Part shown: piece by piece, positions 1 to 64,000 of the stretch | Position numbering within the stretch: position 1 is the first letter of the stretch | How the letters are laid out: each line of letters begins with the position of its first letter | Origin: Alienimonas californiensis | GTDB lineage: Bacteria; Planctomycetota; Planctomycetia; Planctomycetales; Planctomycetaceae | Length of the DNA: 64,000 nt | Assembly (NCBI RefSeq): GCF_007743815.1 | Contig: NZ_CP036265.1 | Span: 3,366,823-3,430,822 of the forward strand | Reading direction: 5' to 3' | Position numbers and translations under genes: made by a program | The notes under the pieces: model-generated | Databases searched by the model: none | Seen by the model: only the letters and a program-made list of their open reading frames with translations | Told to the model about the DNA's origin: nothing

Positions 1-561
1 GAGGAATTCGAGGCTGGTGAACGCCACGTTCTCCTCCGCCGCGACCGGCGACGCGAACACCCCGGCCACCTGCACGCTCAGGTCCCCGATCGCAAAGGTG
101 TCCCCCACCGCCAGCCCCCGCCGTCGGGCCAGCGACTGGCCCACCAGCGCGGCGTCCCGGCGGCTCTCGAACGCCGCCCAGTCGCCGGAGGTTAACGTCA
201 GCCCGCGGTTCTCCCGCAGTTGCTTCGGATCGGCCCCGTTGAAGACGACGATGTCCAGGCTCGCCCGGCAGTTATTCGTCCAGACCTGCAAGGGCATCAC
301 CCCCCGCACGCCGGGGACCTCGCGAATCGTGCGGGCATAGTCCTCCGGCAGCTTGCTGCTGGTCGGACAGAAACGGTTCTCCTGAAAGACGATCAGCGTG
401 CGATCGGCGTCCCCGCCGGCGGTCAGTCGGTTCAGGCCCTCCTGCACGGAGGCGACGAAGCAGAACACGAACAGCGCCACCGCCGCCCCGCCGGCGGTGA
501 GGAACGTGCGCATCCCGTGGCGCCAGAGGCCTTTGAAGACGTAGGGGAGAAACTTGAGCAT
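1..561 (-). CDS. ABC transporter permease (FtsX/MacB type), 3' end cut by window edge
   Basis: The reading frame starts with ATG at 559-561 and runs off the left edge, so only about 187 N-terminal residues are seen. The protein begins [20 protein letters not shown], then has a hydrophobic first membrane segment (about residues 20-40) followed by an extracytoplasmic region with motifs such as [13 protein letters not shown] and [16 protein letters not shown]. This is the layout of MacB_PCD/FtsX permeases, where a periplasmic domain follows TM1. It lies 45 bp downstream of the ATPase gene on the same strand, so it is probably the partner membrane subunit. The C-terminal three membrane segments are outside the window. 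The substrate is unknown; the neighbouring HMA protein hints at metals, but that is inference. Confidence 0.85.
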
Positions 562-606
562 CGGGCGGTTTCGGTTCGGCGGGCGGGGCTGGGAACGGGG
601 GCGACT

Positions 607-1332
607 CTAGCCGGCGACGGCGAGCGAACGGCCGTTGCGGGCCGCGTCGGCGCCGTCGTTCAATTCGACGATCTGTCCGCCGTCCAGTCGCAACCGGCGA
701 CCGGCGAGATCCGCGACCGCGGAGTCGTGCGTGACCATCAGCAGCGTCATGCCCAACTCTTCGTTCAGACGGACGAGCAGGATTTGAATCTGCTCGCTGG
801 TCGCCGCGTCGAGGCTGCCGGTGGGTTCGTCGGCGACGACGAGCGTGGGGTTCATCACGATCGCCCGGGCGATGCCCACCCGCTGTTCCTGTCCGCCGGA
901 CATCTGCCGCGGCAGGTGGTCGGCCCGGTCGGTCAGGCCGACCGCCTCCAGCGCCAGTTCGACCCGGTCCCGCCGCTCAGAGCGGGAGAGCGGGGCCAGC
1001 AGCGTGGGCAGTTCGACGTTCTCGTAGGCCGTCAGCACCGGCACGAGGTTGTGCGTTTGAAAGATGTAGCCGAGGTGGGCGGCCCGCCAGTCGGCCAGCT
1101 TGGTGCGGGACATCGCGGTGATCTCCGTGCCGGCGACGGTGATCGTGCCGGCGTCCGGCCGGTCGATCCCGGCGACGGCGTTCAGCAGCGTGCTCTTGCC
1201 GGTGCCGCTGGGGCCCATCATGGAGACGAAATCGCCCTCATGAATGTCCAGATCGACCTCGTCCAGCGGGGTGACGGTTTCGCCGCCCTTTTTGAACGCC
1301 TTCTTCAGACCGCGAACTTCGACCAAAGCCAT
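607..1332 (-). CDS. ABC transporter ATP-binding protein (LolD/MacB family)
   Basis: This 241-residue nucleotide-binding subunit would power the export system formed with the two permeases here. The sequence shows a Walker A motif GPSGTGKST (about residues 40-48), a signature region [14 protein letters not shown], a Walker B with [11 protein letters not shown] and an H-loop MVTHDS. The usual signature LSGGQ is changed to MSGGQ, which is common in LolD-like ATPases. Length and motifs fit the MacB/LolD/FtsE group, which works with FtsX-fold permeases rather than with classic importers. It sits between the HlyD-type adaptor gene (62 bp upstream) and the truncated permease (45 bp downstream), so the three probably form one transcript. 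Substrate unknown. Confidence 0.93.
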
Positions 1333-1393
1333 CGTCTCGCCTCGTCGTTGGTAGGAATTTATTGGGGAGTCAATGAGGAGCGCCGGCGGCCGG

Positions 1394-2971
1394 TCAGCCG
1401 GCGTCCTCGCCGGTAATCTCGATGCGGTCGCCGTCCTCCAGCCCCTCGCGGCCGGCGACGAGCAGTTTGTCGGTGGGGCGGAGGCCGTCCGTAACTTCGA
1501 TCAGGTCCTCCGTGCCGGCGTCCCCGAGGGTGACGGCCTGCCGGCGGGCGACGCCGTCCGCCCCGGCGATCCAGACGGTTCTCGCCTCTCCCTCGCCCTC
1601 GACCAGGCGCCGGGGGACGAGCAGGCGTTCCCGCTGCTCCTCGCCGACGGGTTCCTCGTCGGTCGGGGGGGCGAGGAACGTCGCTTTGACCAGCATTTCC
1701 GGCCGCACGGCCGGCGGCGGGCTGTCGAGGGCGACCTTCACTTCGAGCGTGTTCTTCTGCACGTTCGCCGCGGAGGTCGTCTCCAGCACGCGGCCGGCGA
1801 TCGGTTCGTCCGCGGCCGCGGTTTCCACTGTCACCGGCTGCCCGCGGACGACCCGGGGGACGTCCTCCAGCCGCACGTCGGCCCGCACCTGCAACATCGC
1901 CGGGTCGTACAGGCTCACGACGGCGGAGCCCTCCGGATTGGACTGCGCCTCCTGCCCGGTGACGAACGAACCGGGCGGCGCCAGCACGGCCAGCACGCGG
2001 CCGTCGGCGGGCGCCCGCAACGTCATCCGGTCCAGCCGCAGCCGGGCGACCTCCAGCGCGACCTCCGCCTGCCGACGACGGGCCTCGGCGGCCCGGACCT
2101 CCGCCTCGGCGGCGGCGACCCGATTGGATTCCTCGATCCGCAATTCCGTTTGTTCGGCCAGCGCGTCGCGGCGACGACGGAGGGCTTCCGCCCGCTTCGG
2201 CAATGAGGTTTGCAGACTGCGCAGTTCCGACAGTTCGGCGGCGGCCCGGTCGGCTCCGCTCTCGGCTTCCTGTAACAGACGGCCGGAGACCGAACCCCGG
2301 GCGGCGCGGCGGCCGTCGCGGTTCTGCTCCGCGAACCGCAGCCGCGCCTCGGCGGCGGCGAGCCGGCCCGGCAGCGCCGCCCGTTCCCCGTCCACCTCGG
2401 CGAGGGCCGCGTCCGCCTCGGCCAGCGCCGCCCGCCGGGCGAACGGCTGCTGGAACAGCTGCTCCGCCGCCGTGCGTTCCGCCTCGGCGCCGGCGAAGTC
2501 GGCCTCGGCGAGACTCAGGTCCGCCTCCGCCTGCCGCACGGCGAGTTCGCTGTCCGCGGAGACCAGCCGCGCGACCACCTCCCCGGCGTCCACCTCCTGT
2601 CCCGCGACGACCAGCAACTCCTCCACGACCCCGCTGCTGAGCGCGGAGACGTAGGTCGGCGTCGGTCGCGGTTCGACCCAGCCGGCCGCCTGAAACAGCG
2701 GCGTGCCGGCCCGCCGGACCTCCGCCTGCCGAACCACCACCGGGACGACCGTGACCGGCTTCGCCGTCCGCCACAGATCGCGGGCGGCCCAGCCGGTCAT
2801 GGCGAGGAACCCGCCGAGGACCACCGCCGGCAGCACGACGCGGGCCAGCAGGCGACCGCGGCTCTGCCGCCGCTTCGGCTTCGCCGCGGCTTTGACGGGG
2901 GTGCGGTCGAAGGCCAGACGGCTCAGATCGAGCCGCGGCTCAGCGGGCGGGTCGGCGGTCTCGACGCTCAT
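1394..2971 (-). CDS. HlyD/MacA-type membrane-fusion (adaptor) protein
   Basis: This 525-residue protein links an inner-membrane ABC pump to the periplasm. It has a short cytoplasmic N-terminus, one membrane anchor ([20 protein letters not shown], about residues 41-60), a biotinyl-lipoyl half near [19 protein letters not shown], and a very long Ala/Glu/Arg-rich coiled coil (about residues 130-300). The second lipoyl half follows ([20 protein letters not shown]), then beta-barrel and membrane-proximal domains ending [20 protein letters not shown]. The long hairpin is like that of adaptors that contact a TolC-type duct. It lies between the OB-fold lipoprotein and the ATPase genes with short gaps on one strand, as in a single operon. 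The transported molecule cannot be told from sequence. Confidence 0.88.
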
Positions 2972-3046
2972 GGGACAGGGGACAAACTCAGGGAAAAGGC
3001 GGGCGGGGGAGTTCAGGTCGCCCCGCCCGGGAAACGAAGGACGCGG

Positions 3047-3580
3047 TTACTTCCGCACGTACACCTGCCGGGCGAGCACGCTGAGGTTGCCGGCGTCGTC
3101 CTTCTCCGCGGTGCCGCGGACGACGACCTCGGCCAGTTCTTTCACGCCCAATAAATCGCGGGCGCCCTCCGCGACCAACTTGCCCTCGGCGTCGACCAGC
3201 TTCACCGTGGCGGAGTTCGCCGGCACCTTGTCCTGCTGGCAGCAGTAGTCCCACGGCGTCGGGCAGCCTTCGTCGTCGGCGCAGTAGGGCACCTTGGGGT
3301 CGACGATCGTAAACGCCGCCAGCCCGTCCACGAACGGGGCGGAATCGCCGCCGATCAGGCCGACGACGGTCACTTCGTCGCCGTCCTTCACGGACTCCTT
3401 CACCGCTCCGACGCCCTTCGCGCCCTCCGGTTCGGTCGTGGCGAGGTAGGCGGCGTTCTGCACGGTCGGGGAAGCGGCGTCGGTCACGGTCGCGTCCCCG
3501 TCCGGGGCGCCGCAGCCGACGGCGAGCAGCGCGACGGACAGGGCACCGACCGCGGCGGCATGATGGGTGAGATTCAGCAT
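3047..3580 (-). CDS. Lipoprotein with OB-fold-like domain and Cys motif
   Basis: The product is about 177 residues. I start at the ATG beginning [20 protein letters not shown] because it opens a lipoprotein signal with lipobox LLAVGCG; the frame is open 12 codons further upstream without a signal-like sequence. After the lipidated Cys comes a low-complexity linker and then a domain with [11 protein letters not shown], a conserved-looking Cys cluster (CADDEGC, then PWDYCCQ) and a C-terminal strand-rich part ([10 protein letters not shown]). The pattern resembles OB-fold proteins often seen in planctomycete transporter operons; that similarity is my recognition, not a search result. It lies between the second permease and the adaptor gene on the same strand. 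It may be a periplasmic accessory subunit; function unknown. Confidence 0.75.
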
Positions 3581-3675
3581 CGAAGAGTCTCCTGGAGGGA
3601 GGGGGGGAAGCCGCACATGGCGGCGGGGAAGCGGGTCGGCCTCCGGGCCGACCCGTGAAGGTCAGAAAAAGGGGT

Positions 3676-4836
3676 TCAAATCGCTTTGAGGCTCTCCGCG
3701 ATCGGGCGACGCAGGGCCTTGAGGGCCGGCGGGACGGCCCCCGCGGCGCCGAGCAGCAGACCCACGCCGCAGCCGATCAGCAGCGTCATGCCGTCCACCC
3801 GCAGGGCGAAGGCGCCCATCGTGAACCGCACGGACAGTCCGTTGATCAATAGCAGCGACGCCGTCCCCGCCAGCAGCGAGGCGGCGGCGGCGAGCACGAG
3901 CCCCTCCTGCACGAGGCTCAGCAACACGGCCCGGCGACGGAAGCCGATCGCCCGCAGGGCGGCGATCTCCCGGGTCCGTCCAGCGACGGCTCCGTACATC
4001 ATATTCAGCCCGGCGAACGCCCCGGCGCCGGCGACCAGCGCCACCACCGCCCAGGCGAGAATCCGCACCGGCTTGTAGTGCGTTTGCATCGCCCCGTAGT
4101 ACGCGGTTTCGGAGACGGAGGTGATTTCGAGATCCTTCCGCTGCTTGGCGAACAGATCGATCTCCCCGGCGGAGCCGTCGGGGGCGAGGGTGAGGGCCAC
4201 CAGACCGATGTCCTGCCGTTTGAGGGCGGATTGCAGGTCCGGCAGGCGACACCAGAGCTCCGATTCGAACGCCGACCCGCCCGCGGAGAACGTGCCGCTG
4301 ACCGTCCAGTCGCGGTTCTCGAACGTCACCGTCGAGCCGGGCTTCAGCGCGTCGGCGGGCACGCCGAGCTTGGCGTAGGCCAGCCGCCCGGCGAGCACTT
4401 CGCCCGGCCCCGGCCACTTGCCGGAGGTGATCCGCACGGCCCGGCGCACGAGCGAAGCGGAGGGCGTGACCCCCCGGACCAACCCCAGCGACGCCGTCTC
4501 GGCGCCGCCGACCCGGGTGCCGAAATACAGTTCCGGCGAGACGTACGCGATGCCGGAGCGATGTCGAATGCCGCTGAGGCTCGCCTCCACGACGCCCGTC
4601 GTGCGGGCCGGGACGGCGGAGTTCTCAATGTTCTCCTCCGCCCCCAGCGAATACACGAGGACCACGTCCGGGTCGCCGCTGACGGCCAGCGACGTCTCCA
4701 GTCCGCGGATGAAGCCCACGACGACCAGCATGAGCAGCACGACGGTGGCCAGCGCGACCAGCGTCAACAGGCTGCGCACCGGCCGCCGGGCCAGATTGCG
4801 GATGCCGTAATCCCAGGGGAGCAGGCGGAGGGTCAT
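3676..4836 (-). CDS. ABC transporter permease (FtsX/MacB type)
   Basis: The product is 386 residues from the ATG at 4834-4836 ([20 protein letters not shown]). The frame is open further upstream, but that part is Arg-rich and overlaps the HMA gene, so I reject it. There is a first membrane segment (about residues 20-45, [20 protein letters not shown]), a large extracytoplasmic MacB_PCD domain, and three C-terminal membrane segments with the FtsX motif [20 protein letters not shown] (about residue 280). It is therefore a full-length permease and the second of this type in the operon, so the complex may be a heterodimer with the permease at the left edge. It sits between the HMA protein and the OB-fold lipoprotein genes. 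Confidence 0.9.
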
Positions 4837-4928
4837 GGAGCCATTTGGATTCAGGGGGAGGTGCGGATCACGACAGGGGACGGAGACGCGGGGCGGGACC
4901 GTGCAGTCCCGCCCCGTCTCCCGACGAC

Positions 4929-5318
4929 TCAGCGCTTCGGCTTCTCCGTGAACACGCCGCTGGGCCCGGCGAGCCGCTTGGGCGTCTTGCCGATCGACTC
5001 CATCGCCTCCCACAGCCACTTGGGCGAGAGTTTCAGCCCGGACTCGGGCAGCACGGTGACGGTCTGCTTCTCGATGTCGCACTGCACTTTGGCAATGCCG
5101 TCCACGGGCTTCAGCTTCGCCTCGATCCGCTTCACGCACCCGCCGCACATCTCGCTGACGGTGATCACCGTCGCGGTGCGGTCCAGGGCGCCGCGGGTCG
5201 CGTCGGGAGCCGACGGTTGATCCCCCGCGACGGCGGGGGCGGCGGCGGCGGCGACCGCGGCGGCGGTCAACATGGCGAATCCGCGCAGGGCGCTGGCGGT
5301 TTGGGGGGAACGACGCAT
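4929..5318 (-). CDS. Secreted heavy-metal-associated (HMA) domain protein
   Basis: The product is 129 residues with an Ala-rich signal peptide (cleavage likely after AVAGD or nearby) and one HMA ferredoxin-like domain. The metal site is MCGGCVKRI, a CxxC loop as in Atx1/CopZ-type chaperones, followed by [12 protein letters not shown] and a helix in [15 protein letters not shown]. Known HMA domains bind Cu(I) or other soft metals through the two Cys. Being exported, it would bind metal in the periplasm rather than serve as a cytosolic chaperone. It is the first gene of the ABC operon (92 bp before the permease start), which suggests the operon is involved in metal handling; that role is inferred. 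Confidence 0.88.
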
Positions 5319-5524
5319 GGTCTGAGTCCTTTCAGTACGGGGACAAGAATGTCGGCGTGCGCGGGCGCAGCGTCGACGCGAACGGGACGGACGACGTCCC
5401 GGAAATCCGGCAGCCCTTCGAAGGGCGGCCGAGACGGTTCTCCGGCCGCGGGAACGGGCCGGTCGAAGACAGGTCGCGGGCGGATCGCGCCCTCACACGG
5501 GCGGATCGGGACGCCCCGACGGCG

Positions 5525-5920
5525 TTAGTTCAGCAGCGACGACAACTGGATGCGCAAAGCGGCCCCGCCGACCGGGCGTGGCGCCGCGTCAGGGACCAGC
5601 CGGCGCGGCGAGCGAGCCCGGGCAGGGCTCGACAACCAATCCGCAGCCGTTAAGCCAGGCAGAAACGCACCGACAGTTCCGTCGAGTTCCGGCGCGTCCG
5701 GCAGGACGGCCCCGCCGCAGACGCCCTGGCACTGACAGCCTTCGCCGCCCGGCGCATCGAGCGGCTGCGAAGAATCGTCGCCGCATTCTGTTGGCGAGGC
5801 GGGGCAACATTGACAGCGTTGCGCCTCGCCCGCCGCCTCGCCGCACGCACCAGTCGCGCAGCGAAACGGGCAAGCCGTGACGGCGAGCAACGTGACGGCG
5901 GCGACGAGCGAACGAAACAT
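5525..5920 (-). CDS. Small secreted cysteine-rich protein
   Basis: The product is 131 residues and begins MFRSLVAAVTLLAVTACPFR, a short signal sequence. A Cys-dense segment follows, including RCQCCPAS, TECGDD, GCQCQGVCGG, while the C-terminal third is basic and Cys-poor. I do not recognise a family. The layout (signal, Cys cluster, tail) is like the protein at 23264-23728 in the copper cluster, so a metal-binding periplasmic role is plausible but unproven. It lies upstream of the HMA gene on the same strand with a gap of about 200 bp. No 17-bp copper operator is seen upstream of it. Confidence 0.6.
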   Translation of the reverse strand: MFRSLVAAVTLLAVTACPFRCATGACGEAAGEAQRCQCCPASPTECGDDSSQPLDAPGGEGCQCQGVCGGAVLPDAPELDGTVGAFLPGLTAADWLSSPARARSPRRLVPDAAPRPVGGAALRIQLSSLLN

Positions 5921-6471
5921 GCGAGCCGTGAAAGTCTCAACGGGACCGCCGGATGATAGGTCAGGCCGTCCGCCCCCGGCAAGGTCGGCTGCTTCCGCGA
6001 GTCCGCGGACACGCGATTCCGGCGCTCGCCCCTCCGTTCGTAGTTTTCGTGCGATTAAAACGGACGCCGGCGTCTATAAGAAATCTTTGCGACTTAAATG
6101 TTCACGACGGATTATCGCGCCTGGTTTGCTGGAGCGTCGAGCGGACGATCGGCTGGGGCGAAACGCTGCGGCGAACGCCGTCAGCGTGAGCCTGACCGAC
6201 GAACGAGAGGCGACGGCCTTCGACGTTCGCCCTCGATGGATCGCCGCGGAAGCCGCCGAACGACCGCAGTGGAAGGCTGTCGGTCGGCGATGGTGGGGAC
6301 GGGGTCCGATGGGAGGAAGGACTGTCCAGACCCTCTTTGCAGGAACGCATCGAAAACCGCTTGACAGCTTGATCCCGTGCGGTTGGGCTCGATCTCTCGG
6401 CGGCGGCGTTCGCCCCGCTGTCCCCGCGTGATCGAACTTCGCCACGCGCTCCTCCAGATCGGAGACAGGTG
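5921..6471. other. Intergenic region between divergent genes
   Basis: This stretch of about 550 bp separates the Cys-rich protein gene (minus) from the His-rich protein gene (plus). Open frames cross it on both strands, but they overlap each other, are Arg-rich and lack family motifs, so I call none. An AT-richer patch at about 6050-6110 may hold promoters. I see no inverted repeat that matches the copper operators. Confidence 0.4.
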
Positions 6472-7335
6472 ATGAGACCCTTCAATATGGCGCTCGGGTC
6501 CGGAGTGCTCGGGATCGGCTTCTATTTCTCCCTCGGGGCGGTCGCCTCGCTCCCGGCGCAAACGGCGCCGCCTCCCAGCGGCTCGGTGCCCGCCAGCAGT
6601 CCCGCATTCCAGAGCGGCCCGGTGCAGAGCAGCCCGGTGCAGAGCGGCCCGGTGGATACGGGCGGAGCGATCACCCACGGCGACGACCTGCGGGCCGCCG
6701 ATCCCGGCAGTTGGGATCACGTCGATCTGATGGCGGAGCGTCTGGAGCAACTGTCGAAACAACTCCACGACGAAGTGCACGCCCACCTGCAGGGGCACGA
6801 GTACTTCAGTCACATGGACGCGCACGCGACGGAGGTCGAACGGCTCGCCGTCCACCTGCACGAAGTCGCGCACGCCGGCGAAAGCATTCCGCACCTGCGC
6901 GAAGACGTGGCCGCTCTCGACCGGCAGGTCCACGAGGCGGACGAGGTCATCACGCAAATCGCCCGCCGCGGCGTCCTCACCCGGCATTACAACGGGGCCA
7001 TCGTGCAGACCCGCCGCATCGTGCGGGAGATGATTGCCCTTCAACACCATCTGGAGGACGACCTCGCCGCGTTGGACCCGAACTACCGCAATTATCATCC
7101 ACGCGAGACCGCCCGCCCTGTGCCGCGGGACCCGCACGATCACGGCCGATATCCGGGGGCGGTCCACACCCCGCCCAGTTGGCATTCTCCGGGGACGGGC
7201 TCCACTCTGCACCCCCGCCCCTACAGCGACTACTACCACGACCGCCACGGTCATCGCTACGACTCACACGGTCACGCCGCTCCCGGCACAATCCATCCGT
7301 CGCCGCACCACAACCCCTATCACCGCCCGCACTAG
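6472..7335 (+). CDS. Secreted histidine-rich protein of unknown function
   Basis: The product is 287 residues from ATG 6472, with GGAG at 6461-6464 as a well-spaced ribosome site (a GTG sits directly before it). The order is: signal peptide (GVLGIGFYFSLGAVASLPAQ), a short low-complexity region with three QSGPV-like repeats coded by 15-bp direct repeats near 6612-6655, a helical His-containing domain (about residues 75-200; LEQLSKQLHDEVHAHLQGHE and similar heptad-like runs), and a His/Pro/Tyr-rich tail ending HPSPHHNPYHRPH. Many His residues lie on helices, which could bind Cu or Zn. I do not recognise the family. It precedes the copper island and is transcribed away from the ABC operon. Confidence 0.75.
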   Translation: MRPFNMALGSGVLGIGFYFSLGAVASLPAQTAPPPSGSVPASSPAFQSGPVQSSPVQSGPVDTGGAITHGDDLRAADPGSWDHVDLMAERLEQLSKQLHDEVHAHLQGHEYFSHMDAHATEVERLAVHLHEVAHAGESIPHLREDVAALDRQVHEADEVITQIARRGVLTRHYNGAIVQTRRIVREMIALQHHLEDDLAALDPNYRNYHPRETARPVPRDPHDHGRYPGAVHTPPSWHSPGTGSTLHPRPYSDYYHDRHGHRYDSHGHAAPGTIHPSPHHNPYHRPH

Positions 7336-7608
7336 GTGGTGCGGAGAACGCCGTCTCCTCCAGACAAAGCGTGCGTGACGAGAGAGAACTCGCGAAGTCC
7401 CCTTCGACTTCGACCGCCAGCCCGCTGTCGGGAAACGCCGGGGGACCGTCATCGCGATCTGTCAGCCCCGTCCCGCGGCAGTCGTTGTTGTGAGTCCGCA
7501 GGCACGATCATCGGCCTCGCCAGCGGCGCCCGGATACCGGCGACTTGAGGTGGGACGTCCACGCCCACAGCGAGTTGAGACGACGGGGCGAAGTCGATTT
7601 TGGTCAGG

Positions 7609-10164
7609 TCAGCCCCGCCGCAAGCGGAGGGCGTTGCCGATCACGCTGACGCTGGAGAGGCTCATCGCGGCGGCGGCGAGCATCGGGGAGAGCAGCCAAC
7701 CGGTGAACGGGTACAGCACGCCGGCGGCGATCGGGACGCCGGCGGCGTTGTAGACGAACGCGAAGAACAGGTTCTGCTTCACGTTCCGCACCACGTCCCG
7801 GCTCAGCCGGACCGCCCGGACGATGCCTCGCAGGTCGCCCTTCACCAGCGTCACGCCGGCGCTCTCGATCGCCACGTCTGTGCCGGTGCCCATTGCGATC
7901 CCCACGTCGGCGGCGGCGAGGGCGGGGGCGTCGTTAACCCCGTCTCCGGCCATCGCCACGGTCGTGCCGCCGGCCTTCAGTTCGACCACGCGGTCGTGCT
8001 TCCGCTCCGGGCTCACGCCGGCCTCCACCTCGTCGATATTCAACTGTCTGGCGACGGCTTGAGCGGTTGCTGCGTGGTCGCCGGTGAGCATCACGATCCG
8101 CAGGCCCAACTCGTGTAGGTCGCGGACCGCTTCAGCCGTCGTCTCCTTGATCGGGTCAGCGACGGCGAGCAGCCCGGCGACCACCCCGTCCGCGGCGACG
8201 AAGAACGCCGTCCGGCCCTCGCCCCGCAGGCGGTCCGCCTCGCTCGAGAGGTCTGCGGGCAGATGGACGCCACGGTCGGCCAGCAGCGCCGGCGTGCCGA
8301 TCAGGACAGATCGGCCCTCAACCGTCGCCGCGATCCCGCCGCCGGTGACGGACTCGAACGCCTCCGCCTCGGCGGCACCGGCGCCGCGACCCTTCGCCCC
8401 CTCGACGACCGCCCGGGCGAGCGGGTGCTCGCTGCGGGCTTCGGCCGCGGCGGCGAGGCGGAGCAGGTTGTTCTCGTCGAACCCGTTTGCGGTGCGCACC
8501 TCCGTCAGGGTCGGTTTGCCCTCGGTGAGGGTGCCGGTTTTGTCCACGACCAGCACGTTGCAGGACCGCAGCGTTTCGAGAGCGGCGGCGTCCTTGAACA
8601 GCACGCCCTCCCGGGCGCCGCGGCCGACTCCGACCATCACGCTCATCGGCGTGGCGAGGCCGAGGGCGCAGGGGCAGGCGACGATCAGCACGGCGACCGC
8701 GTTCACCAGCGCGAAGGCGAAGGCCGGCTCCGGACCGACCGCCCCCCAGACGACGAAGGCCAGCGCCGCCGCGGCCAGCACGAAGGGAACGAAGTACGCC
8801 GCGGCCTGATCCGCGACCCGCTGGATCGGGGCGCGGCTGCGTTGGGCGTCGGCGACGAGGGCGACGATGCGGGAGAGCACAGTGTCGTCTCCGACCTTCT
8901 CCGCCTCGATTAGGAGGGAGCCGGCGCCGTTGACGGTCCCGCCGATCACCGCGTCGCCTTCGCCCTTCCGCACGGGGACCGGTTCGCCGGTGACCATCGA
9001 CTCATCGACGGAGCCGCCGCCGTCGATTACGCGGCCGTCGGTCGGCACCTTCTCGCCGGGGCGGACGCGGAGTCGGTCGCCCGTCCGCACGTCGTCCAGG
9101 GGAACCTCCCGCTCGGCGCCGTCGTCGCCGACCACGCGGGCGGTCGGCGGGGCGAGCGAGAGCAGTTCCCGCAGCGCCGCCCCCGTCTTGCGACGGGCCC
9201 GCAGTTCCATCACCTGACCGAGCAGCACGAGGACCACGATCATCGCCGCGGCCTCGAAGTAGACGCCGATCAGGCCGCTGTGCTCCTCTCGAAACGTCTC
9301 CGGGAAGAGGCCCGGGGCGACGACCGCGGCGACGCTGTAGGCGTACGCCGCGGCCACGCCGAGGGCGATCAGCGTGAACATGTTGAGGTGCCGGTTCACG
9401 ACCGACCGCCACCCCCGTACGAAGAACGGCCAGCCGCACCACAGGACGACCGGCGTCGCCAGGGCAAGTTGGAGCCACTGCGAGGCTCGGGCCCCGATCC
9501 AATCGTGGACGGGCAGGCCGATCATCGGCCCCATCGCCAGCAGGATCACCGGCAGGCCGAGCGCCAGACCGATCCAGAACCGGCGGGTCATGTCGACCAA
9601 CTCCGGGTCTGGCTCGTCCTCTGCCCCGCGAACCGCGACAGTCTTCGGCTCCAGCGCCATCCCGCAGATCGGGCAGTCGCCGGGGGCGTCCTGCTCGATC
9701 TGCGGGTGCATGGGACAGGTGTAGACCGTCGCCGAACCGGGGCGAGCCGGCGGACCGCTCCGCTCCAGCGCCATGCCGCACTTCGGGCAGTCGCCGGGGC
9801 CGTCGTTCACGACCTCCGGGTGCATCGGGCAGGTATACGTGCCCGGGGCGGTCCCGGGAGGAACGGGCGAGGAGGTTTTGGCGCCGTGCCCGCCGTGACA
9901 GCCCCCATGGCCGTCTGCCGTGTCGCGGCCCTTGGCGGCGCCGGCGGCACGGTCGTCGGCGCCGCCAAGGTAGCGGTTCGGATCGGCGACAAACTTCGTA
10001 CGGCAGCCGTCGGAGCAAAACCGGTACGTCTCGCCGGCGTGCTCGGCGACGCGGGGGGCGCCCGCCGGCACGGTCATCCCGCAGACGGGATCGGTGACGG
10101 TCGCAGGGACGCCCGGCAAGGCGGCGCCTTCGGGGGCGTTGAGAACCGGGAGGTCGGCGTTCAT
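7609..10164 (-). CDS. copA: Copper-translocating P1B-type ATPase with YHS and paired metal-binding N-domains
   Basis: This 851-residue inner-membrane pump would move Cu(I) from the cytoplasm to the periplasm using ATP. The N-terminus holds a YHS domain (TDPVCGMTV, about residues 22-66), then a His/Gly linker and two copies of a heavy-metal-binding motif ([17 protein letters not shown] and [17 protein letters not shown]). The core shows the [13 protein letters not shown] actuator loop, ion motif CPC at residues 497-499, phosphorylation site DKTGTLTEG (Asp541), MLTGDHAAT and [11 protein letters not shown]. The last two membrane segments carry YNAAGVP and [15 protein letters not shown], the ligand pattern of Cu(I)-type (IB-1) pumps. 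It has no HMA domain. It lies 72 bp behind csp on the same strand, so both likely respond to the operator at 10648-10664. Confidence 0.96.
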
Positions 10165-10236
10165 CGAACCGTGGGGGAAGAGAAAACGCCGGGACCCGTT
10201 CGGATCCCGGCGTGACGGAGGCGAAACGCTCGGGAC

Positions 10237-10560
10237 TCAGGCGGCCATCGCGGCGCAGCTTTCGGCGCATTTGCGGCACTGGGCGGCGCAGTCGCTCATG
10301 CCGACCTTCTCGCAGCTGTCCGCGCATGTCCTGCAGACCTCGCTGCACGCCCGGCAGACGAGGCCGTGCAGTTCGCTGCCGCGGATCATGAAGTCTGCGC
10401 AGGTTGCGCAGATCTGGATGCAGTCCAGCATCAGCTTGGCGTGCGTCTGCTCGACGTGCTCGCCGCCCTTCTCCAGGCACACGTTCGCGAAGTGGTCCAG
10501 GCAGGTCCGGTGACACTCTTGGCAGGTGTCGATGCACTGCTTCATCGCGGCGTCGCTCAT
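10237..10560 (-). CDS. csp: Four-helix-bundle copper storage protein (Csp, DUF326)
   Basis: The product is 107 residues with 17 Cys, spaced mostly as CxxxC or CxxC along helices: CIDTCQEC, DCIQICATC, CRACSEVCRTCADSC, CAAQCRKC. This is the signature of Csp proteins, whose four-helix core is lined with Cys and stores many Cu(I) ions. There is no signal peptide, so it should be cytosolic like Csp3. It is the first gene before copA, and a perfect copper-type palindrome lies 88-104 bp upstream of the start. Storage plus efflux in one operon fits a copper stress response. The family match is clear; number of ions bound is not something the sequence gives. Confidence 0.93.
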   Translation of the reverse strand: MSDAAMKQCIDTCQECHRTCLDHFANVCLEKGGEHVEQTHAKLMLDCIQICATCADFMIRGSELHGLVCRACSEVCRTCADSCEKVGMSDCAAQCRKCAESCAAMAA

Positions 10561-10647
10561 CGTCGGTCCTCGTCGTGGCGGGGGAACGGGGGAATCGCGC
10601 CGGTCGATCGAACTGGACGATCGGCCGACGCGAAAGCCGTTCTATTC

Positions 10648-10664
10648 ATACCCCGACAGGGTAT
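10648..10664. promoter_or_regulatory. Copper (CsoR-type) operator, ATACCC-CGACA-GGGTAT
   Basis: This is a perfect 6-bp inverted repeat with a 5-bp spacer, upstream of csp-copA. It matches the architecture of five other good sites in the window and resembles known CsoR operators (TACCC..GGGTA). It is the most symmetric site together with the one at 30043. Confidence 0.8.
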
Positions 10665-10757
10665 AAACGGTGGAAGGCGGGGAGTGCGGGTGGGGACGCC
10701 CCCGGGCGCGCCGCCGCCTGCCGCGAGACGCCGCCTGCCGTCGAGGCGGGCGGGCGT

Positions 10758-11072
10758 TCAGCGACCGCCGAAGTTCCCGTACTTGGCGAAGACGCTCATC
10801 AACTCGCGGATCTTCGCTTTGCGGTCGTCGTCGTCTTCGGCCTTGAAGGCGGCGGAGACGCAGGTGTCCATGTGGTTTTCGAGCACGATGTGACCCACCT
10901 TGCCCAGCGCCGCCAGCGCCGCCCGAACCTGCATGAGCACGTCCACGCAGTACTTGTCCTCCTCGATCATCCGCCCGACCGCGGCCACCTGGCCCTCGGC
11001 GCGGCGGAGTCTCTTGCGAAGAGCCTCCTTCTGGTCGTCGTCGAGTTGCACGGGGATCAAGAGCGGCCGCAC
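10758..11072 (-). CDS. csoR: CsoR-family copper-sensing repressor
   Basis: The product is 104 residues and all-helical (DUF156/CsoR family). It carries the copper ligand set Cys42 (in DKYCVDVL), His67 and Cys71 (in LENHMDTC), the Cys-His-Cys pattern of true Cu(I)-sensing CsoR. The family binds DNA as a tetramer without a helix-turn-helix and releases it on Cu(I) binding. The operator at 11131-11147 lies 59 bp upstream of its start, so it probably represses itself. It is upstream of csp-copA on the same strand but separated by about 200 bp that contains another operator, so the two are likely separate transcripts. It is the best candidate for the master regulator of the 17-bp sites in this island. 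Confidence 0.93.
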   Translation of the reverse strand: MRPLLIPVQLDDDQKEALRKRLRRAEGQVAAVGRMIEEDKYCVDVLMQVRAALAALGKVGHIVLENHMDTCVSAAFKAEDDDDRKAKIRELMSVFAKYGNFGGR

Positions 11073-11130
11073 GGGCCGTGTTCAGCGGTGATATTCGAGG
11101 GCCCCGACGGGCGTACGGACGAATCCCATC

Positions 11131-11147
11131 GTACCTGGCGGGGGTAT
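11131..11147. promoter_or_regulatory. Copper (CsoR-type) operator, GTACCT-GGCGG-GGGTAT
   Basis: It has the same 6-5-6 spacing as the other sites, with one arm slightly degenerate. It lies between the divergent csoR (start 11072) and membrane-protein (start 11219) genes, so it could control both. Confidence 0.7.
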
Positions 11148-11218
11148 CACCGGCGAGGGGCGCCCGGTCCGTGCGGCGGCACTTGCGGAGCCGGAACGGA
11201 TCATTTCAAACTCCGCAC

Positions 11219-11548
11219 ATGCTGATCGTCTATGTCGCCACGGTCCTGCTGCTCGTCGGCTACGTCGTCTTACCGGTCGGGTTGCTCTTGTACGTGCTGA
11301 TCCCTAGTCGGCGGGGCGCGCTCCGTCGAGTCTGCGTGCTGGGCTGTCAGAGCCTGCGGCTCGGGGTGGCGTGTCTGATCGGGGGCGCCGTCTCCGCGTC
11401 GGTCCGCGACCCCGACGCGGCGATTGGCCCGTCGACGCTCGCCGTCGATCTGGCGGGCCTGCTGCTCGGCACGCTTCTCATGTTCGTTCTCCCGAGCGGG
11501 ATCGGGCGGTCCTGGCGAGCGGATGCGTTGCCGGCGGACCGTCCGTGA
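11219..11548 (+). CDS. Small membrane protein of unknown function
   Basis: The product is 109 residues from the ATG at 11219-11221, chosen because it directly opens a membrane segment (LIVYVATVLLLVGYVVLPVG). The frame is open upstream but that part is Arg-rich. A second and third hydrophobic stretch follow (SLRLGVACLIGGAVSAS and LAVDLAGLLLGTLLMFVLP). There are no recognisable motifs; the two Cys at about residues 38 and 42 are the only possible ligands. It is divergent from csoR and shares the operator 72 bp upstream, which is the main reason to link it with copper. Confidence 0.5.
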   Translation: MLIVYVATVLLLVGYVVLPVGLLLYVLIPSRRGALRRVCVLGCQSLRLGVACLIGGAVSASVRDPDAAIGPSTLAVDLAGLLLGTLLMFVLPSGIGRSWRADALPADRP

Positions 11549-11843
11549 GGCCCCGTCGGAGGTGACTGGCTCTGGATCACAGTCGGCCGGCGGCGACCGG
11601 GGGGGCTCGCTACCGGGCCTGCAGATCCACGATAAACCGTTTCCATCTCGGCGGTCTCCTCCCGCTGCCCCTCATGACGGCTCGCGGCTTGTGGATCGAA
11701 ACGGTTCTGCACGCATGGCGCAGGCGGCGTACCCGCCGGGGTCGCCCGCGACGGCGGGGGACTCCGCCGCTCCTCCGTCATCGCGGTTACGCTGACGAGC
11801 GGCAGTCCCGCCGAACGGCGTTGACCGCCCCCCGGCCGCCCGT

Positions 11844-12359
11844 TCACTCCCGGCCGGCAACCGCTCGCTTGGTTGCCACGTCCCCGCGGGCGGACCGTCT
11901 CTTAGAGAGACTCCACCACGCGCAGGCCGTCGCGGCGAGGGGGATGACGATCATCTGTAGGACCGGCGTCACGCCGACTCGGAGGACCGGCGCCAGCGGC
12001 ATGGATCCGTAGGTCCATCGTTCCGCCACATACACGGCCCATAACTCAAAGCCGATCGCCATCAAGACGCCGGTGATCAGCGGGACCACCCAAGTGGCTG
12101 GGTGCGAATAGGCCGACCTCTCGGCGGCCCAACGGAGATCCCGGTGGATGACCGCCACGATCAGGTAAAAGGACAGCGTCGCAAACATATCGCCTGTCGC
12201 CGTGGCAAACAGACACATCTTGAAAGTCGCCCACGAGAGTCCGTCGGGGGTCTCGAACAGCGGCATCTGGGCGTTTTCCCAGAGCAGATGCAGCACGAAG
12301 CTTGAACCGAAATACCAGAGGATCGGCTTGGCGGCCGATGACGGAGTCGGGCCGGACAT
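11844..12359 (-). CDS. Integral membrane protein, uncharacterised family
   Basis: The product is 171 residues with four hydrophobic segments: YFGSSFVLHLLWENAQMPLF, a second around ATGDMFATLSFYLIVAVIH, a third VVPLITGVLMAIGFELWAVY and a fourth LQMIVIPLAATACAWW. The LLWENAQMPLF motif in the first segment is one I have seen in uncharacterised bacterial membrane proteins; no function is known to me. It sits between the Spy-like gene and the csoR region, on the same strand as the Spy-like gene but upstream of nothing obviously coupled. The roughly 295 bp before it (11549-11843) hold no convincing gene. Confidence 0.7.
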   Translation of the reverse strand: MSGPTPSSAAKPILWYFGSSFVLHLLWENAQMPLFETPDGLSWATFKMCLFATATGDMFATLSFYLIVAVIHRDLRWAAERSAYSHPATWVVPLITGVLMAIGFELWAVYVAERWTYGSMPLAPVLRVGVTPVLQMIVIPLAATACAWWSLSKRRSARGDVATKRAVAGRE

Positions 12360-12454
12360 GAGCGAGAGCCGGAGGAGGGATTCGGGGCCGCTTGAGCGAT
12401 GGGGCGGGAGCCCGGAGAGAAGATCAAGACGCCCGCCCCGTCGCCGAGCAGACT

Positions 12455-12949
12455 CTACTTCTCCCCGTCCCCGTCCTGCGAATCTTCATCCCCTGCCGCC
12501 TTCTTCCGCATCATTTTCATGCACATCGGGCACATCGGTTTTTCTTCCGCCGTCTCCTTTCCGTCCCGCATTCGCTGCTTGGCGATCTGCATGGGCGAAA
12601 GCGGCCCCTCGGGCATCTTCCCGAGTTCTTCCCGCTGCTCGGCGGTCAGCGCCTCACGGGCTTGTTTCCGCGCCGCCTCCGCGATCTCCCGCAGGCTGTT
12701 TCGCTGATCTTCCGAGAGTCCGAGTTCGTCCGCTTGCGCCAACAACAGGGGCGGGCTGTCGGCATGCAGTTCGACCCCCTTCAACCCGGCCATCATGGGG
12801 CACATCATCTTCTGCGGCGAACTGGATCCATCCTGTTTCGCCTGCCCCTGACCGTGAGCCGCGGTGACGGGCGACAGCGCCGCCCCGGAGAAGGCCAATC
12901 CGGCCGCCGCCAAGGTGCAGAGGCCGTAGCGAATTTGCGTCTGAAACAT
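12455..12949 (-). CDS. Spy/CpxP-like periplasmic protein with Met/Cys metal motifs
   Basis: The product is 164 residues from the ATG beginning MFQTQIRYGLC. The frame is open upstream because the decayed DUF305 gene reads in the same phase. It has a signal peptide, then a KMMCPMMAGL motif, then a helical region (LLAQADELGLSEDQRNSLRE and KQAREALTAEQREELG) like the hinge helices of Spy/CpxP, and a Met/Cys cluster near the C-terminus (PMCPMCMKMMRKK). Met-rich and CPMC motifs suit Cu(I). The operator at 13056-13072 lies about 107 bp upstream. Likely a copper-induced periplasmic chaperone or metal buffer. Confidence 0.8.
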   Translation of the reverse strand: MFQTQIRYGLCTLAAAGLAFSGAALSPVTAAHGQGQAKQDGSSSPQKMMCPMMAGLKGVELHADSPPLLLAQADELGLSEDQRNSLREIAEAARKQAREALTAEQREELGKMPEGPLSPMQIAKQRMRDGKETAEEKPMCPMCMKMMRKKAAGDEDSQDGDGEK

Positions 12950-13055
12950 TTTTCTGGTCGTCGTCGAGTTTCGAGGGGAACCGTATCCGGCCGTCGGGCC
13001 GTGCAAGAGGAACGTAAGGCGGCCGTCGCAAACGATCGGACGGTCGAACCCCGTC

Positions 13056-13072
13056 GTACCCGGTGGGGGTAT
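13056..13072. promoter_or_regulatory. Copper (CsoR-type) operator, GTACCC-GGTGG-GGGTAT
   Basis: It shows 6-5-6 spacing, upstream of the Spy-like gene (start 12949) and just past the remnant of the DUF305 gene. Confidence 0.72.
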
Positions 13073-13099
13073 TACTGAGTGGCGACGCAATTGAAGTCC

Positions 13100-13595
13100 G
13101 TACCCGGTCAGCAGGCGGTTCGATCGGCGTCCCGCCTCGAGATCGGCAATGAACCGTAATTTCGCGGCAATCTCTTCTCGCTGCGTTTTGATGATCCGGT
13201 CGGCCAAGTCGCGGTCGCGTGGGTCGGACAGCTCCGCCCGCTCGCTGGTCAGGATCGCGATCGCGTGGTGCGGGATCCATCGCCTTCGTCCACGACTCGT
13301 CCTGCACCGTCTCCTGGGACCGCACCAGCCACAGGGTCAGGACGAAGACCACGGCGGCGCCGGCGAGGATTCTGACATGCGCCTTGCGGTTCAGACGCAT
13401 CCCCCACATGAACCCCCTCATGGTCGCGGCCATCGTCGTCCCTATCAACAGGGCCATAGAGAGGCGCATCTCGCTGAAAAGTACGTGCTCGAGGGCGTCG
13501 GTATTGGGGTAGGTCAGGCCGAACATCACCGCCGAGGAGGCGGCGATCATGAGGCCGAAGCGGGCGTAGGGCTTCATTGCGGCGTGTGAGGCCAT
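13100..13595 (-). pseudogene. DUF305 membrane protein, frameshifted
   Basis: From ATG 13593-13595 the frame reads MASHAAMKPYARFGLMIAAS and two more membrane segments up to LWLVRSQETVQDESWTKAMDP. There a single extra base near 13277 shifts the frame. In the next frame the expected DUF305 motif continues: IPHHAIAILTSERAELSDP and DRIIKTQREEIAAKL, then IADLE. Intact relatives have MIPHH in one frame. After the shift no stop occurs before the Spy-like gene, so the original stop is also lost. DUF305 proteins are often found in copper clusters. An upstream ATG at 13715 would add a stretch containing a run of 12 C (coding strand), so the start is uncertain. A sequencing error cannot be excluded. Confidence 0.75.
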
Positions 13596-13633
13596 GAGTG
13601 CGGTACTGCCCCCATAGCCGCGCCCGGCGGTAC

Positions 13634-13645
13634 GGGGGGGGGGGG
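13634..13645. repeat. Homopolymer run of 12 G
   Basis: Twelve consecutive G (C on the strand of the DUF305 gene) lie between possible starts of the DUF305 gene at 13715 and 13595. Such runs slip easily during replication and in sequencing. Confidence 0.9.
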
Positions 13646-13806
13646 CTCTTGAGCCCAACGCCGCGGCCGACGGTCCGCCCTCCTCCATGCTGCCGTCGTT
13701 CAAGTTCATTGCCATATTCAGGCCCTACTGGGTGCCCCGGCTCGGCCGACGATCCTGGCGAAGCCGAAATTGCTCTTGCCGTCCCGCGGGCGCCCCGTAT
13801 ACTGGT

Positions 13807-13823
13807 GGGTAGTACCACTACCC
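13807..13823. promoter_or_regulatory. Perfect inverted repeat GGGTAGT-ACC-ACTACCC before second csoR-like gene
   Basis: It has 7-bp perfect arms with a 3-bp spacer, ending 9 bp before the GTG start at 13833. Its arms differ from the 17-bp copper sites (GTAGT instead of GTAT and a 3-bp spacer), so it is likely the private operator of the adjacent CsoR paralogue. Confidence 0.65.
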
Positions 13824-13832
13824 GGGATCGCC

Positions 13833-14123
13833 GTGAGCCAGAAACCGCAACTGCCGCTTTACGCCGAAGACCGTCTGGATCGGCTTCGGAGCCGTCTAAA
13901 ACGCATCGAAGGACAGTCCCGCGGGATCGCTCGGATGCTGGAAGAACAGCGACCGTGCCCCGAGGTCCTCCAGCAACTCGCCAGCGTCCAGTCCGCCCTG
14001 CGCGGAGTGACGAAAGAGGTTCTACGCAACTACCTCGAAAACTGTGCGACGGAGGCGATTCGCTCGGGCGACAATGAAATTTACGACCAGTTGATGGACG
14101 CGATTTACAAATTCGCTAAGTGA
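13833..14123 (+). CDS. CsoR/FrmR-family regulator lacking the copper His ligand
   Basis: The product is 96 residues from GTG 13833 (VSQKPQLPLY). The upstream open frame covers the operator-like repeat, so I prefer this start. It is a DUF156/CsoR-family helical protein: RLRSRLKRIEGQSRGIARML, Cys42 in RPCPEVLQQ and Cys71 in NYLENC. At the position of the copper ligand His67 it has Tyr67. Two conserved Cys without the His is closer to persulfide-sensing CstR-type members than to copper CsoR, but another metal is possible. It is followed by the metallothionein-like and small secreted peptide genes on the same strand and is divergent from the DUF305 gene. Confidence 0.88.
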   Translation: MSQKPQLPLYAEDRLDRLRSRLKRIEGQSRGIARMLEEQRPCPEVLQQLASVQSALRGVTKEVLRNYLENCATEAIRSGDNEIYDQLMDAIYKFAK

Positions 14124-14142
14124 ATCCAGCCGTACGTTGTTA

Positions 14143-14180
14143 CTCGGAAGGCGTGCGGCCGGTTTTTTACCACTTCCGAG
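14143..14180 (+). promoter_or_regulatory. Leader hairpin CTCGGAAG...CTTCCGAG with T tract
   Basis: Perfect 8-bp arms (14143-14150 and 14173-14180) enclose 22 bases that include TTTTTT at about 14163-14168. It lies between the CsoR paralogue and the metallothionein-like gene, 23 bp before its start, so it could be a leader structure or a processing or attenuation element. Confidence 0.4.
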
Positions 14181-14203
14181 AATCTTTAGAATAGGAGAAC
14201 GTA

Positions 14204-14344
14204 ATGGCGTTCCAGAAGGGCGAGACGTACCGCTGCTCCGCCATGGACTGCGGCTGCGAAATCCAAGTCACGACTGGGGCCGCCCGCGGCAAAGCGGGGG
14301 ACCACAACCCGTGCTGCTGCTGCTGCACCGGCGGCGGCAAGTAA
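14204..14344 (+). CDS. Metallothionein-like 46-residue peptide
   Basis: The frame starts at ATG 14204 with a good ribosome site (AGGAGA at 14193-14198) and ends at TAA 14342-14344. The peptide has nine Cys in 46 residues: ETYRCSAMDCGCEIQV in the first half, then NPCCCCCTGGGK at the end, with five Cys in a row and one His (GDHNP). The pattern YRCxxxxCGCEI..NPxCCC resembles small bacterial metallothionein-like proteins found near metal-resistance genes; five consecutive Cys is more than I expect for them. No signal peptide, so it should act in the cytosol as a soft-metal buffer. It lies between the CsoR paralogue and another Cys peptide on one strand. Confidence 0.8.
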   Translation: MAFQKGETYRCSAMDCGCEIQVTTGAARGKAGDHNPCCCCCTGGGK

Positions 14345-14464
14345 ATGCAGCGGGTGTCGTAAAACCGACGCCCGCCCCGAAGGACCGTTTCCCCGGGAAC
14401 CGCCCGCCGACGGACGTGTCGTCCGCTCGAGGGCGCCCCACGCCACTTTTTTAGGAGAGTTCTG

Positions 14465-14653
14465 ATGTTGAAGACGATTATCGCCGCGGCCGCCGTCGGC
14501 CTGCCGGCCAGCCTCGCGGGTATGACCTACGCCGACGGCGGGACGGCGGCGGATGCCTCGCCCGCCGCGGATGCCTCGTCCGCCCCGGCGTTCGTCTGCC
14601 CGCTGACGGGTGACGAACTGCCGTGCCCGAAGTGCTGCCCGCTCGACGACTGA
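14465..14653 (+). CDS. Small secreted peptide with C-terminal CPKCCPL motif
   Basis: The product is 62 residues from ATG 14465 with AGGAGA at 14453-14458. A signal peptide (LKTIIAAAAVGLPASLAG) is followed by an Ala/Asp/Ser linker with a duplicated PAADAS unit and a compact motif FVCPLTGDELPCPKCCPLDD with four Cys. The CPLTGxxLPCPxCCPL motif looks like a one-site metal-binding tag. It lies 120 bp behind the metallothionein-like gene on the same strand and is followed by a strong hairpin, so the csoR-like, metallothionein-like and this gene may form one transcript. Confidence 0.7.
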   Translation: MLKTIIAAAAVGLPASLAGMTYADGGTAADASPAADASSAPAFVCPLTGDELPCPKCCPLDD

Positions 14654-14673
14654 GCGCCCGCGGCGAAGTGCGA

Positions 14674-14710
14674 GCGGCCCTGGGGGAGAGTTCTCCCGGG
14701 GCCGCTTTAT
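14674..14710 (+). terminator. Likely intrinsic terminator
   Basis: A GC-rich stem (GCGGCCC..GGGAGA paired with TCTCCC..GGGCCGC, loop near 14690) is followed by TTTAT. It lies 20 bp after the small secreted peptide gene. The T tract is short, so termination efficiency is uncertain. Confidence 0.6.
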
Positions 14711-16192
14711 ATGCATGTTGAACTCTTCAAGCCGCCGGCCCATCTCAATTTCGCCGCCCGGTCCTCTGCTGCCGTTCATGTTCATCATCGGCGCCCAGTC
14801 GGAGCAGTCATCGCAAACAGGCGTGCTGTAGCAGAGGAACTTCTCGTGCGGCAGCCCCCCACGCAGCGGTCCGCCGGTCCCACCCCGGACGGCGCCGGCG
14901 GGCTGTTCGTCGCGCTCTCCGGCGCGGCCCCGGGCGATCCGTCCGCCCGGCCCGCCCTGCTGCACTTCGCAGCCGACGGCGCCCGCCGCAGCGTGCCCGT
15001 CAACGGCCTGGAGGCGCCGGTCAACGACCTGCTGATGCGCGACGGCGAACTGCTGGTTTCGCACCGTACGAAGATTTCCGTCCTCGATGACCCGCTCGGC
15101 TCCGCCCCGGCGCTGCGAGATCTCGTGACGGGACTGCCGAGTCTCGGGGACCACGAGAACAATCAGCTTACGGTCGGCCCCGACGGCGGGCTGTACGTCG
15201 GGCAGGGCACGGCGACGAACTCCGGCGTCGTCGGCTTGGACAATAAGAAATGGCTCATGGAGCATCCCGACGTCCACGAGATCGCGCCCGCCCCGCTGCG
15301 GACCCGCGGCGCGGTCTTCCAGACGAAGGACCCGCTCTCCGACGGCGAAGCGGACGAGACGGCCCGGACCTCCGCCTACCAGCCGTTCGACACGGCCACG
15401 CCGGACGGGGCGACGATTCCCGGGGCGACCAAGGCGAACGGCACGGTGTTGCGGTTCGACGCCGACGGCTCGAACCCGTCGGTCTACGCTTGGGGCCTGC
15501 GGAATCCCTACGGCCTGTTGTGGGCCGGCGACACGCTGTACGCGACGGAGAACGGCATGGACGTCCGCGGCAGCCGGCCGGTGGCGAACGATCTAGAGGA
15601 CCTGTACGTCGTGAAACGCGGCGCCTTCTACGGCTGGCCGGACTTCGGGTCCGGCGATCCCGTCACCGATCCGCGGTTCAAGCCTGACGGCAAACCGCAG
15701 CCGACCTTCCTGCTGTCGGACCATCCGCCCGTGGAGCGGCCCGTGGCGACCTTCCCCAAGCACTCCAGCATCGTGAAGCTGGACGCCTCGCCGGGCGGGG
15801 CGTTCGGCTTTGAGGGGCAGCTGTTCGTGGCCTTCTTCGGCCACATGACCCCCCACACCGGCACGCCGCCGGAGGAGCACGGCGGCCACCGGGTGGTGCG
15901 GTACGACCCGGCGACCGGCGAATCGACCACCTTCTTCGGCCCAAAACACCACAGCCACGGCGGCGAAAGCGGCCATGGGAACGGCGGCGACGACAAAAGC
16001 GGCCACGAGGAGAGCGGTCAAGGGCACGAGCCGGGCGGATCGGCCGGGCCGCGGCGCCCGCTGGACGTCCGCTTCGCCGCAGACGGGTCCGCCCTGTACG
16101 TCGCCGACTTCGGCCTGATGCCGATGGACAAGTCCGGCCCGCACGCTCGGCCCGGAACGGGCGTGATCTGGAAGATCGTCCCTGCGGATTGA
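14711..16192 (+). CDS. PQQ-type soluble sugar dehydrogenase-like beta-propeller, 5' end replaced
   Basis: The open frame codes 493 residues, but homology-like sequence starts only at about residue 58 (TPDGAGGLFVALSGAA, from about 14880). The first 57 residues are translated from the scar described at 14735-14890. The remainder has propeller-blade motifs of the GSDH/Hedgehog-interacting-protein fold: GDHENNQLTVGPDGGLYVGQ, SVYAWGLRNPYGLLW, FYGWPDFGSGDP and LDVRFAADGSALYVADFG. A His/Gly-rich insert (HHSHGGESGHGNGG, about residues 415-440) lies between blades. There is no signal peptide in the present frame, so an originally exported enzyme may now be non-functional. The true substrate is unknown. 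Confidence 0.7.
   Translation: MHVELFKPPAHLNFAARSSAAVHVHHRRPVGAVIANRRAVAEELLVRQPPTQRSAGPTPDGAGGLFVALSGAAPGDPSARPALLHFAADGARRSVPVNGLEAPVNDLLMRDGELLVSHRTKISVLDDPLGSAPALRDLVTGLPSLGDHENNQLTVGPDGGLYVGQGTATNSGVVGLDNKKWLMEHPDVHEIAPAPLRTRGAVFQTKDPLSDGEADETARTSAYQPFDTATPDGATIPGATKANGTVLRFDADGSNPSVYAWGLRNPYGLLWAGDTLYATENGMDVRGSRPVANDLEDLYVVKRGAFYGWPDFGSGDPVTDPRFKPDGKPQPTFLLSDHPPVERPVATFPKHSSIVKLDASPGGAFGFEGQLFVAFFGHMTPHTGTPPEEHGGHRVVRYDPATGESTTFFGPKHHSHGGESGHGNGGDDKSGHEESGQGHEPGGSAGPRRPLDVRFAADGSALYVADFGLMPMDKSGPHARPGTGVIWKIVPAD
14735..14890 (-). pseudogene. Remnant of a Cys-containing secreted-protein gene
   Basis: Read on the minus strand, this piece encodes GVGPADRCVG in one frame and GLPHEKFLCYSTPVCDDC in the next, the two joined by a 2-base length change. 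The intact gene at 20670-21212 has the matching string GVGPADRCVGLPYAGFLYYG followed by TPACDDDC, so this is a frameshifted copy of that region. It then reads SDWAPMMNMNGSRG, which matches YDWAPMMNMGEDG near the C-terminus of the multicopper oxidase. It is thus a scar made of two gene tails of the same island, now fused to the 5' end of the dehydrogenase-like gene. Confidence 0.65.
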
Positions 16193-16214
16193 ACGCAGGC
16201 CCCTCCGGCGACCG

Positions 16215-17297
16215 TCAGCCCCCAGTATGGGGGTCGGCGATCGCGTCCCAGTCGTAGTCCATGAACGTGGCGAACCGACGGACGACCGCGTCCCACTCGG
16301 CTCGCCCCGCCGCGTAGCGGGCGAAGCCGGCGTCGTCGTCGCGACAGGCGACGCCGGCAGCCCGCAGCTTCGCCGCGGCCCGGAGGTAATGGGCTTGCCA
16401 GCGGTCGCGATCCTGTTCCAGGGTCCCCCCGTCCGGCGGCCCGTCGGGCGATTGGTCCGGCAGGAAGAGCGGGGCGAGTTCGTGGACCGGCCGCAAGCCG
16501 CCTCGCCATAGCGCTTCGACCGCCGCGGACTCCGCCAGGGTTTTCGCCTCCGGGCCGTCCGGGGCGGATCGGATTAGCGAGGCGGCGTCGAGCGTGACGA
16601 ACAGGATCCGGGCCATCGCGTATCGCGGCTCCGGCAGGCGGAAGTAGTGCAGGACGGGGTAGAAGTGGTGCGCCTCGAAGAGCTGGGCGAGTTCCCCGGA
16701 CAGCGCCGTCAGGTCCTGCGAGGCGGCCGCCGGCGGTCCGGGCAGGAGGCCGGCAAGGTAGGTCGCGGCGTCGCCGGTGTCGCTGGTTCGTTGATGCAGG
16801 CCGAGCGCGAAGACGTTCCGCCGGTTCAGGGCGTCGTAGACGGACATGACGTAGGTCAGCGCCAGGGTGAGATAGCTGAAGCCGACCGCCGCCTCCGCGA
16901 TCATCAGCACCCGGTAGACGTCGGTGCGGGGGACGAGATCGCCCGTGCCGAGCGTCGTGAGGTTGAAGCCGGAGTAGTAGAGGGCGGCGAGGAAATCGGT
17001 CGGCGTCTCCCGGTCGCCGCTGGCTGCGACCCCCTCGCCCAGCGCCGGCCAGGTCACGAGGGCGAACCCGACGGCCAACAGCGCCCCCCAGGCCGCCACG
17101 CCGCCGACGACCGTCAGCGGGCCGGCCTGAGCCTTCACGCGATCCCCGCCCAGCGACGCGGCCCGCCAGATCCCGCGACAGACGCCGCGGGTGACGGGGC
17201 CGCCGCGGCCCCGCGGGACCAGCACGGTGCGGTACAGGTCGTAACCCGCCAGGAGGACCAGCGCCCCGCCGGCGGCTTGCAGAAGAGCCCCGCTCAT
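16215..17297 (-). CDS. Two-pore-helix ion channel protein (Kch-like)
   Basis: The product is 360 residues. An N-terminal membrane segment (LLQAAGGALVLLAGYDLYR), a second near VVGGVAAWGALLAVGFALV, then a pore loop FLAALYYSGFNLTTLGTGDLV (filter TLGTGD, about residues 113-119) and a following membrane helix (AEAAVGFSYLTLALTYVMSV). The C-terminal 200 residues are cytosolic and helical, without an RCK-type NAD motif that I can see. The filter resembles K+ channel TxGYGD but has T in place of Y, so selectivity may differ. Its ATG overlaps the multicopper oxidase stop by 4 bp (ATGA), indicating translational coupling. Why a channel is coupled to a copper oxidase is not clear. Confidence 0.82.
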   Translation of the reverse strand: MSGALLQAAGGALVLLAGYDLYRTVLVPRGRGGPVTRGVCRGIWRAASLGGDRVKAQAGPLTVVGGVAAWGALLAVGFALVTWPALGEGVAASGDRETPTDFLAALYYSGFNLTTLGTGDLVPRTDVYRVLMIAEAAVGFSYLTLALTYVMSVYDALNRRNVFALGLHQRTSDTGDAATYLAGLLPGPPAAASQDLTALSGELAQLFEAHHFYPVLHYFRLPEPRYAMARILFVTLDAASLIRSAPDGPEAKTLAESAAVEALWRGGLRPVHELAPLFLPDQSPDGPPDGGTLEQDRDRWQAHYLRAAAKLRAAGVACRDDDAGFARYAAGRAEWDAVVRRFATFMDYDWDAIADPHTGG

Positions 17298-18958
17298 CGC
17301 ATGGCCCCGCCGCCGTTCATGCCGCCGCCGTTCATGCCGCCGCCGTTCATGCCGCCGCCGTTCATGCCGCCGCCGTTCATGCCGCCGCCGTTCATGCCGC
17401 CGCCGTTCATGCCGCCGCCGTTCATGCCGCCGCCGTTCATGCCGCCGCCGTCCTCGCCCATATTCATCATGGGGGCCCAGTCGTAGCGGCCGTAATCGCC
17501 GAAGCGGCGGACGATCTCGGCGAAGACGGCGCCCTTTTCGACCGGCTCGTCGCTCTCCATCACCAGCCGATACAGGTCGTCCGGCAGCACGCGGAGGGCG
17601 GTGAACAGGCCGTGCAGCGTCTGGGGGGCGGTCGCCCGCATGCCCTTCATCTCGCGGCGGTTCCAGACTTTTTCCATCTGCCGCGACGTCATTTTCATCC
17701 CCTGCATCATTTGCGGGTAGCCGGGGGGAACCTCGCCGAGGGCCTTGGAGTTCAAATCCACCGCGGGGCGGGTCTCCAGGTTCGCGGTATAGCGCTCCGT
17801 ATCGGCCTGCCCCCGCAGCCGCGGGCCGACGTGCTGCACCATATGGTTCATCATGTGATGCGTCATATGGCAGTGCAGCGCCCAGTCGCCGGGATTATTG
17901 GCGACGAACTCGAGGGTCGACGCCTGCGCCACGGCGATCAATTCCGTGTTCCGCGGAATCCAGGCGGTCTTGGGAACCCGCGCTCCCTCGTGCCCCGTCA
18001 CCCAGAAGGTGTGCCCGTGCAGATGAATCGGGTGGTGCTGGATCGGGCTGAAATTCATGATCCGGATGCGGACCCGCTCCCCGTGCCGGCAGACCAGCGG
18101 GGTGGTGTAGGGCCCGCTGCGGCCGTTGATCGTGTGCCAGTTAAAATCCATTCCCCAGCTATCGACCACGGTGGTCATGGGGTCGATGCGGAAGTTCTGA
18201 AAGATCAGGCCGAAGTCTCGGTCCACCGGCGGGTCGAACGACTTTCGCGGGTGAATGATGAACCACCCCACCATCCCGAACGTCTCCTGCATGGCGACGT
18301 GGGAGTGATAAAAGAACGTGCCCTCCTCGTGCGGGTGCAGTTCGTAGACGTACTCCTTCCCCGGCTCGATCATGTTCTGGGTGAGGTGGGAGGCGCCGTC
18401 GTCCTGCACGCTCAGTTCCAGCCCGTGCCAGTGCACGGAGGTCGGCTCGGGCAGGTCGTTCTTCACGATCACCCGGATTTTATCCCCCTGCGTCGCCTCG
18501 ATCGTCGGGCCGGGCATCGACCCGTTGAAGCCGTACACGTCGATGTAATAGCCGGGCAGGAACTCCCGCCGGACCGGCGTGCAGCTCAGGCGAAACACCT
18601 TCCAGCCGTCCTCCATCGTATACGGCAGCTTCTCCACGTCCGGGGCGATGAAGGGGGCCGGCCCCTCCTCGCCCTTGCGGAAGCCCGGCACCTCCTTGCC
18701 GATGTACCACTTGCTGTCCGGATCGTGGCCCCGGCTGGGTTTGTAGCGGGAGAAGCCATCGTAGTCGGCCCGGACCTCGTTCTCGTCCCGCGGCTGGGAG
18801 CCGCCGGGCGGGTCGGTCGGGGCGCCGGGAGCCTCGGTGGGATCCTGCCGCGGGTTCTCCTGGGCGGCGGCCGACCGGGCGGCCCCGGCGGCCAACGCCC
18901 CGGCGGCGGCGGCGGCCCCGGCTTGGAGGAAGTGACGACGAGGTTCGGCGGCGGACAT
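17294..18958 (-). CDS. Tat-exported multicopper oxidase with Met/Asn/Gly repeat tail
   Basis: The product is 554 residues. A twin-arginine signal (RRHFLQAGAAAAAGALAAG) exports it folded. Copper ligand motifs appear in the expected order: HWHGLE (about 176), HSHVAM (about 217), HPIHLHGH (about 307) and HCHMTHHMMNHM (about 360); the last motif is enriched in His and Met. Such enzymes oxidise Cu(I) to Cu(II) in the periplasm using O2. The C-terminus after DWAPMMNMGEDG is nine copies of MNGGG, coded by perfect 15-bp repeats, ending AMR. The copper operator lies 49-65 bp upstream. The T1 ligand motif is followed by about 190 more residues instead of ending near the C-terminus, which is unusual. 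It resembles nitrite-reductase-like and CopA-like oxidases; exact subtype not resolved. Confidence 0.9.
   Translation of the reverse strand: MSAAEPRRHFLQAGAAAAAGALAAGAARSAAAQENPRQDPTEAPGAPTDPPGGSQPRDENEVRADYDGFSRYKPSRGHDPDSKWYIGKEVPGFRKGEEGPAPFIAPDVEKLPYTMEDGWKVFRLSCTPVRREFLPGYYIDVYGFNGSMPGPTIEATQGDKIRVIVKNDLPEPTSVHWHGLELSVQDDGASHLTQNMIEPGKEYVYELHPHEEGTFFYHSHVAMQETFGMVGWFIIHPRKSFDPPVDRDFGLIFQNFRIDPMTTVVDSWGMDFNWHTINGRSGPYTTPLVCRHGERVRIRIMNFSPIQHHPIHLHGHTFWVTGHEGARVPKTAWIPRNTELIAVAQASTLEFVANNPGDWALHCHMTHHMMNHMVQHVGPRLRGQADTERYTANLETRPAVDLNSKALGEVPPGYPQMMQGMKMTSRQMEKVWNRREMKGMRATAPQTLHGLFTALRVLPDDLYRLVMESDEPVEKGAVFAEIVRRFGDYGRYDWAPMMNMGEDGGGMNGGGMNGGGMNGGGMNGGGMNGGGMNGGGMNGGGMNGGGMNGGGAMR
17306..17440 (-). 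repeat. Nine tandem 15-bp repeats (MNGGG)
   Basis: Nine copies of the 15-bp unit GCCGCCGCCGTTCAT (plus strand) lie end to end in the multicopper oxidase gene and code Met-Asn-Gly-Gly-Gly on the minus strand. Only the outermost copies show drift, which points to recent expansion by slippage. Confidence 0.95.
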
Positions 18959-19006
18959 GGCGTGCGAAGCGGCGCGAGAAGACAGGAGTCGGAACGGATC
19001 GCGATG

Positions 19007-19023
19007 TTACCCGCGGGGGGTAT
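19007..19023. promoter_or_regulatory. Copper (CsoR-type) operator, TTACCC-GCGGG-GGGTAT
   Basis: It shows 6-5-6 spacing in the 101-bp gap between the TolC-like gene and the multicopper oxidase start at 18958, where it would control the oxidase and channel genes. Confidence 0.72.
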
Positions 19024-19059
19024 CCGCGGGTTCACCGATTTTGCGCAGCGACGGCCGGA

Positions 19060-20580
19060 TCACCGCGGCTGCGCCGTCACGTCGAGGTGGCCCGGCGGCA
19101 GCGGGGCGGGGACGTTCAACCCGTCGTGGAGCAGGTAGCCCCGAATCAGCGTCTCGCTGGTCCGCAGGGCAACGAGGTTCGTGACGTATTGCTGACGCAG
19201 ATCGAAGTACGACCGTTGCACGATCAGTACTTCGGGCCATTGCTGGCGGTCCTCGGCGTAGGCGTCGAGTTGGTTCTTGTAGGCCGCCCGCGCCTCCGGC
19301 AGGATCACCTCGGCGAACTGCTCGACGTGCTGCCGGGCGGTGAGGTAGATGCGGTATTGTGTCGCCAACTCGCGGCGGAGCAGCATTTCCGTCCGCTGAA
19401 TCTCGCGGCGCTGCCGGACCAGGTCGGCCTCGGCCCGGCGGATGTTCCCTTGATTGCGGTCGAAGATCGGAATGTCGAACCGCACGCTGGCGGTGCCCGT
19501 CGTCTCCAGCGCCTCGAAGTTATAGCCGCTGCCCGCCTCGACGAAGACGTTCGGAATCGGCTCGACCAGCTCGCGCTTGAGCGTGATCTGATCCTCGCGC
19601 AGCTTCTGCCGGGCCATGATCACCTGCGGGGCCTCGTCCAGGTACTCGCGATACACCTGTTCGAAGTCGATTTCCGCGGATTCGCCGTCCAGTTCGCCGA
19701 CCACCGCCCCGGTCTCCAGCGGCAGGCCGATCAGCGCGGCGAGCGTCTGGAACTGCTCCAGATAGTCGTTCTCCGCCATCAATAAGTTCAGCCGGGCCTC
19801 CTGCAGCGCGACGTTGGCGAGGTGCAGGTCCGAACGGGTCGCCTGACCGAGGTTCCACTGCTCCCGGGCGGTGACGACGGCGTCCTCGGCGGCTTTCAGC
19901 AGGTCCTCGCGGATCGCGACGGTCTCCTTCGCCCCCAGCGCCTGATAGAAGTGAACTCGCACGTCGTTGCAGACCCGCCACTGCTGGGAGACGGCCGCCC
20001 ACTCCGCGACCCGGGTGCGTTGCAGGAACTTCGCGCGGCTGAGGTCCCGTTTGTCCGCGGTGACGAACTCCTGCGTGAGCGTCGCCCCCTGGAACTCGCC
20101 GGGCGTGTCCGTCTCCCCCTCGCGGTCCACGCCGATCTGCTCGCCGATGTAGCGGAAGACGGGGTTCGGCCACAGTCCGGCCTCGACCGCCAGCCCCAGC
20201 GTGCCCTGCACCTGGGCGCGGGCCTGCACGAGCGTCGGGTTATTCGCGGCGGCCAGTTCCAGCGCCTCGTCGAGCGTCAACGGGGCGCCGGCGAACGCGG
20301 CGTTCTGCTCCCGCTCGACGACGGTTCCCAACCCCCGCGGGGCCTCCGGCACCGGCGGCGGCTCCACGAACCGACGGCCGATCGGGTCGTCGTCGTCCGG
20401 GGCCAGTTCCGGGATGTCCGCCGGCACGGGCAGATCGCCGGGCGTCGGCAGCGGCGGCGGGGCGGCGAGCGGCCCGTCCAGCGACGCCCGGCCGGCGTCC
20501 TGCGCCCAGGCCGGAGTCGCGAACAAACCCAAGGCGACGGCCGAAGCGCCGAAGCGGGAGAAGAGAAGGGGGCGGGGCAT
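19060..20580 (-). CDS. TolC/CusC-type outer-membrane factor
   Basis: The product is 506 residues with a signal peptide (FGASAVALGLFATPAWAQ), then a Pro-rich linker and the two OEP repeats of the TolC fold. Typical sequence includes LTLDEALELAAANNPTLVQA, GLWPNPVFRYIGEQIG, LAIREDLL-like helices and IPIFDRNQGNIRRAEAD. These proteins trimerise into an outer-membrane duct for RND or ABC pumps. It lies upstream of the multicopper oxidase on the same strand but separated by the operator, and behind the secreted protein gene at 20670. It could serve CusAB or the ABC exporter; a second OMF gene lies at 21280. No lipobox Cys is visible, unlike E. coli CusC. Confidence 0.92.
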   Translation of the reverse strand: MPRPLLFSRFGASAVALGLFATPAWAQDAGRASLDGPLAAPPPLPTPGDLPVPADIPELAPDDDDPIGRRFVEPPPVPEAPRGLGTVVEREQNAAFAGAPLTLDEALELAAANNPTLVQARAQVQGTLGLAVEAGLWPNPVFRYIGEQIGVDREGETDTPGEFQGATLTQEFVTADKRDLSRAKFLQRTRVAEWAAVSQQWRVCNDVRVHFYQALGAKETVAIREDLLKAAEDAVVTAREQWNLGQATRSDLHLANVALQEARLNLLMAENDYLEQFQTLAALIGLPLETGAVVGELDGESAEIDFEQVYREYLDEAPQVIMARQKLREDQITLKRELVEPIPNVFVEAGSGYNFEALETTGTASVRFDIPIFDRNQGNIRRAEADLVRQRREIQRTEMLLRRELATQYRIYLTARQHVEQFAEVILPEARAAYKNQLDAYAEDRQQWPEVLIVQRSYFDLRQQYVTNLVALRTSETLIRGYLLHDGLNVPAPLPPGHLDVTAQPR

Positions 20581-20669
20581 GGGGACGTCCGTGTCCGGGG
20601 GGGGGCCGCGGCGGGCGCGTGAACGGTGAAGCGGTGAAGCGGTGACAACGTGCGGGAGCGGCGGGGCGC

Positions 20670-21212
20670 TCAGTGACGCCAGGGCAGCCAGCTCCGCCGG
20701 CTGCGGGGAGCCGCTTCGTGCCGGCGGGCGTGGCGGGCGACCTTGGCGGCGCCGGGTTCGCCCTGGCCCGCGGTGTCGGTCGTCCAGGTGTGATTCAGGC
20801 AGTCGTCGTCGCAGGCCGGCGTGCCGTAGTAGAGGAACCCCGCATACGGCAGCCCCACGCAGCGGTCCGCCGGCCCCACCCCGCAGGCCGGCGGCGGGCC
20901 GAACGGCAGGCAGGTTCCGCCGGCCATCCCGAACTGCGAACGCAGCGCCGCGTTCGACGCCCCCGCCGGGCCGGCCAGCGGACGGGGCAGGGGCACGGCC
21001 CGGTCGGAGAGCGGCTCCTCGGAAACCAGCGGCTTCGGCGCCGGCTCGTCCCCCTGCTCCATGTTCATCCCGCCGGGGTCGGCCGGGCGCTGCGGCAGTT
21101 CGGGCAGCGGCGGCTCCCCGTCCTGGCCGACCCCGTCCTGCCCGACCGCGAGGGCTGGCAGCAGGGCGAACGATAGCGCCGCGGGGGCGAGACGGCGGGA
21201 ACGGGCGAGCAT
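20670..21212 (-). CDS. Secreted protein with conserved Cys region, unknown function
   Basis: The product is 180 residues from the ATG that opens a signal peptide (MLARSRRLAPAALSFALLPA). After a Pro/Glu-rich linker comes a Cys region: GGTCLPFGPPPACGVGPADR, then CVGLPYAGFLYYG, TPACDDDC and LNHTWTTD. The basic C-terminus ends RSRRSWLPWRH. I do not know the family. A degenerate, frameshifted copy of the Cys region occurs at 14735-14890, so this type of gene existed at least twice in the island. A weak copper-operator-like site lies 43-59 bp upstream (21255-21271). It sits between the two TolC-type genes on the same strand. Confidence 0.68.
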   Translation of the reverse strand: MLARSRRLAPAALSFALLPALAVGQDGVGQDGEPPLPELPQRPADPGGMNMEQGDEPAPKPLVSEEPLSDRAVPLPRPLAGPAGASNAALRSQFGMAGGTCLPFGPPPACGVGPADRCVGLPYAGFLYYGTPACDDDCLNHTWTTDTAGQGEPGAAKVARHARRHEAAPRSRRSWLPWRH

Positions 21213-21254
21213 GGGGGCACTTCGTGAACGGGGGAGTATCGAACAGTTCGGACG

Positions 21255-21271
21255 ATAGGGGGCGGGGGTAT
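21255..21271. promoter_or_regulatory. Degenerate copper-operator-like site, ATAGGG-GGCGG-GGGTAT
   Basis: The right arm GGGTAT and the spacer match the other sites, but the left arm is ATAGGG instead of ATACCC, so symmetry is lost. It lies between the second TolC gene and the Cys protein gene. Confidence 0.4.
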
Positions 21272-21279
21272 GAGCCGCG

Positions 21280-23196
21280 TCAGGGCGCCGCGGGAGTTTT
21301 CCGCCAACCGCCCCAGCCTGGCGCGCCCGCCGACGAGGATTCTCGCCGCCGATCGAACGCGGCGGGCCGGACCCGTGGATCGGCCGTCGCCGCGGCTTCG
21401 TCGGAGCTTGGCGCTTCATCAGTCTCGTCCCGGGCGGCGGCGGGCTCCGCGGCGGCGTCTCCCGGTTCCTCCCCGGCGGGAATCGGCGGCGGGGCCTGAA
21501 GCGTTCCCGGCAGCGGGGCGGGCGGGGGCGCAACAGGCGTCGGGGGGATGGCGGGCTCCGGGGTCATTGAGGCGAGGTCGCAGCCGACGGCCCGCTCCAG
21601 TTCCGCCAGGGCCACCCCGACGTCCGCCCGCAGACGGGCCTGTTGGACCTCCAACCGCAACAGGTCGCCGTAACTGTTGGAGACCTCGGTGAAGCCGATC
21701 CGTTCGCCCCGGTAGTCCGCCAGACTCACGTCCAGCGTCTGCTCCGCCCGGGGGAGGATGCGGTCTTCCAGCAGGACGAGTTGCTCCGCGAGGGTTTCCA
21801 GCCGAAACCCCAGCCGGCGGATCTGCCGGAGCGTGTCGTCCTGTTCGGCGTCGAGGGCGCGGGAGTCCGCGGCGATCCGTCGGTCCGCCTCCGCGACGCC
21901 GGCGCGGATCTTGTCGCGGTAGATCGGCAGGGTCAGTCCGAACAGGACCGAGACGTTGTCGTGGCCGTTCGCCATCCCGGCGAGGGCGTCCTCCTCCGTC
22001 ACCACGGTGTAGCCGAGGCCCGCGGTGAAGTCCGGCTTGCCGGCGAGGCAGGCGACCCGCCGCTGGGCCCGGTCGCGGGCGATCTCCCAGCCGATCCGCT
22101 GCAACTCCGGCCGGCACCGCTGGGCCGCGGCGAAGAGGGCGTCGACCTCCGCGGCGGCGTTCAGCGGCGGCAGTTCCTCCGCGGCCGTCGGCAGCGCCGC
22201 CCCCGGCGGCAAGCGGAGCGTCGCGGCGAGGTCCGCCCGGGCCACGTCCCGCTGCTGACGGAGCGTCAGCACGCGATCGTCGAGGCGGTCGATTTCAAGC
22301 TGCGTCCGCAACACGTCCGTCTGCCCGCCCCCCGTCCGCACCCGGGCGACGGCGACGTCGAGGAGCTGTTCGAGGAGCTCCCGGTTCCGCAGCGTCACCT
22401 CAATGGCCCGGTCGGCGAACCACGCTTCGAACCAGGCGGTCCGGGCGGCAAAGGCGGCGTCCAGTTCGGCGGTCGCCGCTTCCGTCGAGGCCGCCTGCGC
22501 CTCCCGCCGGACCACCTCCCCCCGGGCGCCGAGCTTTTCCAGCCACGGAATCCGCTGCGTGACCTGCACGCCGGTTTGAATGCGACCGCCGGCGGTTTGA
22601 AGCGATTGGTCGTGGATCGGGTAGCTGGTGCTCATCACCATCGGATCGTCCAACGCCGTCACCTGCGGTACGCGGGCGGCGGTCGCCGCGGCCCGATTCC
22701 GGGCGGCTTGGGTCCGCGGCGACCGGGCGACGGCGAGAGCGACGGCCTCCGCCAGCTCAATTGCGGGAGCGTCTTCGGTCAGGAAGGAACTCCCGCCCGA
22801 CAGTGCTTCGGCCGTGCCGTCCGAAGCCGGCCGGTCTCCGGCGGGGGCGTCGAGCAGCGGATCGGCGAACTCGTCGCCCGCCTCGCCGTTCCCGGGCGTT
22901 CGGCGGTCGCCGGGGGAACTCTTCCCGTCGGTCTGCGGGGCGTCCAGCAGCGGGTCGAAGAACGACCCTTCGACAGAATCGCCCACACCGTCCTGGTGGG
23001 AGGCGAAGTGAATGGCTGACGACGCGACCCGCGAGTGATCCGCGAGGGCCGGTTCGGCCGCGAGCACCGGCCGCGTCGCCGTTTGCCGACAGCAATCGCC
23101 GTCGGCGGCGCAGCCCCCCGCGAGCGAGACGAGGCCCGCCAGCGGAAGCGACGCCGCCAGCGCCAACGACGGTCTGCGGAGGAATTGATCTTGCAT
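21280..23196 (-). CDS. TolC/CusC-type outer-membrane lipoprotein of the Cus system
   Basis: The product is 638 residues from the ATG at 23194-23196. It begins with a lipoprotein signal (LAASLPLAGLVSLAGGCAAD; lipidated Cys at about residue 29), as in CusC. An N-terminal extension of about 150 residues carries a duplicated motif FDPLLDAPQTDGK / FADPLLDAPAGDR. The OEP region follows: AIELAEAVALAVARSPRTQA, LEVQQARLRADVGVALAELE. The tail is Pro/Ala-rich. The operator at 23224-23240 lies 28-44 bp upstream and is shared with the divergent unit that contains cusB and cusA. It is therefore the likely third component of the copper-exporting Cus complex. Confidence 0.88.
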   Translation of the reverse strand: MQDQFLRRPSLALAASLPLAGLVSLAGGCAADGDCCRQTATRPVLAAEPALADHSRVASSAIHFASHQDGVGDSVEGSFFDPLLDAPQTDGKSSPGDRRTPGNGEAGDEFADPLLDAPAGDRPASDGTAEALSGGSSFLTEDAPAIELAEAVALAVARSPRTQAARNRAAATAARVPQVTALDDPMVMSTSYPIHDQSLQTAGGRIQTGVQVTQRIPWLEKLGARGEVVRREAQAASTEAATAELDAAFAARTAWFEAWFADRAIEVTLRNRELLEQLLDVAVARVRTGGGQTDVLRTQLEIDRLDDRVLTLRQQRDVARADLAATLRLPPGAALPTAAEELPPLNAAAEVDALFAAAQRCRPELQRIGWEIARDRAQRRVACLAGKPDFTAGLGYTVVTEEDALAGMANGHDNVSVLFGLTLPIYRDKIRAGVAEADRRIAADSRALDAEQDDTLRQIRRLGFRLETLAEQLVLLEDRILPRAEQTLDVSLADYRGERIGFTEVSNSYGDLLRLEVQQARLRADVGVALAELERAVGCDLASMTPEPAIPPTPVAPPPAPLPGTLQAPPPIPAGEEPGDAAAEPAAARDETDEAPSSDEAAATADPRVRPAAFDRRRESSSAGAPGWGGWRKTPAAP

Positions 23197-23223
23197 TATC
23201 CGGCCGGCCTGCGAAACTTGGGG

Positions 23224-23240
23224 ATACCCTCTGCGGGTAC
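23224..23240. promoter_or_regulatory. Copper (CsoR-type) operator, ATACCC-TCTGC-GGGTAC
   Basis: Near-perfect 6-5-6 palindrome in the 67-bp gap between the divergent tolC-like gene (start 23196) and the Cys-rich/cusBA unit (start about 23264). One site could repress both directions. Confidence 0.78.
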
Positions 23241-23263
23241 TTCGACTCCGGCCGACCGTCGCT

Positions 23264-23728
23264 TTGAGCGCTTTCCGCACCGCCGTTACAGCTTGCCTGA
23301 CGCTGGCGGTGTGTCTGGTCGGCGGCCCCATTCCGGCCGCATTGGCAAGCGGATGCGCATCGGAGACGCTGCAGGTCGCTTCGGCTGAGGCTGGCCCCGC
23401 CGGTCATTCCTGCTGCGGAGCGCTGGTCGCCGCGGCGGAATCCACGCCGAAAGCGTGCGATCGCTGCGGCGAAGGCTGCCGGTGCGGTTCGTCCGCGAGC
23501 GACGAGCAGGGCGGACCGTCCGCCAGTTGTCGGTGCGGCTCGGAGCGTCCGGTACCGACCGCTCCCGCACCGGCCCCACGGCAAGAATTGCCGGCGGGAG
23601 AGGCGCTTCCGATCGCCTGGTCGGTCCAACCCGCGGCCTCCGGTCCGGAGACGGCGGTCGGCTCGACCAACGGCCTCGTCCGGCCCCAGGGATTTGCGCA
23701 GCACGTGCTCAGCGTTTGGCTGACGTAG
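23264..23728 (+). CDS. Small secreted cysteine-rich protein, first gene of the cus unit
   Basis: The product is 154 residues; the start is a TTG at 23264 with no clear ribosome site, so it may be leaderless or mis-set. A signal peptide (AVTACLTLAVCLVGGPIPAA) is followed by GHSCCGAL, KACDRCGEGCRCG and ASCRCGSE, with Cys spaced for soft-metal binding, and a Cys-free C-terminal half ending GFAQHVLSVWLT. I do not know the family; its layout is like that of 5525-5920. It lies just downstream of the divergent operator and before the lipoprotein, cusB and cusA genes, so it is probably copper induced. Confidence 0.6.
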   Translation: MSAFRTAVTACLTLAVCLVGGPIPAALASGCASETLQVASAEAGPAGHSCCGALVAAAESTPKACDRCGEGCRCGSSASDEQGGPSASCRCGSERPVPTAPAPAPRQELPAGEALPIAWSVQPAASGPETAVGSTNGLVRPQGFAQHVLSVWLT

Positions 23729-23930
23729 CCGCGTTTTTTCGGCGAGACCGGGCTGCGCTGCGCGTGGTCGGCGCCCTCTTCTTTCGCGTCTTGTAAACGC
23801 AAGAAATCGTTCGGTGCGGCGACCCCCGTGGGACGTTCTGCCCTGCCGGACGCCGCCCTGCGGGGCGGTGCGTCCGGGACGACCGCCCCCTGCATTCTTC
23901 TTTCTCCCCTCCGTCCTAAAGGACTTTTCG

Positions 23931-24287
23931 ATGACGTTTCGCGCTTTGCTGTCTGTTCCCGCCGCCGCTCTCGCCGCTCTCGCGGTCGGTTGTGCGGTCG
24001 AATCCTCCCCAGACGACTCCGCCGAGCTGACCTCCGCGGACGCCCCGGAGGCCGCGCCCGTCGTCCTGATCAACGAAACGTGCCCGCTGATGGGCGGCGA
24101 GGCCGATCCGGCCGTGACGACCGAATGGAACGGCCAAACCGTTGGGTTCTGCTGCGCCTCCTGCATTCCCGAGTGGGACGAACTGAGCGAGGAGCAGAAG
24201 GCCGAAAAGATCGCCGCCGCGAAGGCCGGCGAGACGGAGAACGAAATGCACGACCACAACGACGGGCACGAGCACGGCGACGCCTGA
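23931..24287 (+). CDS. YHS-like metal-binding lipoprotein
   Basis: The product is 118 residues from ATG 23931. It has a lipoprotein signal (LLSVPAAALAALAVGCAVES), a linker, then a short domain NETCPLMGGEADPAVTTEWN..VGFCCASCIPEWDEL. The CPxMGG..P and FCCxxC pattern resembles the YHS family (metal-binding, seen also at the N-terminus of CopA here). The tail is His/Asp-rich (HDHNDGHEHGDA). It lies 37 bp before cusB on the same strand. Its ribosome-site region and first codons are nearly identical to those of the gene at 30147. Confidence 0.78.
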   Translation: MTFRALLSVPAAALAALAVGCAVESSPDDSAELTSADAPEAAPVVLINETCPLMGGEADPAVTTEWNGQTVGFCCASCIPEWDELSEEQKAEKIAAAKAGETENEMHDHNDGHEHGDA

Positions 24288-24324
24288 GCTGTCACGTCCG
24301 TTCGGTTTTTTCAAGAGCCATTCG

Positions 24325-26469
24325 ATGTTAGCCGCCCTCCGCCGCCGACTGTCCCGATCCCCCGCGTCGTCTCCGGGTTCGTCCCGGGCGTCGCAGGTTT
24401 CCCCCGCGTCCGACACCGCCCCGCCGGCTCCGGCCCCGCCCCAGTCTCCCGGAGACGACGGCGCGCCGGTTCCCGCGACGCGGTCCGGCGGGCGGTGGTG
24501 GGTCGGCACGGCGGTGCGGACGGCGGCGTTTTTGATCGCCCTCGTCGGTCTGTTGGTCGGCGTGGGCGTCGCCCAGCGGTTCGGCCTCCTCGACGGGGCG
24601 GCGTCGGTCGCCGCGGCGGGCATGGACGCCGTGGAAGACGGGGTGCAGTGGATCTGCCCGATGATGTGCACCCCACCGTCATCGGAACCCGGGCGTTGCC
24701 CGGTCTGCGGGATGGAACTGGTGAAATCGGCCGGCGGCGGGGGGGGCGACGGAGTGTCCGTCACGCTCGACCCGGCGGCCCGCCGGCTGGCGGGAATCGG
24801 AACGGCCGAGGCGACGCTCGAAGCCTTGGATCGGCAGATTCGCACCGTCGGCGAACTGTCGTTCGACGAGGGCCGCGATGCGACCATCGCCGCCTACGTC
24901 GACGGGCGGCTGGAACGGCTGTTCGCCGATTACGTCGGCGTGCCGGTGCAGGAGGGCGACGATCTCGCGGTGCTTTATAGCCCGGAGCTCTATACCGCTC
25001 AGCGGGAGTACCTCTCGGCCCGTTCCTCCCTCGCCGCGGGGGCGAACGCCAGCGAGCAGGTGACGCGGGAGTTGGCCCTCGCCGCCCGCGATAAACTCAT
25101 CGAGTTAGGCATGACGGCCGATCAGATCGCAACGCTGCGGGAGAGGGGCGAAGCGGAGACCCGGTTGCGAATTCGCTCCCCGCTGGGCGGTACGGTGGTG
25201 GAAAAGCTGAAGACCGAGGGGCAGTACGTCGCCCGGGGCGAGCCGATCGTCAAAATTGCGGACCTGTCGGCAGTCTGGCTGATGCTCGAACTATTCCCCG
25301 AGGACGCCGCCGGGGTGCGGTTCGGCACTAAGGTGCGGGCGACGCTGCGGAGTCTGCCGGGCGAGGAGTTCGTCGGCCGGGTCGCCTTCGTGGACCCCAC
25401 CGTGGACCCGACCACCCGCACCGTGGGCGTGCGGGTGGAGATGCTCAATCCCGACGGCCGCCTCCGCCCCGGCGATCTGGCGACCGCCGTCGTCGAGGTG
25501 CCCGCGGTCCCGCCCCCGCCGGGCGAGCCGGTCTACGACCCGGAGCTCGCCATGAAGTACGTCAGCCCGATGCACCCGCAGATCGTGCGGGACGAGCCGG
25601 GCGAGTGCCCGGTGTGCGGCATGGACCTGGTGCCGGCGAGCGAGCTGGGCTTCGCTGAGAGCCGCACCGCCGATCGCCAAGTCCTCACCGTCCCTCGCGA
25701 CGCCGTACTGCGGGCCGGCGGGCACAGCGTGGTGTACGTCGAAACCGACCCCGGCCGATTCGAGATCCGGGACGTGGAACTGGGCCCCACCGCGAACGGC
25801 CGCACGGTGATCCTCGGCGGCGTGGAGGCGGGGGAGACGGTGGCGACCGGCGGGAACTTCCTGATCGACTCCCAGATGCAGCTCGCCGGCAACCCGTCGC
25901 TGATCGACCCCACCCGTGCGAAGGCGACGGCCCCGACGACGGCGGAGGGACCGCTGACGCTCCCGGACGAGCCCGTGCTGATCGTGGAGGGAGAGACCGG
26001 CGCGGCGTTGGACGCCCTGTTCGCCGCCTACTTCGACGTGCAGACGGCGTTGGCCGCGGACGAACCCCCGCCGGCCGAGGCCGTTCGGGCCCTCGAAGGC
26101 GCGGCGGACCGGCTGGACGCCGCGGACCTCGCCGCCGTCGCCAACCAGATCGTCGTGATCGAACGGCACGCGGCGGAACTGCGAACCGACGAGATCGAGG
26201 CCGCCCGGGTTGCCTTCAAGCCGCTCAGCCATGCGGTGTTGCAGCTGTCGGCAGCGGTGCGGGGGCCGGACTCGAACGCGGCCTTCACCCACTTTTTCTG
26301 CCCAATGGTGAAGGGCGGCGGGGGCGACTGGCTCCAGCCCGGCGGCCTGCCCCGGGACGCCCTGCGGAACCCGTACTGGGGCGCGGAGATGTTGAAGTGC
26401 GGAGAGAAGGTTCGCGAGGTCGTCGCGAACGCCGCGCCGGCTGACGGCGTCTCGCCGGGGGGCGTTTGA
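24325..26469 (+). CDS. cusB: CusB-type RND periplasmic adaptor with two metal-binding inserts
   Basis: The product is 714 residues. An N-terminal cytosolic Ser/Pro-rich region precedes one membrane anchor (TAAFLIALVGLLVGVGVAQR, about residues 68-87). Two heavy-metal-binding motifs follow: ICPMMCTPP..CPVCGMELV (about 108-135) and VSPMHPQIV..CPVCGMDLV (about 409-435), the second placed between the barrel and the membrane-proximal domain. The core shows LERLFADYVGVPVQEGDDLA, IRSPLGGTVVEKLKTEGQYV and VWLMLELFPEDA. The C-terminal 150 residues form a DUF3347-like domain (LDALFAAYFDVQTALA; FCPMVKGGGGDWLQ). It overlaps cusA by one base (TGATG), so the two are translationally coupled. It would pass Cu(I) to the CusA pump. 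Confidence 0.93.
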   Translation: MLAALRRRLSRSPASSPGSSRASQVSPASDTAPPAPAPPQSPGDDGAPVPATRSGGRWWVGTAVRTAAFLIALVGLLVGVGVAQRFGLLDGAASVAAAGMDAVEDGVQWICPMMCTPPSSEPGRCPVCGMELVKSAGGGGGDGVSVTLDPAARRLAGIGTAEATLEALDRQIRTVGELSFDEGRDATIAAYVDGRLERLFADYVGVPVQEGDDLAVLYSPELYTAQREYLSARSSLAAGANASEQVTRELALAARDKLIELGMTADQIATLRERGEAETRLRIRSPLGGTVVEKLKTEGQYVARGEPIVKIADLSAVWLMLELFPEDAAGVRFGTKVRATLRSLPGEEFVGRVAFVDPTVDPTTRTVGVRVEMLNPDGRLRPGDLATAVVEVPAVPPPPGEPVYDPELAMKYVSPMHPQIVRDEPGECPVCGMDLVPASELGFAESRTADRQVLTVPRDAVLRAGGHSVVYVETDPGRFEIRDVELGPTANGRTVILGGVEAGETVATGGNFLIDSQMQLAGNPSLIDPTRAKATAPTTAEGPLTLPDEPVLIVEGETGAALDALFAAYFDVQTALAADEPPPAEAVRALEGAADRLDAADLAAVANQIVVIERHAAELRTDEIEAARVAFKPLSHAVLQLSAAVRGPDSNAAFTHFFCPMVKGGGGDWLQPGGLPRDALRNPYWGAEMLKCGEKVREVVANAAPADGVSPGGV

Positions 26470-29400
26470 TGCTCGCCGCCCTCGTGCGCTTTTGCGTCCG
26501 CGAACCGTTGATCGTCCTGCTGCTCACCGCGGGGCTGATCGGGTTCGGCGTTTATAGCGTCAATACGGTTCCGATCGACGCGATCCCGGACATCGGGGAG
26601 AACCAGGTGATCGTCCTCACCGACTGGCCCGGCCGGTCGCCGAAGGACGTGGAGGACCAGATCACCTACCCTCTGAGCGTGAATCTGCTGGCGGTGCCGG
26701 GGGCGGAGAGCGTCCGCGGCAAAAGCCTGTTCGGCGTCAGCTTCGTGCAGGTGACGTTCGACGATTCGGTCGACTTTTACTGGGCCCGCAGCCGGGTCAG
26801 CGAGCAGCTCGGCGTCGCCGCCGCGAGCCTGCCGGACGGGGTCACGCCTCGCATGGGCCCGGACGCCACCGGCTTGGGGCAGATTTATTACTACGTTCTG
26901 GAGCCGCCGCCGGGCGGCGGAATGAATCTCGCGGAACTGCGATCGTTGCAGGATTTCGTCGTCCGGTACGAATTGCAGGCGGTCGAGGGAGTCAGCGAAG
27001 TCGCCGGCATCGGCGGGTACGTCCGCCAGTATCAGGTGGACGTGGACCCGGACCGCCTGCGGTTCCATCAATTGCCGTTGGACCGCGTGACGGCGGCCGT
27101 CCGGGCCGCCGGCCGCGACGTGGGCGCCAAAACCGTCGAGAGCGGCGGGATGGAATACATCGTCCGCGGCCGCGGATTCGTTGGGGGCGGGGACGACGGC
27201 GACGCCGTACGGGACCTGGAAGAAACCGTCGTTGCCGAGCGCGGCGGCGTGCCGGTTCGGCTGAAGGACGTCGCCGACGTGCAGCTCGGTCCGGACTTCC
27301 GCCGCGGGGCGCTGGACCTCAACGGCGCCGAGGCCGTCGGCGGGGTCGTGGTCATGCGTTACGGGGAGAACCCGCGGGCCGTCATCGACCGAGTTAAAGA
27401 GAAGATCCGCCAGATCGAACCGTCGTTGAACGGAGTGACGATTCGCGGCGTCTACGACCGCAGCGGGCTGATCGACGAGACGATCGCCACCCTCGCCACG
27501 GCGCTGTGGGAGGAGATCGCGATCACCGCCGCCGTCATCCTGCTGTTTCTATTGCACATCCGCAGCAGTCTGACCGTCGCCGCCACGTTGCCGGTCGCCG
27601 TGCTGCTGGCGTTCGGGGCGATGCGGGTCGGCGGGGTGGACGCGAACATCATGTCGCTCGCGGGGATCGCGATCGCGATCGGCACGATGGTCGATATGGG
27701 CATTATCGTCTCGGAGAATATCTATCAGCATCTCGCGTCGTGGACGGCCGGCGTTCGTGACCCGGGCGACGACCGCACCCGCGTGGAGGTGATCGAGGAG
27801 GCCGCCGGCGAGGTCGCCCCGGCGGTGTTCACAGCGGTCATGACGACCGTGGTCAGCTTTCTGCCGGTCTTCTTTCTCACCGGCCGCGACCACAAGCTGT
27901 TCGCCCCGCTGGCGTGGACGAAAACCTTCAGCATCGTGGCGGCTTTGATCGTGGCCGTCTGCCTCGTGCCCCCGATCTGCCGGTTGCTACTGGGCGGCAA
28001 ACAGCGTTCGCGGTGGACGGCGGCGTGGGCCGGGTTGGCCGGGGCGGCGGTCTTTGCCGGCAGCGCCCTCGTCTGGGGCGGACGGGCCGCGGCGGCGCTG
28101 AGCGGGTGGCTGTTCCCCGGCGGCGGGTACGCCGTGCTCCCCGTGCACGTCGTCCTCGCGGCGGCGACGATCGGCTTCGCGGTCGGGTACCAGATCACCC
28201 GCGAGCACCTCCGCCCCGTCGACGAAAACCCCGTCAGCCGCTTCATCGTCTGGATTTACGAGCCCACGCTGCGGTTCTTCCTGCGACACAAGATCGGGTT
28301 CCTGACGGTCCCGGCCCTGATCGTCCTGCTGGGATTGGGGGCGTGGTTCGGGCTGGGGACGGTCCTCAAGCCGGTGGAGCGGGGGGCGTCTCACCTCGGC
28401 GCCGACCTCAACGCCGTGCCGGGATATCTGGAGGCGAAAAGCCAGTTTATGGGCCTCTCCACCGACGACTGGATCGCCCTGGACGAGGGCAGTTGGTTCT
28501 ATATGCCGACGCTCTACCCCGCCGCGAGCTTCAGCGAAGCGATGCGGGTCCTGCAAACGCAGGACGTGCTGATCAGGCAGATCCCCGAGGTGGAGGACGT
28601 GCTGGGAAAGATCGGCCGGGTGGATAGTGCCCTGGACCCCGCCCCGGCGGCGATGGTGGAAACTTACGTCATGCTCAAACCCCGCGACCTGTGGCGGCCC
28701 GGCGTGACGAGCAAGGACGTGTGGGAGGAAATTAACGCCGTCGCCACGCTGCCCGGCGTCACCCCCGCGTCCCCCCTGCAACCGATCGAGGGCCGCGTCG
28801 TGATGCTGCAAAGCGGCATTAAGGCGCCTACAGCAGTGCGGATCTACGGCGACGACCTCGGCGAACTGGCCGCCGCCGCCCGCGCCGTCGCGGCAAGGCT
28901 GAAGGACTCCCCGTACGTCAACGCCGGCACGGTGAACCCGGATATCGTGCTCGGCAAACCCTATGTCGAGTTCGCCGTCGACCGCGAGACCGCCGCCCGC
29001 TACGGCATGAGCGTGGAGATGGTGAACCGCGTCATCGAGACGGCTCTGGGCGGCATGAACGTCGACCGCACCGTCGAGGGCCGGGAGCGCTATCCGGTCC
29101 GCGTCCGTTACCGTCGCGACCTGCGGGAACGCATTGACGACCTGGGCGAATTGCCGGTGGTCGCCTACAACGGGCAGACGGTCCCGCTGTCGGAGTTGGC
29201 GACGCTAACGACCACGTGGGGGCCGGGGGCGATCTCCAGCGAGAACGCCCGACTGGTCGCCCACGTGGCGTTTGCGACGAGCGGTGCCGTCGGCGACCTC
29301 GAAGCCGTGGCCGCGATCGAAGAGTCCCTCCGGGACGCCGCCGCGAAGCCGGCGGGCGATCCGGACGCCTTGACCCTGCCGGCGGGCTATTCGTTCGAAT

Positions 29401-30038
29401 TGGTCGGCAGTTTTCGCAATCAGATCGAAGCCAACCGCCGGCTGATGTGGCTCGTCCCGCTGGTGATCGGCATCAATCTGCTGCTCATCTACTTCCAGTT
29501 CCGGGCCGTGCCGCTGACGTTAGCGGTGTTCGCCGGCATCCCGGTGGCGTTCGGCGGGGGGATGATCTGTCTGGCGCTGGCGGGGACGGAGATGAATACG
29601 GCGGTGTGGGTGGGGTTCATCGCCCTGTTCGGCATCGCCGTGGACGACGGGGTGGTGATCGCCACCTACCTGGATCAAGTCTTCACCCGCCGCCGGCTGC
29701 GGACCGTGGAGGATATCCGGGCCGCGACAGTCGTCGCCGGCGCCCGCCGCATCCGTCCCTGCCTGATGACGACGGCCACGACCGTGCTGGCGTTGGTTCC
29801 CGTGTTGCTGTCGGACGGCCGCGGAGCGGACGTCGCCCGGGCGATGGCCCTGCCGGTGTTCGGCGGGATGACCGTCGAACTGGTCACGCTGTTCGTCGTC
29901 CCGGTCCTGTTCTGCGGGTTCAAGGAATTCAAGTTGAAAGCCGGGCTGCACGACCGGCACTGGGCGGGAACTGAGGACACGCCCACGGAGGATCTGGACG
30001 AACCCGCCGCAGCCCGTCTCTCCCCCGCGACGGTCTGA
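26469..30038 (+). CDS. cusA: CusA-type heavy-metal RND efflux pump
   Basis: The product is 1189 residues from ATG 26469, which overlaps the cusB stop. It is a proton-driven inner-membrane trimer that would export Cu(I)/Ag(I). It has the RND plan of 12 membrane helices and two large periplasmic loops. Visible motifs are VNTVPIDAIPDIGENQVIV at the start, WPGRSPKDVEDQITYPL, the proton-relay helix GIAIAIGTMVDMGIIVSENI (about residue 400), and the repeat-related late helix WVGFIALFGIAVDDGVVIAT. The length is somewhat above E. coli CusA because of an extra hydrophobic insert (about residues 510-575). The family (HME-RND) is certain, the metal is inferred from the copper context. A copper operator starts 5 bp after its stop, serving the next gene. 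Confidence 0.95.
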   Translation: MLAALVRFCVREPLIVLLLTAGLIGFGVYSVNTVPIDAIPDIGENQVIVLTDWPGRSPKDVEDQITYPLSVNLLAVPGAESVRGKSLFGVSFVQVTFDDSVDFYWARSRVSEQLGVAAASLPDGVTPRMGPDATGLGQIYYYVLEPPPGGGMNLAELRSLQDFVVRYELQAVEGVSEVAGIGGYVRQYQVDVDPDRLRFHQLPLDRVTAAVRAAGRDVGAKTVESGGMEYIVRGRGFVGGGDDGDAVRDLEETVVAERGGVPVRLKDVADVQLGPDFRRGALDLNGAEAVGGVVVMRYGENPRAVIDRVKEKIRQIEPSLNGVTIRGVYDRSGLIDETIATLATALWEEIAITAAVILLFLLHIRSSLTVAATLPVAVLLAFGAMRVGGVDANIMSLAGIAIAIGTMVDMGIIVSENIYQHLASWTAGVRDPGDDRTRVEVIEEAAGEVAPAVFTAVMTTVVSFLPVFFLTGRDHKLFAPLAWTKTFSIVAALIVAVCLVPPICRLLLGGKQRSRWTAAWAGLAGAAVFAGSALVWGGRAAAALSGWLFPGGGYAVLPVHVVLAAATIGFAVGYQITREHLRPVDENPVSRFIVWIYEPTLRFFLRHKIGFLTVPALIVLLGLGAWFGLGTVLKPVERGASHLGADLNAVPGYLEAKSQFMGLSTDDWIALDEGSWFYMPTLYPAASFSEAMRVLQTQDVLIRQIPEVEDVLGKIGRVDSALDPAPAAMVETYVMLKPRDLWRPGVTSKDVWEEINAVATLPGVTPASPLQPIEGRVVMLQSGIKAPTAVRIYGDDLGELAAAARAVAARLKDSPYVNAGTVNPDIVLGKPYVEFAVDRETAARYGMSVEMVNRVIETALGGMNVDRTVEGRERYPVRVRYRRDLRERIDDLGELPVVAYNGQTVPLSELATLTTTWGPGAISSENARLVAHVAFATSGAVGDLEAVAAIEESLRDAAAKPAGDPDALTLPAGYSFELVGSFRNQIEANRRLMWLVPLVIGINLLLIYFQFRAVPLTLAVFAGIPVAFGGGMICLALAGTEMNTAVWVGFIALFGIAVDDGVVIATYLDQVFTRRRLRTVEDIRAATVVAGARRIRPCLMTTATTVLALVPVLLSDGRGADVARAMALPVFGGMTVELVTLFVVPVLFCGFKEFKLKAGLHDRHWAGTEDTPTEDLDEPAAARLSPATV

Positions 30039-30042
30039 CAAA

Positions 30043-30059
30043 ATACCCATGCGGGGTAT
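30043..30059. promoter_or_regulatory. Copper (CsoR-type) operator, ATACCC-ATGCG-GGGTAT
   Basis: Perfect 6-5-6 palindrome, 88 bp before the ATG of the tandem-domain Cys protein at 30147 and directly after cusA. Confidence 0.8.
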
Positions 30060-30146
30060 CCCCCGGGGGGACGCATGTGCGACCCTCCGACTTCCACGTT
30101 CGGTCGCACGCGGACTGTGCGGCTTCTGCTCTGAAAGGACTTCTCG

Positions 30147-31088
30147 ATGAGACGTTTCGCGCTTCCCGCCGCCGCCCTGCTGCTGGCCCCGGCGCTCGCC
30201 GCCGCCCAGACCGCCCCCGGCCGCTCCGCCCACGACCACGCGGGGCACAATCACGCCGCACGCGCTCACGCCGCCACCGGCGCCGTCTGCGAAGAATGCG
30301 GCGCCCACGGCGGCGAGGTGACCGCGGTCGGTCACCTCCGCTGCGAAACCGTGCTGGGCGTCGGCGGCGTTCAGTTCTGGCTGACCGACGCCGAGGGTCG
30401 CCCCGTCCCCGCCCGCGGAGTCCGTGGGGCGGTGTCGTTGCAGGTGGCGGGAAACCCGAAAAGCTACCGCTACGACCTGTACCCCGCCGCCGGCGCGAAC
30501 GCCCCATCGAACCTGCTGGCCCTGCCGCTGGACCTGTCGGAGGCGGCGGGGCAGGAGGTCGCGGTCGCCGCCCGCCTCTCCGGCGTGCCGGGGGTCGGCT
30601 CGAACGTCACGACCGTCCGCGGCGCCGCCACGATCGGCGCTCCGCAAGCTGCGCCCCTCACGGCGGGGACGCCCGTTCGCGCGACGGACGGCGACGCCGC
30701 TCTGATCGCCGCTCAAAAGGATTGCCCCGTGATGGACGAGCCGCTGGGCTCGATGGGCGTGCCCTGGAAGATTCCGGTCGGCGACCGGGCGGTGTTCGTG
30801 TGCTGCAAGGGGTGCATCAAGAAGGTCGTCGCCGAACCGGCGAAATACGTCGCGATGTTGCCGCCCCCGCCGGCGACCCGCGCCACGGACGCCGACGCCG
30901 CCGCCATCGCCGCTCAGGCGACCTGTCCGGTGATGGACGAACCGCTGGGCTCGATGGGCGTGCCTTGGAAGGTGCCGGTCGCCGGCGGTACGGTCTTCGT
31001 TTGCTGCAAGGGGTGCATCAAACGGGTCCACGCCGAGCCGATGAAATACCTCGCCGCGACACAAACGGGCGACACGGCCCGCAACTGA
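30147..31088 (+). CDS. Secreted protein with tandem-duplicated Cys domain
   Basis: The product is 313 residues with a signal peptide (RRFALPAAALLLAPALAAAQ), a His-rich segment (HDHAGHNHAARAHAA), a middle beta-rich domain with CEECGAHGGEV, and two C-terminal repeats of about 55 residues. Each repeat reads CPVMDEPLGSMGVPWK, then VFVCCKGCIK, then AEPxKY. The repeats are near identical, pointing to recent duplication. The CPVM..CCKGC pattern is YHS-like and fits soft-metal binding. The ribosome-site region (AAAGGACTT, 30134-30142) and early codons resemble those of the lipoprotein gene at 23931. It has its own copper operator. Probably a periplasmic copper buffer; family not known to me. Confidence 0.78.
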   Translation: MRRFALPAAALLLAPALAAAQTAPGRSAHDHAGHNHAARAHAATGAVCEECGAHGGEVTAVGHLRCETVLGVGGVQFWLTDAEGRPVPARGVRGAVSLQVAGNPKSYRYDLYPAAGANAPSNLLALPLDLSEAAGQEVAVAARLSGVPGVGSNVTTVRGAATIGAPQAAPLTAGTPVRATDGDAALIAAQKDCPVMDEPLGSMGVPWKIPVGDRAVFVCCKGCIKKVVAEPAKYVAMLPPPPATRATDADAAAIAAQATCPVMDEPLGSMGVPWKVPVAGGTVFVCCKGCIKRVHAEPMKYLAATQTGDTARN

Positions 31089-31112
31089 CCGGGGCGGCGG
31101 AACACGCTCCGG

Positions 31113-32582
31113 CTGCTAAGTTCGACTTTCGCAGTTTTCGCTCCACGTGCCTCGACAGGCGGTGCGTGAAAAAGGGAGCCGGCGACTCGTACCCTGAGGG
31201 CGGACATCACTCTGCCGTCACGGACGAGGCCGGCTCCCCATGGATAGGGCTTCACGCCCCTGCTGCAACCGTTCGCCCGGTCGACGACCCGGCCGACGTT
31301 CGCCACGCTGACGACGCTGCTCGCCGGCTGGATCTGCGCCCCCCGGCGGACGATCCTCGGCATGGTCCGGGCCGCCGGCGCCGACCGGCATCACGCCGCC
31401 TTCCATCGCCTGTTCGCCTCGGCGGCGTGGTCGATCGACCGGGTCGGCTTGGCCCTGTTCGACCTGTTCGCCGCCGGGGCGGAGACTGTCTTCCTGGCCG
31501 TGGACGATACGCTCCTGCCCCGCCGCGGCCTGAAGGTGTTCGGAACCGGCATGCACCGCGACCCGCTGCTCTCCAGCCGCGGGTACACGAGTTTTGCGTG
31601 GGGCCACTGCTGGGTCGTGCTGGGCGTGGTCGTCGAGAGTCGGCACGTCCCGGGTCGGCCGTTTACGCTGCCGGTCCTCTGCCGGCTGTACCTGAACAAG
31701 GCGTCCGCGAAGAAGTGGCAGCGGGCTTATCGCAAGAAGACTGAACTGATGCTCGCGATGCTGCGAATTGTGGAGCGTCACGCCGGGCGAGACGGCAAAC
31801 GACTGCATCTGCTGGGCGATGCGGCGTATACGGCTCCCGTCGTGCTCGCGCAGATCCCCGACTCCGTCGCCGTGACCGGGCGGGTGGTCGCCAACGTCCG
31901 GCTGTGCGAACCGCCGCGGCCGCGTCGCCCCGGGCAGAACGGCCGACCCCGCATCCGAGGCGAGGCGTTGCCGAACCCGCGGGACATGCTGGCCGCCGAC
32001 GGCCTGCCCCGGCGAACGCTGAAGCTGTACGACGGCCCGGCCTGCCGGGTGCGGCTGGCCGAGGGGACCGGCCGGTTTCATAAAGCCCCGTACCGCGCGG
32101 TGCGGGTCGTCGCCATCGAACATCTCAGCGGCGGCCGCGGCGTCGAAGCGTTCTACACCGCCCCGGCGGCGACGGACGCCGAACCGGACGCCGAGACGAT
32201 CCTGCGTCGGTACTCGTGGCGGTGGTCGATCGAGGTCGCCTTCCGCGACGTCAAGCAGCGGCTGGGGATCGGCCAGCCGCAGAACCGCACGACGCAGGCG
32301 GCCCGCCGGACCGCGGCGACCGGGTCCCTGCTGTACGGTCTGGTCGTTTGGTGGCACGAAACGGCCCGTGAGGAGCTGGCCGACTCGCTGCGAGACTGGT
32401 CCGGCAAGAGCGGGGCGTCCTTCGCCGACATGCTGGCCGCGTTGCGGCTGGAGTGCCTGAAAACTACGGCCCGAACGACTTTCCCGACGGCCGCCCGAGA
32501 GCCGGGCGTGAAAAAACTCTGGGACCGCCTGAAGCCCCTGGTGATACTCGCGGCGTAAAACTGCGAAAGCCGAATTTAGCAG
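31113..32582. mobile_element. IS701-like insertion sequence (about 1.47 kb)
   Basis: The terminal inverted repeats are about 26 bp with two mismatches: left 31113-31138 (starts CTGCTAAGTTCGACTTTCGC), right 32557-32582 (ends GCCGAATTTAGCAG). They flank one DDE transposase gene. I see no clear target duplication. The right end abuts the 3' end of the cas3 remnant and supplies its present stop codon. Confidence 0.88.
31362..32558 (+). CDS. DDE transposase, IS701-like
   Basis: The first ATG in frame gives 398 residues, but family-like sequence begins earlier: from about 31260 the same frame reads LLQPFARSTTRPTFATLTTL and has no ATG, GTG or TTG before 31362; a TAG lies at 31245. The real start is therefore a rare codon, a frameshift from the ATG at 31240, or lost. 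Catalytic residues are present: first Asp in FLAVDDTLLPRRG, second in LLGDAAYT, Glu in YSWRWSIEVAFRDVKQRLG. The protein ends at LKPLVILAA, next to the right inverted repeat. If the missing 34 residues are needed, the element may be inactive on its own. Confidence 0.85.
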   Translation: MVRAAGADRHHAAFHRLFASAAWSIDRVGLALFDLFAAGAETVFLAVDDTLLPRRGLKVFGTGMHRDPLLSSRGYTSFAWGHCWVVLGVVVESRHVPGRPFTLPVLCRLYLNKASAKKWQRAYRKKTELMLAMLRIVERHAGRDGKRLHLLGDAAYTAPVVLAQIPDSVAVTGRVVANVRLCEPPRPRRPGQNGRPRIRGEALPNPRDMLAADGLPRRTLKLYDGPACRVRLAEGTGRFHKAPYRAVRVVAIEHLSGGRGVEAFYTAPAATDAEPDAETILRRYSWRWSIEVAFRDVKQRLGIGQPQNRTTQAARRTAATGSLLYGLVVWWHETAREELADSLRDWSGKSGASFADMLAALRLECLKTTARTTFPTAAREPGVKKLWDRLKPLVILAA

Positions 32583-34972
32583 ATCGCCAACATCCCGCTC
32601 CCGTCAACCTCCCGGAGGCCCAGTCGGTCGCGGTCGTACAGGCCGAGGGCGTCTTCGGGATCCTCCAGCACGAACCATTCCGTGGGTTCGGTGCGATTGC
32701 CGACCCGCAGTTCGACCGGGACCAGGTGCGGGGAGCGCTCGGCGGCGCCGCGGAAGATGCTCACCGCGTGCGGGGCGGCCCCCGAGGCCCAGTTGGTCAT
32801 CTGTTTGTACGGCACGCCGTTCTGCGTCGCCTCCCGCAGGCGGTCGTAGGTCGGCCGGTGTACGGGACGAGCACGCGAACAGTGTCGTCGCGGATTAGGC
32901 GGTAGAGTCGGCAGATCGCCTCGAAGTCCGAGGCGTTCAGGGCCTGTTCCCACTCCGCAGCGACCTCCGCCTTGCCGGTGAGGCCGTAGAACGCTTCGTA
33001 GTACGCGCGGATCGCGTCGGGATCGTGGATCAGGCGGACGGCGGCGTCCGCGTCGTACCGCTTTAGTTCCGACCGCGTGACGCTGACCGCCTGCCCGTAC
33101 CCCGGCGGGAACTGGGCTTTCCCAACCTCCTCCGGCTCGAACACGACGACCGGGCAGGGGGTCGGAATCCGCCCGCCGCGGTTGCGGCGGCCGGCGGCCT
33201 GGGCGACGGCCTCCAGCGGGGCGGTCGCGCGATAGGCGGCGGGGAAGTCCACGTCCACGCCGGCCTCGATGCACTGCGTGGCGATCAGCCGACAGGGCCG
33301 GCCGGTCCGTAGCCGGACGCGGACCTTCGCCAACACTCGCCGGCGGTGGGCGGGGCAGAGGTTCGTGGAGAGGCGCAGCAGACCGCGGCAGTCGGCGGGG
33401 TCGGTCAGCCGGTCCTCCAGCCGCTCCACGAGCCCTGCGGCGTGCCGTTTAAGGTTCATCACGCACAGAACCTGCCGCCGGTCGGGAGCGGCGAGTTCGT
33501 CGGCGAGGGCGTCCCAGGGCGTGGGCTCGGTCCGCCACGTCACCCGGGTGCGATTTGCGGCGACGGCGAAGGACTCGTCGCGGCGAGCGTGAATCTCCGT
33601 CGGTGTCCATCCGTCCCGGCAGAGGCGGGCCACGCGGTCGTGCAGGTGATCGAACGCCGGCTGGGGCGCGGTGGCGACGACCGCGGTGCAGCCGTACCGC
33701 TCCACCAAGCGGGAGACCGCCGCCAAGGTGACGACCGCCAACTCTGGCGGGAGGGTCTGGACCTCGTCGAGCAGCAGCACGCTGCCGGCCAGCCGGTGCA
33801 GTTTCCGGCAGGCGGCGGGGCGGTTGGCGAACAGCGATTCCAACGTCCGCACCGCAGTGGTCACAATCAGCGGGGCGTCCCAGTTTTCCGCCGGTAGCCG
33901 GGCGCGGCCCTCGGCGGGGTCGGTCGTTCCCTCCTTCGGAACGCGATGCGGGGCGAGGCTGTGGTCTCCGAGGACGTACTCATCGCCGAACGCCGGGGCG
34001 AAAACGCGGCGATACTCGTCGGCGGTTTGCTCAATGATCGACAGGAACGGGATCGTGCAGACGATCCGCCGCAGCGGGTTCGGGCCGTCCGCGTGGGCGG
34101 CGGCGTGCCGCAGGGCGAAGTCCAGCATCGCCAGCGTTTTGCCGGCCCCGGTCGGGGCGGTGAGCGTGTACAGCCCCCGAGCGCCGGCGGCGGCGGCGCG
34201 GCAGTCTTCGCTCAACCGGCGTCGCAGATCGCGGACCTCGGCCGTGGCGTCGGAACGCGATCGCACGGTCTTGTTAAGGAAGGCTTTCAGTTCCTCCACG
34301 GCGGCGGGGGCGTTCAGCGGCGGGCCGGCGAGGCGGTACCGGCGGGGGGCGGTCGCGTCGCCGTCGAAGTGGGCCTCGGTTTCGAGGAAGTCCGCGTCGA
34401 CCAACGCGGAGAACAGCATCCGCGTATCGAGCAGGCCCGCGACCGACCGGCCGGCGCGGCCTTCCCGCCACCGGCTCTCGGCGGACTTCGGCAGGGACGG
34501 AAACGCGAACCCGTCGGCGGCGAACCGACGGAGCAGGTCCTCGGGGGCGGTTTCGCCCAAAGCCTTCGCCTCCTTCTGCGCCCCGTCGGCCGCGGCCCTG
34601 ATCGGAGCCGGATTCGAGGCCCCCGGCTCCGGGCATTTCAATCCGACGTGGTGGCCGGCGACCGCGCAGCCGACGGCCTCCGCCAGGTTCGGCCAGGTTC
34701 CTCCGAGACCCGCCCACGCCCACTGCGCCCCGAAGGTCCAGTGGTCCACGCCGTCCGCCGTTCCCCGGATGCGATTTTGAAAGGCGGCGGAGTACTTGCC
34801 GAGGTCGTGCAGCAGGCCGGCCGCGCGCCTCCTCGGCCGCCCCGGACGGGGCCGCGAACCCTGCGGCGCGGTCGGCGACGTGGCGGACATGCTCATCCAG
34901 CCATTCCCACCGCCCCCCGCGGTTAGTGCTGTGGCCGTAGAAGACGCCCGGCACTGGGGCCGTTCGATTCAT
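32576..34972 (-). pseudogene. cas3: CRISPR-associated Cas3 (HD nuclease-helicase), two frameshifts
   Basis: Read across three frames, this is one Cas3. Frame 1 starts MNRTAPVPGVFYGHSTNRGG at 34972. Near 34825 the frame shifts and continues AAGLLHDLGKYSAAFQ..VDHW..AGHHVGL (HD nuclease), YTLTAPTGAGKTLAMLDFAL (Walker A), LLDEVQTLPPE (DExx box), and motif VI QAAGRRNRGGR. Near 32853 it shifts again to TYDRLREATQNGVPYKQMTN and ends GMLAIC, with the stop formed by the IS inverted repeat. The HD-then-helicase order fits type I-C-like or similar systems. No cascade genes, cas1/cas2 or repeat array are seen nearby, so this is an isolated, probably dead, locus. Confidence 0.85.
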
Positions 34973-35321
34973 CGTCTGGCTCTCCAAATCTGGGTCTTAC
35001 TGCGGCGGGGCGGCCGTTCCGCGTCACGTCGCCCGGTGCGAGCGCGTATGCCAGCAATCGACCCACCGGCCCGGGCAGCACCCTCACGGCGTGCTGCGCC
35101 CCGGCGGTGGCGTGATCGACCTGCGACGGCGTGACGAGGTGGTCCTGAAAGTCCCGCGAGTACTTGCCCAGATCGTGCCAACGCCCCGCCGCTTCGCCCC
35201 AATCGGCGGCCCCGTAGGAGTCGGCGAACCCCGCGGCCCGAGCGGCGACCGCGGCGAGGTGGTCGGAAAGCGGTTCCCAATCCGACTTCGTGCGGTCGTT
35301 GGTGCTGCGCGAAAAGTACAT
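34923..35321 (-). pseudogene. Truncated second Cas3 HD-domain fragment
   Basis: The frame starts MYFSRSTNDRTKSDWEPLSD and has a Cas3 HD-type domain: HLAAVAARAAGFADSYGAAD, WHDLGKYSRDFQDHL, QVDHATAGAQHA, LLAYALAPGDV. It lines up with the N-terminus of the neighbouring cas3 remnant but is a different sequence. After about 100 residues (near 35010) it ends abruptly in unrelated codons and runs into the start of that gene. It is either a rearranged duplicate of cas3 or the start of a second cas3 whose rest was deleted. Confidence 0.75.
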
Positions 35322-35750
35322 CAGGCGGGAGAGATGCCGGTGCTCGCGTCCCTAACGGAGGGAGAGGTGGAACTCTGACACGGGACGCGGAGTCATGGGA
35401 TAAAGCGAGGACCTCGCCCGCCGCGGGTCAGACGTTCGCGTCGCTTCGGCCCCTCGCCGAGATTCATACCCGTCTATGAAGCGTGGCTCCCAGGGGAGAA
35501 TCGGTTGGCGAAGATCGAATTGGTTCGCACCTCTGGCCCCTGTTCACGAAATTTCGTAGTTCGCTTCGCCAAAGGAGTGCCGACTGCCCCGGAAACGGGG
35601 GCGATTCGCAGGTCCGAAGTTTCGGACTCGACACAATTGGCCGATCAGAGTCCGGAGCACTCCGTCTGCATCCGGCGGTCGATTTGGGGCAGTTCGCTTG
35701 AGGTGCTGGGGAGTTCTCCTGAGGGGCGACCAAACTCACCGCACAGCTGT
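35322..35750. other. Intergenic region, no gene or CRISPR array seen
   Basis: About 430 bp between the Cas3 fragment and the 3' end of the first integrase. It is less GC-rich around 35500-35700. I looked for direct repeats with regular spacing and found none, so a CRISPR array is not present here. Short open frames on both strands show no motifs. Confidence 0.5.
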
Positions 35751-37436
35751 CTACGCTTCGATCCCCTGTCGATCAAGGCGAAGGGCGCGCTCCTCGGCCG
35801 CGGCGAGCCGGTCGGGGTCGGTGGGATAGCCGTACTGCTCCCCGAGTCGTGCGCAGGACTTGGCCAGGCGGACCAGCGGCGGACGGTCGTAGTGTCGAGC
35901 CGAGACGCCGGTGGGACGGTTGCCTTTCCAGAGTTCGCTCAGCCCGTGGTACTGGGGGTCGGGGTCGGCGTCCAGAAGCCCGCCGCCGCCACGGAACTGG
36001 CGGAGGCCCGAAGGCGTCGGCGTACCGGATGCGGCGAGCTTCGTCCCGACCCGACTGAGGGCGAGGCGGATTGCATCGAGACGAACGGGCTCCCGCCCGG
36101 GGCGCTCCTTCCACCGAACTGCGGGCAAGCCGTCGCGGGTGAGGAAGAGCCGATCCGAGTACGTGGGATCGGCGGGCTCCGGTCGGGCGTCCGCCCAAGC
36201 CCGGACCGCCACGACCGCGCAGTCCCAGAGCACCCACTGCACCACGGGGGCCTTCTCCCGGGCGTCGTGTTTGACTCGCTTTCGAGTGACGATACCGAGG
36301 CGGGGATCGAACTGGTCGATCCGCAGGTCCGCGATGTCCGCGGACCCGAACCCGCAATTCGCCGCGAGCAACAGTGCCGCCGCGGCCGGCGGCGCCGCCG
36401 CGTCGACGAGCCTGCGGAGCGCGGCGGGATCGACCGGGGTCGGGGCGGCGGGAGCCGACCGGATCGTCGCGGAGGCGAGGTTTCGCGGCAGCGTTTCCAG
36501 CAGCTCCCGCTCGTAGCACCACCGCACGAACGTCCGGGCCCGGTTCCAGGCGAGGCGGGCGGATTCCTGCGACCAGCGGCCGTCTGAGACCTGAGCGAGG
36601 AACTTCCCGCGCATTCGGTCGACCCACGCCGAGTCGATACCGGCGACTTCGTCTGCGCCGGCAAAGGCGACGAGCTCTCGGAGGCGCTGGGCGGCCCGCG
36701 CGCGATTCGACGGCTTGCTGCCCGCCGCCGCCATCCCCTCGAGGTAGCGTGCGACCGTCCCCGCGACTGTGCGGTCCCGCGGGGCCTGCGTCGCCCCGGA
36801 TCGACGTCGCCCGGCGTGCATCTCCCCGTCCCGCCGCAGCCAAGCCCGCGCCTCGTGGGCGACCGGGCCGCCTTCGAGGTTGAAAGCGATTGACGTTTCA
36901 CGCCGGTCGGCTCCCGGAGAATCAAGTTCAGGACGCTCCTGTCGGACTGCCTCGACCAGTCGACGAAGGTCCGGTCCTCCGGCGATTGAGCCCCACCCGT
37001 CCGGCGGCAGTTGTCCGTGTTCCGCTGCGGCTGCGATCTGACGCTGGGCCGACGCAGCCTCCGTATGGGCGGCCACGAGGTAGTTCTCCCACCCCGCTGC
37101 GTCCCGCTGATTTCCCTCGGCGTCGGAATATTCCTCCCCAGGCACCCGCCCCGTCCGCCGAACGGCGGCGAGCTCCATGTCGCACCACTCGAGCCGCAAG
37201 GCGATTCTTTCCTGAGCCCTCTCGAAGGCGGCCGCAACCTTCGGATCTGCCGGGCCGGCGGCGTCCAACCCGGCCCGCCACTCGCAAAACGCCGCGTAGG
37301 CCGCCCGCTCGGCCTCGCGATCCGACCGGCAGCGGCACCGGTCGGACTGCCAGAGGCGCCCCTTGTAGATCTTCCGCCAACGGCCTCCGCCGCCCGCTCT
37401 CGGGTTCCAGGTGAGTCGCGTTTTGTTCCTCGGCAT
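35751..37436 (-). CDS. Tyrosine recombinase/integrase, planctomycete type, atypical catalytic motifs
   Basis: The product is 561 residues. The N-terminal 200 residues are helical and basic; a SAM-like core-binding region (TVAGTVARYLEGMAAAGSKP, about residues 225-300) precedes the catalytic domain. The box I region reads LLLAANCGFGSADIADL where active enzymes usually have TGxRxxE, so the first catalytic Arg is replaced. Box II is SGLRQFRGGGG instead of LRHT, and the C-terminal region has ARHYDRP, which may supply His and Tyr. A NCGFG motif is, to my knowledge, usual in planctomycete integrase-like proteins, so the loss may be family-wide. The gene is divergent from the second integrase, with the tRNA fragment in between. 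Confidence 0.8.
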   Translation of the reverse strand: MPRNKTRLTWNPRAGGGGRWRKIYKGRLWQSDRCRCRSDREAERAAYAAFCEWRAGLDAAGPADPKVAAAFERAQERIALRLEWCDMELAAVRRTGRVPGEEYSDAEGNQRDAAGWENYLVAAHTEAASAQRQIAAAAEHGQLPPDGWGSIAGGPDLRRLVEAVRQERPELDSPGADRRETSIAFNLEGGPVAHEARAWLRRDGEMHAGRRRSGATQAPRDRTVAGTVARYLEGMAAAGSKPSNRARAAQRLRELVAFAGADEVAGIDSAWVDRMRGKFLAQVSDGRWSQESARLAWNRARTFVRWCYERELLETLPRNLASATIRSAPAAPTPVDPAALRRLVDAAAPPAAAALLLAANCGFGSADIADLRIDQFDPRLGIVTRKRVKHDAREKAPVVQWVLWDCAVVAVRAWADARPEPADPTYSDRLFLTRDGLPAVRWKERPGREPVRLDAIRLALSRVGTKLAASGTPTPSGLRQFRGGGGLLDADPDPQYHGLSELWKGNRPTGVSARHYDRPPLVRLAKSCARLGEQYGYPTDPDRLAAAEERALRLDRQGIEA

Positions 37437-37543
37437 GCCGGAGTGGCTGGGTACGATTTCTGGGTACGTTTTACCGCGAAGCGGGCGGAGAATCGTACCC
37501 AGGCGCCTCCTGGAATGTCTACTACGTAGGCGTCTCGCCCCCG

Positions 37544-37595
37544 GAGCGTCGGTCTACGGAACCGAAGGTTGCAGGTTCGAATCCTGCGGGGCGTA
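37544..37595 (+). other. 3' portion of tRNA-Arg(ACG), putative attachment site
   Basis: The anticodon arm is TCGGT-CTACGGA-ACCGA (anticodon ACG at 37556-37558), the variable loop AGGTT, the T arm GCAGG-TTCGAAT-CCTGC, the acceptor 3' strand GGGGCGT and discriminator A. The matching 5' acceptor (ACGCCCC) and a normal D arm are missing; a CGCCCC lies just upstream, so it may also be a tRNA with the D arm deleted. Such 3' tRNA fragments mark integration sites of elements using tyrosine recombinases. It lies 123 bp before the integrase gene at 37718. An intact tRNA-Arg(ACG) is not seen in the window. Confidence 0.75.
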
Positions 37596-37671
37596 GTTGT
37601 TGTAAGTCCCGCCGAAGACGCCTGTTGCGTCTACCAGCCTCCCGGGGCTGAGCGGCCTCACCCGCCCGCGG

Positions 37672-37691
37672 AAGTGGTAGTCCTACCACTT
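37672..37691. promoter_or_regulatory. Perfect 20-bp palindrome before integrase gene
   Basis: AAGTGGTAG-TC-CTACCACTT has 9-bp perfect arms and a 2-bp spacer, 26 bp before the integrase ATG at 37718. It could be an operator for the integrase or an arm-type recombinase site. It shares the GTAG/CTAC core with the palindrome before the second csoR-like gene, possibly by chance. Confidence 0.6.
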
Positions 37692-37717
37692 TTGCGAGCC
37701 GGAAAGGCCCGCTCCCG

Positions 37718-39034
37718 ATGCCCCGCCGCCCCTCCAAGCCACCGTCGTACCGGCTGCACAAGCCCTCCGGCCAGGCCCGCGTGATCCTCGCGGGCAAGCA
37801 CCACTACCTCGGTGCCTTCGGGGCGCCGGAGTCGAAGGAGGCCTACGCCCGGCTGATCGCCGAGCGGTTTCTCGCCCCCGGCCCCGCCGCCGACTGTTCT
37901 AATGCCCCTGACACCCCTGACAGCGGGGTCGCGACCGGGGCGGCGTCAGGGGTGTCAGGGGGTGTTTCGCAGTCGCCGGTCCCGCGGCGGCGGAGCGTGA
38001 ACGACCTGATGGTCGCCTACCTCGACCACGCCGAGGGGTACTACGCCCGTGACGGCGAGCCGACGCAGGAGCTGACGGACGTGAAGGCGTCGCTGAAGCC
38101 GCTCCGACTGCTCTACGGCCGCACGCCGGCCGACGAGTTCGGCCCCAAGAAGTTGAAGGCGGTGCGGGACCACATGGTCGCGGTGCAGGGCCTGTCGCGG
38201 AAGGTGACGAACGCCCGCGTCAATCGGATCCGCCGGTTCTTCAAGTGGTGCGCCAGCGAGGAGTTGGTCCCCTCCTCCGTCTTCCACGGCCTGCAGTCGG
38301 TGGACGGACTGCGGATGGGGCGGACCGCCGCCCGCGAGACCGCCCCGGTCAAGCCGGTCCCCGACGCCGACGTCGAGGCGACGCTGCCGTTCCTCTCCCC
38401 GCCGGTCGCCGCGATGGTGAAGGTGCAGCGGCTAACCGGGATGCGGCCGGGCGAGGTGGTGCAGATGAAGCCGGGCGACGTCGACCGCAACGGCGAGGTG
38501 TGGGTGTACCGCCCGGAGTGCCACAAGAACGAATGGCGGGGGCAGGAGCGGACGGTCCCGCTCGGTCCGAAAGCGCAGGCGGTCTTCGCCCCGTTCCTCG
38601 ACGGCCGGCCCGACGACAAGCCGCTGTTCTCGCCGAAGGAGGCGGAACAGTGGCGGTACGCGGAGAGCCCGCCGTACGCCGGCCGGGAGCGCGCCACGGA
38701 GCGGTACCCGAGCGAGACGCGCCGCCTCGCCGCCGCCAAGGCAGCCCGCCGCAAGCAGAAGCGGAAGCCGGAGCGGAAGGCCCGGGACCACTACGACCGC
38801 GACAGCTACCGCCGGGCGGTCACGTACGGGATCGAGAAAGCGGCGAGGGCGGGCGTGGCGATTGACAGCTGGAGCCCCGCCCGGCTCCGTCACGCGAAGG
38901 CGACGGAAGTGAGGGCCGCTGCCGGCTTGGAGGCCGCCCAGGCCGCCCTCGGCCACAAGCGGGCGGACGTGACGCAGATCTACGCCGAGCGGAACTTGTC
39001 CGCGGCGGTGGAACTGGCGAAGGCGAGCGGATAG
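37718..39034 (+). CDS. int: Tyrosine recombinase (site-specific integrase)
   Basis: The product is 438 residues. The N-terminus has an arm-binding-like region (YRLHKPSGQARVILAGKHHY), then a linker, a SAM-like core-binding domain (VNDLMVAYLDHAEGYYARDG, about residues 92-190) and the catalytic domain. Catalytic residues seen: Arg243 in LTGMRPGEVVQMK, Lys in CHKNEWRGQERTVPLG, Arg/His in WSPARLRHAKATEV, His in AALGHKRADVTQ and Tyr in IYAERN. All main residues are present except that the first His of HxLRH is Ala, as is common in related planctomycete enzymes. The linker is coded by a 17-bp inverted repeat. It sits next to the tRNA-Arg fragment and is probably the integrase of the element to its right. 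Confidence 0.93.
   Translation: MPRRPSKPPSYRLHKPSGQARVILAGKHHYLGAFGAPESKEAYARLIAERFLAPGPAADCSNAPDTPDSGVATGAASGVSGGVSQSPVPRRRSVNDLMVAYLDHAEGYYARDGEPTQELTDVKASLKPLRLLYGRTPADEFGPKKLKAVRDHMVAVQGLSRKVTNARVNRIRRFFKWCASEELVPSSVFHGLQSVDGLRMGRTAARETAPVKPVPDADVEATLPFLSPPVAAMVKVQRLTGMRPGEVVQMKPGDVDRNGEVWVYRPECHKNEWRGQERTVPLGPKAQAVFAPFLDGRPDDKPLFSPKEAEQWRYAESPPYAGRERATERYPSETRRLAAAKAARRKQKRKPERKARDHYDRDSYRRAVTYGIEKAARAGVAIDSWSPARLRHAKATEVRAAAGLEAAQAALGHKRADVTQIYAERNLSAAVELAKASG
37905..37961. repeat. 17-bp inverted repeat inside the integrase gene
   Basis: CCCCTGACACCCCTGAC (37905-37921) is perfectly complementary to GTCAGGGGTGTCAGGGG (37945-37961), with 23 bp between. It codes the low-complexity linker of the integrase. 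The same 17-mer, with small changes, recurs at 46299-46317 and 46570-46587. Confidence 0.85.
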
Positions 39035-39070
39035 ATCGCCGGTTGCCTTGAACCCACACCGAGGGAAGTC

Positions 39071-40438
39071 GTGCCCACGCCCGCCGAAATTGCCGAAGCC
39101 GACTTCGCGAACCTGGCACCGGGGACCGTCGCGCGACTGATCCCGGAGCCCCGTCCCCCGCAAGACCTTTTCAAGTACCCGCCCGACCTGCGGTGGGAAC
39201 TGGTCCGCCGACACCCCGTCTACCAGTGGGGTTGGGCGAGGGCGAAGCGAGAGCTGGAGCGGGACGATTTCGGCCCCTGGCCGGATCAAGAGGCCGACGA
39301 GCGGCTGGCCGACTGGTCCGCCTTGGTGGCCCTCGGCCGGATCGGGTGGGACGGCGACGTGCTCGGCCCCCCGGTCAGTCCGGCGCACCAAGGTTTTGAG
39401 ATCGCCGAAGTTCAGGACAACCGCGGGGACGCCAGATCGTTCCCGCATTGGGGCCAGATTCTTCAAACGGCTCTATTTCAACTCAGTGCTCCCGACCGCC
39501 TGCACGCCGGCCTCGCGTTCATCAATTCTGCCCTCGGGGAGAACATGTCCGGCATTCCCGGGGCAATGCGTCTGCTCGACGAGCGCAGCTCCCGGCCGGG
39601 CAGCACGCTCGGGCGTGAATTGAGCAACACGTTCGTCGCCGTACCGGCGGGCGTGGTGCCGGCGGCGGCGGCGAACCAAGTGAAGGTCGCCCACGAGATT
39701 CTGCGGGAACGTCTTGGCTTCAACACTGTACCGCGGGTGAGGGAGGATAAACTAGATTCGCAGCTGGAAGTGTGGGACCTTCACGGCGGCTTCGCCCACG
39801 GCGGTAGGTCTATCGACGGCGACGGAAAAGGTTTGCCAGACGAGAGCTTGAGTCGCTACAGCGTGGGCTACATCCCGCCGTCGCGGAACGGTTGGGCGAG
39901 AAGGAGCAGACGGTCCGCAGCCGTTACGAGGCGGCGTTCCTCGCTGTCATCGGGTTCGTCTACACGTTCGAGCAGTGGGAGAATCTGTTCGTCCGCCCGC
40001 TGATGTGCATCCCGGCTGAAGATGCGCCGGTGGGCTTTCACGAAGGCCTCATGGAAAAATGGGATGAGGAACGAGAGGCCCGACTCCGGGCGACCGGCAG
40101 CGGTGTTGAGCGACGGACAGTTGCCGTGGAGTGGGTCGGCGAAGGGGTCGCGAGCGTGGAGAATCGACGGGTTGCGGAACGGGCGCCAGGTGAGCATGAC
40201 CAGCGGGAGCCCGCGGAGGTCACGCAAAGCGTTTTAGAGGAGACACGGCGGAGACTAAGCCAACTGGAGGAGGCCGCCTGCGACAAGGACCGGTAAGAAA
40301 TCGTCGACAGCTTTGCGGGACCGGACGGGGAGTCACCCCCGGTCGAGAAGGCGACGGCGGGGTTGCGGAAATTGTTAGCTGCTTTGTCGGAAAGAACTGC
40401 GGCGGCGTCAGGCCCGGCGTCGACTGCCGAGAAATAAG
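39071..40438 (+). pseudogene. Element-borne gene of unknown function, frameshift plus nonsense codon
   Basis: The first part (from a GTG at 39071; MPTPAEIAEADFANLAPGTV) reads to about residue 270, then near 39885 the sense-looking frame changes to AVAERLGEKEQTVRSRYEAA and FVYTFEQWENLF. That frame ends at TAA 40294-40296 (EEAACDKDR), yet in the same phase continues EIVDSFAGPDGESPPVEKAT to GPASTAEK and a stop at 40436. So one frameshift and one in-frame stop separate three coherent pieces. Near residue 37 it has YPPDLRWELVRRHPVYQWGW, which weakly recalls regulator-like domains of integrative elements. Function unknown. Confidence 0.55.
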
Positions 40439-40467
40439 CGGGCGGCTTATCTCGGGGTGTGCAGGGG
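40429..40467 (+). repeat. 39-bp direct repeat, copy 1, with internal hairpin
   Basis: It begins GAGAAATAAGCGGGCGGCTT and ends GTGTGCAGGGG, and contains ATAAGC-GGGCG-GCTTAT. It overlaps the stop codon of the preceding gene remnant. Copy 2 lies 560 bp downstream with two substitutions. Confidence 0.85.
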
Positions 40468-41063
40468 GACGGCATCCGTCGTTCTCGCGGTCCCCGCACA
40501 TCGTCCCGAACGGGGCGACGCGATCCGCGGCGCAACCGAAACCGCCGACCGCTACCTGAGGCCCTCGATTTCTCCGTCGTCGTACTCAACGCCCTGTCGA
40601 CCGCCGCCGCGAAGACCGCGGCGTTCGAGGACTCTGTGGCGGTCCCGGGCGGCGTCGTACCGCACCGGTGCGGGTTGTCCTGCCGCGGCGAACTCCGCGG
40701 CCGGTATCCGCACTGGAATCTTGGCCGGCCCGCCGGCGACGGGCGGATCGTCCGCCTGCTGACGTCCCGCGAAAATCATGCGCCGGTTGAAGAGCATTTC
40801 GGGCAGGCGAACGGACCTTTCACAGGTTTGGCGTCGACCTGAACGACAGCCAACGGGCCCGTGCGCCCCGCCTCCCCGACCTGGGCGGCGGGGCGTTTTC
40901 GTTCAACCGACCGACATCGTTCGGGCCACGGGTGAAACACCCGCTCCTCAGAAAGATGCGTCGCCGGAGGCGGGACTCCGAACCGTTCGAGAAATAAGCG
41001 GCCGCCTTATCTCGGGGTGTGCAGGGGTGAGCACCTCCTTTTATTCTCGCGGCCCTCGCTCCC
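40439..41063. other. Intergenic stretch bounded by direct repeats
   Basis: About 600 bp without a convincing gene. Open frames of 81 residues (minus, 40552-40797) and 127 residues (plus, 40459-40842) overlap each other and have no motif. Both ends carry the 39-bp repeat; the second copy is 36 bp before the DUF1580 gene. The region may be a duplicated regulatory leader with the gene between the copies lost. Confidence 0.4.
40989..41027 (+). repeat. 39-bp direct repeat, copy 2, before the DUF1580 gene
   Basis: It is identical to copy 1 except for two G-to-C changes in the hairpin loop region (GCGGCCGCC instead of GCGGGCGGC). It ends 36 bp before ATG 41064, so it may carry the promoter or operator of the DUF1580-primase-polymerase module. 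Confidence 0.85.
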
Positions 41064-41330
41064 ATGCCCCTGCCCGAAAACCTCGTCCCCCTCACCAAGC
41101 TCGCGAAGAGTTTAGGCGTCCACCTGGCGACTTGCCACCGGTGGCGCCAGCGCGGCGTGAAGGGGGTGCGGTTGGACTGCGTGCGGGTCGGCGGGCGGTG
41201 GTTCGTTACCGAGGACGCGGCGGCCGCGTTCCTCGCCGCCCTCAACGGCGGCGCGGACGTGACCCCCGTCGGCGGCGACGGCGGCCGTGAGGACGCGTTG
41301 GAGGCGGTGCTCACCTCCCGCGGCGTGTGA
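41064..41330 (+). CDS. DUF1580-family helix-turn-helix protein (excisionase/regulator-like)
   Basis: The product is 88 residues. It has the MerR/excisionase-like fold expected from LVPLTKLAKSLGVHLATCHR, WRQRGVKGVRLDCVRVGGRW and FVTEDAAAAFLAAL. This is the DUF1580 pattern known from planctomycete mobile elements. It likely binds DNA near the 39-bp repeat just upstream, as a directionality factor or repressor. It lies about 100 bp before the primase-helicase gene on the same strand. The C-terminal 25 residues are Gly/Ala-rich and not conserved-looking. Confidence 0.82.
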   Translation: MPLPENLVPLTKLAKSLGVHLATCHRWRQRGVKGVRLDCVRVGGRWFVTEDAAAAFLAALNGGADVTPVGGDGGREDALEAVLTSRGV

Positions 41331-41427
41331 ACGCCGCGTTCCGCAACCTCCTCTAGATGAAACACCCCGCCGCCCGCCTCGGCCTTGCACGGCCGGGGGT
41401 GGGCGAACGGCGGGGACGCACGACACC

Positions 41428-43392
41428 GTGGGCATAACCCAACAAAACGTCCCTGGGCAGGGCCCGGGCGGCGACGACCCGCTCTTGCCGCACCACCGCA
41501 AGGAGCTGGAAGAAGGCGCCGGTCTGACCGCCGGCACGATTAGAGAAGCGCGCATCCGCTCGGCGGGGCCGGTCGAAGCCACCGAGCGGCTCGGTTGGGC
41601 GAACCCGAACCCGAAGCTGGGGAACGCCATGCTGCTGCCGCTAGACGACACACCGGACGGTCCGGTGCAGGCGAAGTTCGATAGGCCCCTGACGGGCGAG
41701 AACGGCAAACCTCGCAAGTACGAGACCACCCGCGGCCACGCCGCCGACGCTTATATCCCGCCCGACGCCCGAGACGGGGTGCTGACGACGAAGGCCCCGG
41801 TCGTCATCACCGAGGGGATCAAAAAGGCGCTGAAGGCAGTCCAGGAGGGAATTCCGACAATCGCCCTGCTGGGCCTCTGGATGTTCAAAGTGAAGGGCGA
41901 AGAGCGCCTCGTTCCGGGCCTTGAACAGGTCGACTGGGACGGCCGGGAAGTCACGATCGTCTTCGACAGCGACGGGCGCACCAACCGCTCCGTTCGGCAG
42001 GCCGCCGTCTCGCTGGCGGAACTGCTGAAGGCTGCCGGGGCGGAGGTGAAAGTGCTGTTCCTGCCGCCGGGCCCGAACGGCAAGAAGGTCGGGATAGACG
42101 ACTTCCTGCTGGCCCACCCGGTCGAGGAACTGGAGGCGCTGATCGCCGACGCCGGCCCGCCGGAGTCGATCGAGGACGCCGGCCGCCGGAAGGCCGGACT
42201 CGTCGACCCGGAGGAACTGGGCAGCGTGATCCTCGTAAGCCGCGCGGTCGACGGAGTGCCCGGTGTCTGGGTGCGCGACGGGGAGATCTATCAGTGGGAT
42301 AAGAACCGGTTCGTCGACGTCTCGGACGACGAGTTCAAGCTGCGGTCCGTCACGACCCTGAAGCCGCACTTCGTCGAGGTCCGTCCCAAGGTCGTGTCCG
42401 GGGCGGTGATGCACGCGAAGGCCGACGCACTGATGCCCAGAGGCGTGGGCGAGGGGGACTGGATCGTCGGCGGTCCGCCGGACGGGTGGGCCGACCCGGC
42501 CGAAGTCTTCCCCGCCGCCAATGGGCTGCTGCACCTGCCGTTCTTCGCGACACGAGCACCGTGCCTAATCGATCACACGCCCCGCCGGTTCACCCGCTGG
42601 GTCAGTCCCGTGCCGTACGACCCGACGGCCCCGCGGCCGGAGACCTGGCTGCGGTTCCTGCACGACCAACTGTTCCCCGGCCGACCCGAACCGGTCCGGC
42701 TGCTCCGGCAGTTCGCTGGCGGTCTACTGATGCAGCAAGCGGTGTTTCAAAAGATGCTGATGATGATCGGCCCGGGGCGGAGCGGGAAGGGGACGATCAT
42801 GTGGGTGTTTGAGTCGCTGCTGGGGCCGGAGATGCGTTCCGCGGTGCCGCTGAAAAAGCTCGGCGGCCAGTTCGACGGGGCCGACCTCCTGGATAAACGG
42901 CTGCTGTCGATCGGCGACCTCCGCCTGCCGACGGACCGGCGGTCCCGGGAAGCGCCGATCGAGATGCTGCTGTCGCTCTCCGGCGGGGACCCGATCACGT
43001 TCGACCGGAAATATAAAGAGCCGGTCACCGCCCGCCCGCCGGTGCGGATCGTGATCGCGAGCAACGAGTTGCCGGTCCTTCCGGACCCCAGCGGCGTGAT
43101 CGCCAGCCGGTTCGTCGGCGTCAAGTTCACGGATTCCTTCGATGGCGTGGAGGACCCGCGCCTGAAGGACAAGCTGCGGCCGGAACTCCCGGCCATTCTG
43201 AACTGGGCGCTGGCCGGGTATCTCGACCTGATCGAGACCGGCCGGCTCGTCGAGCCGGCGGGGTCGGACGGGTTGCGGGCGGAACTGGAAGCGCTGGCCA
43301 GCCCAGTGAAGGTCTTCGTCAAAGACGCCTGCGTGCTCGGCGCGAACGAGGCAGTGCCCGCGGCGAAGCTGCGGGAGCTATTCAGCCAATGA
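41428..43392 (+). CDS. DUF3854/TOPRIM-type primase with SF3 (P4/D5-like) helicase, nonsense-truncated
   Basis: The product is 654 residues from GTG 41428 (VGITQQNVPGQGPGG); the open frame further upstream overlaps the DUF1580 gene and is Arg/Pro-rich. A TOPRIM-like DUF3854 domain shows VVITEGIKKALKAVQEG, EVTIVFDSDGR and KVGIDDFLL (about residues 120-235). An SF3 helicase follows: MMIGPGRSGKGTIMWVFESL (Walker A), LLSIGDLRLP (Walker B region) and PVRIVIASNELPVL. It starts element replication by priming and unwinding. The frame stops at TGA 43390-43392 after LRELFSQ, but the same phase continues SADRGQPTLDEGEFGRQLKA to a stop at 43536, the expected winged-helix tail. A W-to-stop change is likely. 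Confidence 0.9.
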   Translation: MGITQQNVPGQGPGGDDPLLPHHRKELEEGAGLTAGTIREARIRSAGPVEATERLGWANPNPKLGNAMLLPLDDTPDGPVQAKFDRPLTGENGKPRKYETTRGHAADAYIPPDARDGVLTTKAPVVITEGIKKALKAVQEGIPTIALLGLWMFKVKGEERLVPGLEQVDWDGREVTIVFDSDGRTNRSVRQAAVSLAELLKAAGAEVKVLFLPPGPNGKKVGIDDFLLAHPVEELEALIADAGPPESIEDAGRRKAGLVDPEELGSVILVSRAVDGVPGVWVRDGEIYQWDKNRFVDVSDDEFKLRSVTTLKPHFVEVRPKVVSGAVMHAKADALMPRGVGEGDWIVGGPPDGWADPAEVFPAANGLLHLPFFATRAPCLIDHTPRRFTRWVSPVPYDPTAPRPETWLRFLHDQLFPGRPEPVRLLRQFAGGLLMQQAVFQKMLMMIGPGRSGKGTIMWVFESLLGPEMRSAVPLKKLGGQFDGADLLDKRLLSIGDLRLPTDRRSREAPIEMLLSLSGGDPITFDRKYKEPVTARPPVRIVIASNELPVLPDPSGVIASRFVGVKFTDSFDGVEDPRLKDKLRPELPAILNWALAGYLDLIETGRLVEPAGSDGLRAELEALASPVKVFVKDACVLGANEAVPAAKLRELFSQ

Positions 43393-43637
43393 TCCGCGGA
43401 CCGCGGCCAGCCGACCCTCGACGAAGGCGAGTTTGGCCGACAGCTCAAAGCCGCGTTCCCGCGCGTGATCGGCAAGCAGAAACGGACTGGGGGCGACAAG
43501 CGGCTCCTGCACTACTTCGGCGTCGGCCTGCCCTGAATGCCGGGGCGGGGCCGCGTGTGGTACTCGCCCGCATTCATTTAATTCATTTTCCACCGGCCTA
43601 TGATCTCCGCCTCAATGACAAACCACGCCCTTCCCCC

Positions 43638-43976
43638 CTGGTACCGCGGTCGGTCGCCCCCCTACCCGATTGGGCCATCGAACTCCCCAATCCCCAGTCC
43701 GACGACGGCGATGTCGGATCGGCCCCCACAGCCCTCGTCCGTGGCTGGAAGCTGCACAACGACACCATCGTGTGCCGCGCCTGCTGCCCGCAGCCCGCCG
43801 GCGCCGTTCCCGTCACCCTCGTCGGCGAGGGTGACAATCTGTGCTGGGAAGAGTCCGCCGCCGAGGCAGCCGAGGCCACGCCCGTCGACGGCGGAGCGCC
43901 GGCCGACGGCGGCCCTGACATGGATGACGCTGACGCCGAGGAATCCGCCGCCGACGATCAGTTCGGAGAACTTTAA
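43638..43976 (+). CDS. Small acidic protein with CxxC motif, start uncertain
   Basis: The sense-looking part reads SVAPLPDWAIELPNPQSDDG, LVRGWKLHNDTIVCRACCPQ, then an acidic Ala/Asp/Glu tail ending DDQFGEL. There is no ATG, GTG or TTG directly before it in frame; the nearest ATG (43615, MTNHALPPWYRGR) is one frame off, with a C6 run between, so a frameshift is possible. The start given is only the point where the frame looks coding. The stop overlaps the polymerase start by one base (TAATG), indicating coupling. It is a small partner of the replication module; function unknown. Confidence 0.5.
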   Translation: MVPRSVAPLPDWAIELPNPQSDDGDVGSAPTALVRGWKLHNDTIVCRACCPQPAGAVPVTLVGEGDNLCWEESAAEAAEATPVDGGAPADGGPDMDDADAEESAADDQFGEL

Positions 43977-46222
43977 TGGGCAGGCTCCTCACCGCCGGCG
44001 CGCTGACCGGCCGGACCGAAATCGACGTCGCGGTCGGCTCGCAGCGGACGACGTTCCGCGAATGGACACCGGGCGACGATCCGTTTGCCGAGACGTTCGC
44101 GTTCGATTCCGAGACCACGCGGATCCGCGACGACCTGCCCGAGCGGGTGCCGGACTACGTGCTCGGCGTCGCCAGCGACGGCGACCGCGGCGTGTTCGTC
44201 TCCCGGAAGAACCTGCCGGCGTTCTGGGCGGCGCATGCGCACTGCGCCTGGGCGTTCCACCACGCCGCCTTCGACCTCGCCGTCGTCCAGAAGGCGCTGG
44301 GCGTGCGGGGCGACGTGTATGCGCTCGTCGAGGACGGCCGGGCGTGGGACACCCTGATCCTCGCCAAGCAGCTGGGCTTGGCCACGCGGGGCACGACGGG
44401 CGGGGCGTTCTCGCTCGACGCCTGCGCCGCGGAGTTCCTCCGCGTCGACCTCCCGAAGACCGTGACCGACGCCGCCGGCAACGACGTCCGCACCGGGTTC
44501 GGCCGGTTCCTCAACAAACCGGTCGCCGCGATCCCGCCCGACTACCTGCGGTACGCCGCCGGCGACGCGGTCGCGACCTGGCTGCTGTTCGGCGTCCTGA
44601 AGGCCCGCATACGGGCCGTGCGGAAGGACCGGCGGGAAACGTTCGGCGAGACCGGCGACGACCGCCTCGCGGCCGCCTGGCGCGAATACGGCCCGCTCAC
44701 CCACCACACCCAGCTGAAGAGCACCGTGATGTGCGACGTGATGCGCCGCACCGGGCTGGGCGTGGACGCCGATCGCGCCGCCGCGGCGCGGGACGAACTC
44801 GGCGACCGCATCGACCAGATCCGCGCCGAACTCGCCGGGGCGACGTTCGGCGATCCGCCGGTCCCGTTCGTGGTGGAGGGACCGGGCAGCGGGGCGTCGC
44901 TGCAGGCCCTCCTGAGCGACGTGCACGCCCGCCGGCCGGACCTGCCGAAGCCGAAGACCGACTCCGGCGCGTGGGCGGCGGACGAGTCCGCGCTGACGGC
45001 GTTGGCGGACGAGGAGCCGGTCTTGGCGACGCTGCTGGAATTGAAGCGGCTCGTGAAATTGCGGAACACCTACTTCGTCCCCCTGTCGACCTCGGGCGGG
45101 CAGGTGCACGCCCAGTTCCGGCCGCTCCTGAACACCGGGCGGATGAGCTGCTCGAAGCCGAACCTGCAGAACCTCCCCCGCGCCGCGGACGGGTTGCCGT
45201 CGGTACGAGCCTGTTTGGTCCCGAAACCCGGACACGTGCTCTTGGCCGTCGACTACGCCCAGATCGAGTTGTGCGTGCTAGCGGCGGTTCTGCAGGACCA
45301 GCTGCGGCTCGGCGGATCGCTGGCGGCGCTGGTGGACGACCCCGACGTCGACCTGCACAAGCGGATCGCCGCGACCGTGTTGAACAAAACGGACGGCGAG
45401 GTCGAGCCCCACGAGCGGCAGAGCGCCAAAGCCGTCAGCTTCGGCCGCCCCGGCGGGATGGGGGCGGCGTCGCTGCAACGACAGGCGAAGGAGGCCTACG
45501 GCGTGGATCTGACCGACGAGGAGGTCCAGGCGCGGATCGACGCCTACGAGGCGCTGGTGCCGGAACTGAAGCGGTACCTGACGGACGCGGCCGACGTCGG
45601 GCAGCGGCTCGCGGCGCGGTTGAACCTCACTCCCGCCGCCTACGCCGCGTCGAAGGGAGATTACGACAACGACGACGGTCCCGCCGGTTGGCTCGGCGGG
45701 ATGCTGTTGAAGGTCTTGCGCGTCCCGAAGCCCGTGACGCGATCGGGTCGACCGTACGCGCCGGAGGAGCTGTCGTACCTGTGGGACGCCGCCTTCTCGC
45801 TGGCCGGCGACCTTGGGGCGGAACGCACCCAGCAAATGCGGACGCGGAAATCCTCGAAGAAACTCGCGAGCTCCGTCGAGCGTTTGGTCGGCCGGAACGC
45901 CTGCACCCTCACCGGCCGGTTCCGCTCCAACTGCCTGTTCACCGAGAGCCGCAACACGCTCTTCCAGGGCGTCGCCGCCGACGGCCTGATCCTCGCCCTG
46001 TGGGACCTCTGGCGGGCCGGCTACAGGCCCGTGCTGGCGATCCACGACGAGATCGTCCTGGAGGTGGCGGAGAAGGACCTGACGAAGGCGCTGGTCGACG
46101 ACGTGACGGCGCGGATGGAGGCGGCGATGGGGCGGGTGATCCCGGGCGTGAAGGTGACAGCGGAGCCGACGGCATTGCGGTCGCTCGATAAGGCCAACGA
46201 GGCGGAACTGCCGCGGGAGTGA
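43976..46222 (+). CDS. Family A DNA polymerase with 3'-5' exonuclease domain
   Basis: The product is 748 residues. The N-terminal part is a DEDD-type exonuclease: FAFDSETTRIRDDLPE, HAAFDLAVVQKAL, and YLRYAAGDAVATW (about residues 42-205). The polymerase domain shows RMSCSKPNLQNLPR, motif A LLAVDYAQIELC (Asp426), motif B ERQSAKAVSFGRPGGMG and motif C LAIHDEIVLEV (His690-Asp691). No 5' nuclease domain is present. Together this resembles phage and element PolA-type replicases rather than the host repair enzyme. It follows the primase-helicase and the small acidic protein in one run, so the element probably replicates itself after excision. Confidence 0.94.
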   Translation: MGRLLTAGALTGRTEIDVAVGSQRTTFREWTPGDDPFAETFAFDSETTRIRDDLPERVPDYVLGVASDGDRGVFVSRKNLPAFWAAHAHCAWAFHHAAFDLAVVQKALGVRGDVYALVEDGRAWDTLILAKQLGLATRGTTGGAFSLDACAAEFLRVDLPKTVTDAAGNDVRTGFGRFLNKPVAAIPPDYLRYAAGDAVATWLLFGVLKARIRAVRKDRRETFGETGDDRLAAAWREYGPLTHHTQLKSTVMCDVMRRTGLGVDADRAAAARDELGDRIDQIRAELAGATFGDPPVPFVVEGPGSGASLQALLSDVHARRPDLPKPKTDSGAWAADESALTALADEEPVLATLLELKRLVKLRNTYFVPLSTSGGQVHAQFRPLLNTGRMSCSKPNLQNLPRAADGLPSVRACLVPKPGHVLLAVDYAQIELCVLAAVLQDQLRLGGSLAALVDDPDVDLHKRIAATVLNKTDGEVEPHERQSAKAVSFGRPGGMGAASLQRQAKEAYGVDLTDEEVQARIDAYEALVPELKRYLTDAADVGQRLAARLNLTPAAYAASKGDYDNDDGPAGWLGGMLLKVLRVPKPVTRSGRPYAPEELSYLWDAAFSLAGDLGAERTQQMRTRKSSKKLASSVERLVGRNACTLTGRFRSNCLFTESRNTLFQGVAADGLILALWDLWRAGYRPVLAIHDEIVLEVAEKDLTKALVDDVTARMEAAMGRVIPGVKVTAEPTALRSLDKANEAELPRE

Positions 46223-46298
46223 GAAGGGGAGCGGGGCCGAGCCGGGACGGGCGGCTCCGGCGGAAGCAGACCCCCGCTCCGGCGATGGGGCGAGGCCG

Positions 46299-46317
46299 GT
46301 GTCAGGGGTATCAGGGG
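46299..46317 (+). repeat. Copy of the GTCAGGGGTGTCAGGGG repeat
   Basis: GTGTCAGGGGTATCAGGGG differs by one base from the arm in the integrase gene. It lies 77 bp after the polymerase stop and is in inverted orientation to the copy at 46570. Confidence 0.75.
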
Positions 46318-46569
46318 GCCTTCAGCAGTCTGACGGCGTGTACAGACCTGCGGGGCTCGACCTGCCTCGGATCCGCGGGCCCCAACGGCCATTGGCGTTC
46401 GCGTGGATCGAATTTGTGCGTCGAGACGTGCCGGCGCCCGGGGCTCCCGGGGGCCGCTCCCTCGGAGCGGCCGGTCGGACGGCTGGGGCGCCGCCCGCGA
46501 GCCTTTCGGGTCGCCGCGGTCGCGTTGCGGTCGGCGCCAGCCGCCGCGGGGTCCAGAACTCAGTTGTGT

Positions 46570-46587
46570 CCCTGACACCCCTGACAC
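46570..46587 (-). repeat. Inverted copy of the GTCAGGGGTGTCAGGGG repeat
   Basis: CCCTGACACCCCTGACAC is the reverse complement of the repeat family. With the copy at 46299 it brackets about 270 bp without a convincing gene (open frames there are Arg/Gly-rich shadows). Confidence 0.75.
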
Positions 46588-46722
46588 GAACCTGCAAGGA
46601 CGGTCTCGAACGACCCGGGCGGGCGGAGGTCAAGGGTTCCGTAAATCTGCCCCGTCGTAACGTCAATTTGAAGCGGCGGGACCGGCCTGCACCGGAGGAG
46701 GTCCTCCTGACCCGGAGGTCGG

Positions 46723-46754
46723 CTCACGGCCGCCGCAGCGGCGGAGGCCGTGAG
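46723..46754. other. Strong hairpin in non-coding stretch
   Basis: CTCACGGCC (46723-46731) pairs with GGCCGTGAG (46746-46754), and four inner pairs continue after one mismatch. There is no T tract, so it may be a terminator variant or a structural element near the end of the mobile module. A CAAATT-A-AATTTG palindrome follows at 46777-46789. Confidence 0.45.
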
Positions 46755-46876
46755 ACCGCGATGAAGGACACATCTACAAATTAAATTTGCGGCCACCGCG
46801 GCCGCTCGCGGAGTCGGCAGGTTGCTGCACCTGGAGCCGACTTTTCCGCCGCCTGTCCGTCGAACGCTTCGCCTAA

Positions 46877-47293
46877 ACGCACATCCTCGGCACGGCTACT
46901 CTCGCGGGGACGGCCGACCTCTCGGAGTCGTCGATCGTCCCCCCGCCTCAGAAGCTCCACATCTTCGCCCACCTCACCGTCGACGAGATCCGCGCCCCGG
47001 CCCATCCGCCGAACCTCGCGGTTCCCCGCCCCGACCGCTACCGGAACCTGCGAGAGCGGATCGCGACGCTGCCCGAAGAGACCTTCGTCGAGCTTTCCGG
47101 CCTGTTCACGCTCGGTCGGGGGGACATCCGCCTTTCCCGACGCGAGCCCGTTGCGAAGTTGACCCAGCACGGGCGCTTCTACGCCCGATACCCAGAGGCC
47201 CGCGCCATGCTCGCGTGGAAGCGGCGCTGCCTGCGGGAGTACCTGCACGACGGGCTCGTCGCCCTGGGGATCGAGCTTGGGTTCGTCGTGTAG
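46877..47293 (+). pseudogene. Remnant coding frame without a start codon, unknown function
   Basis: From the codon after TAA 46874-46876 the frame is open for 138 codons to TAG 47291. It has no ATG, GTG or TTG until deep inside. The translation looks like real protein: KLHIFAHLTVDEIRAPAHPP, RYRNLRERIATLPEETFVEL, LTQHGRFYARYPEARAMLAW, REYLHDGLVALGIELGFVV. I do not recognise the family. It is probably the C-terminal part of a gene whose 5' end was lost in the rearranged stretch 46223-46876. Confidence 0.45.
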
Positions 47294-47632
47294 AGCGCCC
47301 GCCCCGGCTCGTTCGTTCTTTGCTCGGGGGCCAGGCCCCGCTGGAGGCGAACACGGACCGTCGGCGTCGACCGCGGGAGCCGGTCGATTCTCCGACCGGC
47401 GGAGGGCCGCAACCGGTCGCCGCCCCCGCACACGAACGTCGGCAAGCCAAAGACGGCCCAGGAGACGCCGCAGGATGCCCTCGCTGCCCGAGACGGCCTC
47501 CGCCCCGTGTGAGACCGTCGCAGGGACGCACGCGAGAGCGCCGGCGGGCCGGAACCGGGCGGACGGATCGAACTGCCAGTCGACGGGCTACGCTGGGCCC
47601 GGTTTCCCGCCCCCCGCCGGACGGCCCCCGCC

Positions 47633-48684
47633 GTGTTCTCCCGCAACGTCGCCCTCGTTCTCGTTCTCGTTCTGTTCGCGGCGTGCGGCTGTCGGCCGAA
47701 GCCCGAGGCGGACTCGCCGGCGGTCCCCGAGGAGTTCCCCTCCGACCCGAACCGCTTCCCCGGCCACCCCGACGGCTTCGGGCCGGATCCGTCGGCGCCC
47801 GCAGCGTCCGTCCCGACCGACCGATCCGCCGACGGCGACGTGGTGGTGGCGACCTGGAACAGCGGCCCCCTGTTCTCCGTCGCCGACGTCCAAGCTCGGA
47901 CCGACGACTTCGCCGCCCTCGCCGCCGACGTGCGGCCGGACGTGCTGCTGTTGGACGAAGTCACTTCGCTGGCGGTCGCCCGAACGGTCGCCGAGGCGCT
48001 GGGCCTGCCGACCGGCCCAGAGCACGTGGTGGTGAGCGACTTCAATCCGAACGACGAGGCCCAATACAGCAGCCTGGAGGTGGCGATTCTCTCCCGCCTC
48101 CCGCTGGCGAACGCGGTGGTGTTCGACCGCGGCCCTGAGGGCGGCGCCCGGTCCGGCTAGCCAGAGGAGCGCCGGCTGGAGCGGGTCGACCTGGACGGGA
48201 TCGCGGACATGGGCGTGGGCCGCGGGTGCCTCGCCGCAGACGTACCCGCTTTGGGCCTCGTGATGTTCGTGACGCACCTGAAGTCTTCCTCCGGCCGATC
48301 GGGCGAGTAGGACCGAGACAACGCCCGCAAGCGGGAACTGGTGGCCGCGGCGAGGGCCCGGCACGTCGCCGAGCGGCTCGCGGCCGATCCGACCCTCACC
48401 GCGGTCGTCGGCGGGACTTCAACGTGGGGGAGACGGACGCCGGCAAGAACGGCGTCGTCCTCGCCGACGACCGGACCGACGGCTACGACGACACCCACGC
48501 CCTGATGACGCGGAGGCTGTTGGACGGACTGCGGCTGCGGAGCCTCACCCGGGAGAAGGGCAACACCTACGACGACACCCCCGGCGACGGCGTCTTCCCG
48601 TACCCGGACGTGGGTGTCATCGACATGCTGTACGTCGGCGGGGCGGGGCGGAGGCCGAGCGGTTTGGCGAGGGCCGCCGGGCCG
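47633..48684 (+). pseudogene. Endonuclease/exonuclease/phosphatase-family lipoprotein, two stops and one frameshift
   Basis: It starts MFSRNVALVLVLVLFAACGC, a lipoprotein signal, then a Pro-rich linker and the EEP fold: VVVATWNSGPLFSVADVQAR, DVLLLDEVTS, EVAILSRLPLANAVVF. The first frame ends at TAG 48158-48160 but continues in phase (ERRLERVDLDGIADMGVGRG, GLVMFVTHLKSSSGRSGE) to a second TAG at 48308-48310, then further to VVGG near 48413 where one base is missing. The next frame gives DFNVGETDAGKNGVVLADDR and VGVIDMLYVGG. Catalytic strings THLKSS and GDFN are still recognisable. The gene is dead unless these are sequence errors. The stretch 47294-47632 before it holds nothing convincing. Confidence 0.75.
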
Positions 48685-48685
48685 G

Positions 48686-50203
48686 TTAATAGTCGCGGAA
48701 CGGGCCGCGGGGTTCGGCGGCGTTCATCGCGGCCTTCCACCCGTCGAACGCGGCTTGAACCCGTTCGAGCGCTTTTGGCCGGGCCGCGGACAGGTCCGTC
48801 GTCTCGCCGGGGTCGGCGGCCAGATCGAATAGCCCGCCACCGACGCCGGGCATGTCGACCCACTTCCAAGCCCCGACGCGGGCGGCCCGCTGGTCGCGGC
48901 GCTCCCAGAACATCGCCGTCCGCGGCGAGGGACGGCCGTCGGTCAGCGTCGGCCACCAGTCGTGCCCGTCCAGCACGACGCCGTCGGGAGCGGGCACGCC
49001 GCCGGCGGCGAGCAGGCTGGGGAAGATCTCCAGCGAGGTCAGCAGTTCGTCGTTGACCGCCCCGGCCGGCACCCCGCCGGCCGGCCAGCGGACGAGGCAC
49101 GGCACCCGCACGCCGCCCTCCCACATCTGCCCCTTGCGTCCGCGGAGCGGCGAGTTGTCGCTGCCGGAGCCGCCGCCATTGTCCGACAGGAAGATCACGA
49201 TCGTCTCGTCCAACGCGTCCGCCGCGTCGAGCCGGTCCAAGACCCGGCCGATCGCGGCGTCCATTCGCGTCACCGCCGCCCGATAATCCCGCCGCCGGGC
49301 GGCGCCCGTGGCGACTTCGACCGTCTCCCCGCCGCCGTACTCGTACCGGTAAGTCGTCCTCCGCGTCTCCTCCGCGACCGGCGGGTACAGGGATTTATAT
49401 TCGTCCGGGGCCTGCACGGTGGAGCGGATCGCCGGGTCCAGCGACGAGCTGTTGTGCGGGGCGTTGAACGGCAGATAAAGAAAGAACGGGTCGCCCGCAG
49501 GCTTCGCCGCCATTTCGTCCAGGAAGCGCAAAGCCTCCCGCTCGAACAGGGCGGTGCTGTACGTGCCGCGGTCCGCGGAGGTCGGTTCGAGGTCGCGGTA
49601 CATGCTCGGCACGCCGTACCGCTCGTGGGTGTAATAGTCGATCCCGGTGTTGACGAAGCCGTAGAAGTCGTCGAACCCGCGGGAGGTCGGCAGGAACCGC
49701 CGCAGCGACCCGAGGTCCCACTTCCCGTAGATCCCGCTGACGTAGCCCGCCGGGGCCAGTGCCTCGGGCAGCAGGACTTCCCGCTCGTCCATGCCGCCGA
49801 TCCGCTCGAACGTCGCCTCGTACTCCGGGGCGGCGTACTGGTGGCCGTAGTCGGGGGCCTCGTTGCGGATCATGTCGGAGACGCCGTTCCGCTGGGGGTA
49901 GCGACCGGTCAGCAGCGATCCGCGGGACGGCGTGCAGGCCGGCCAGGCGACGTAGAAGTTCGTCAGCCGCGTCCCCTCCGCGGCGAGCCGGTCCAGGGCG
50001 GGGGTGATGATCCCGTTCCCCAACAGCCCGAGGTCGTTGTACCCCTGATCGTCCGCGACGATCAGCAGCACGTTTGGTCGGCCGTCGGGCCGGACGTCGG
50101 CGCTGCCGGGCGGCGCCTCCTGCCCGAACGCCGAGGACGCGAGGGCGAGCGAACCGATCGCACACGCCGCCAGAGCGGGGAACAGGGCGGGCTTCCGCAT
50201 CAT
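48686..50203 (-). CDS. Secreted sulfatase (formylglycine-dependent)
   Basis: The product is 505 residues with a signal peptide (LFPALAACAIGSLALASSAF). Metal-binding start NVLLIVADDQGYNDLGLLG, the activation motif CTPSRGSLLTGRY (Cys90, to be converted to formylglycine), and later VIFLSDNGGG and GGVRVPCLVRWPAG place it in the alkaline-phosphatase-like sulfatase family. The substrate is probably a sulfated polysaccharide or glycan, as for the many sulfatases of planctomycetes; the exact substrate cannot be told. The C-terminus ends RGPFRDY. It needs a formylglycine-generating enzyme encoded elsewhere. It is convergent with the dead nuclease gene. Confidence 0.94.
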   Translation of the reverse strand: MMRKPALFPALAACAIGSLALASSAFGQEAPPGSADVRPDGRPNVLLIVADDQGYNDLGLLGNGIITPALDRLAAEGTRLTNFYVAWPACTPSRGSLLTGRYPQRNGVSDMIRNEAPDYGHQYAAPEYEATFERIGGMDEREVLLPEALAPAGYVSGIYGKWDLGSLRRFLPTSRGFDDFYGFVNTGIDYYTHERYGVPSMYRDLEPTSADRGTYSTALFEREALRFLDEMAAKPAGDPFFLYLPFNAPHNSSSLDPAIRSTVQAPDEYKSLYPPVAEETRRTTYRYEYGGGETVEVATGAARRRDYRAAVTRMDAAIGRVLDRLDAADALDETIVIFLSDNGGGSGSDNSPLRGRKGQMWEGGVRVPCLVRWPAGGVPAGAVNDELLTSLEIFPSLLAAGGVPAPDGVVLDGHDWWPTLTDGRPSPRTAMFWERRDQRAARVGAWKWVDMPGVGGGLFDLAADPGETTDLSAARPKALERVQAAFDGWKAAMNAAEPRGPFRDY

Positions 50204-50707
50204 CGACGCCTCTCGGGGGAACGAGTTCCGCGGGGCGCCGCGGAACCTCGAGGTTGCTCCGCCCCGCCGGCAGCCGCAACCGTCCCGCGGCGCGCGAGCC
50301 GCCGGAACGGAGTCCCGCTGCTCAAGTTTCCCGCAGCATGACCGACGCCCCCATCCCCCGGCGCGACCGCCCCGCCGTCAGCACGACCCGCTGCCGATCG
50401 TGACCGTCGAGCCGCCGCCTTCGGGGGCGCGTCCGGGCAGTACAGCTGTGACGCTGCTGGCGGCCGTGGCTGTGCGCCATTCCCGCAGCGCCTTGTCGTT
50501 GCCCTCCGGTGCGTCCCCGAGCAGCGAGACTTGACCGTCGATCTCTATCCGCCCGGCCGGCAAAAAAAGTCGCCGATTGATAGGAGGGGCTGGTGCGTCG
50601 CCGGCGCTCTTCCTGTCGAAGCTCCGGTCGTCCTTTTTCTCCGACCGCCGCCGGCGGTTAAATAGCCGGGGACGTGGCCCCAGTCGTTCAGGCCTCCGTG
50701 CCGTCGC
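50204..50707. other. Intergenic region with possible gene fragment
   Basis: About 500 bp. A minus-strand frame at 50378-50563 (MPAGRIEIDGQVSLLGDAPE, ending TIGSGSC) reads plausibly but has no family signal and no neighbours in phase; I treat it as a possible fragment. An A7 run lies at about 50562-50568. Nothing else supported. Confidence 0.35.
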
Positions 50708-50785
50708 TCAGCCGCCCGCCGCGCAGAGGATGCCGAAGGCGACCAGCCCGGCCGTGAGCTTTTCGCCCTGGCGTTGAGCGGTCAT
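50708..50785 (-). CDS. Possible 25-residue peptide coupled to the PepSY gene
   Basis: The ATG at 50783-50785 overlaps the stop of the PepSY-protein gene (ATGA). The peptide MTAQRQGEKLTAGLVAFGIL ends CAAGG and has one short hydrophobic stretch. Overlap with the upstream gene is the only real evidence; it may be chance. Confidence 0.3.
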   Translation of the reverse strand: MTAQRQGEKLTAGLVAFGILCAAGG

Positions 50786-52206
50786 CCGTCTCCCTTCGGG
50801 GCGGGATCCGCAGAACTGCGTGCGACGGGAATGCCCGGAGCGTAAAACCAGGCGACGCGATACCAGAAGATCGACGCAACGAGGACCGACAGCAGGAACG
50901 TGCCGTAGATCAGGATCGGTCCGGTTCCGCCCAACGCCTGCCACGCGCCCTCCGGGGCTTCGCGGGCCTGTCTCGCCAGCGCCTCCCAGGTGGCGTAGGC
51001 GGCCAGCGCGAATAGTGCGGTCGTGGAGAGCGATCCGACGGCCGTGCGACGCCGCGTCGCGTCGCAGAGCGCCTTGACGAGGGAGTGCGCATCCCCCCCC
51101 GCCTCTCGCCGCCGCTCCCGAGCGACGACGCCGCCGGCGATCTGATCGCGGCGCTTGATCCATAAATAGACGCCGGTCGGGATCAGTGCGGAGAGCGCCA
51201 GACCGAAGCCGAACCAGATGAGTTTGCTCGTTAAACCGCCGAAGTCGCCGAAGTGCAGCGGGTCGGCAGTGTCGGCCCAGCGGGCCAGCGCGTCGAGTTC
51301 CTCGGCCCGCTGCCGCGACAGGATTTCGCCGGTGTAGGGATCGACGTACAGATGGTTCGCCCGGTCCCGCACCAGCCAGGCGGTCTCCTGACCGTGCACC
51401 TGCATGGGGGCGTTCGGACGGTTCGGAAAGAAAATCGCCCGGACCTGAAACTCCGGGGCGACCCGCTGGACGCCGGCGAGCAATTCGTCCAACGGCAACC
51501 GCTCCGCGTCCGGCGGCAGGTCGTCCAAAACCTCCTCGGAGACCTTCGGCGGGCGCGGTCGCTCCCCCCGCGACGCCCAGCCCAGCGGGATCTCAACGAG
51601 ATACCAGACGCCCGTGAGGCTGATCAGCAGGGCGAACAGCAGGGTCCACACGCCCAGCGCCCGGTGCAGATCCGAACAGAAGACCCGCAACCCCTTGCCG
51701 ACGCGGAGGGTGATTAACTTCGCCCACCAGCGCTTGTAAAAGAGCAGCCCGGTCGCCGACGAACCGAGCAGCACGAAGCCGAACGCCCCGACGAGCCAGA
51801 TCCCCCACCACGAATACCAAAAGAAGCGGCGGTGGAAGTCGCGGAAGAACCGCTGGGTATTGAACCACGGCGCCGTGCCGAGGGTCTCGCCGGTGTACGG
51901 GTCGACGTAGACGCGGACGGTTTCGCCTTTGTCGGAGTCGATCCAGAACTCGCACGCGAACCGCGGACCGACCGGTCCCCACATGTTCTTAATGCGGTTG
52001 TCGGGGAAGGCGGCCCGGACGGACTCGTACATCTCGCCGTAACTGACCCGGGACGGCCGCGGCGCAGCCCGCACGACGGGGTTGGACAGCCAATCCAGTT
52101 CGTGGCTCAACACCGCGATCGTGCCGGAGAGGCAGATCACGAACAGCGCCAGTCCGAAGTTCAGCCCGAGCCAGCCATGAACGGCGTACAGGAGTTTCTT
52201 GTTCAC
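50782..52206 (-). CDS. PepSY-associated transmembrane protein
   Basis: The product is 474 residues. It has the PepSY_TM plan: first membrane helix in YAVHGWLGLNFGLALFVICL, a periplasmic PepSY repeat with VYVDPYTGETLG, a pair of helices (FFWYSWWGIWLVGAFGFVLL; LGVWTLLFALLISLTGVWYL), a second PepSY repeat LYVDPYTGEILSR, then helices near LIWFGFGLALSALIPTGVYL and a C-terminal pair (about 390-450). Conserved His in HGWLG, DFHRR, DLHRALG and DPLHFGDFGG could bind haem or metal, as in ferric-reductase-like members. Members are often in iron or copper uptake loci; its exact job here is unknown. It follows the lipoprotein gene on the same strand. Confidence 0.9.
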   Translation of the reverse strand: MNKKLLYAVHGWLGLNFGLALFVICLSGTIAVLSHELDWLSNPVVRAAPRPSRVSYGEMYESVRAAFPDNRIKNMWGPVGPRFACEFWIDSDKGETVRVYVDPYTGETLGTAPWFNTQRFFRDFHRRFFWYSWWGIWLVGAFGFVLLGSSATGLLFYKRWWAKLITLRVGKGLRVFCSDLHRALGVWTLLFALLISLTGVWYLVEIPLGWASRGERPRPPKVSEEVLDDLPPDAERLPLDELLAGVQRVAPEFQVRAIFFPNRPNAPMQVHGQETAWLVRDRANHLYVDPYTGEILSRQRAEELDALARWADTADPLHFGDFGGLTSKLIWFGFGLALSALIPTGVYLWIKRRDQIAGGVVARERRREAGGDAHSLVKALCDATRRRTAVGSLSTTALFALAAYATWEALARQAREAPEGAWQALGGTGPILIYGTFLLSVLVASIFWYRVAWFYAPGIPVARSSADPAPKGDG

Positions 52207-52265
52207 GGCGTCGTCCGCCCGGGGCCGGGCTGACCGTCGGCCGAGGGCGTCCCGGGCTTCATGAA

Positions 52266-52751
52266 TTATTTCGAGTTGGGAAGCAGTTTCACGTCGTCCA
52301 GGCGGAACGGCTCCAGGACGTTCTCGCCCTCCTCCACCGTGACTTCCACGCCGGACTTGCTCGGGCTGGACAGCGCCCCCTGAAAGCGGTCCGGGCCGAC
52401 GGGCTGAACCGGGTCGATCGCCTCCTCCGCGGCGCGACCGGGCCAGTCCGTCGCCTCCCAGCGGAAGGTGACGCCGTACGTCAGGGCGGGCGCCCCGTCG
52501 CCGGTTTCGTAGGTCGCTAATTCAAAGCGGCCCTCCTCGTCCGTGAGTCCGCCGGGTCGGACGTTGTTCGACACCTCGGGATCGAGCGGAAGGAACACGA
52601 CGGTGCAGCCCGCCGCCGGCTCCCCGTTCACGAGAACCTGGCCCTGGACCGGGTAGGTCTCCAAGTGCCCGTCGTCCGGTCCGCAGCCCCCAAGCAAGCA
52701 GGCGGACAGCGCGCAGAGGGTCCGTGCGGCGGCGTTCACGGGGCGGCTCAA
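52266..52751 (-). CDS. Small lipoprotein with carboxypeptidase-regulatory-like domain
   Basis: The product is 161 residues. It has a lipoprotein signal (AARTLCALSACLLGGCGPDD) and one beta-sandwich domain starting YPVQGQVLVNGEPAAGCTVV, with VFLPLDPEVSNNV and RPGGLTDEEGRFELATYETG. This short domain architecture is very common in planctomycetes, often beside DUF1559 genes, as is the case here (DUF1559 gene 150 bp upstream on the same strand). Function unknown; likely a cell-envelope protein. Confidence 0.88.
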   Translation of the reverse strand: MSRPVNAAARTLCALSACLLGGCGPDDGHLETYPVQGQVLVNGEPAAGCTVVFLPLDPEVSNNVRPGGLTDEEGRFELATYETGDGAPALTYGVTFRWEATDWPGRAAEEAIDPVQPVGPDRFQGALSSPSKSGVEVTVEEGENVLEPFRLDDVKLLPNSK

Positions 52752-52903
52752 GTCGAAGGACGTCGGGGGCAGGCCTCCGCTCCGCCCTCCCTCCCGCTGA
52801 GCAGGAGCGGCGGAGCCGGGAACTCAGAGACCGGGGAAACTCAGAGACCGGCGGAGCGGGAGCCGGCGGAATACGCCGCACTGACTGATTCGACTGCGGC
52901 GAT

Positions 52904-53944
52904 TCAGAACTCGCCGGCGACGTCGTTCGCCTGGCGCGTGAACAGGGCGACGGCCTCCTCAATGTCGATCGTTTCGCTGAGGAACTGCACCGAGCCGTCG
53001 CACATAATCACGTTGCAGCCGCCGGGGTGAAACGAATAGGGCTGGGCTTCGGTGTTGTTGCAGTTGATCAGGCAGGAGCCGGCGAACCGCGTGCGTCCGT
53101 CGGCACTATGATTGCGAATCCGCCAGTGCTTATAGGAGGCCCAGGGGCCGACCCATTTCAGGCGGTCGACGGACCAGTCGTAGAGGGGGTCGTCCGGGCC
53201 GAGCTGTTCGCCGCGGTACCAGGGCTCGGGGGCGCCGGCCGTCTCGTTAATCAAGATCGTGTTGGACACGCCGTCCCTCAAATCCCGGAACCGCGTGGGC
53301 GTCCTCCAGGTGAGCGCCGTTTGCAGAATGCGAGACCCGGTCCCGTCGTCGTATTGCAGTTCCCGCGGCCGCATAAAGTCGCCCGTGGCGACGACCTTGT
53401 CCGGGGCCTCCTCCCGCAGAGCGCCCTCGACCGTCTGGTACCAGCCGGTGAACTCGTGCGGACCGGGGGAGGACGGGCACTCGTAGGTCGGGATATGGGT
53501 GGCCACCAGATCCGCGTTTTCCTCGCCCCACAACCCGCCGCGATGGCCGAACTGCGCAACGTCGTCGAGTTCGGCGAACGTGTTCGCTTGATCGAGAAAC
53601 GGAAAGATATCGACCGGCCAGGTGCGTTCGACGAACTGCTTCGTCGTGTCGGTGAAGTCGATGGACGATTTCCCGGTTTCCGGGTCGTACCAGGTCGTGG
53701 CGTCCGGAAACTTGCCGAAGGTGCCGTGGAAGTTGTGAAACGCCAGCCCGATCTGCTTCATATTGTTTTTGCACTGCGTGTGGCGGGCGGCCTCACGCGC
53801 CTGCTGAACGGCGGGCAACAACAGTGAAACCAGGATCGCAATGATCGCGATCACCACCAGCAATTCGATGAGCGTAAACCCGAGCCGTGGCCGCCGAGAG
53901 GCGGAGACGCCGGAACGCGAATCTGAACAGGAAGCGGCGAGCAC
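52904..53944 (-). CDS. DUF1559 prepilin-like protein
   Basis: The product is 346 residues. The N-terminus carries a prepilin cleavage and methylation motif [20 protein letters not shown] followed by [20 protein letters not shown] and [20 protein letters not shown], diagnostic for the DUF1559 family, which is vastly expanded in planctomycetes. The C-terminal signature [19 protein letters not shown] is also present. The start codon shown gives a 22-residue leader; a closer start cannot be excluded. These proteins probably form type IV pilin-like or secretion pseudopilus structures. It lies upstream of the small lipoprotein gene. Confidence 0.95.
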
Positions 53945-54591
53945 GGGCCACCCGGTTTGGGAGATTGAAATCGAATCGAACGGGGCTGGCTACGACCCGG
54001 TGCGGGTGGACGATTGCTTGCCGTATTCGCCGACAGAAGCCGACGGTCGTCGAGTTGAGACGACATCTCAACACGGCCGGGAGGTATTCGCAAGCCAAGC
54101 TGCGTCAAGTCGGGCGATTCGCTGCGATGTTCGAAAGAAGCCCTGCTCAACTTCGGGCGGGGCGGGGTTGCTCGCCGGGAGCGGCAGGAGCAAGGGGCTG
54201 TTCGACGCCTGGGGGAGATCAGCCGCGCGACGGCCCGCATCATCGGGTCAGAGGACGCCCGGCAGTCCAGCCAGAGCGTCTGCACCCCGACCCGCGGATC
54301 CTGTTCGCTACCAATGAAGGCGTATGATTACGGCGAGCGGGCAGCCGGGGCGGCTTTGTCGGCGTACGGGCAGGAGACGGACGACGACGCGTGGGGGTCG
54401 GTCCGCAGACTGGGGAGCTGCCGGGCCGGCGGGCGGACAGTTTCCGACTTGAAGCGACACCGACGCCCCTGAGCGGCGTTGAATCTCGGATGACTCGGTC
54501 CGCAACCGCCGTCTTGCTCCCGCCCCCCTGGCCAAGGGCGGAGAGTTGCGAACCGCACGATCGGAACCTCCCCCCGGAAATTAGAAATCGC
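53945..54591. other. Intergenic region between divergent genes
   Basis: About 650 bp between the DUF1559 gene (minus) and the UGSC-family gene (plus). Several overlapping open frames are Arg-rich and unsupported. Promoters for both genes must lie here, but I cannot place them. Confidence 0.4.
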
Positions 54592-56144
54592 GTGCTAGAA
54601 CTTCGACCGCGGACGCCGTTGCGGCTGACCTCCCTCGTCATAGCCGGGGCACTGGCCCTGCCAGCTGGTCTCGGGACGGTCCAATCGGCACGGGGAGACG
54701 TGCCTGCCCCTCCCGCCGCGTCGTCCGCATCAATAACGCCGGCCCAGGGCGCCGCGGGAGGCGCGTTGTCCTACGAGTGCGACGACGCGTGTCTGCTGCC
54801 GGGAGCTCCAGTTCCAGCCGGGAAATACGCCGTCGTGTCGCCGGTCGGCAACCAGACTGTCGACATGATCGACCAGGCGCCCCGCCTGAGCACGCTGGAC
54901 GGGAAGACGGTCGCCGTCGTCGGCGGCAGTTTTATGGCCAACGTGACGCATCCCGAGATCAAGCGGCTGATCCTGAGGGACTATCCCACGGCCCACGTGA
55001 TCTTACTTGGAGAGATCGGCTCGGGCGGCCCCTTTCCCGGCCCCGGCGTCAGACGACAGGCCAACGAGGAGTTCCAACAGAAGCTCCGGGAGATGGGCGT
55101 GCAGGCCGTCGTCTCCGGCAACGGCGGCTGCGGACTCTGCACCCCCAAAGAGACCGGTTCGAGCATCGCCGCCGAATACCTCGGCATCCCCGCCGTGACG
55201 ATCGCCGGCACGACCTTCGTGAGGCAGGTCTATTCCACCGCGGTCAACAACGGGGTGCCCGCGCCGCGAGCCGCGACCTATCCCGGCGCGTTTGCGGCCC
55301 ACAGCCGGGAGGAGTTGCTTCAGAACACCCGGGAAGTCCTTTGGCCTCAGATCGTTAGAGCCCTGACGGAACCGATCGAGGAGGCGGAGATCGCCGAGCG
55401 TCGCAAAGCGGGGGACACGGACCCGAAGGACCGCGTTTTCGCGGGCACCATCGACGGGGTGAACCGGTTCTTCACCGAGCAGCACTGGTCCGACGGGCTG
55501 CCGATCGTCCCGCCCACGGTCGAACGTGCCGAGGAGTTCTTGAAATACACCGACCGGCCCGGGGACGAAGTCGTCGGCGTGCTGCCGATCGCCTATCGGG
55601 AGACCCTGGTCTGGCACGTCGCCGTCAACGGCGTGATGTCGGGATGCCCGCCGGAGTTCATGCCGCTCCTGCTGGCCTATACCGAGGCCCTGGCGGACGG
55701 AAATTATCGGCGCACGCTGGCCAGCACGCACGCCTGGACGCCCTTCTGCTGGGTCAACGGCCCGGTCGCCCGACAACTGGGCCTGGATTCGCAGCAGGGG
55801 CAGATCAACGAGCCCCGCAACGCGGCCCTGGGCCGGTTCATCAACTTGGCCATGCTGAATCTGGGCGGCTACTACGTCAAACAGGACCGGATGGGGAGCT
55901 TCGGATACCTGATGCCCTGGTCGATGGCGGAAGACGAAGCGGCCTGCCTGCGGATCGGCTGGCAGCCGTATCACGTGCAGCAGGGATATCAGCTCAATGA
56001 AAATGCGTTGACCGCAGCGTCCGCCCTGATGTGGGGCAACAATCTCACGCCGGCGTCGTCGAGCCCCGAAAACATCATGCAGGTGATGGCCTGGGACGCG
56101 GTGGAGAAAGGCCAGTTCGCCACGGGCAGCGGCCCGAAGCTCAC

Positions 56145-57133
56145 TAGGAAATTGCATCAAGCGGCAACCGCGCCCCGTCGGCGGAGGGCGTCGAGGATCA
56201 GGTGCGTGATCACGAACGGCCGGACCCGCGGCATCGTCCGCACCCACGGCGGCAAGCCGATCAGGCCCGTGCCGGCGGACTTGAGCGTCCCGAAGAACCG
56301 CTCGACCGCGATCCGGCCGGTCATCAACGCGGCCGCGAACGGCCCCCGCGGCTCCGCCAGCAGCGCCGCGCTTTCGTAGCGGCCCCGGCGGTGTTTGCGG
56401 CGGCCGAAGCCGCCTTTGCGTTTGGGGGCGATCAGCCGCAGATCGCCCCGGACCTCGCACTCGCCGTGCAGGGCGTTGACGTCGAAGTTCCCGTCGCCGA
56501 CCAGGTAGCCGGTCGCCTTCGCCGAACGGATCATCCGCCGGGCCATGACCCGCTCGTCGCGGTTCATCGGCGTCAGCCGCCAGTCGGCGACCGACCCGTC
56601 GCCTCGCAAAAACAGGTGCAGCCGGTAGCCGTTGGCCTTCGTCCCGCCGGCGTGTCCGAAGGCGGCGTGCCGGTCGGTCGAGGTCGGGCCGATCGGCAGG
56701 GGCGTGCTGTCGATCCAGTGGGCCAGGCCGCCGTCGCCCCGCCCGGCCGGCGGGCGGACGACCGCCTGGTCCAGGGCGGCCAGCAACTCCCGGACGGACC
56801 GCGACCGCATCCGGCGGCTCATCGCCGCGGGGCTGGGCAGCGGGCGTCCCCGCAGCCAGACCGGCCAGTTGCGGGCGTCGCAGGCGTGGCGGACCGGCAG
56901 CTTCCGGACGACGGCGAAGAAGTAGACCTCGAGGATCCGGCGGTCGCTGAACCGCTGCCCGCGGCCGGGCCGGCCGTTGTGCAGGCGGGCCAGTTCGGCG
57001 ACGATCGCGGTCCAGAGTTGGTGCCTCACGGCGGTCTCCCGCTGGGGGATCGGGGCGGATGGTGGAACACCCGCTACCGTGAGGCCCAACTCGTTTTTGC
57101 GCAAGACGTTGCGCCGCTAGTTGCAATTTCCTA
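56145..57133. mobile_element. 989-bp insertion sequence with 4-bp target duplication
   Basis: Both ends read TAGGAAATTGCA inward, followed by a few mismatches and AGCGGC. The target duplication TCAC is at 56141-56144 and 57134-57137. The element holds one transposase gene on the minus strand. Confidence 0.93.
56157..57104 (-). CDS. DDE transposase (IS4/IS5-like superfamily)
   Basis: The product is 315 residues. An N-terminal helical domain (LWTAIVAELARLHNGRPGRG, FSDRRILEVYFFAVVRKLPV) is followed by catalytic Asp in LAHWIDSTPLPIG, Asp in GYLVGDGNFDV and Glu in GRIAVERFFGTLKSAG. The spacing is that of RNase H-fold DDE enzymes of the IS4/IS5 superfamily; I cannot place the exact family. The gene fills the element between its inverted repeats and appears intact, so the IS may be active and its insertion recent. 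Confidence 0.9.
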   Translation of the reverse strand: MRKNELGLTVAGVPPSAPIPQRETAVRHQLWTAIVAELARLHNGRPGRGQRFSDRRILEVYFFAVVRKLPVRHACDARNWPVWLRGRPLPSPAAMSRRMRSRSVRELLAALDQAVVRPPAGRGDGGLAHWIDSTPLPIGPTSTDRHAAFGHAGGTKANGYRLHLFLRGDGSVADWRLTPMNRDERVMARRMIRSAKATGYLVGDGNFDVNALHGECEVRGDLRLIAPKRKGGFGRRKHRRGRYESAALLAEPRGPFAAALMTGRIAVERFFGTLKSAGTGLIGLPPWVRTMPRVRPFVITHLILDALRRRGAVAA

Positions 57134-57594
57134 TCACGCCCCGGACCATCCTGATCACCGAATACGTCGCCCGCGATCTGGCCCGCGGTTATGAATCAAA
57201 GCGGGATCTCGAAGACGCCCTCGTCGCCACGGCGCGTCGGCCCGCTTATGAGCGGGCGTACTCCAACTACTGGGCCAACCCGGGCAGCGCCTTCGACCCC
57301 GCCCGGTACACCGTCGAAATGCACATGAGGCGGATCGTCCGCAACGAAGACGGCGCGCTGACCGAGCCGCCGCCCTGGTTCCCTGCGCTGCCGGGAGCGG
57401 AGAAAATCTACACCGTCCCCGTCATGCAGACCGGCGTAACCGCCATCCTGGTGACCGGGGACGCGGATCGAAACAAGGTGCAGACCATGCCCGGCGGAAA
57501 CCACGCCACCATCGCGATCGAGCTGCCTGACAATTGGGACGCTTTGATGGCGGAGCAAGGTTATCGCCCGCTCAGCGAGTTCTTCCTCGAATAG

Positions 57595-58326
57595 GGAGGC
57601 CGACTACGTCGCTGGACTGCAGCGCGAATGCGGGGGGCGGTTCCGACATTCGACGGTCCAGCGCGGGACGTCGGCGGCACGGACGCCAAAGCGGGACCGT
57701 GCCACGAATCGGAGCGGCGAATCGGCCGGACGCTGAACAGTGATCCCGCCCCGCCCGAACCCGGGCGGGGCGGGATCCACCGAAGCGCGGAAGGTTCCGG
57801 CCCGCGGCCCGCTCTTTTCGTCCGTCGATCGCCTCGCTCGCTGGCGGGCGGGATAGCTCCTCGGCAATGGTGAGTCCGACAAGGTGCCCCCGCTCATCAA
57901 GTGACCGACGCGTGCGTCGACCGCGTCGACGCGACGTCTTTGCGGCCGGACGGGGCGGCCGCACCGGCCGCGTTGTGCTCTCTCGTGACTGAGCTCCGTG
58001 ATCGTGAGGATCGGCGTCGACGCATGCGACGCACGTTTTGCGAGGACATGGGGGGCCGGTGCGTGGCGATCGACGATCCCTGCGCCGGGCTTGGTCTCGC
58101 CCAGCGGGCCTGTTCGCACGGCTCCGGAACTGCTGCTTCGCCAAGACGTGGCGATGGGAAGGGCGGACACACCCGTCCTGACCCGCAGCGGGCGGGGCGT
58201 CGTCAGTCCCGCCGGTTTCTACCTTGCCGACGTCGACGCGCCGCGTGATCGCGTGCGGTATCATGCGAGCTTCACCGACACGCGAGTTCGGCCGCCGGAG
58301 GCTGAGACACCCCCACGAAGCGATCG
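57595..58326. other. Intergenic region with terminator hairpin
   Basis: About 730 bp. Apart from the hairpin at 57743-57778 I see nothing supported. Long open frames on both strands overlap and are Arg/Pro-rich, as expected by chance at this GC content. Confidence 0.4.
57743..57778. terminator. Long perfect GC hairpin, likely terminator
   Basis: GATCCCGCCCCGCCCG pairs perfectly with CGGGCGGGGCGGGATC around a short loop. It lies 148 bp after the UGSC-family gene. There is no T tract on either side, so it may act as a terminator in a non-canonical way or protect the transcript end. Confidence 0.6.
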
Positions 58327-59505
58327 ATGCGGCTGGCCAAGTTCAGCCTCGCGAACGTCGAGCCCATCCTCGCGGAATGGGAAGCCTTCGCGGCCGCCCT
58401 CGCCCCGGGGGCGACGATGACGAAGCTCGCCCTGCGGGACGACGCCGAGAAGATCCTGCTGGCGACCGCCCGCAGTATGCAGGTCCACCAGAGCCTCGCG
58501 CAGCAGGCCAGCAAGTCCAAAGGGCGCCGCGGCGCCGACGCCGGGGAGAGCGACCGGCTGGACGACGCCTCGACGCGGCACGCCCGGGAGCGCGTCGGCT
58601 CGGGATTCGACATCGTCGAGGTCGTCTCCGAATACCGCGCCCTCCGCGCCAGCGTTCTGCGTCTCTGGCGCGAGAGCCTGCCGCAGCCGGACCTGGACGA
58701 CTTGGACGACGTCACCCGCTTCAACGAGGCGATCGATCAGTCGCTCGCCGAGGCCGTCGGCAGTTATACCGAGCGAGTCGATCGGTCTCGCCAACTGTTC
58801 CTGGCGATCCTCGGCCACGATCTGCGGAATCCGCTGAACTGCATCCGCATGGGCGCGCGTCTGCTTTCGCCTTCGGACGGAGACGCGACGTCCGTCGAGG
58901 CGCTGGCGATGATCAGCACGGAAGCGGAGGCGATGGGACGGTTGATCCACGATATGATCGACTTCGCCTCGACGTGGCTGGGCGGCTCCATGCCGCTGAA
59001 ACGCGCGCCGCTGAACCTGCAACCGCTCTGTCGTCAAGTGGTCGACGGATTTCGCGCGACCCACCCGCGGCGCACGCTGCACTTTCGCCCGCGCGGCGAC
59101 CTCGCCGGCCATGGGGACGCGGATCGACTCCGGCAGATCGTCTCCAACCTGCTGGGCAACGCGTTTCAGCACGGGGCGCCGGACGGGCCGATCGAACTCT
59201 CGGTCGCAGCGGAAGGCTCGACCGTGGTGTTGAGCGTGCACAACGAAGGCGCTCCGATCCCGCCGGAGGCCCTGCCGACGCTCTTCGATCCGCTGGTGCG
59301 CCATGCCGACCTGGAGTCGGCGTTGCAGCGGGCTCCGGGCAGCATCGGGCTGGGTTTGTACATCGTGCGCGAGATCGTCCACGCCAGCGGCGGCGAGATC
59401 GAGGTCGCCTCGACGGCGGAGCAGGGCACGACGTTCACCGTCCGCCTTCCGCGTCTGCCCGCCGTCGCCGGCCGCGAACTCAGCGACCCCAAAGCCGCGG
59501 GATAA
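58327..59505 (+). CDS. Sensor histidine kinase with RsbRD-like N-terminal domain
   Basis: The product is 392 residues and has no membrane segment. The N-terminal 140 residues (FSLANVEPILAEWEAFAAAL and ERVGSGFDIVEVVSEYRALR) resemble the RsbRD/RsbT co-antagonist N-terminal domain. The kinase core has H-box LAILGHDLRNPLNCIRMGAR (His164), N-box RLRQIVSNLLGNAFQHG, G1 region NEGAPIPPEAL and G2 GSIGLGLYIVREI. The likely function is a cytosolic stress-sensing kinase. No response regulator gene is adjacent, so it is an orphan here. It is convergent with the pxp operon. Confidence 0.92.
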   Translation: MRLAKFSLANVEPILAEWEAFAAALAPGATMTKLALRDDAEKILLATARSMQVHQSLAQQASKSKGRRGADAGESDRLDDASTRHARERVGSGFDIVEVVSEYRALRASVLRLWRESLPQPDLDDLDDVTRFNEAIDQSLAEAVGSYTERVDRSRQLFLAILGHDLRNPLNCIRMGARLLSPSDGDATSVEALAMISTEAEAMGRLIHDMIDFASTWLGGSMPLKRAPLNLQPLCRQVVDGFRATHPRRTLHFRPRGDLAGHGDADRLRQIVSNLLGNAFQHGAPDGPIELSVAAEGSTVVLSVHNEGAPIPPEALPTLFDPLVRHADLESALQRAPGSIGLGLYIVREIVHASGGEIEVASTAEQGTTFTVRLPRLPAVAGRELSDPKAAG

Positions 59506-59674
59506 CTCGCGTTCTGAAGACCGTCCGCCTCCTTCGTCCGCGACTCCGACCGATCGTCCCATCGACTCGCCCCCGGAGGCACGGGTTTCAGAATGCCTCC
59601 GACGATCGCGGGGGAGCAACCGGCGGGGCACTAAGAAAACGGCCCCACCCCGCCCGGTCTAAGATAGAAAACCC

Positions 59675-60580
59675 TCAGGCGGAGAACCGGAAGCGAAACG
59701 GTCGCCGCGGAGGGATCTGCACCAGTCGGTCGACCTCCGCGGCCGGCAGGTAGCCGACCCGCGGATAGCCCCCGGTGGTCTGGCCGTCTTGGAGAAGCAC
59801 GATCGGCCGGCCGGACGGCGGCGCCTGAATCATGCCCGGCAGGACGGGCACGCTGTCGGTCATGGCGGTTTCCCGAAGCGTCAGCGTCGGCCCCTCCAGC
59901 CGGGCCCCCATGCGGTCGCTGTTCGGGCTGACCCAAAACTGGCCGTTCGTCAGTTGATGCTGCGCGGTCGGCGTGAGTCGGTCGTACTCCGGCCCGGGCC
60001 GCAACGTGATCGGGCGGTCCGACGCGTCCTCGTCCGCCAGGCTGAGGCTCATTTGCGGTCTCGTCTCCTCCGGGCGCTGCCAGCGGATCACGTCGCCGGC
60101 CGCCAGCGGCCGGCCGCCGTTCCCCCCGAACCTCCCCGGCACGTACGTCGAGGCCGAACCGAAGGACCGACTCGTTCGAATAGAACCCTGGACGCCGACG
60201 TACGCCCGGCAGCCGCCTACGGCGGGACGGCCCGCGAGCGTCTGGCCTGCCGCGACGGCGACCGTGGCGTACCGAGGCGCCGGACGGCCGCCGACCGTCC
60301 AGCCCATGTCCGCCCCCGTCAGGCAGACGACGGCGGCCGACTCGAACCGGAGCGCCGGGGGCACGAAATGACACTCGATTACGGGTGCGTCCGGGTCGTT
60401 CCCGAGGATCGCGTTTCCCAACTCGGCCGACCGGCGGTCCAACGGGCCGGACGGCGGGATCGCGTAGAAGGCCAAGCCCCGGCGCCCCCGATCCTGGAGC
60501 AGACTCAGCATCCCGGCGCGCACGACGGACAGCCGCCCGACGGCTTCGCCGCTCGTGTCGATCGTCGCGTTCGTCGGCAC
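59675..60580 (-). CDS. pxpC: 5-oxoprolinase subunit C (biotin-dependent carboxyltransferase fold)
   Basis: The product is 301 residues, slightly short for the family. It contains GMLSLLQDRGRRGLAFYAIP, GPLDRRSAELGNAILGND, VQGSIRTSRSFGSASTYVPG, and PSGRPIVLLQDGQTTGGYPR, all typical of PxpC/KipA. With PxpA and PxpB it hydrolyses 5-oxoproline to glutamate using ATP. It is the last gene of the pxpA-pxpB-pxpC operon, 14 bp after pxpB. Confidence 0.93.
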   Translation of the reverse strand: MPTNATIDTSGEAVGRLSVVRAGMLSLLQDRGRRGLAFYAIPPSGPLDRRSAELGNAILGNDPDAPVIECHFVPPALRFESAAVVCLTGADMGWTVGGRPAPRYATVAVAAGQTLAGRPAVGGCRAYVGVQGSIRTSRSFGSASTYVPGRFGGNGGRPLAAGDVIRWQRPEETRPQMSLSLADEDASDRPITLRPGPEYDRLTPTAQHQLTNGQFWVSPNSDRMGARLEGPTLTLRETAMTDSVPVLPGMIQAPPSGRPIVLLQDGQTTGGYPRVGYLPAAEVDRLVQIPPRRPFRFRFSA

Positions 60581-60594
60581 GGCTCAGCTTCCCC

Positions 60595-61251
60595 TCAGGC
60601 CCGTTCCGTCAGGGTGACGACGTCGCCCGGCTGCAGACTGACGGGAGGCAACTGATCGAGTCGTAAGACGTTCACCCCCACCTCGCCGAGCACGTTCCAT
60701 CCGGCCGGGCTTTCCAGCGAGTAAATTCCCGCGTAAGCCCCGCCCACGGCGAACGAGTTCGCCGCCGCACGGCGGTCCGGCGACTCCTTGCGGGGAACCT
60801 GCAGGCGGTCCGGCAGGCCCTTCAGATAAACGAAGCCGGGCAGAAACCCGATCATGGCGACCGAGAGGTGACACCGCAGCAACTCCGTCTGATATTCCTC
60901 CCTCGTCAGACCCGTGTGACGACAGACGCGGTCCCAGTCCGGCGAGTCCCCGAACCGGACCGGCAGGCGGACCGCCCGCCCGTCGGCGGCGCCGGCGTCG
61001 TCGGCCGGAATACTATTTAAAGCTTGAAGGCCCTGCTCCGTGTAGCGGTCGTTGAGCTTCAGGCAGATTTCCCGCTCCGTGGCGATCACCTCGTCGCAGA
61101 ACTCCGGCCGACGGGACGACAACCTTGCACCGAAACTCGCCGGCAGTCGCGCGTCGGCCGACGCCGGGCGCAGTAACAGGAACTCGCCGTGGTACTCGGT
61201 CGCCACGACCGGTCGGCCGAAGAGGCGGATCTCGTGGCGCCGGATCGTCAC
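60595..61251 (-). CDS. pxpB: 5-oxoprolinase subunit B (KipI-like)
   Basis: The product is 218 residues. Family hallmarks are VRLPVRFGDSPDWDRVCRHT, HLSVAMIGFLPGFVYLKGLP, then VPRKESPD and VGGAYAGIYSLESPAGWNVL. PxpB forms the second half of the carboxyltransferase-like unit with PxpC. Its ATG overlaps the pxpA stop by 4 bp, a sign of translational coupling. In Bacillus the homologue KipI also inhibits a sporulation kinase, but in this operon the metabolic role is the simple reading. Confidence 0.93.
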   Translation of the reverse strand: MTIRRHEIRLFGRPVVATEYHGEFLLLRPASADARLPASFGARLSSRRPEFCDEVIATEREICLKLNDRYTEQGLQALNSIPADDAGAADGRAVRLPVRFGDSPDWDRVCRHTGLTREEYQTELLRCHLSVAMIGFLPGFVYLKGLPDRLQVPRKESPDRRAAANSFAVGGAYAGIYSLESPAGWNVLGEVGVNVLRLDQLPPVSLQPGDVVTLTERA

Positions 61252-61994
61252 GACGGCGAGCCGCCGCGGTCGGCGGTCTGGTTAGTCCGGCCGTCGATCA
61301 TGCCTCGGGCGATCTGTGCGAAATGGACTGCGTGCGGCGAGTCGCCGTGAAGGCAGATCGTATCGACCGGGATCACGTGCCGCTCCCCGGCCGCGTCACG
61401 GACGTGCCCGGCCAGCAAGTCGCCGAGGTGGTCGCGGAACTCGTCTTCGGTCTCGATCAGCGCCCGCGGGTCGGACCGCGGGACCAGCGCGTCGGCGGCC
61501 GCGTAGCGTCGGTCTGCGAAGGCCTCGTGCCGGAACGCCAGTCCCTGCCGGATCGCCAATTCATCGAGCGGCGACCCCGCCTGTCCGACGATCGCGGCGT
61601 CTGGGGCGATCCTCTTGACGGCCGCGATGAGAACCCCCGCCCGCGGGCCGGGCGAACGCACGTCGTGATATAGGGCGCCGTGCGGCTTCACGTGACGGAG
61701 TCGAGCCCCGAACGCCTCGACCAACGACTTCACGGTCGCGATCTGGAACAGCAGTTCCGCCTCCAGCCGTGCGTCCGAAATCGGAACGGACCGCCGGCCA
61801 AAGCCCGGTCGGTCCGGGTACGACGGGTGGGCCCCCACCGGAACCCCCCATTCAACGGCTTCCCGGACCGTCGCCACGATCAACTCCGCTCCGCCCGCGT
61901 GCGCCCCGCAGCTCACGTTGCACGACGTCAGGTAGGGCAGCAGTCGACGGTCCCGCTCGACCGTCGTTTCGCCCACGTCCGCGTTCAGGTCCAT
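61248..61994 (-). CDS. pxpA: 5-oxoprolinase subunit A (LamB/YcsF family)
   Basis: The product is 248 residues. It begins with the family signature MDLNADVGE and continues SCNVSCGAHAGG, VPVGAHPSYPDRPGFGRRSV, RHVKPHGALYHD, EAFADRRYAAADALVPRSDP and ICLHGDSPHAVHFA. The Asp/His-rich pocket fits a metal-dependent TIM-barrel-like hydrolase. It is the first gene of the pxpABC operon. The start follows a plausible leader; about 260 bp of intergenic DNA (61995-62257) separates it from the divergent phosphatase gene. Confidence 0.95.
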   Translation of the reverse strand: MDLNADVGETTVERDRRLLPYLTSCNVSCGAHAGGAELIVATVREAVEWGVPVGAHPSYPDRPGFGRRSVPISDARLEAELLFQIATVKSLVEAFGARLRHVKPHGALYHDVRSPGPRAGVLIAAVKRIAPDAAIVGQAGSPLDELAIRQGLAFRHEAFADRRYAAADALVPRSDPRALIETEDEFRDHLGDLLAGHVRDAAGERHVIPVDTICLHGDSPHAVHFAQIARGMIDGRTNQTADRGGSPS

Positions 61995-62257
61995 CGCCGG
62001 GGCCGTTGATTTGCTGTCATAGATCGATCCGTCGGGCGCCGCATCGCCTGATCCGCCCGTCCTCTCCGGTCGAGCTTAAGGAATTGCAGCAGGGCAATCA
62101 CAGCGGACGACCGGCCGAGGCCGCCGCGGATTCGTCGGTCCGGTCGACTTCGAGCTTCCCGAATGTGCGCCGGCGCAGGATAACGTCCGTACGTCGCTCC
62201 GCGGCGTGAGGGAGAAACGCTCGTTCGCCTCATATCCCCGAATGGGTAGCTGTCGAG

Positions 62258-62794
62258 ATGACGATCAAGCCTTTTCCTCAGAGCTTCTGGGTCCGCGACG
62301 GCCTGCTGTGCGCCGGCCATTACCCCGGCGATCAGGAACCCGCGACTCGCGACGATAAGCTCCGAGGCCTGCTCGACTGCGGCGTTCGCCGGGTGCTCTG
62401 TCTGATGGAGGCGACCGAACGAGGTCGCGGCGGTCGCCCTTTTGAGCCGTACGTACCGCGCCTGCAGGCGTTGGCCGCCGAGCGTCAGGCCGCTGTGGAA
62501 TGCCTGAGCCTCCCGATGCCCGACGCCAGCGCCCCGCCCGAGGGCGCCTTGGAACAAGCCCTTGAACTGATCGAAGCGGGGCTGCGAGACGAGACGCCGA
62601 CCTATCTGCATTGTTGGGGCGGCCACGGCCGGACGGGGACGGTCGTCGCCTGCCTTCTGATCCGGCAGGGTCGCACGGCGCAACAGGCGATCGACGCGCT
62701 GCTGGGATTCCGCACGGATCTGCCCAGGAACCATCACCCCTTTGAAGGTGACCAGGAGCGGTTCATCCGCTCCTGGGCCGGAGGTCGGCATTGA
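62258..62794 (+). CDS. Dual-specificity-type protein phosphatase
   Basis: The product is 178 residues. The P-loop is LHCWGGHGRTGTVVACLLI (catalytic Cys119, Arg125), the CX5R signature of tyrosine and dual-specificity phosphatases. The general acid Asp is probably in LPMPDASAP. The N-terminus FWVRDGLLCAGHYPGDQEP resembles small bacterial DSP-like proteins. It may act on phosphoproteins or phosphoinositide-like substrates; unknown. The unknown-function gene starts 16 bp downstream and is likely cotranscribed. Confidence 0.9.
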   Translation: MTIKPFPQSFWVRDGLLCAGHYPGDQEPATRDDKLRGLLDCGVRRVLCLMEATERGRGGRPFEPYVPRLQALAAERQAAVECLSLPMPDASAPPEGALEQALELIEAGLRDETPTYLHCWGGHGRTGTVVACLLIRQGRTAQQAIDALLGFRTDLPRNHHPFEGDQERFIRSWAGGRH

Positions 62795-62810
62795 TGCCAG
62801 GAACGAACTC

Positions 62811-63971
62811 ATGATCGAACTCGTGCTCGAGCAGGCCGGCGACCCGAGCCTCGAACAGCAATTTCTGCAGAACCTCTCGGCCCACGTCGCGGCCGTGAAG
62901 TCCTCGGCCGGCGCCGGCGATCGCCGCCAGGTGGCCCGGATCGAGGCTGCGGTCCGAGCCGCCCCCGAGAGGTCGTTTCACTTCGACGCGGCGGGGACCG
63001 GCACGTTGCGCAGCGACGGCGTCGACATTCCCGCAGGCCGCTTCGAAACCCCGTCGATCGGCACCCTCCGCAAGCGAGTCGCCGCGGGCCGTCAGGGTGC
63101 GGGCGGGCGGGTGCGGCTGTGGGTCCTCGACGGCGACTCCGCCGCCACGGATATCGGCAGCCTCCAAGCCGCCGCCGGGCCGGGGACCCTGTTCCAGGTC
63201 GCTTCGCAGTTCAACTGTCTGGAGTCGCCCGGGCCTTACGTGACGCCGGTCGCACGTTACTTCAGCGATCCGACGCAGGGGCCGCGGGCTTCGGTCTCCG
63301 CGTTTTCGGGCACGCTCCTGCGGCATTACGCGGCTCCCGGCCCCGACGGCGAACGGTTCGTCCAGGCGACCGACGGCCCGCAACTCAACCTGCTTGAAGC
63401 GGTCTGTTCGCCGGGCGTCGCGGAGGTCCGCAGCGGCTACCTCACCTCCTCCGGGATTGCGGATCGGTCGGCGTTTCGGGCCGCCCTGGAGGACCGCTTC
63501 GAGGAGATCCGCGTCGGCGTCCACGACGACGTTCCCGTGCTCCTGGGCTACGACTGGGACGGGGCCGTGGCGGGCTACCGTCGCATCGGCCAGGCGTTCA
63601 CGTCGACGTTCGCGGGCGGCGGGTACAGCGGCGCCAGCGCGGGCGATCCGAACCTTCGGCCGATCTGCGCCGCCCTTCTCCGGGCCGCGTACCTGGGAAC
63701 GCTCCTGGGTGCGGCGGCGTTAGGGCGCGACAAGGTGGCGCTGACGCTGATCGGCGGCGGCGCATTCGGCAACCCCGTCCGGCTGATCTGGGAGTCGATC
63801 TGCTGGGCGATCGACGAGGTCGAGCCGTTGCTGTCGACGGCGATGGACGTGGTGGTGAACGGCCGAAACCTCGGCGACCACATGGGCGTCGAGGAACTCC
63901 TCCCGGCCGTGCGTGCGCGGAATGGAGCGGTGGTCGTGTTCGGTTCGACCGGAGTCTCCGTGCGGCGCTGA
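62811..63971 (+). CDS. Conserved protein of unknown function
   Basis: The product is 386 residues from ATG 62811, with AGGA about 9 bp before it; the frame is open to 62742 but that part overlaps the phosphatase gene. Conserved-looking strings are GTLFQVASQFNCLESPGPYV, YFSDPTQGPRASVSAFSG, VFGSTG, and LIGGGAFGNPVRLIWESICW. I have seen the FNCLE and TQGPxAS motifs in uncharacterised proteins of bacteria and some eukaryotes; no function is known to me. The glycine-rich GGGAFGN recalls a nucleotide or ADP-ribose pocket, which is speculation. It is probably coexpressed with the phosphatase. Confidence 0.7.
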   Translation: MIELVLEQAGDPSLEQQFLQNLSAHVAAVKSSAGAGDRRQVARIEAAVRAAPERSFHFDAAGTGTLRSDGVDIPAGRFETPSIGTLRKRVAAGRQGAGGRVRLWVLDGDSAATDIGSLQAAAGPGTLFQVASQFNCLESPGPYVTPVARYFSDPTQGPRASVSAFSGTLLRHYAAPGPDGERFVQATDGPQLNLLEAVCSPGVAEVRSGYLTSSGIADRSAFRAALEDRFEEIRVGVHDDVPVLLGYDWDGAVAGYRRIGQAFTSTFAGGGYSGASAGDPNLRPICAALLRAAYLGTLLGAAALGRDKVALTLIGGGAFGNPVRLIWESICWAIDEVEPLLSTAMDVVVNGRNLGDHMGVEELLPAVRARNGAVVVFGSTGVSVRR

Positions 63972-64000
63972 GCCCAAGCACCGGAGCGAACGGCGAACCC

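Follow-up and report, generated by a model that had tools for sequence, protein, structure and literature searches.

The DNA analysed (the window, 64,000 nucleotides) is part of the Alienimonas californiensis genome, which is a single contig of 5.475 Mb. An earlier note on this DNA had described a module of four genes, and both the genes and their order were confirmed: DUF1580, a TOPRIM/SF3 primase-helicase, a small acidic ORF and a family A polymerase. The borders it gave hold for the replication half, but the unit is larger, its left part upstream having been missed. The element begins at 37.54 kb, 3.5 kb upstream of that module, and its order is a tRNA-Arg(ACG) 3′ fragment, tyrosine integrase, orfX, a pair of 27-bp palindromes, DUF1580, primase-helicase, small protein and polymerase, with the genes co-oriented. 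The arrangement is not due to chance, as the module recurs in Alienimonas chondri, the closest named relative found, which belongs to the same genus, and as a second copy (copy 2) in the A. californiensis genome. In A. chondri the same gene order likewise lies beside an integrase, at tRNA-Arg(CCG).

The element is attached at a tRNA 3′ end. The tRNA-Arg(ACG) 3′ fragment that forms its left attachment site (37535..37600, plus strand; Rfam tRNA, 34.5 bits) is 98% identical over 57 nt (tRNA 3′ part at 37,544-37,600) to an intact tRNA-Arg(ACG) located 80 kb upstream (C1:3324291-3324365), and ARAGORN detected no intact tRNA in the 64-kb window. At a distance of 61 kb downstream of the window fragment there is a third tRNA-Arg fragment, with the remnant of an integrase after it. 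From this arrangement, which is typical of elements stacked in series at a tRNA 3′ end, we infer that the window unit would be an older insertion displaced from the intact tRNA. The 80-kb region from the intact tRNA-Arg(ACG) to the window fragment (C1:3324291-3404422, window 1-37544) has its own integrase (window 35751-37436, minus strand) and also holds metal-efflux genes and, beside the tRNA, an IetAS defence pair (L016:4996-8646). Within the window, this region contains a Cas3 gene (32797-35321, minus strand; PADLOC Cas3c, E=1e-153), after which comes another HD-like N-terminal piece, with no further cas gene recognised close by in the gene list, and two 176-nt direct repeats in a histidine-rich protein gene (30678-31054; 81% identical, 201 nt from start to start).

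Between the tRNA fragment and the integrase lies a left-end segment (37601..37717, plus strand) that carries the inverted repeat AAGTGGTAG..CTACCACTT; it is about 90% identical in A. chondri, where its counterpart adjoins a different tRNA, Arg(CCG). The tyrosine integrase (37718..39034, plus strand; Pfam Phage_integrase, E=1e-12) starts 118 nt from the tRNA fragment, is 76% identical to its A. chondri counterpart (L019:3680-4987) and had no match among 50,697 phage records. The integrase gene contains an inverted pair of the 17-mer CCCCTGACACCCCTGAC (37905..37961), and the same pair is present in the A. chondri integrase. Repeat matching placed a further copy with one mismatch just 3′ of the polymerase (46569..46585, plus strand), and in A. 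chondri and copy 2 the 17-mer likewise directly follows the polymerase. Only 11 exact copies exist in the genome (5.5 Mb), compared with none for a reversed-pattern control, and 10 of them are near the two module copies (in the window and at C1:4111039-4152157), several 17-mer copies being in-frame linkers within coding sequence. The 17-mer was rejected as an element border or origin because copies also occur inside genes of an unrelated four-copy cluster.

Downstream of the integrase, orfX (39071..40380, plus strand) is a single frame of 470 aa in A. chondri; the window homology is in two parts (39071-39877 and 39880-40380), showing that the window gene is frameshifted at about 39,877. No Pfam or PHROG match was found for orfX, and its fold model was of no use (pLDDT 39). 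Two 40-nt repeats, each with a 27-bp palindrome and with 0 expected in shuffles, follow at 40428..40467 and 40988..41027, the palindromes being spaced 560 nt apart; the second lies directly 5′ of DUF1580 and is conserved in A. chondri (L019:6994-7035). The intergenic DNA at 40690..41063 is 95-98% identical in A. chondri. Along the element, identity between the two species is mosaic: it reaches 95-99% across 40,700-41,300, a stretch of which about 370 nt are intergenic, compared with about 50-85% for integrase and orfX. Both the intergenic block and the palindromes are candidates for control or origin DNA. An RNA explanation of the block was discarded, as no Rfam family scored above cut-off there and the fold z-score was -0.48.

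The DUF1580 gene (41064..41330, plus strand; Pfam E=7e-9) encodes a predicted excisionase-like winged-helix protein. It matched the excisionase family phrog_66 (E=5e-4) and scored 19.2 bits with HTH_17, below the Pfam cut-off of 27. In fold, its AlphaFold model (pLDDT 71) comes close to those of Pukovnik Xis and RdfS; the probability is near 1, but the E-values are weak, at about 0.05-0.1. Fold, weak profile matches and gene neighbourhood suggest that DUF1580 may be an excisionase or regulator. DUF1580 (PF07618) is a Pfam domain with no assigned function, and no paper mentioning it was found in the open-access literature.

The primase-helicase (41428..43536, plus strand), recognised by profile matches to TOPRIM (DUF3854) and the SF3 helicase (DUF5906), most likely starts near 41428 rather than at the GTG at 41287. 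The TOPRIM glutamate, DxD, Walker A (GPGRSGKGT) and sensor motif ASNELP are all present. The gene is intact in A. chondri; in the window it carries an in-frame TGA (43390-43392) where A. chondri has TGG, and homology runs on to 43533. The small protein had been reported as 195 aa, but roughly its first 80 residues are out-of-frame sequence of the primase C-terminus. The actual product has about 115 aa and an acidic tail (43629..43976, start approximate, plus strand; pI 4.05; 64% identical to A. chondri), and its gene does overlap the polymerase start, as had been stated, by 1 nt. The CxxC that the earlier note took as a mark of its role did not hold up, being present in A. chondri and absent from copy 2, and the idea of a CxxC zinc protein was dropped for this reason. 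From the acidic tail with its terminal hydrophobic residue, one might guess at a single-strand-binding or processivity partner. The family A DNA polymerase (43976..46222, plus strand; Pfam DNA_pol_A, E=6e-44; phrog_17, E=1e-80) has a 3′-5′ exonuclease. Its exonuclease and polymerase catalytic residues are intact, D44/E46, D100, Y193/D197, D426/E431, R481/K485 and H690/D691/E692 being invariant in six homologues.

In A. chondri (L019), the homology sets in within tRNA-Arg(CCG) and extends across integrase, orfX, the two palindromic repeats, DUF1580, primase, small protein and polymerase. A DUF3775-like gene, orfY, lies 1.1 kb after the polymerase, and the contig ends about 120 nt beyond it; the right end was not located from the contig with the orthologue of the gene adjoining tRNA-Arg(CCG). 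The two species are 81% identical in the polymerase and 83% in the primase. Homology ends at the polymerase stop codon, indicating that orfY and the right end have been lost from the window copy or displaced. No tRNA-end direct repeat closing the element was found within the window; 61 kb separate the window fragment from the one that follows, and ordinary metabolic genes are numerous in between, which weighs against the reading preferred below. The claim that the copy is intact thus fails on the orfX frameshift, the primase TGA and the lack of a near right end, and this copy is probably no longer able to run a full cycle. Copy 2, at C1:4.11 Mb, consists of orfX, primase, small protein and polymerase, followed by orfY, a truncated parA and a parB; it is 67% identical to the window in the polymerase and 37% in the primase. 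It has no adjacent integrase or DUF1580, which also weighs against that reading. A tmRNA gene lies about 37 kb from copy 2, beside its island (L140 16301-19140, C1:4152301-4155140), with a same-family integrase remnant adjoining. A gene for an endonuclease/exonuclease/phosphatase-like lipoprotein is repeated, whole or in part, in the vicinity of the two module copies and at other places in the island (window 47374-48681; L013 1630-4319; L017 2471-3600; L014 2050-2209).

Between A. californiensis and A. chondri, dS was 0.07 for DUF1580, 0.25 for the main part of the primase and 0.34 for the polymerase, compared with 0.42-1.0 for chromosomal genes, and dN/dS was below 0.5 for all module genes. 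Recent exchange together with constraint would fit these values and the mosaic identity better than vertical descent. The distribution is patchy, a close polymerase being present in 4 of 392 genomes. Alignment scans with both module copies returned only one close relative in genomes and, in viral contigs, distant polymerases or one weak match. Three other planctomycetes have more distant primase-polymerase pairs or polymerases; one of these distant loci has a small gene and an integrase at its end, and another adjoins an Hma defence system and lies 12-14 kb from an integrase.

The search for DUF1580 covered first 21 relatives and then 292 genomes of the phylum; integrases were called with a profile built from those of this analysis. 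The domain was present in 42 of the 292 phylum genomes and in none of 14 control genomes. In 21 loci from the phylum scan, selected only for the size of their contig, a same-strand integrase lay upstream of DUF1580 in 14, and in all 14 this integrase was immediately preceded by an intact tRNA. Of seven more loci, selected in part for their integrase, six showed a tRNA. The tRNAs used by the family comprise Ala, Arg, Asn, Asp, Gln, Gly, Leu, Lys, Met, Pro, Trp and Val isoacceptors. On the downstream side, 12 elements end in an exact repeat of 22-52 nt of the tRNA 3′ end, 11 of them measuring 7.7-15.1 kb and one 35.7 kb. The gene after DUF1580 is usually of replication type and exchangeable between elements: a DUF3854 or D5 primase, DUF3987, a Zn-ribbon/TOPRIM primase, a CHC2 zinc-finger protein, a DnaB-like helicase, a RepC-like or other initiator, or a topoisomerase-like gene. 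Three elements carry type I restriction-modification. An 11.0-kb Int-DUF1580 element (L088, G024:C1:4317001-4332000, 1298-12371), which runs from tRNA-Gln(TTG) to a 48-nt repeat, has genes for a head/protease fusion and a tape-measure protein and is reminiscent of a satellite that forms capsids, or of a stripped prophage, and a 15-kb element (L127) has a tape-measure-like protein. No complete prophage was found among the 12 repeat-bounded elements in the PHROG families listed (25 of 60); the situation that the earlier note had set against its own reading, in which the module always sits within complete prophages, was thus looked for and not encountered. These data suggest that the family is apparently an undescribed, phylum-wide group of compact tRNA-inserting elements. 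In open-access text, no paper was found that joins planctomycetes with phage satellites. The window element shares the family's layout, with a related integrase after a tRNA fragment, a same-strand DUF1580 and a replication gene directly after it; since this copy has decayed, it is filed as a degraded relative and not as an intact family member. A cluster of genes, among them those for an AAA ATPase and a DUF2997 protein, occurs in four copies within one genome (L014 13764-18910, L016 13375-19754, L140 9800-15797 and L142 6559-12656), and a similar set is present in the Int-DUF1580 locus L086.

Taken together, the window probably holds an integrative element that targets tRNA genes, in a copy that is decaying, from a planctomycete family with the core Int - (x) - DUF1580 - replication gene. 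This is because a tRNA-Arg 3′ fragment adjoins the integrase and the intact tRNA lies elsewhere, an intact copy sits at another tRNA-Arg in A. chondri, the module genes show mosaic exchange and selection, the family combines integrase, tRNA, tRNA-end repeats and a replication gene after DUF1580, and DUF1580 has a fold like Xis/RdfS, to which the lesions are added. The claim of an integrative element with its own primase-helicase and exonuclease-proficient PolA is accordingly upheld by the tRNA-Arg fragment with its integrase, the conserved catalytic residues, the intact A. chondri copy at another tRNA and the repeat-delimited family. The element is possibly phage-satellite-like. In this narrower form of the explanation, the family would be PICI/P4/PICMI-like parasites packaged by helpers, of which the window copy is a dead one, and we hold this to be a serious possibility, somewhat short of an even chance. 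The delimited relatives fall mostly at 7.7-15.1 kb, the range of P4-like satellites (PMC8628076), the set of integrase, small HTH protein and DUF5906/DUF3987 primase resembles PICMI (PMC10803314), and the restriction-modification cargo of three elements and the head-protease and tape-measure genes of two relatives point the same way. However, neither a helper phage nor a cos/pac site nor a gene for capsid size was identified, P4 psu, delta, sid and epsilon are absent from the Pfam matches of the module (sid has no Pfam model), and the integrase has no match in phage records. The earlier wording, satellite-like or autonomously replicating, is therefore backed by the size of the relatives and the absence of complete prophages among them, but not by any helper or packaging signal.

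Loss of structural genes from an ordinary temperate prophage could also leave such a locus, as the primase and PolA have phage homologues and two relatives carry tail or head genes. This is improbable, given that, in the families listed, no full set of structural genes showed up in any of the 12 repeat-bounded relatives, that no named structural PHROG at E<=1e-5 was found for the 42 genes from the window att to the att fragment that follows, and that the compact layout, its att repeats intact, is encountered again at many tRNAs. A self-replicating integrative plasmid or mobilizable element, moved by the conjugation of another element, is a better candidate but still rather unlikely: plasmids often carry P4-family primases, a planctomycete one among them, and a truncated parA and a parB lie 5-7 kb from copy 2, but parAB are missing from the neighbourhood of both the window module and the A. 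chondri module, and no relaxase or conjugation gene was recognised in the module by Pfam (the 61-kb interval was checked by eye only). That one genome keeps two copies and that the module is under purifying selection would agree with replication or repair genes that the host has domesticated, as opposed to a mobile element; the tRNA attachment, the integrase, the use of another tRNA in the sister species, the patchy distribution and the lesions make this very improbable.

In an intact copy, as the anatomy shows, the integrase most likely inserts the element into the 3′ end of a tRNA-Arg gene, restoring the tRNA. DUF1580, as an AlpA/Xis-like winged helix, may control excision and probably also its own promoter via the upstream palindromes. 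Judging from the enzyme families, after excision the TOPRIM/SF3 protein would open an origin close by and prime it, the conserved 370-bp segment being one possibility, and the exonuclease-proficient PolA with its acidic partner would then copy the excised circle. Transfer between cells appears not to be encoded and would need a helper phage, a conjugative element or uptake. On a more tentative level, DUF1580 could mark an unnamed, phylum-wide family of planctomycete phage satellites, which integrate at tRNAs, combine an excisionase-like DUF1580 with an exchangeable replication gene and in some cases carry head or tail parts, with an Alienimonas branch that has its own polymerase; we regard this as conceivable but on balance doubtful. 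If true, the Alienimonas variant may copy itself without the host replicative polymerase, which raises the question of why a small element brings a family A polymerase. The Int-DUF1580 core with tRNA-end repeats is a simple marker with which mobile elements can be found, bounded and tested across the phylum, some of them with defence systems riding on them, and a possible role is offered for a domain of unknown function.

Among known systems, phage replication modules provide the closest named families of the two large enzymes (phrog_6088 primase and phrog_17 polymerase), but identity to phage records is about 25-40% and no structural genes lie beside the window enzymes. The phage-inducible chromosomal minimalist islands (PICMI) of Vibrionaceae (PMC10803314) are likewise small elements with a tyrosine integrase, a small HTH protein (needed for excision in PICMI), a DUF5906-type primase and defence cargo, and without capsid-remodelling genes. 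Of the PICMI gene set, the window element has the integrase and DUF5906, an HTH_17 score of 19.2 against 27 bits, and no DUF3987. PICMI differ in their site downstream of fis, whereas the Alienimonas element lies at a tRNA 3′ end (tRNA-Arg), in having AlpA (PF05930/PF12728) instead of DUF1580, and in having DUF3987 instead of the DUF3854 TOPRIM, although the relative L125 does have DUF3987; the Alienimonas element also has a family A polymerase, and no helper was identified for it. P4-like satellites (PMC8628076) share with it the integrase, HTH regulator, D5/alpha-kind primase-helicase, a size of about 10 kb, and tandem and degenerate copies. The Alienimonas element differs from them in its own polymerase, its phylum and the absence of recognised psu, sid, delta and epsilon (psu, delta and epsilon had no Pfam match among the module proteins). 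Because the P4 marker genes and the PICMI site fail, and a helper is only hypothetical, the element is filed as neither P4 nor PICMI. What these two satellite groups have in common with it is a kit of integrase, small HTH protein and primase-helicase within about 6-15 kb (PMC10803314, PMC8628076).
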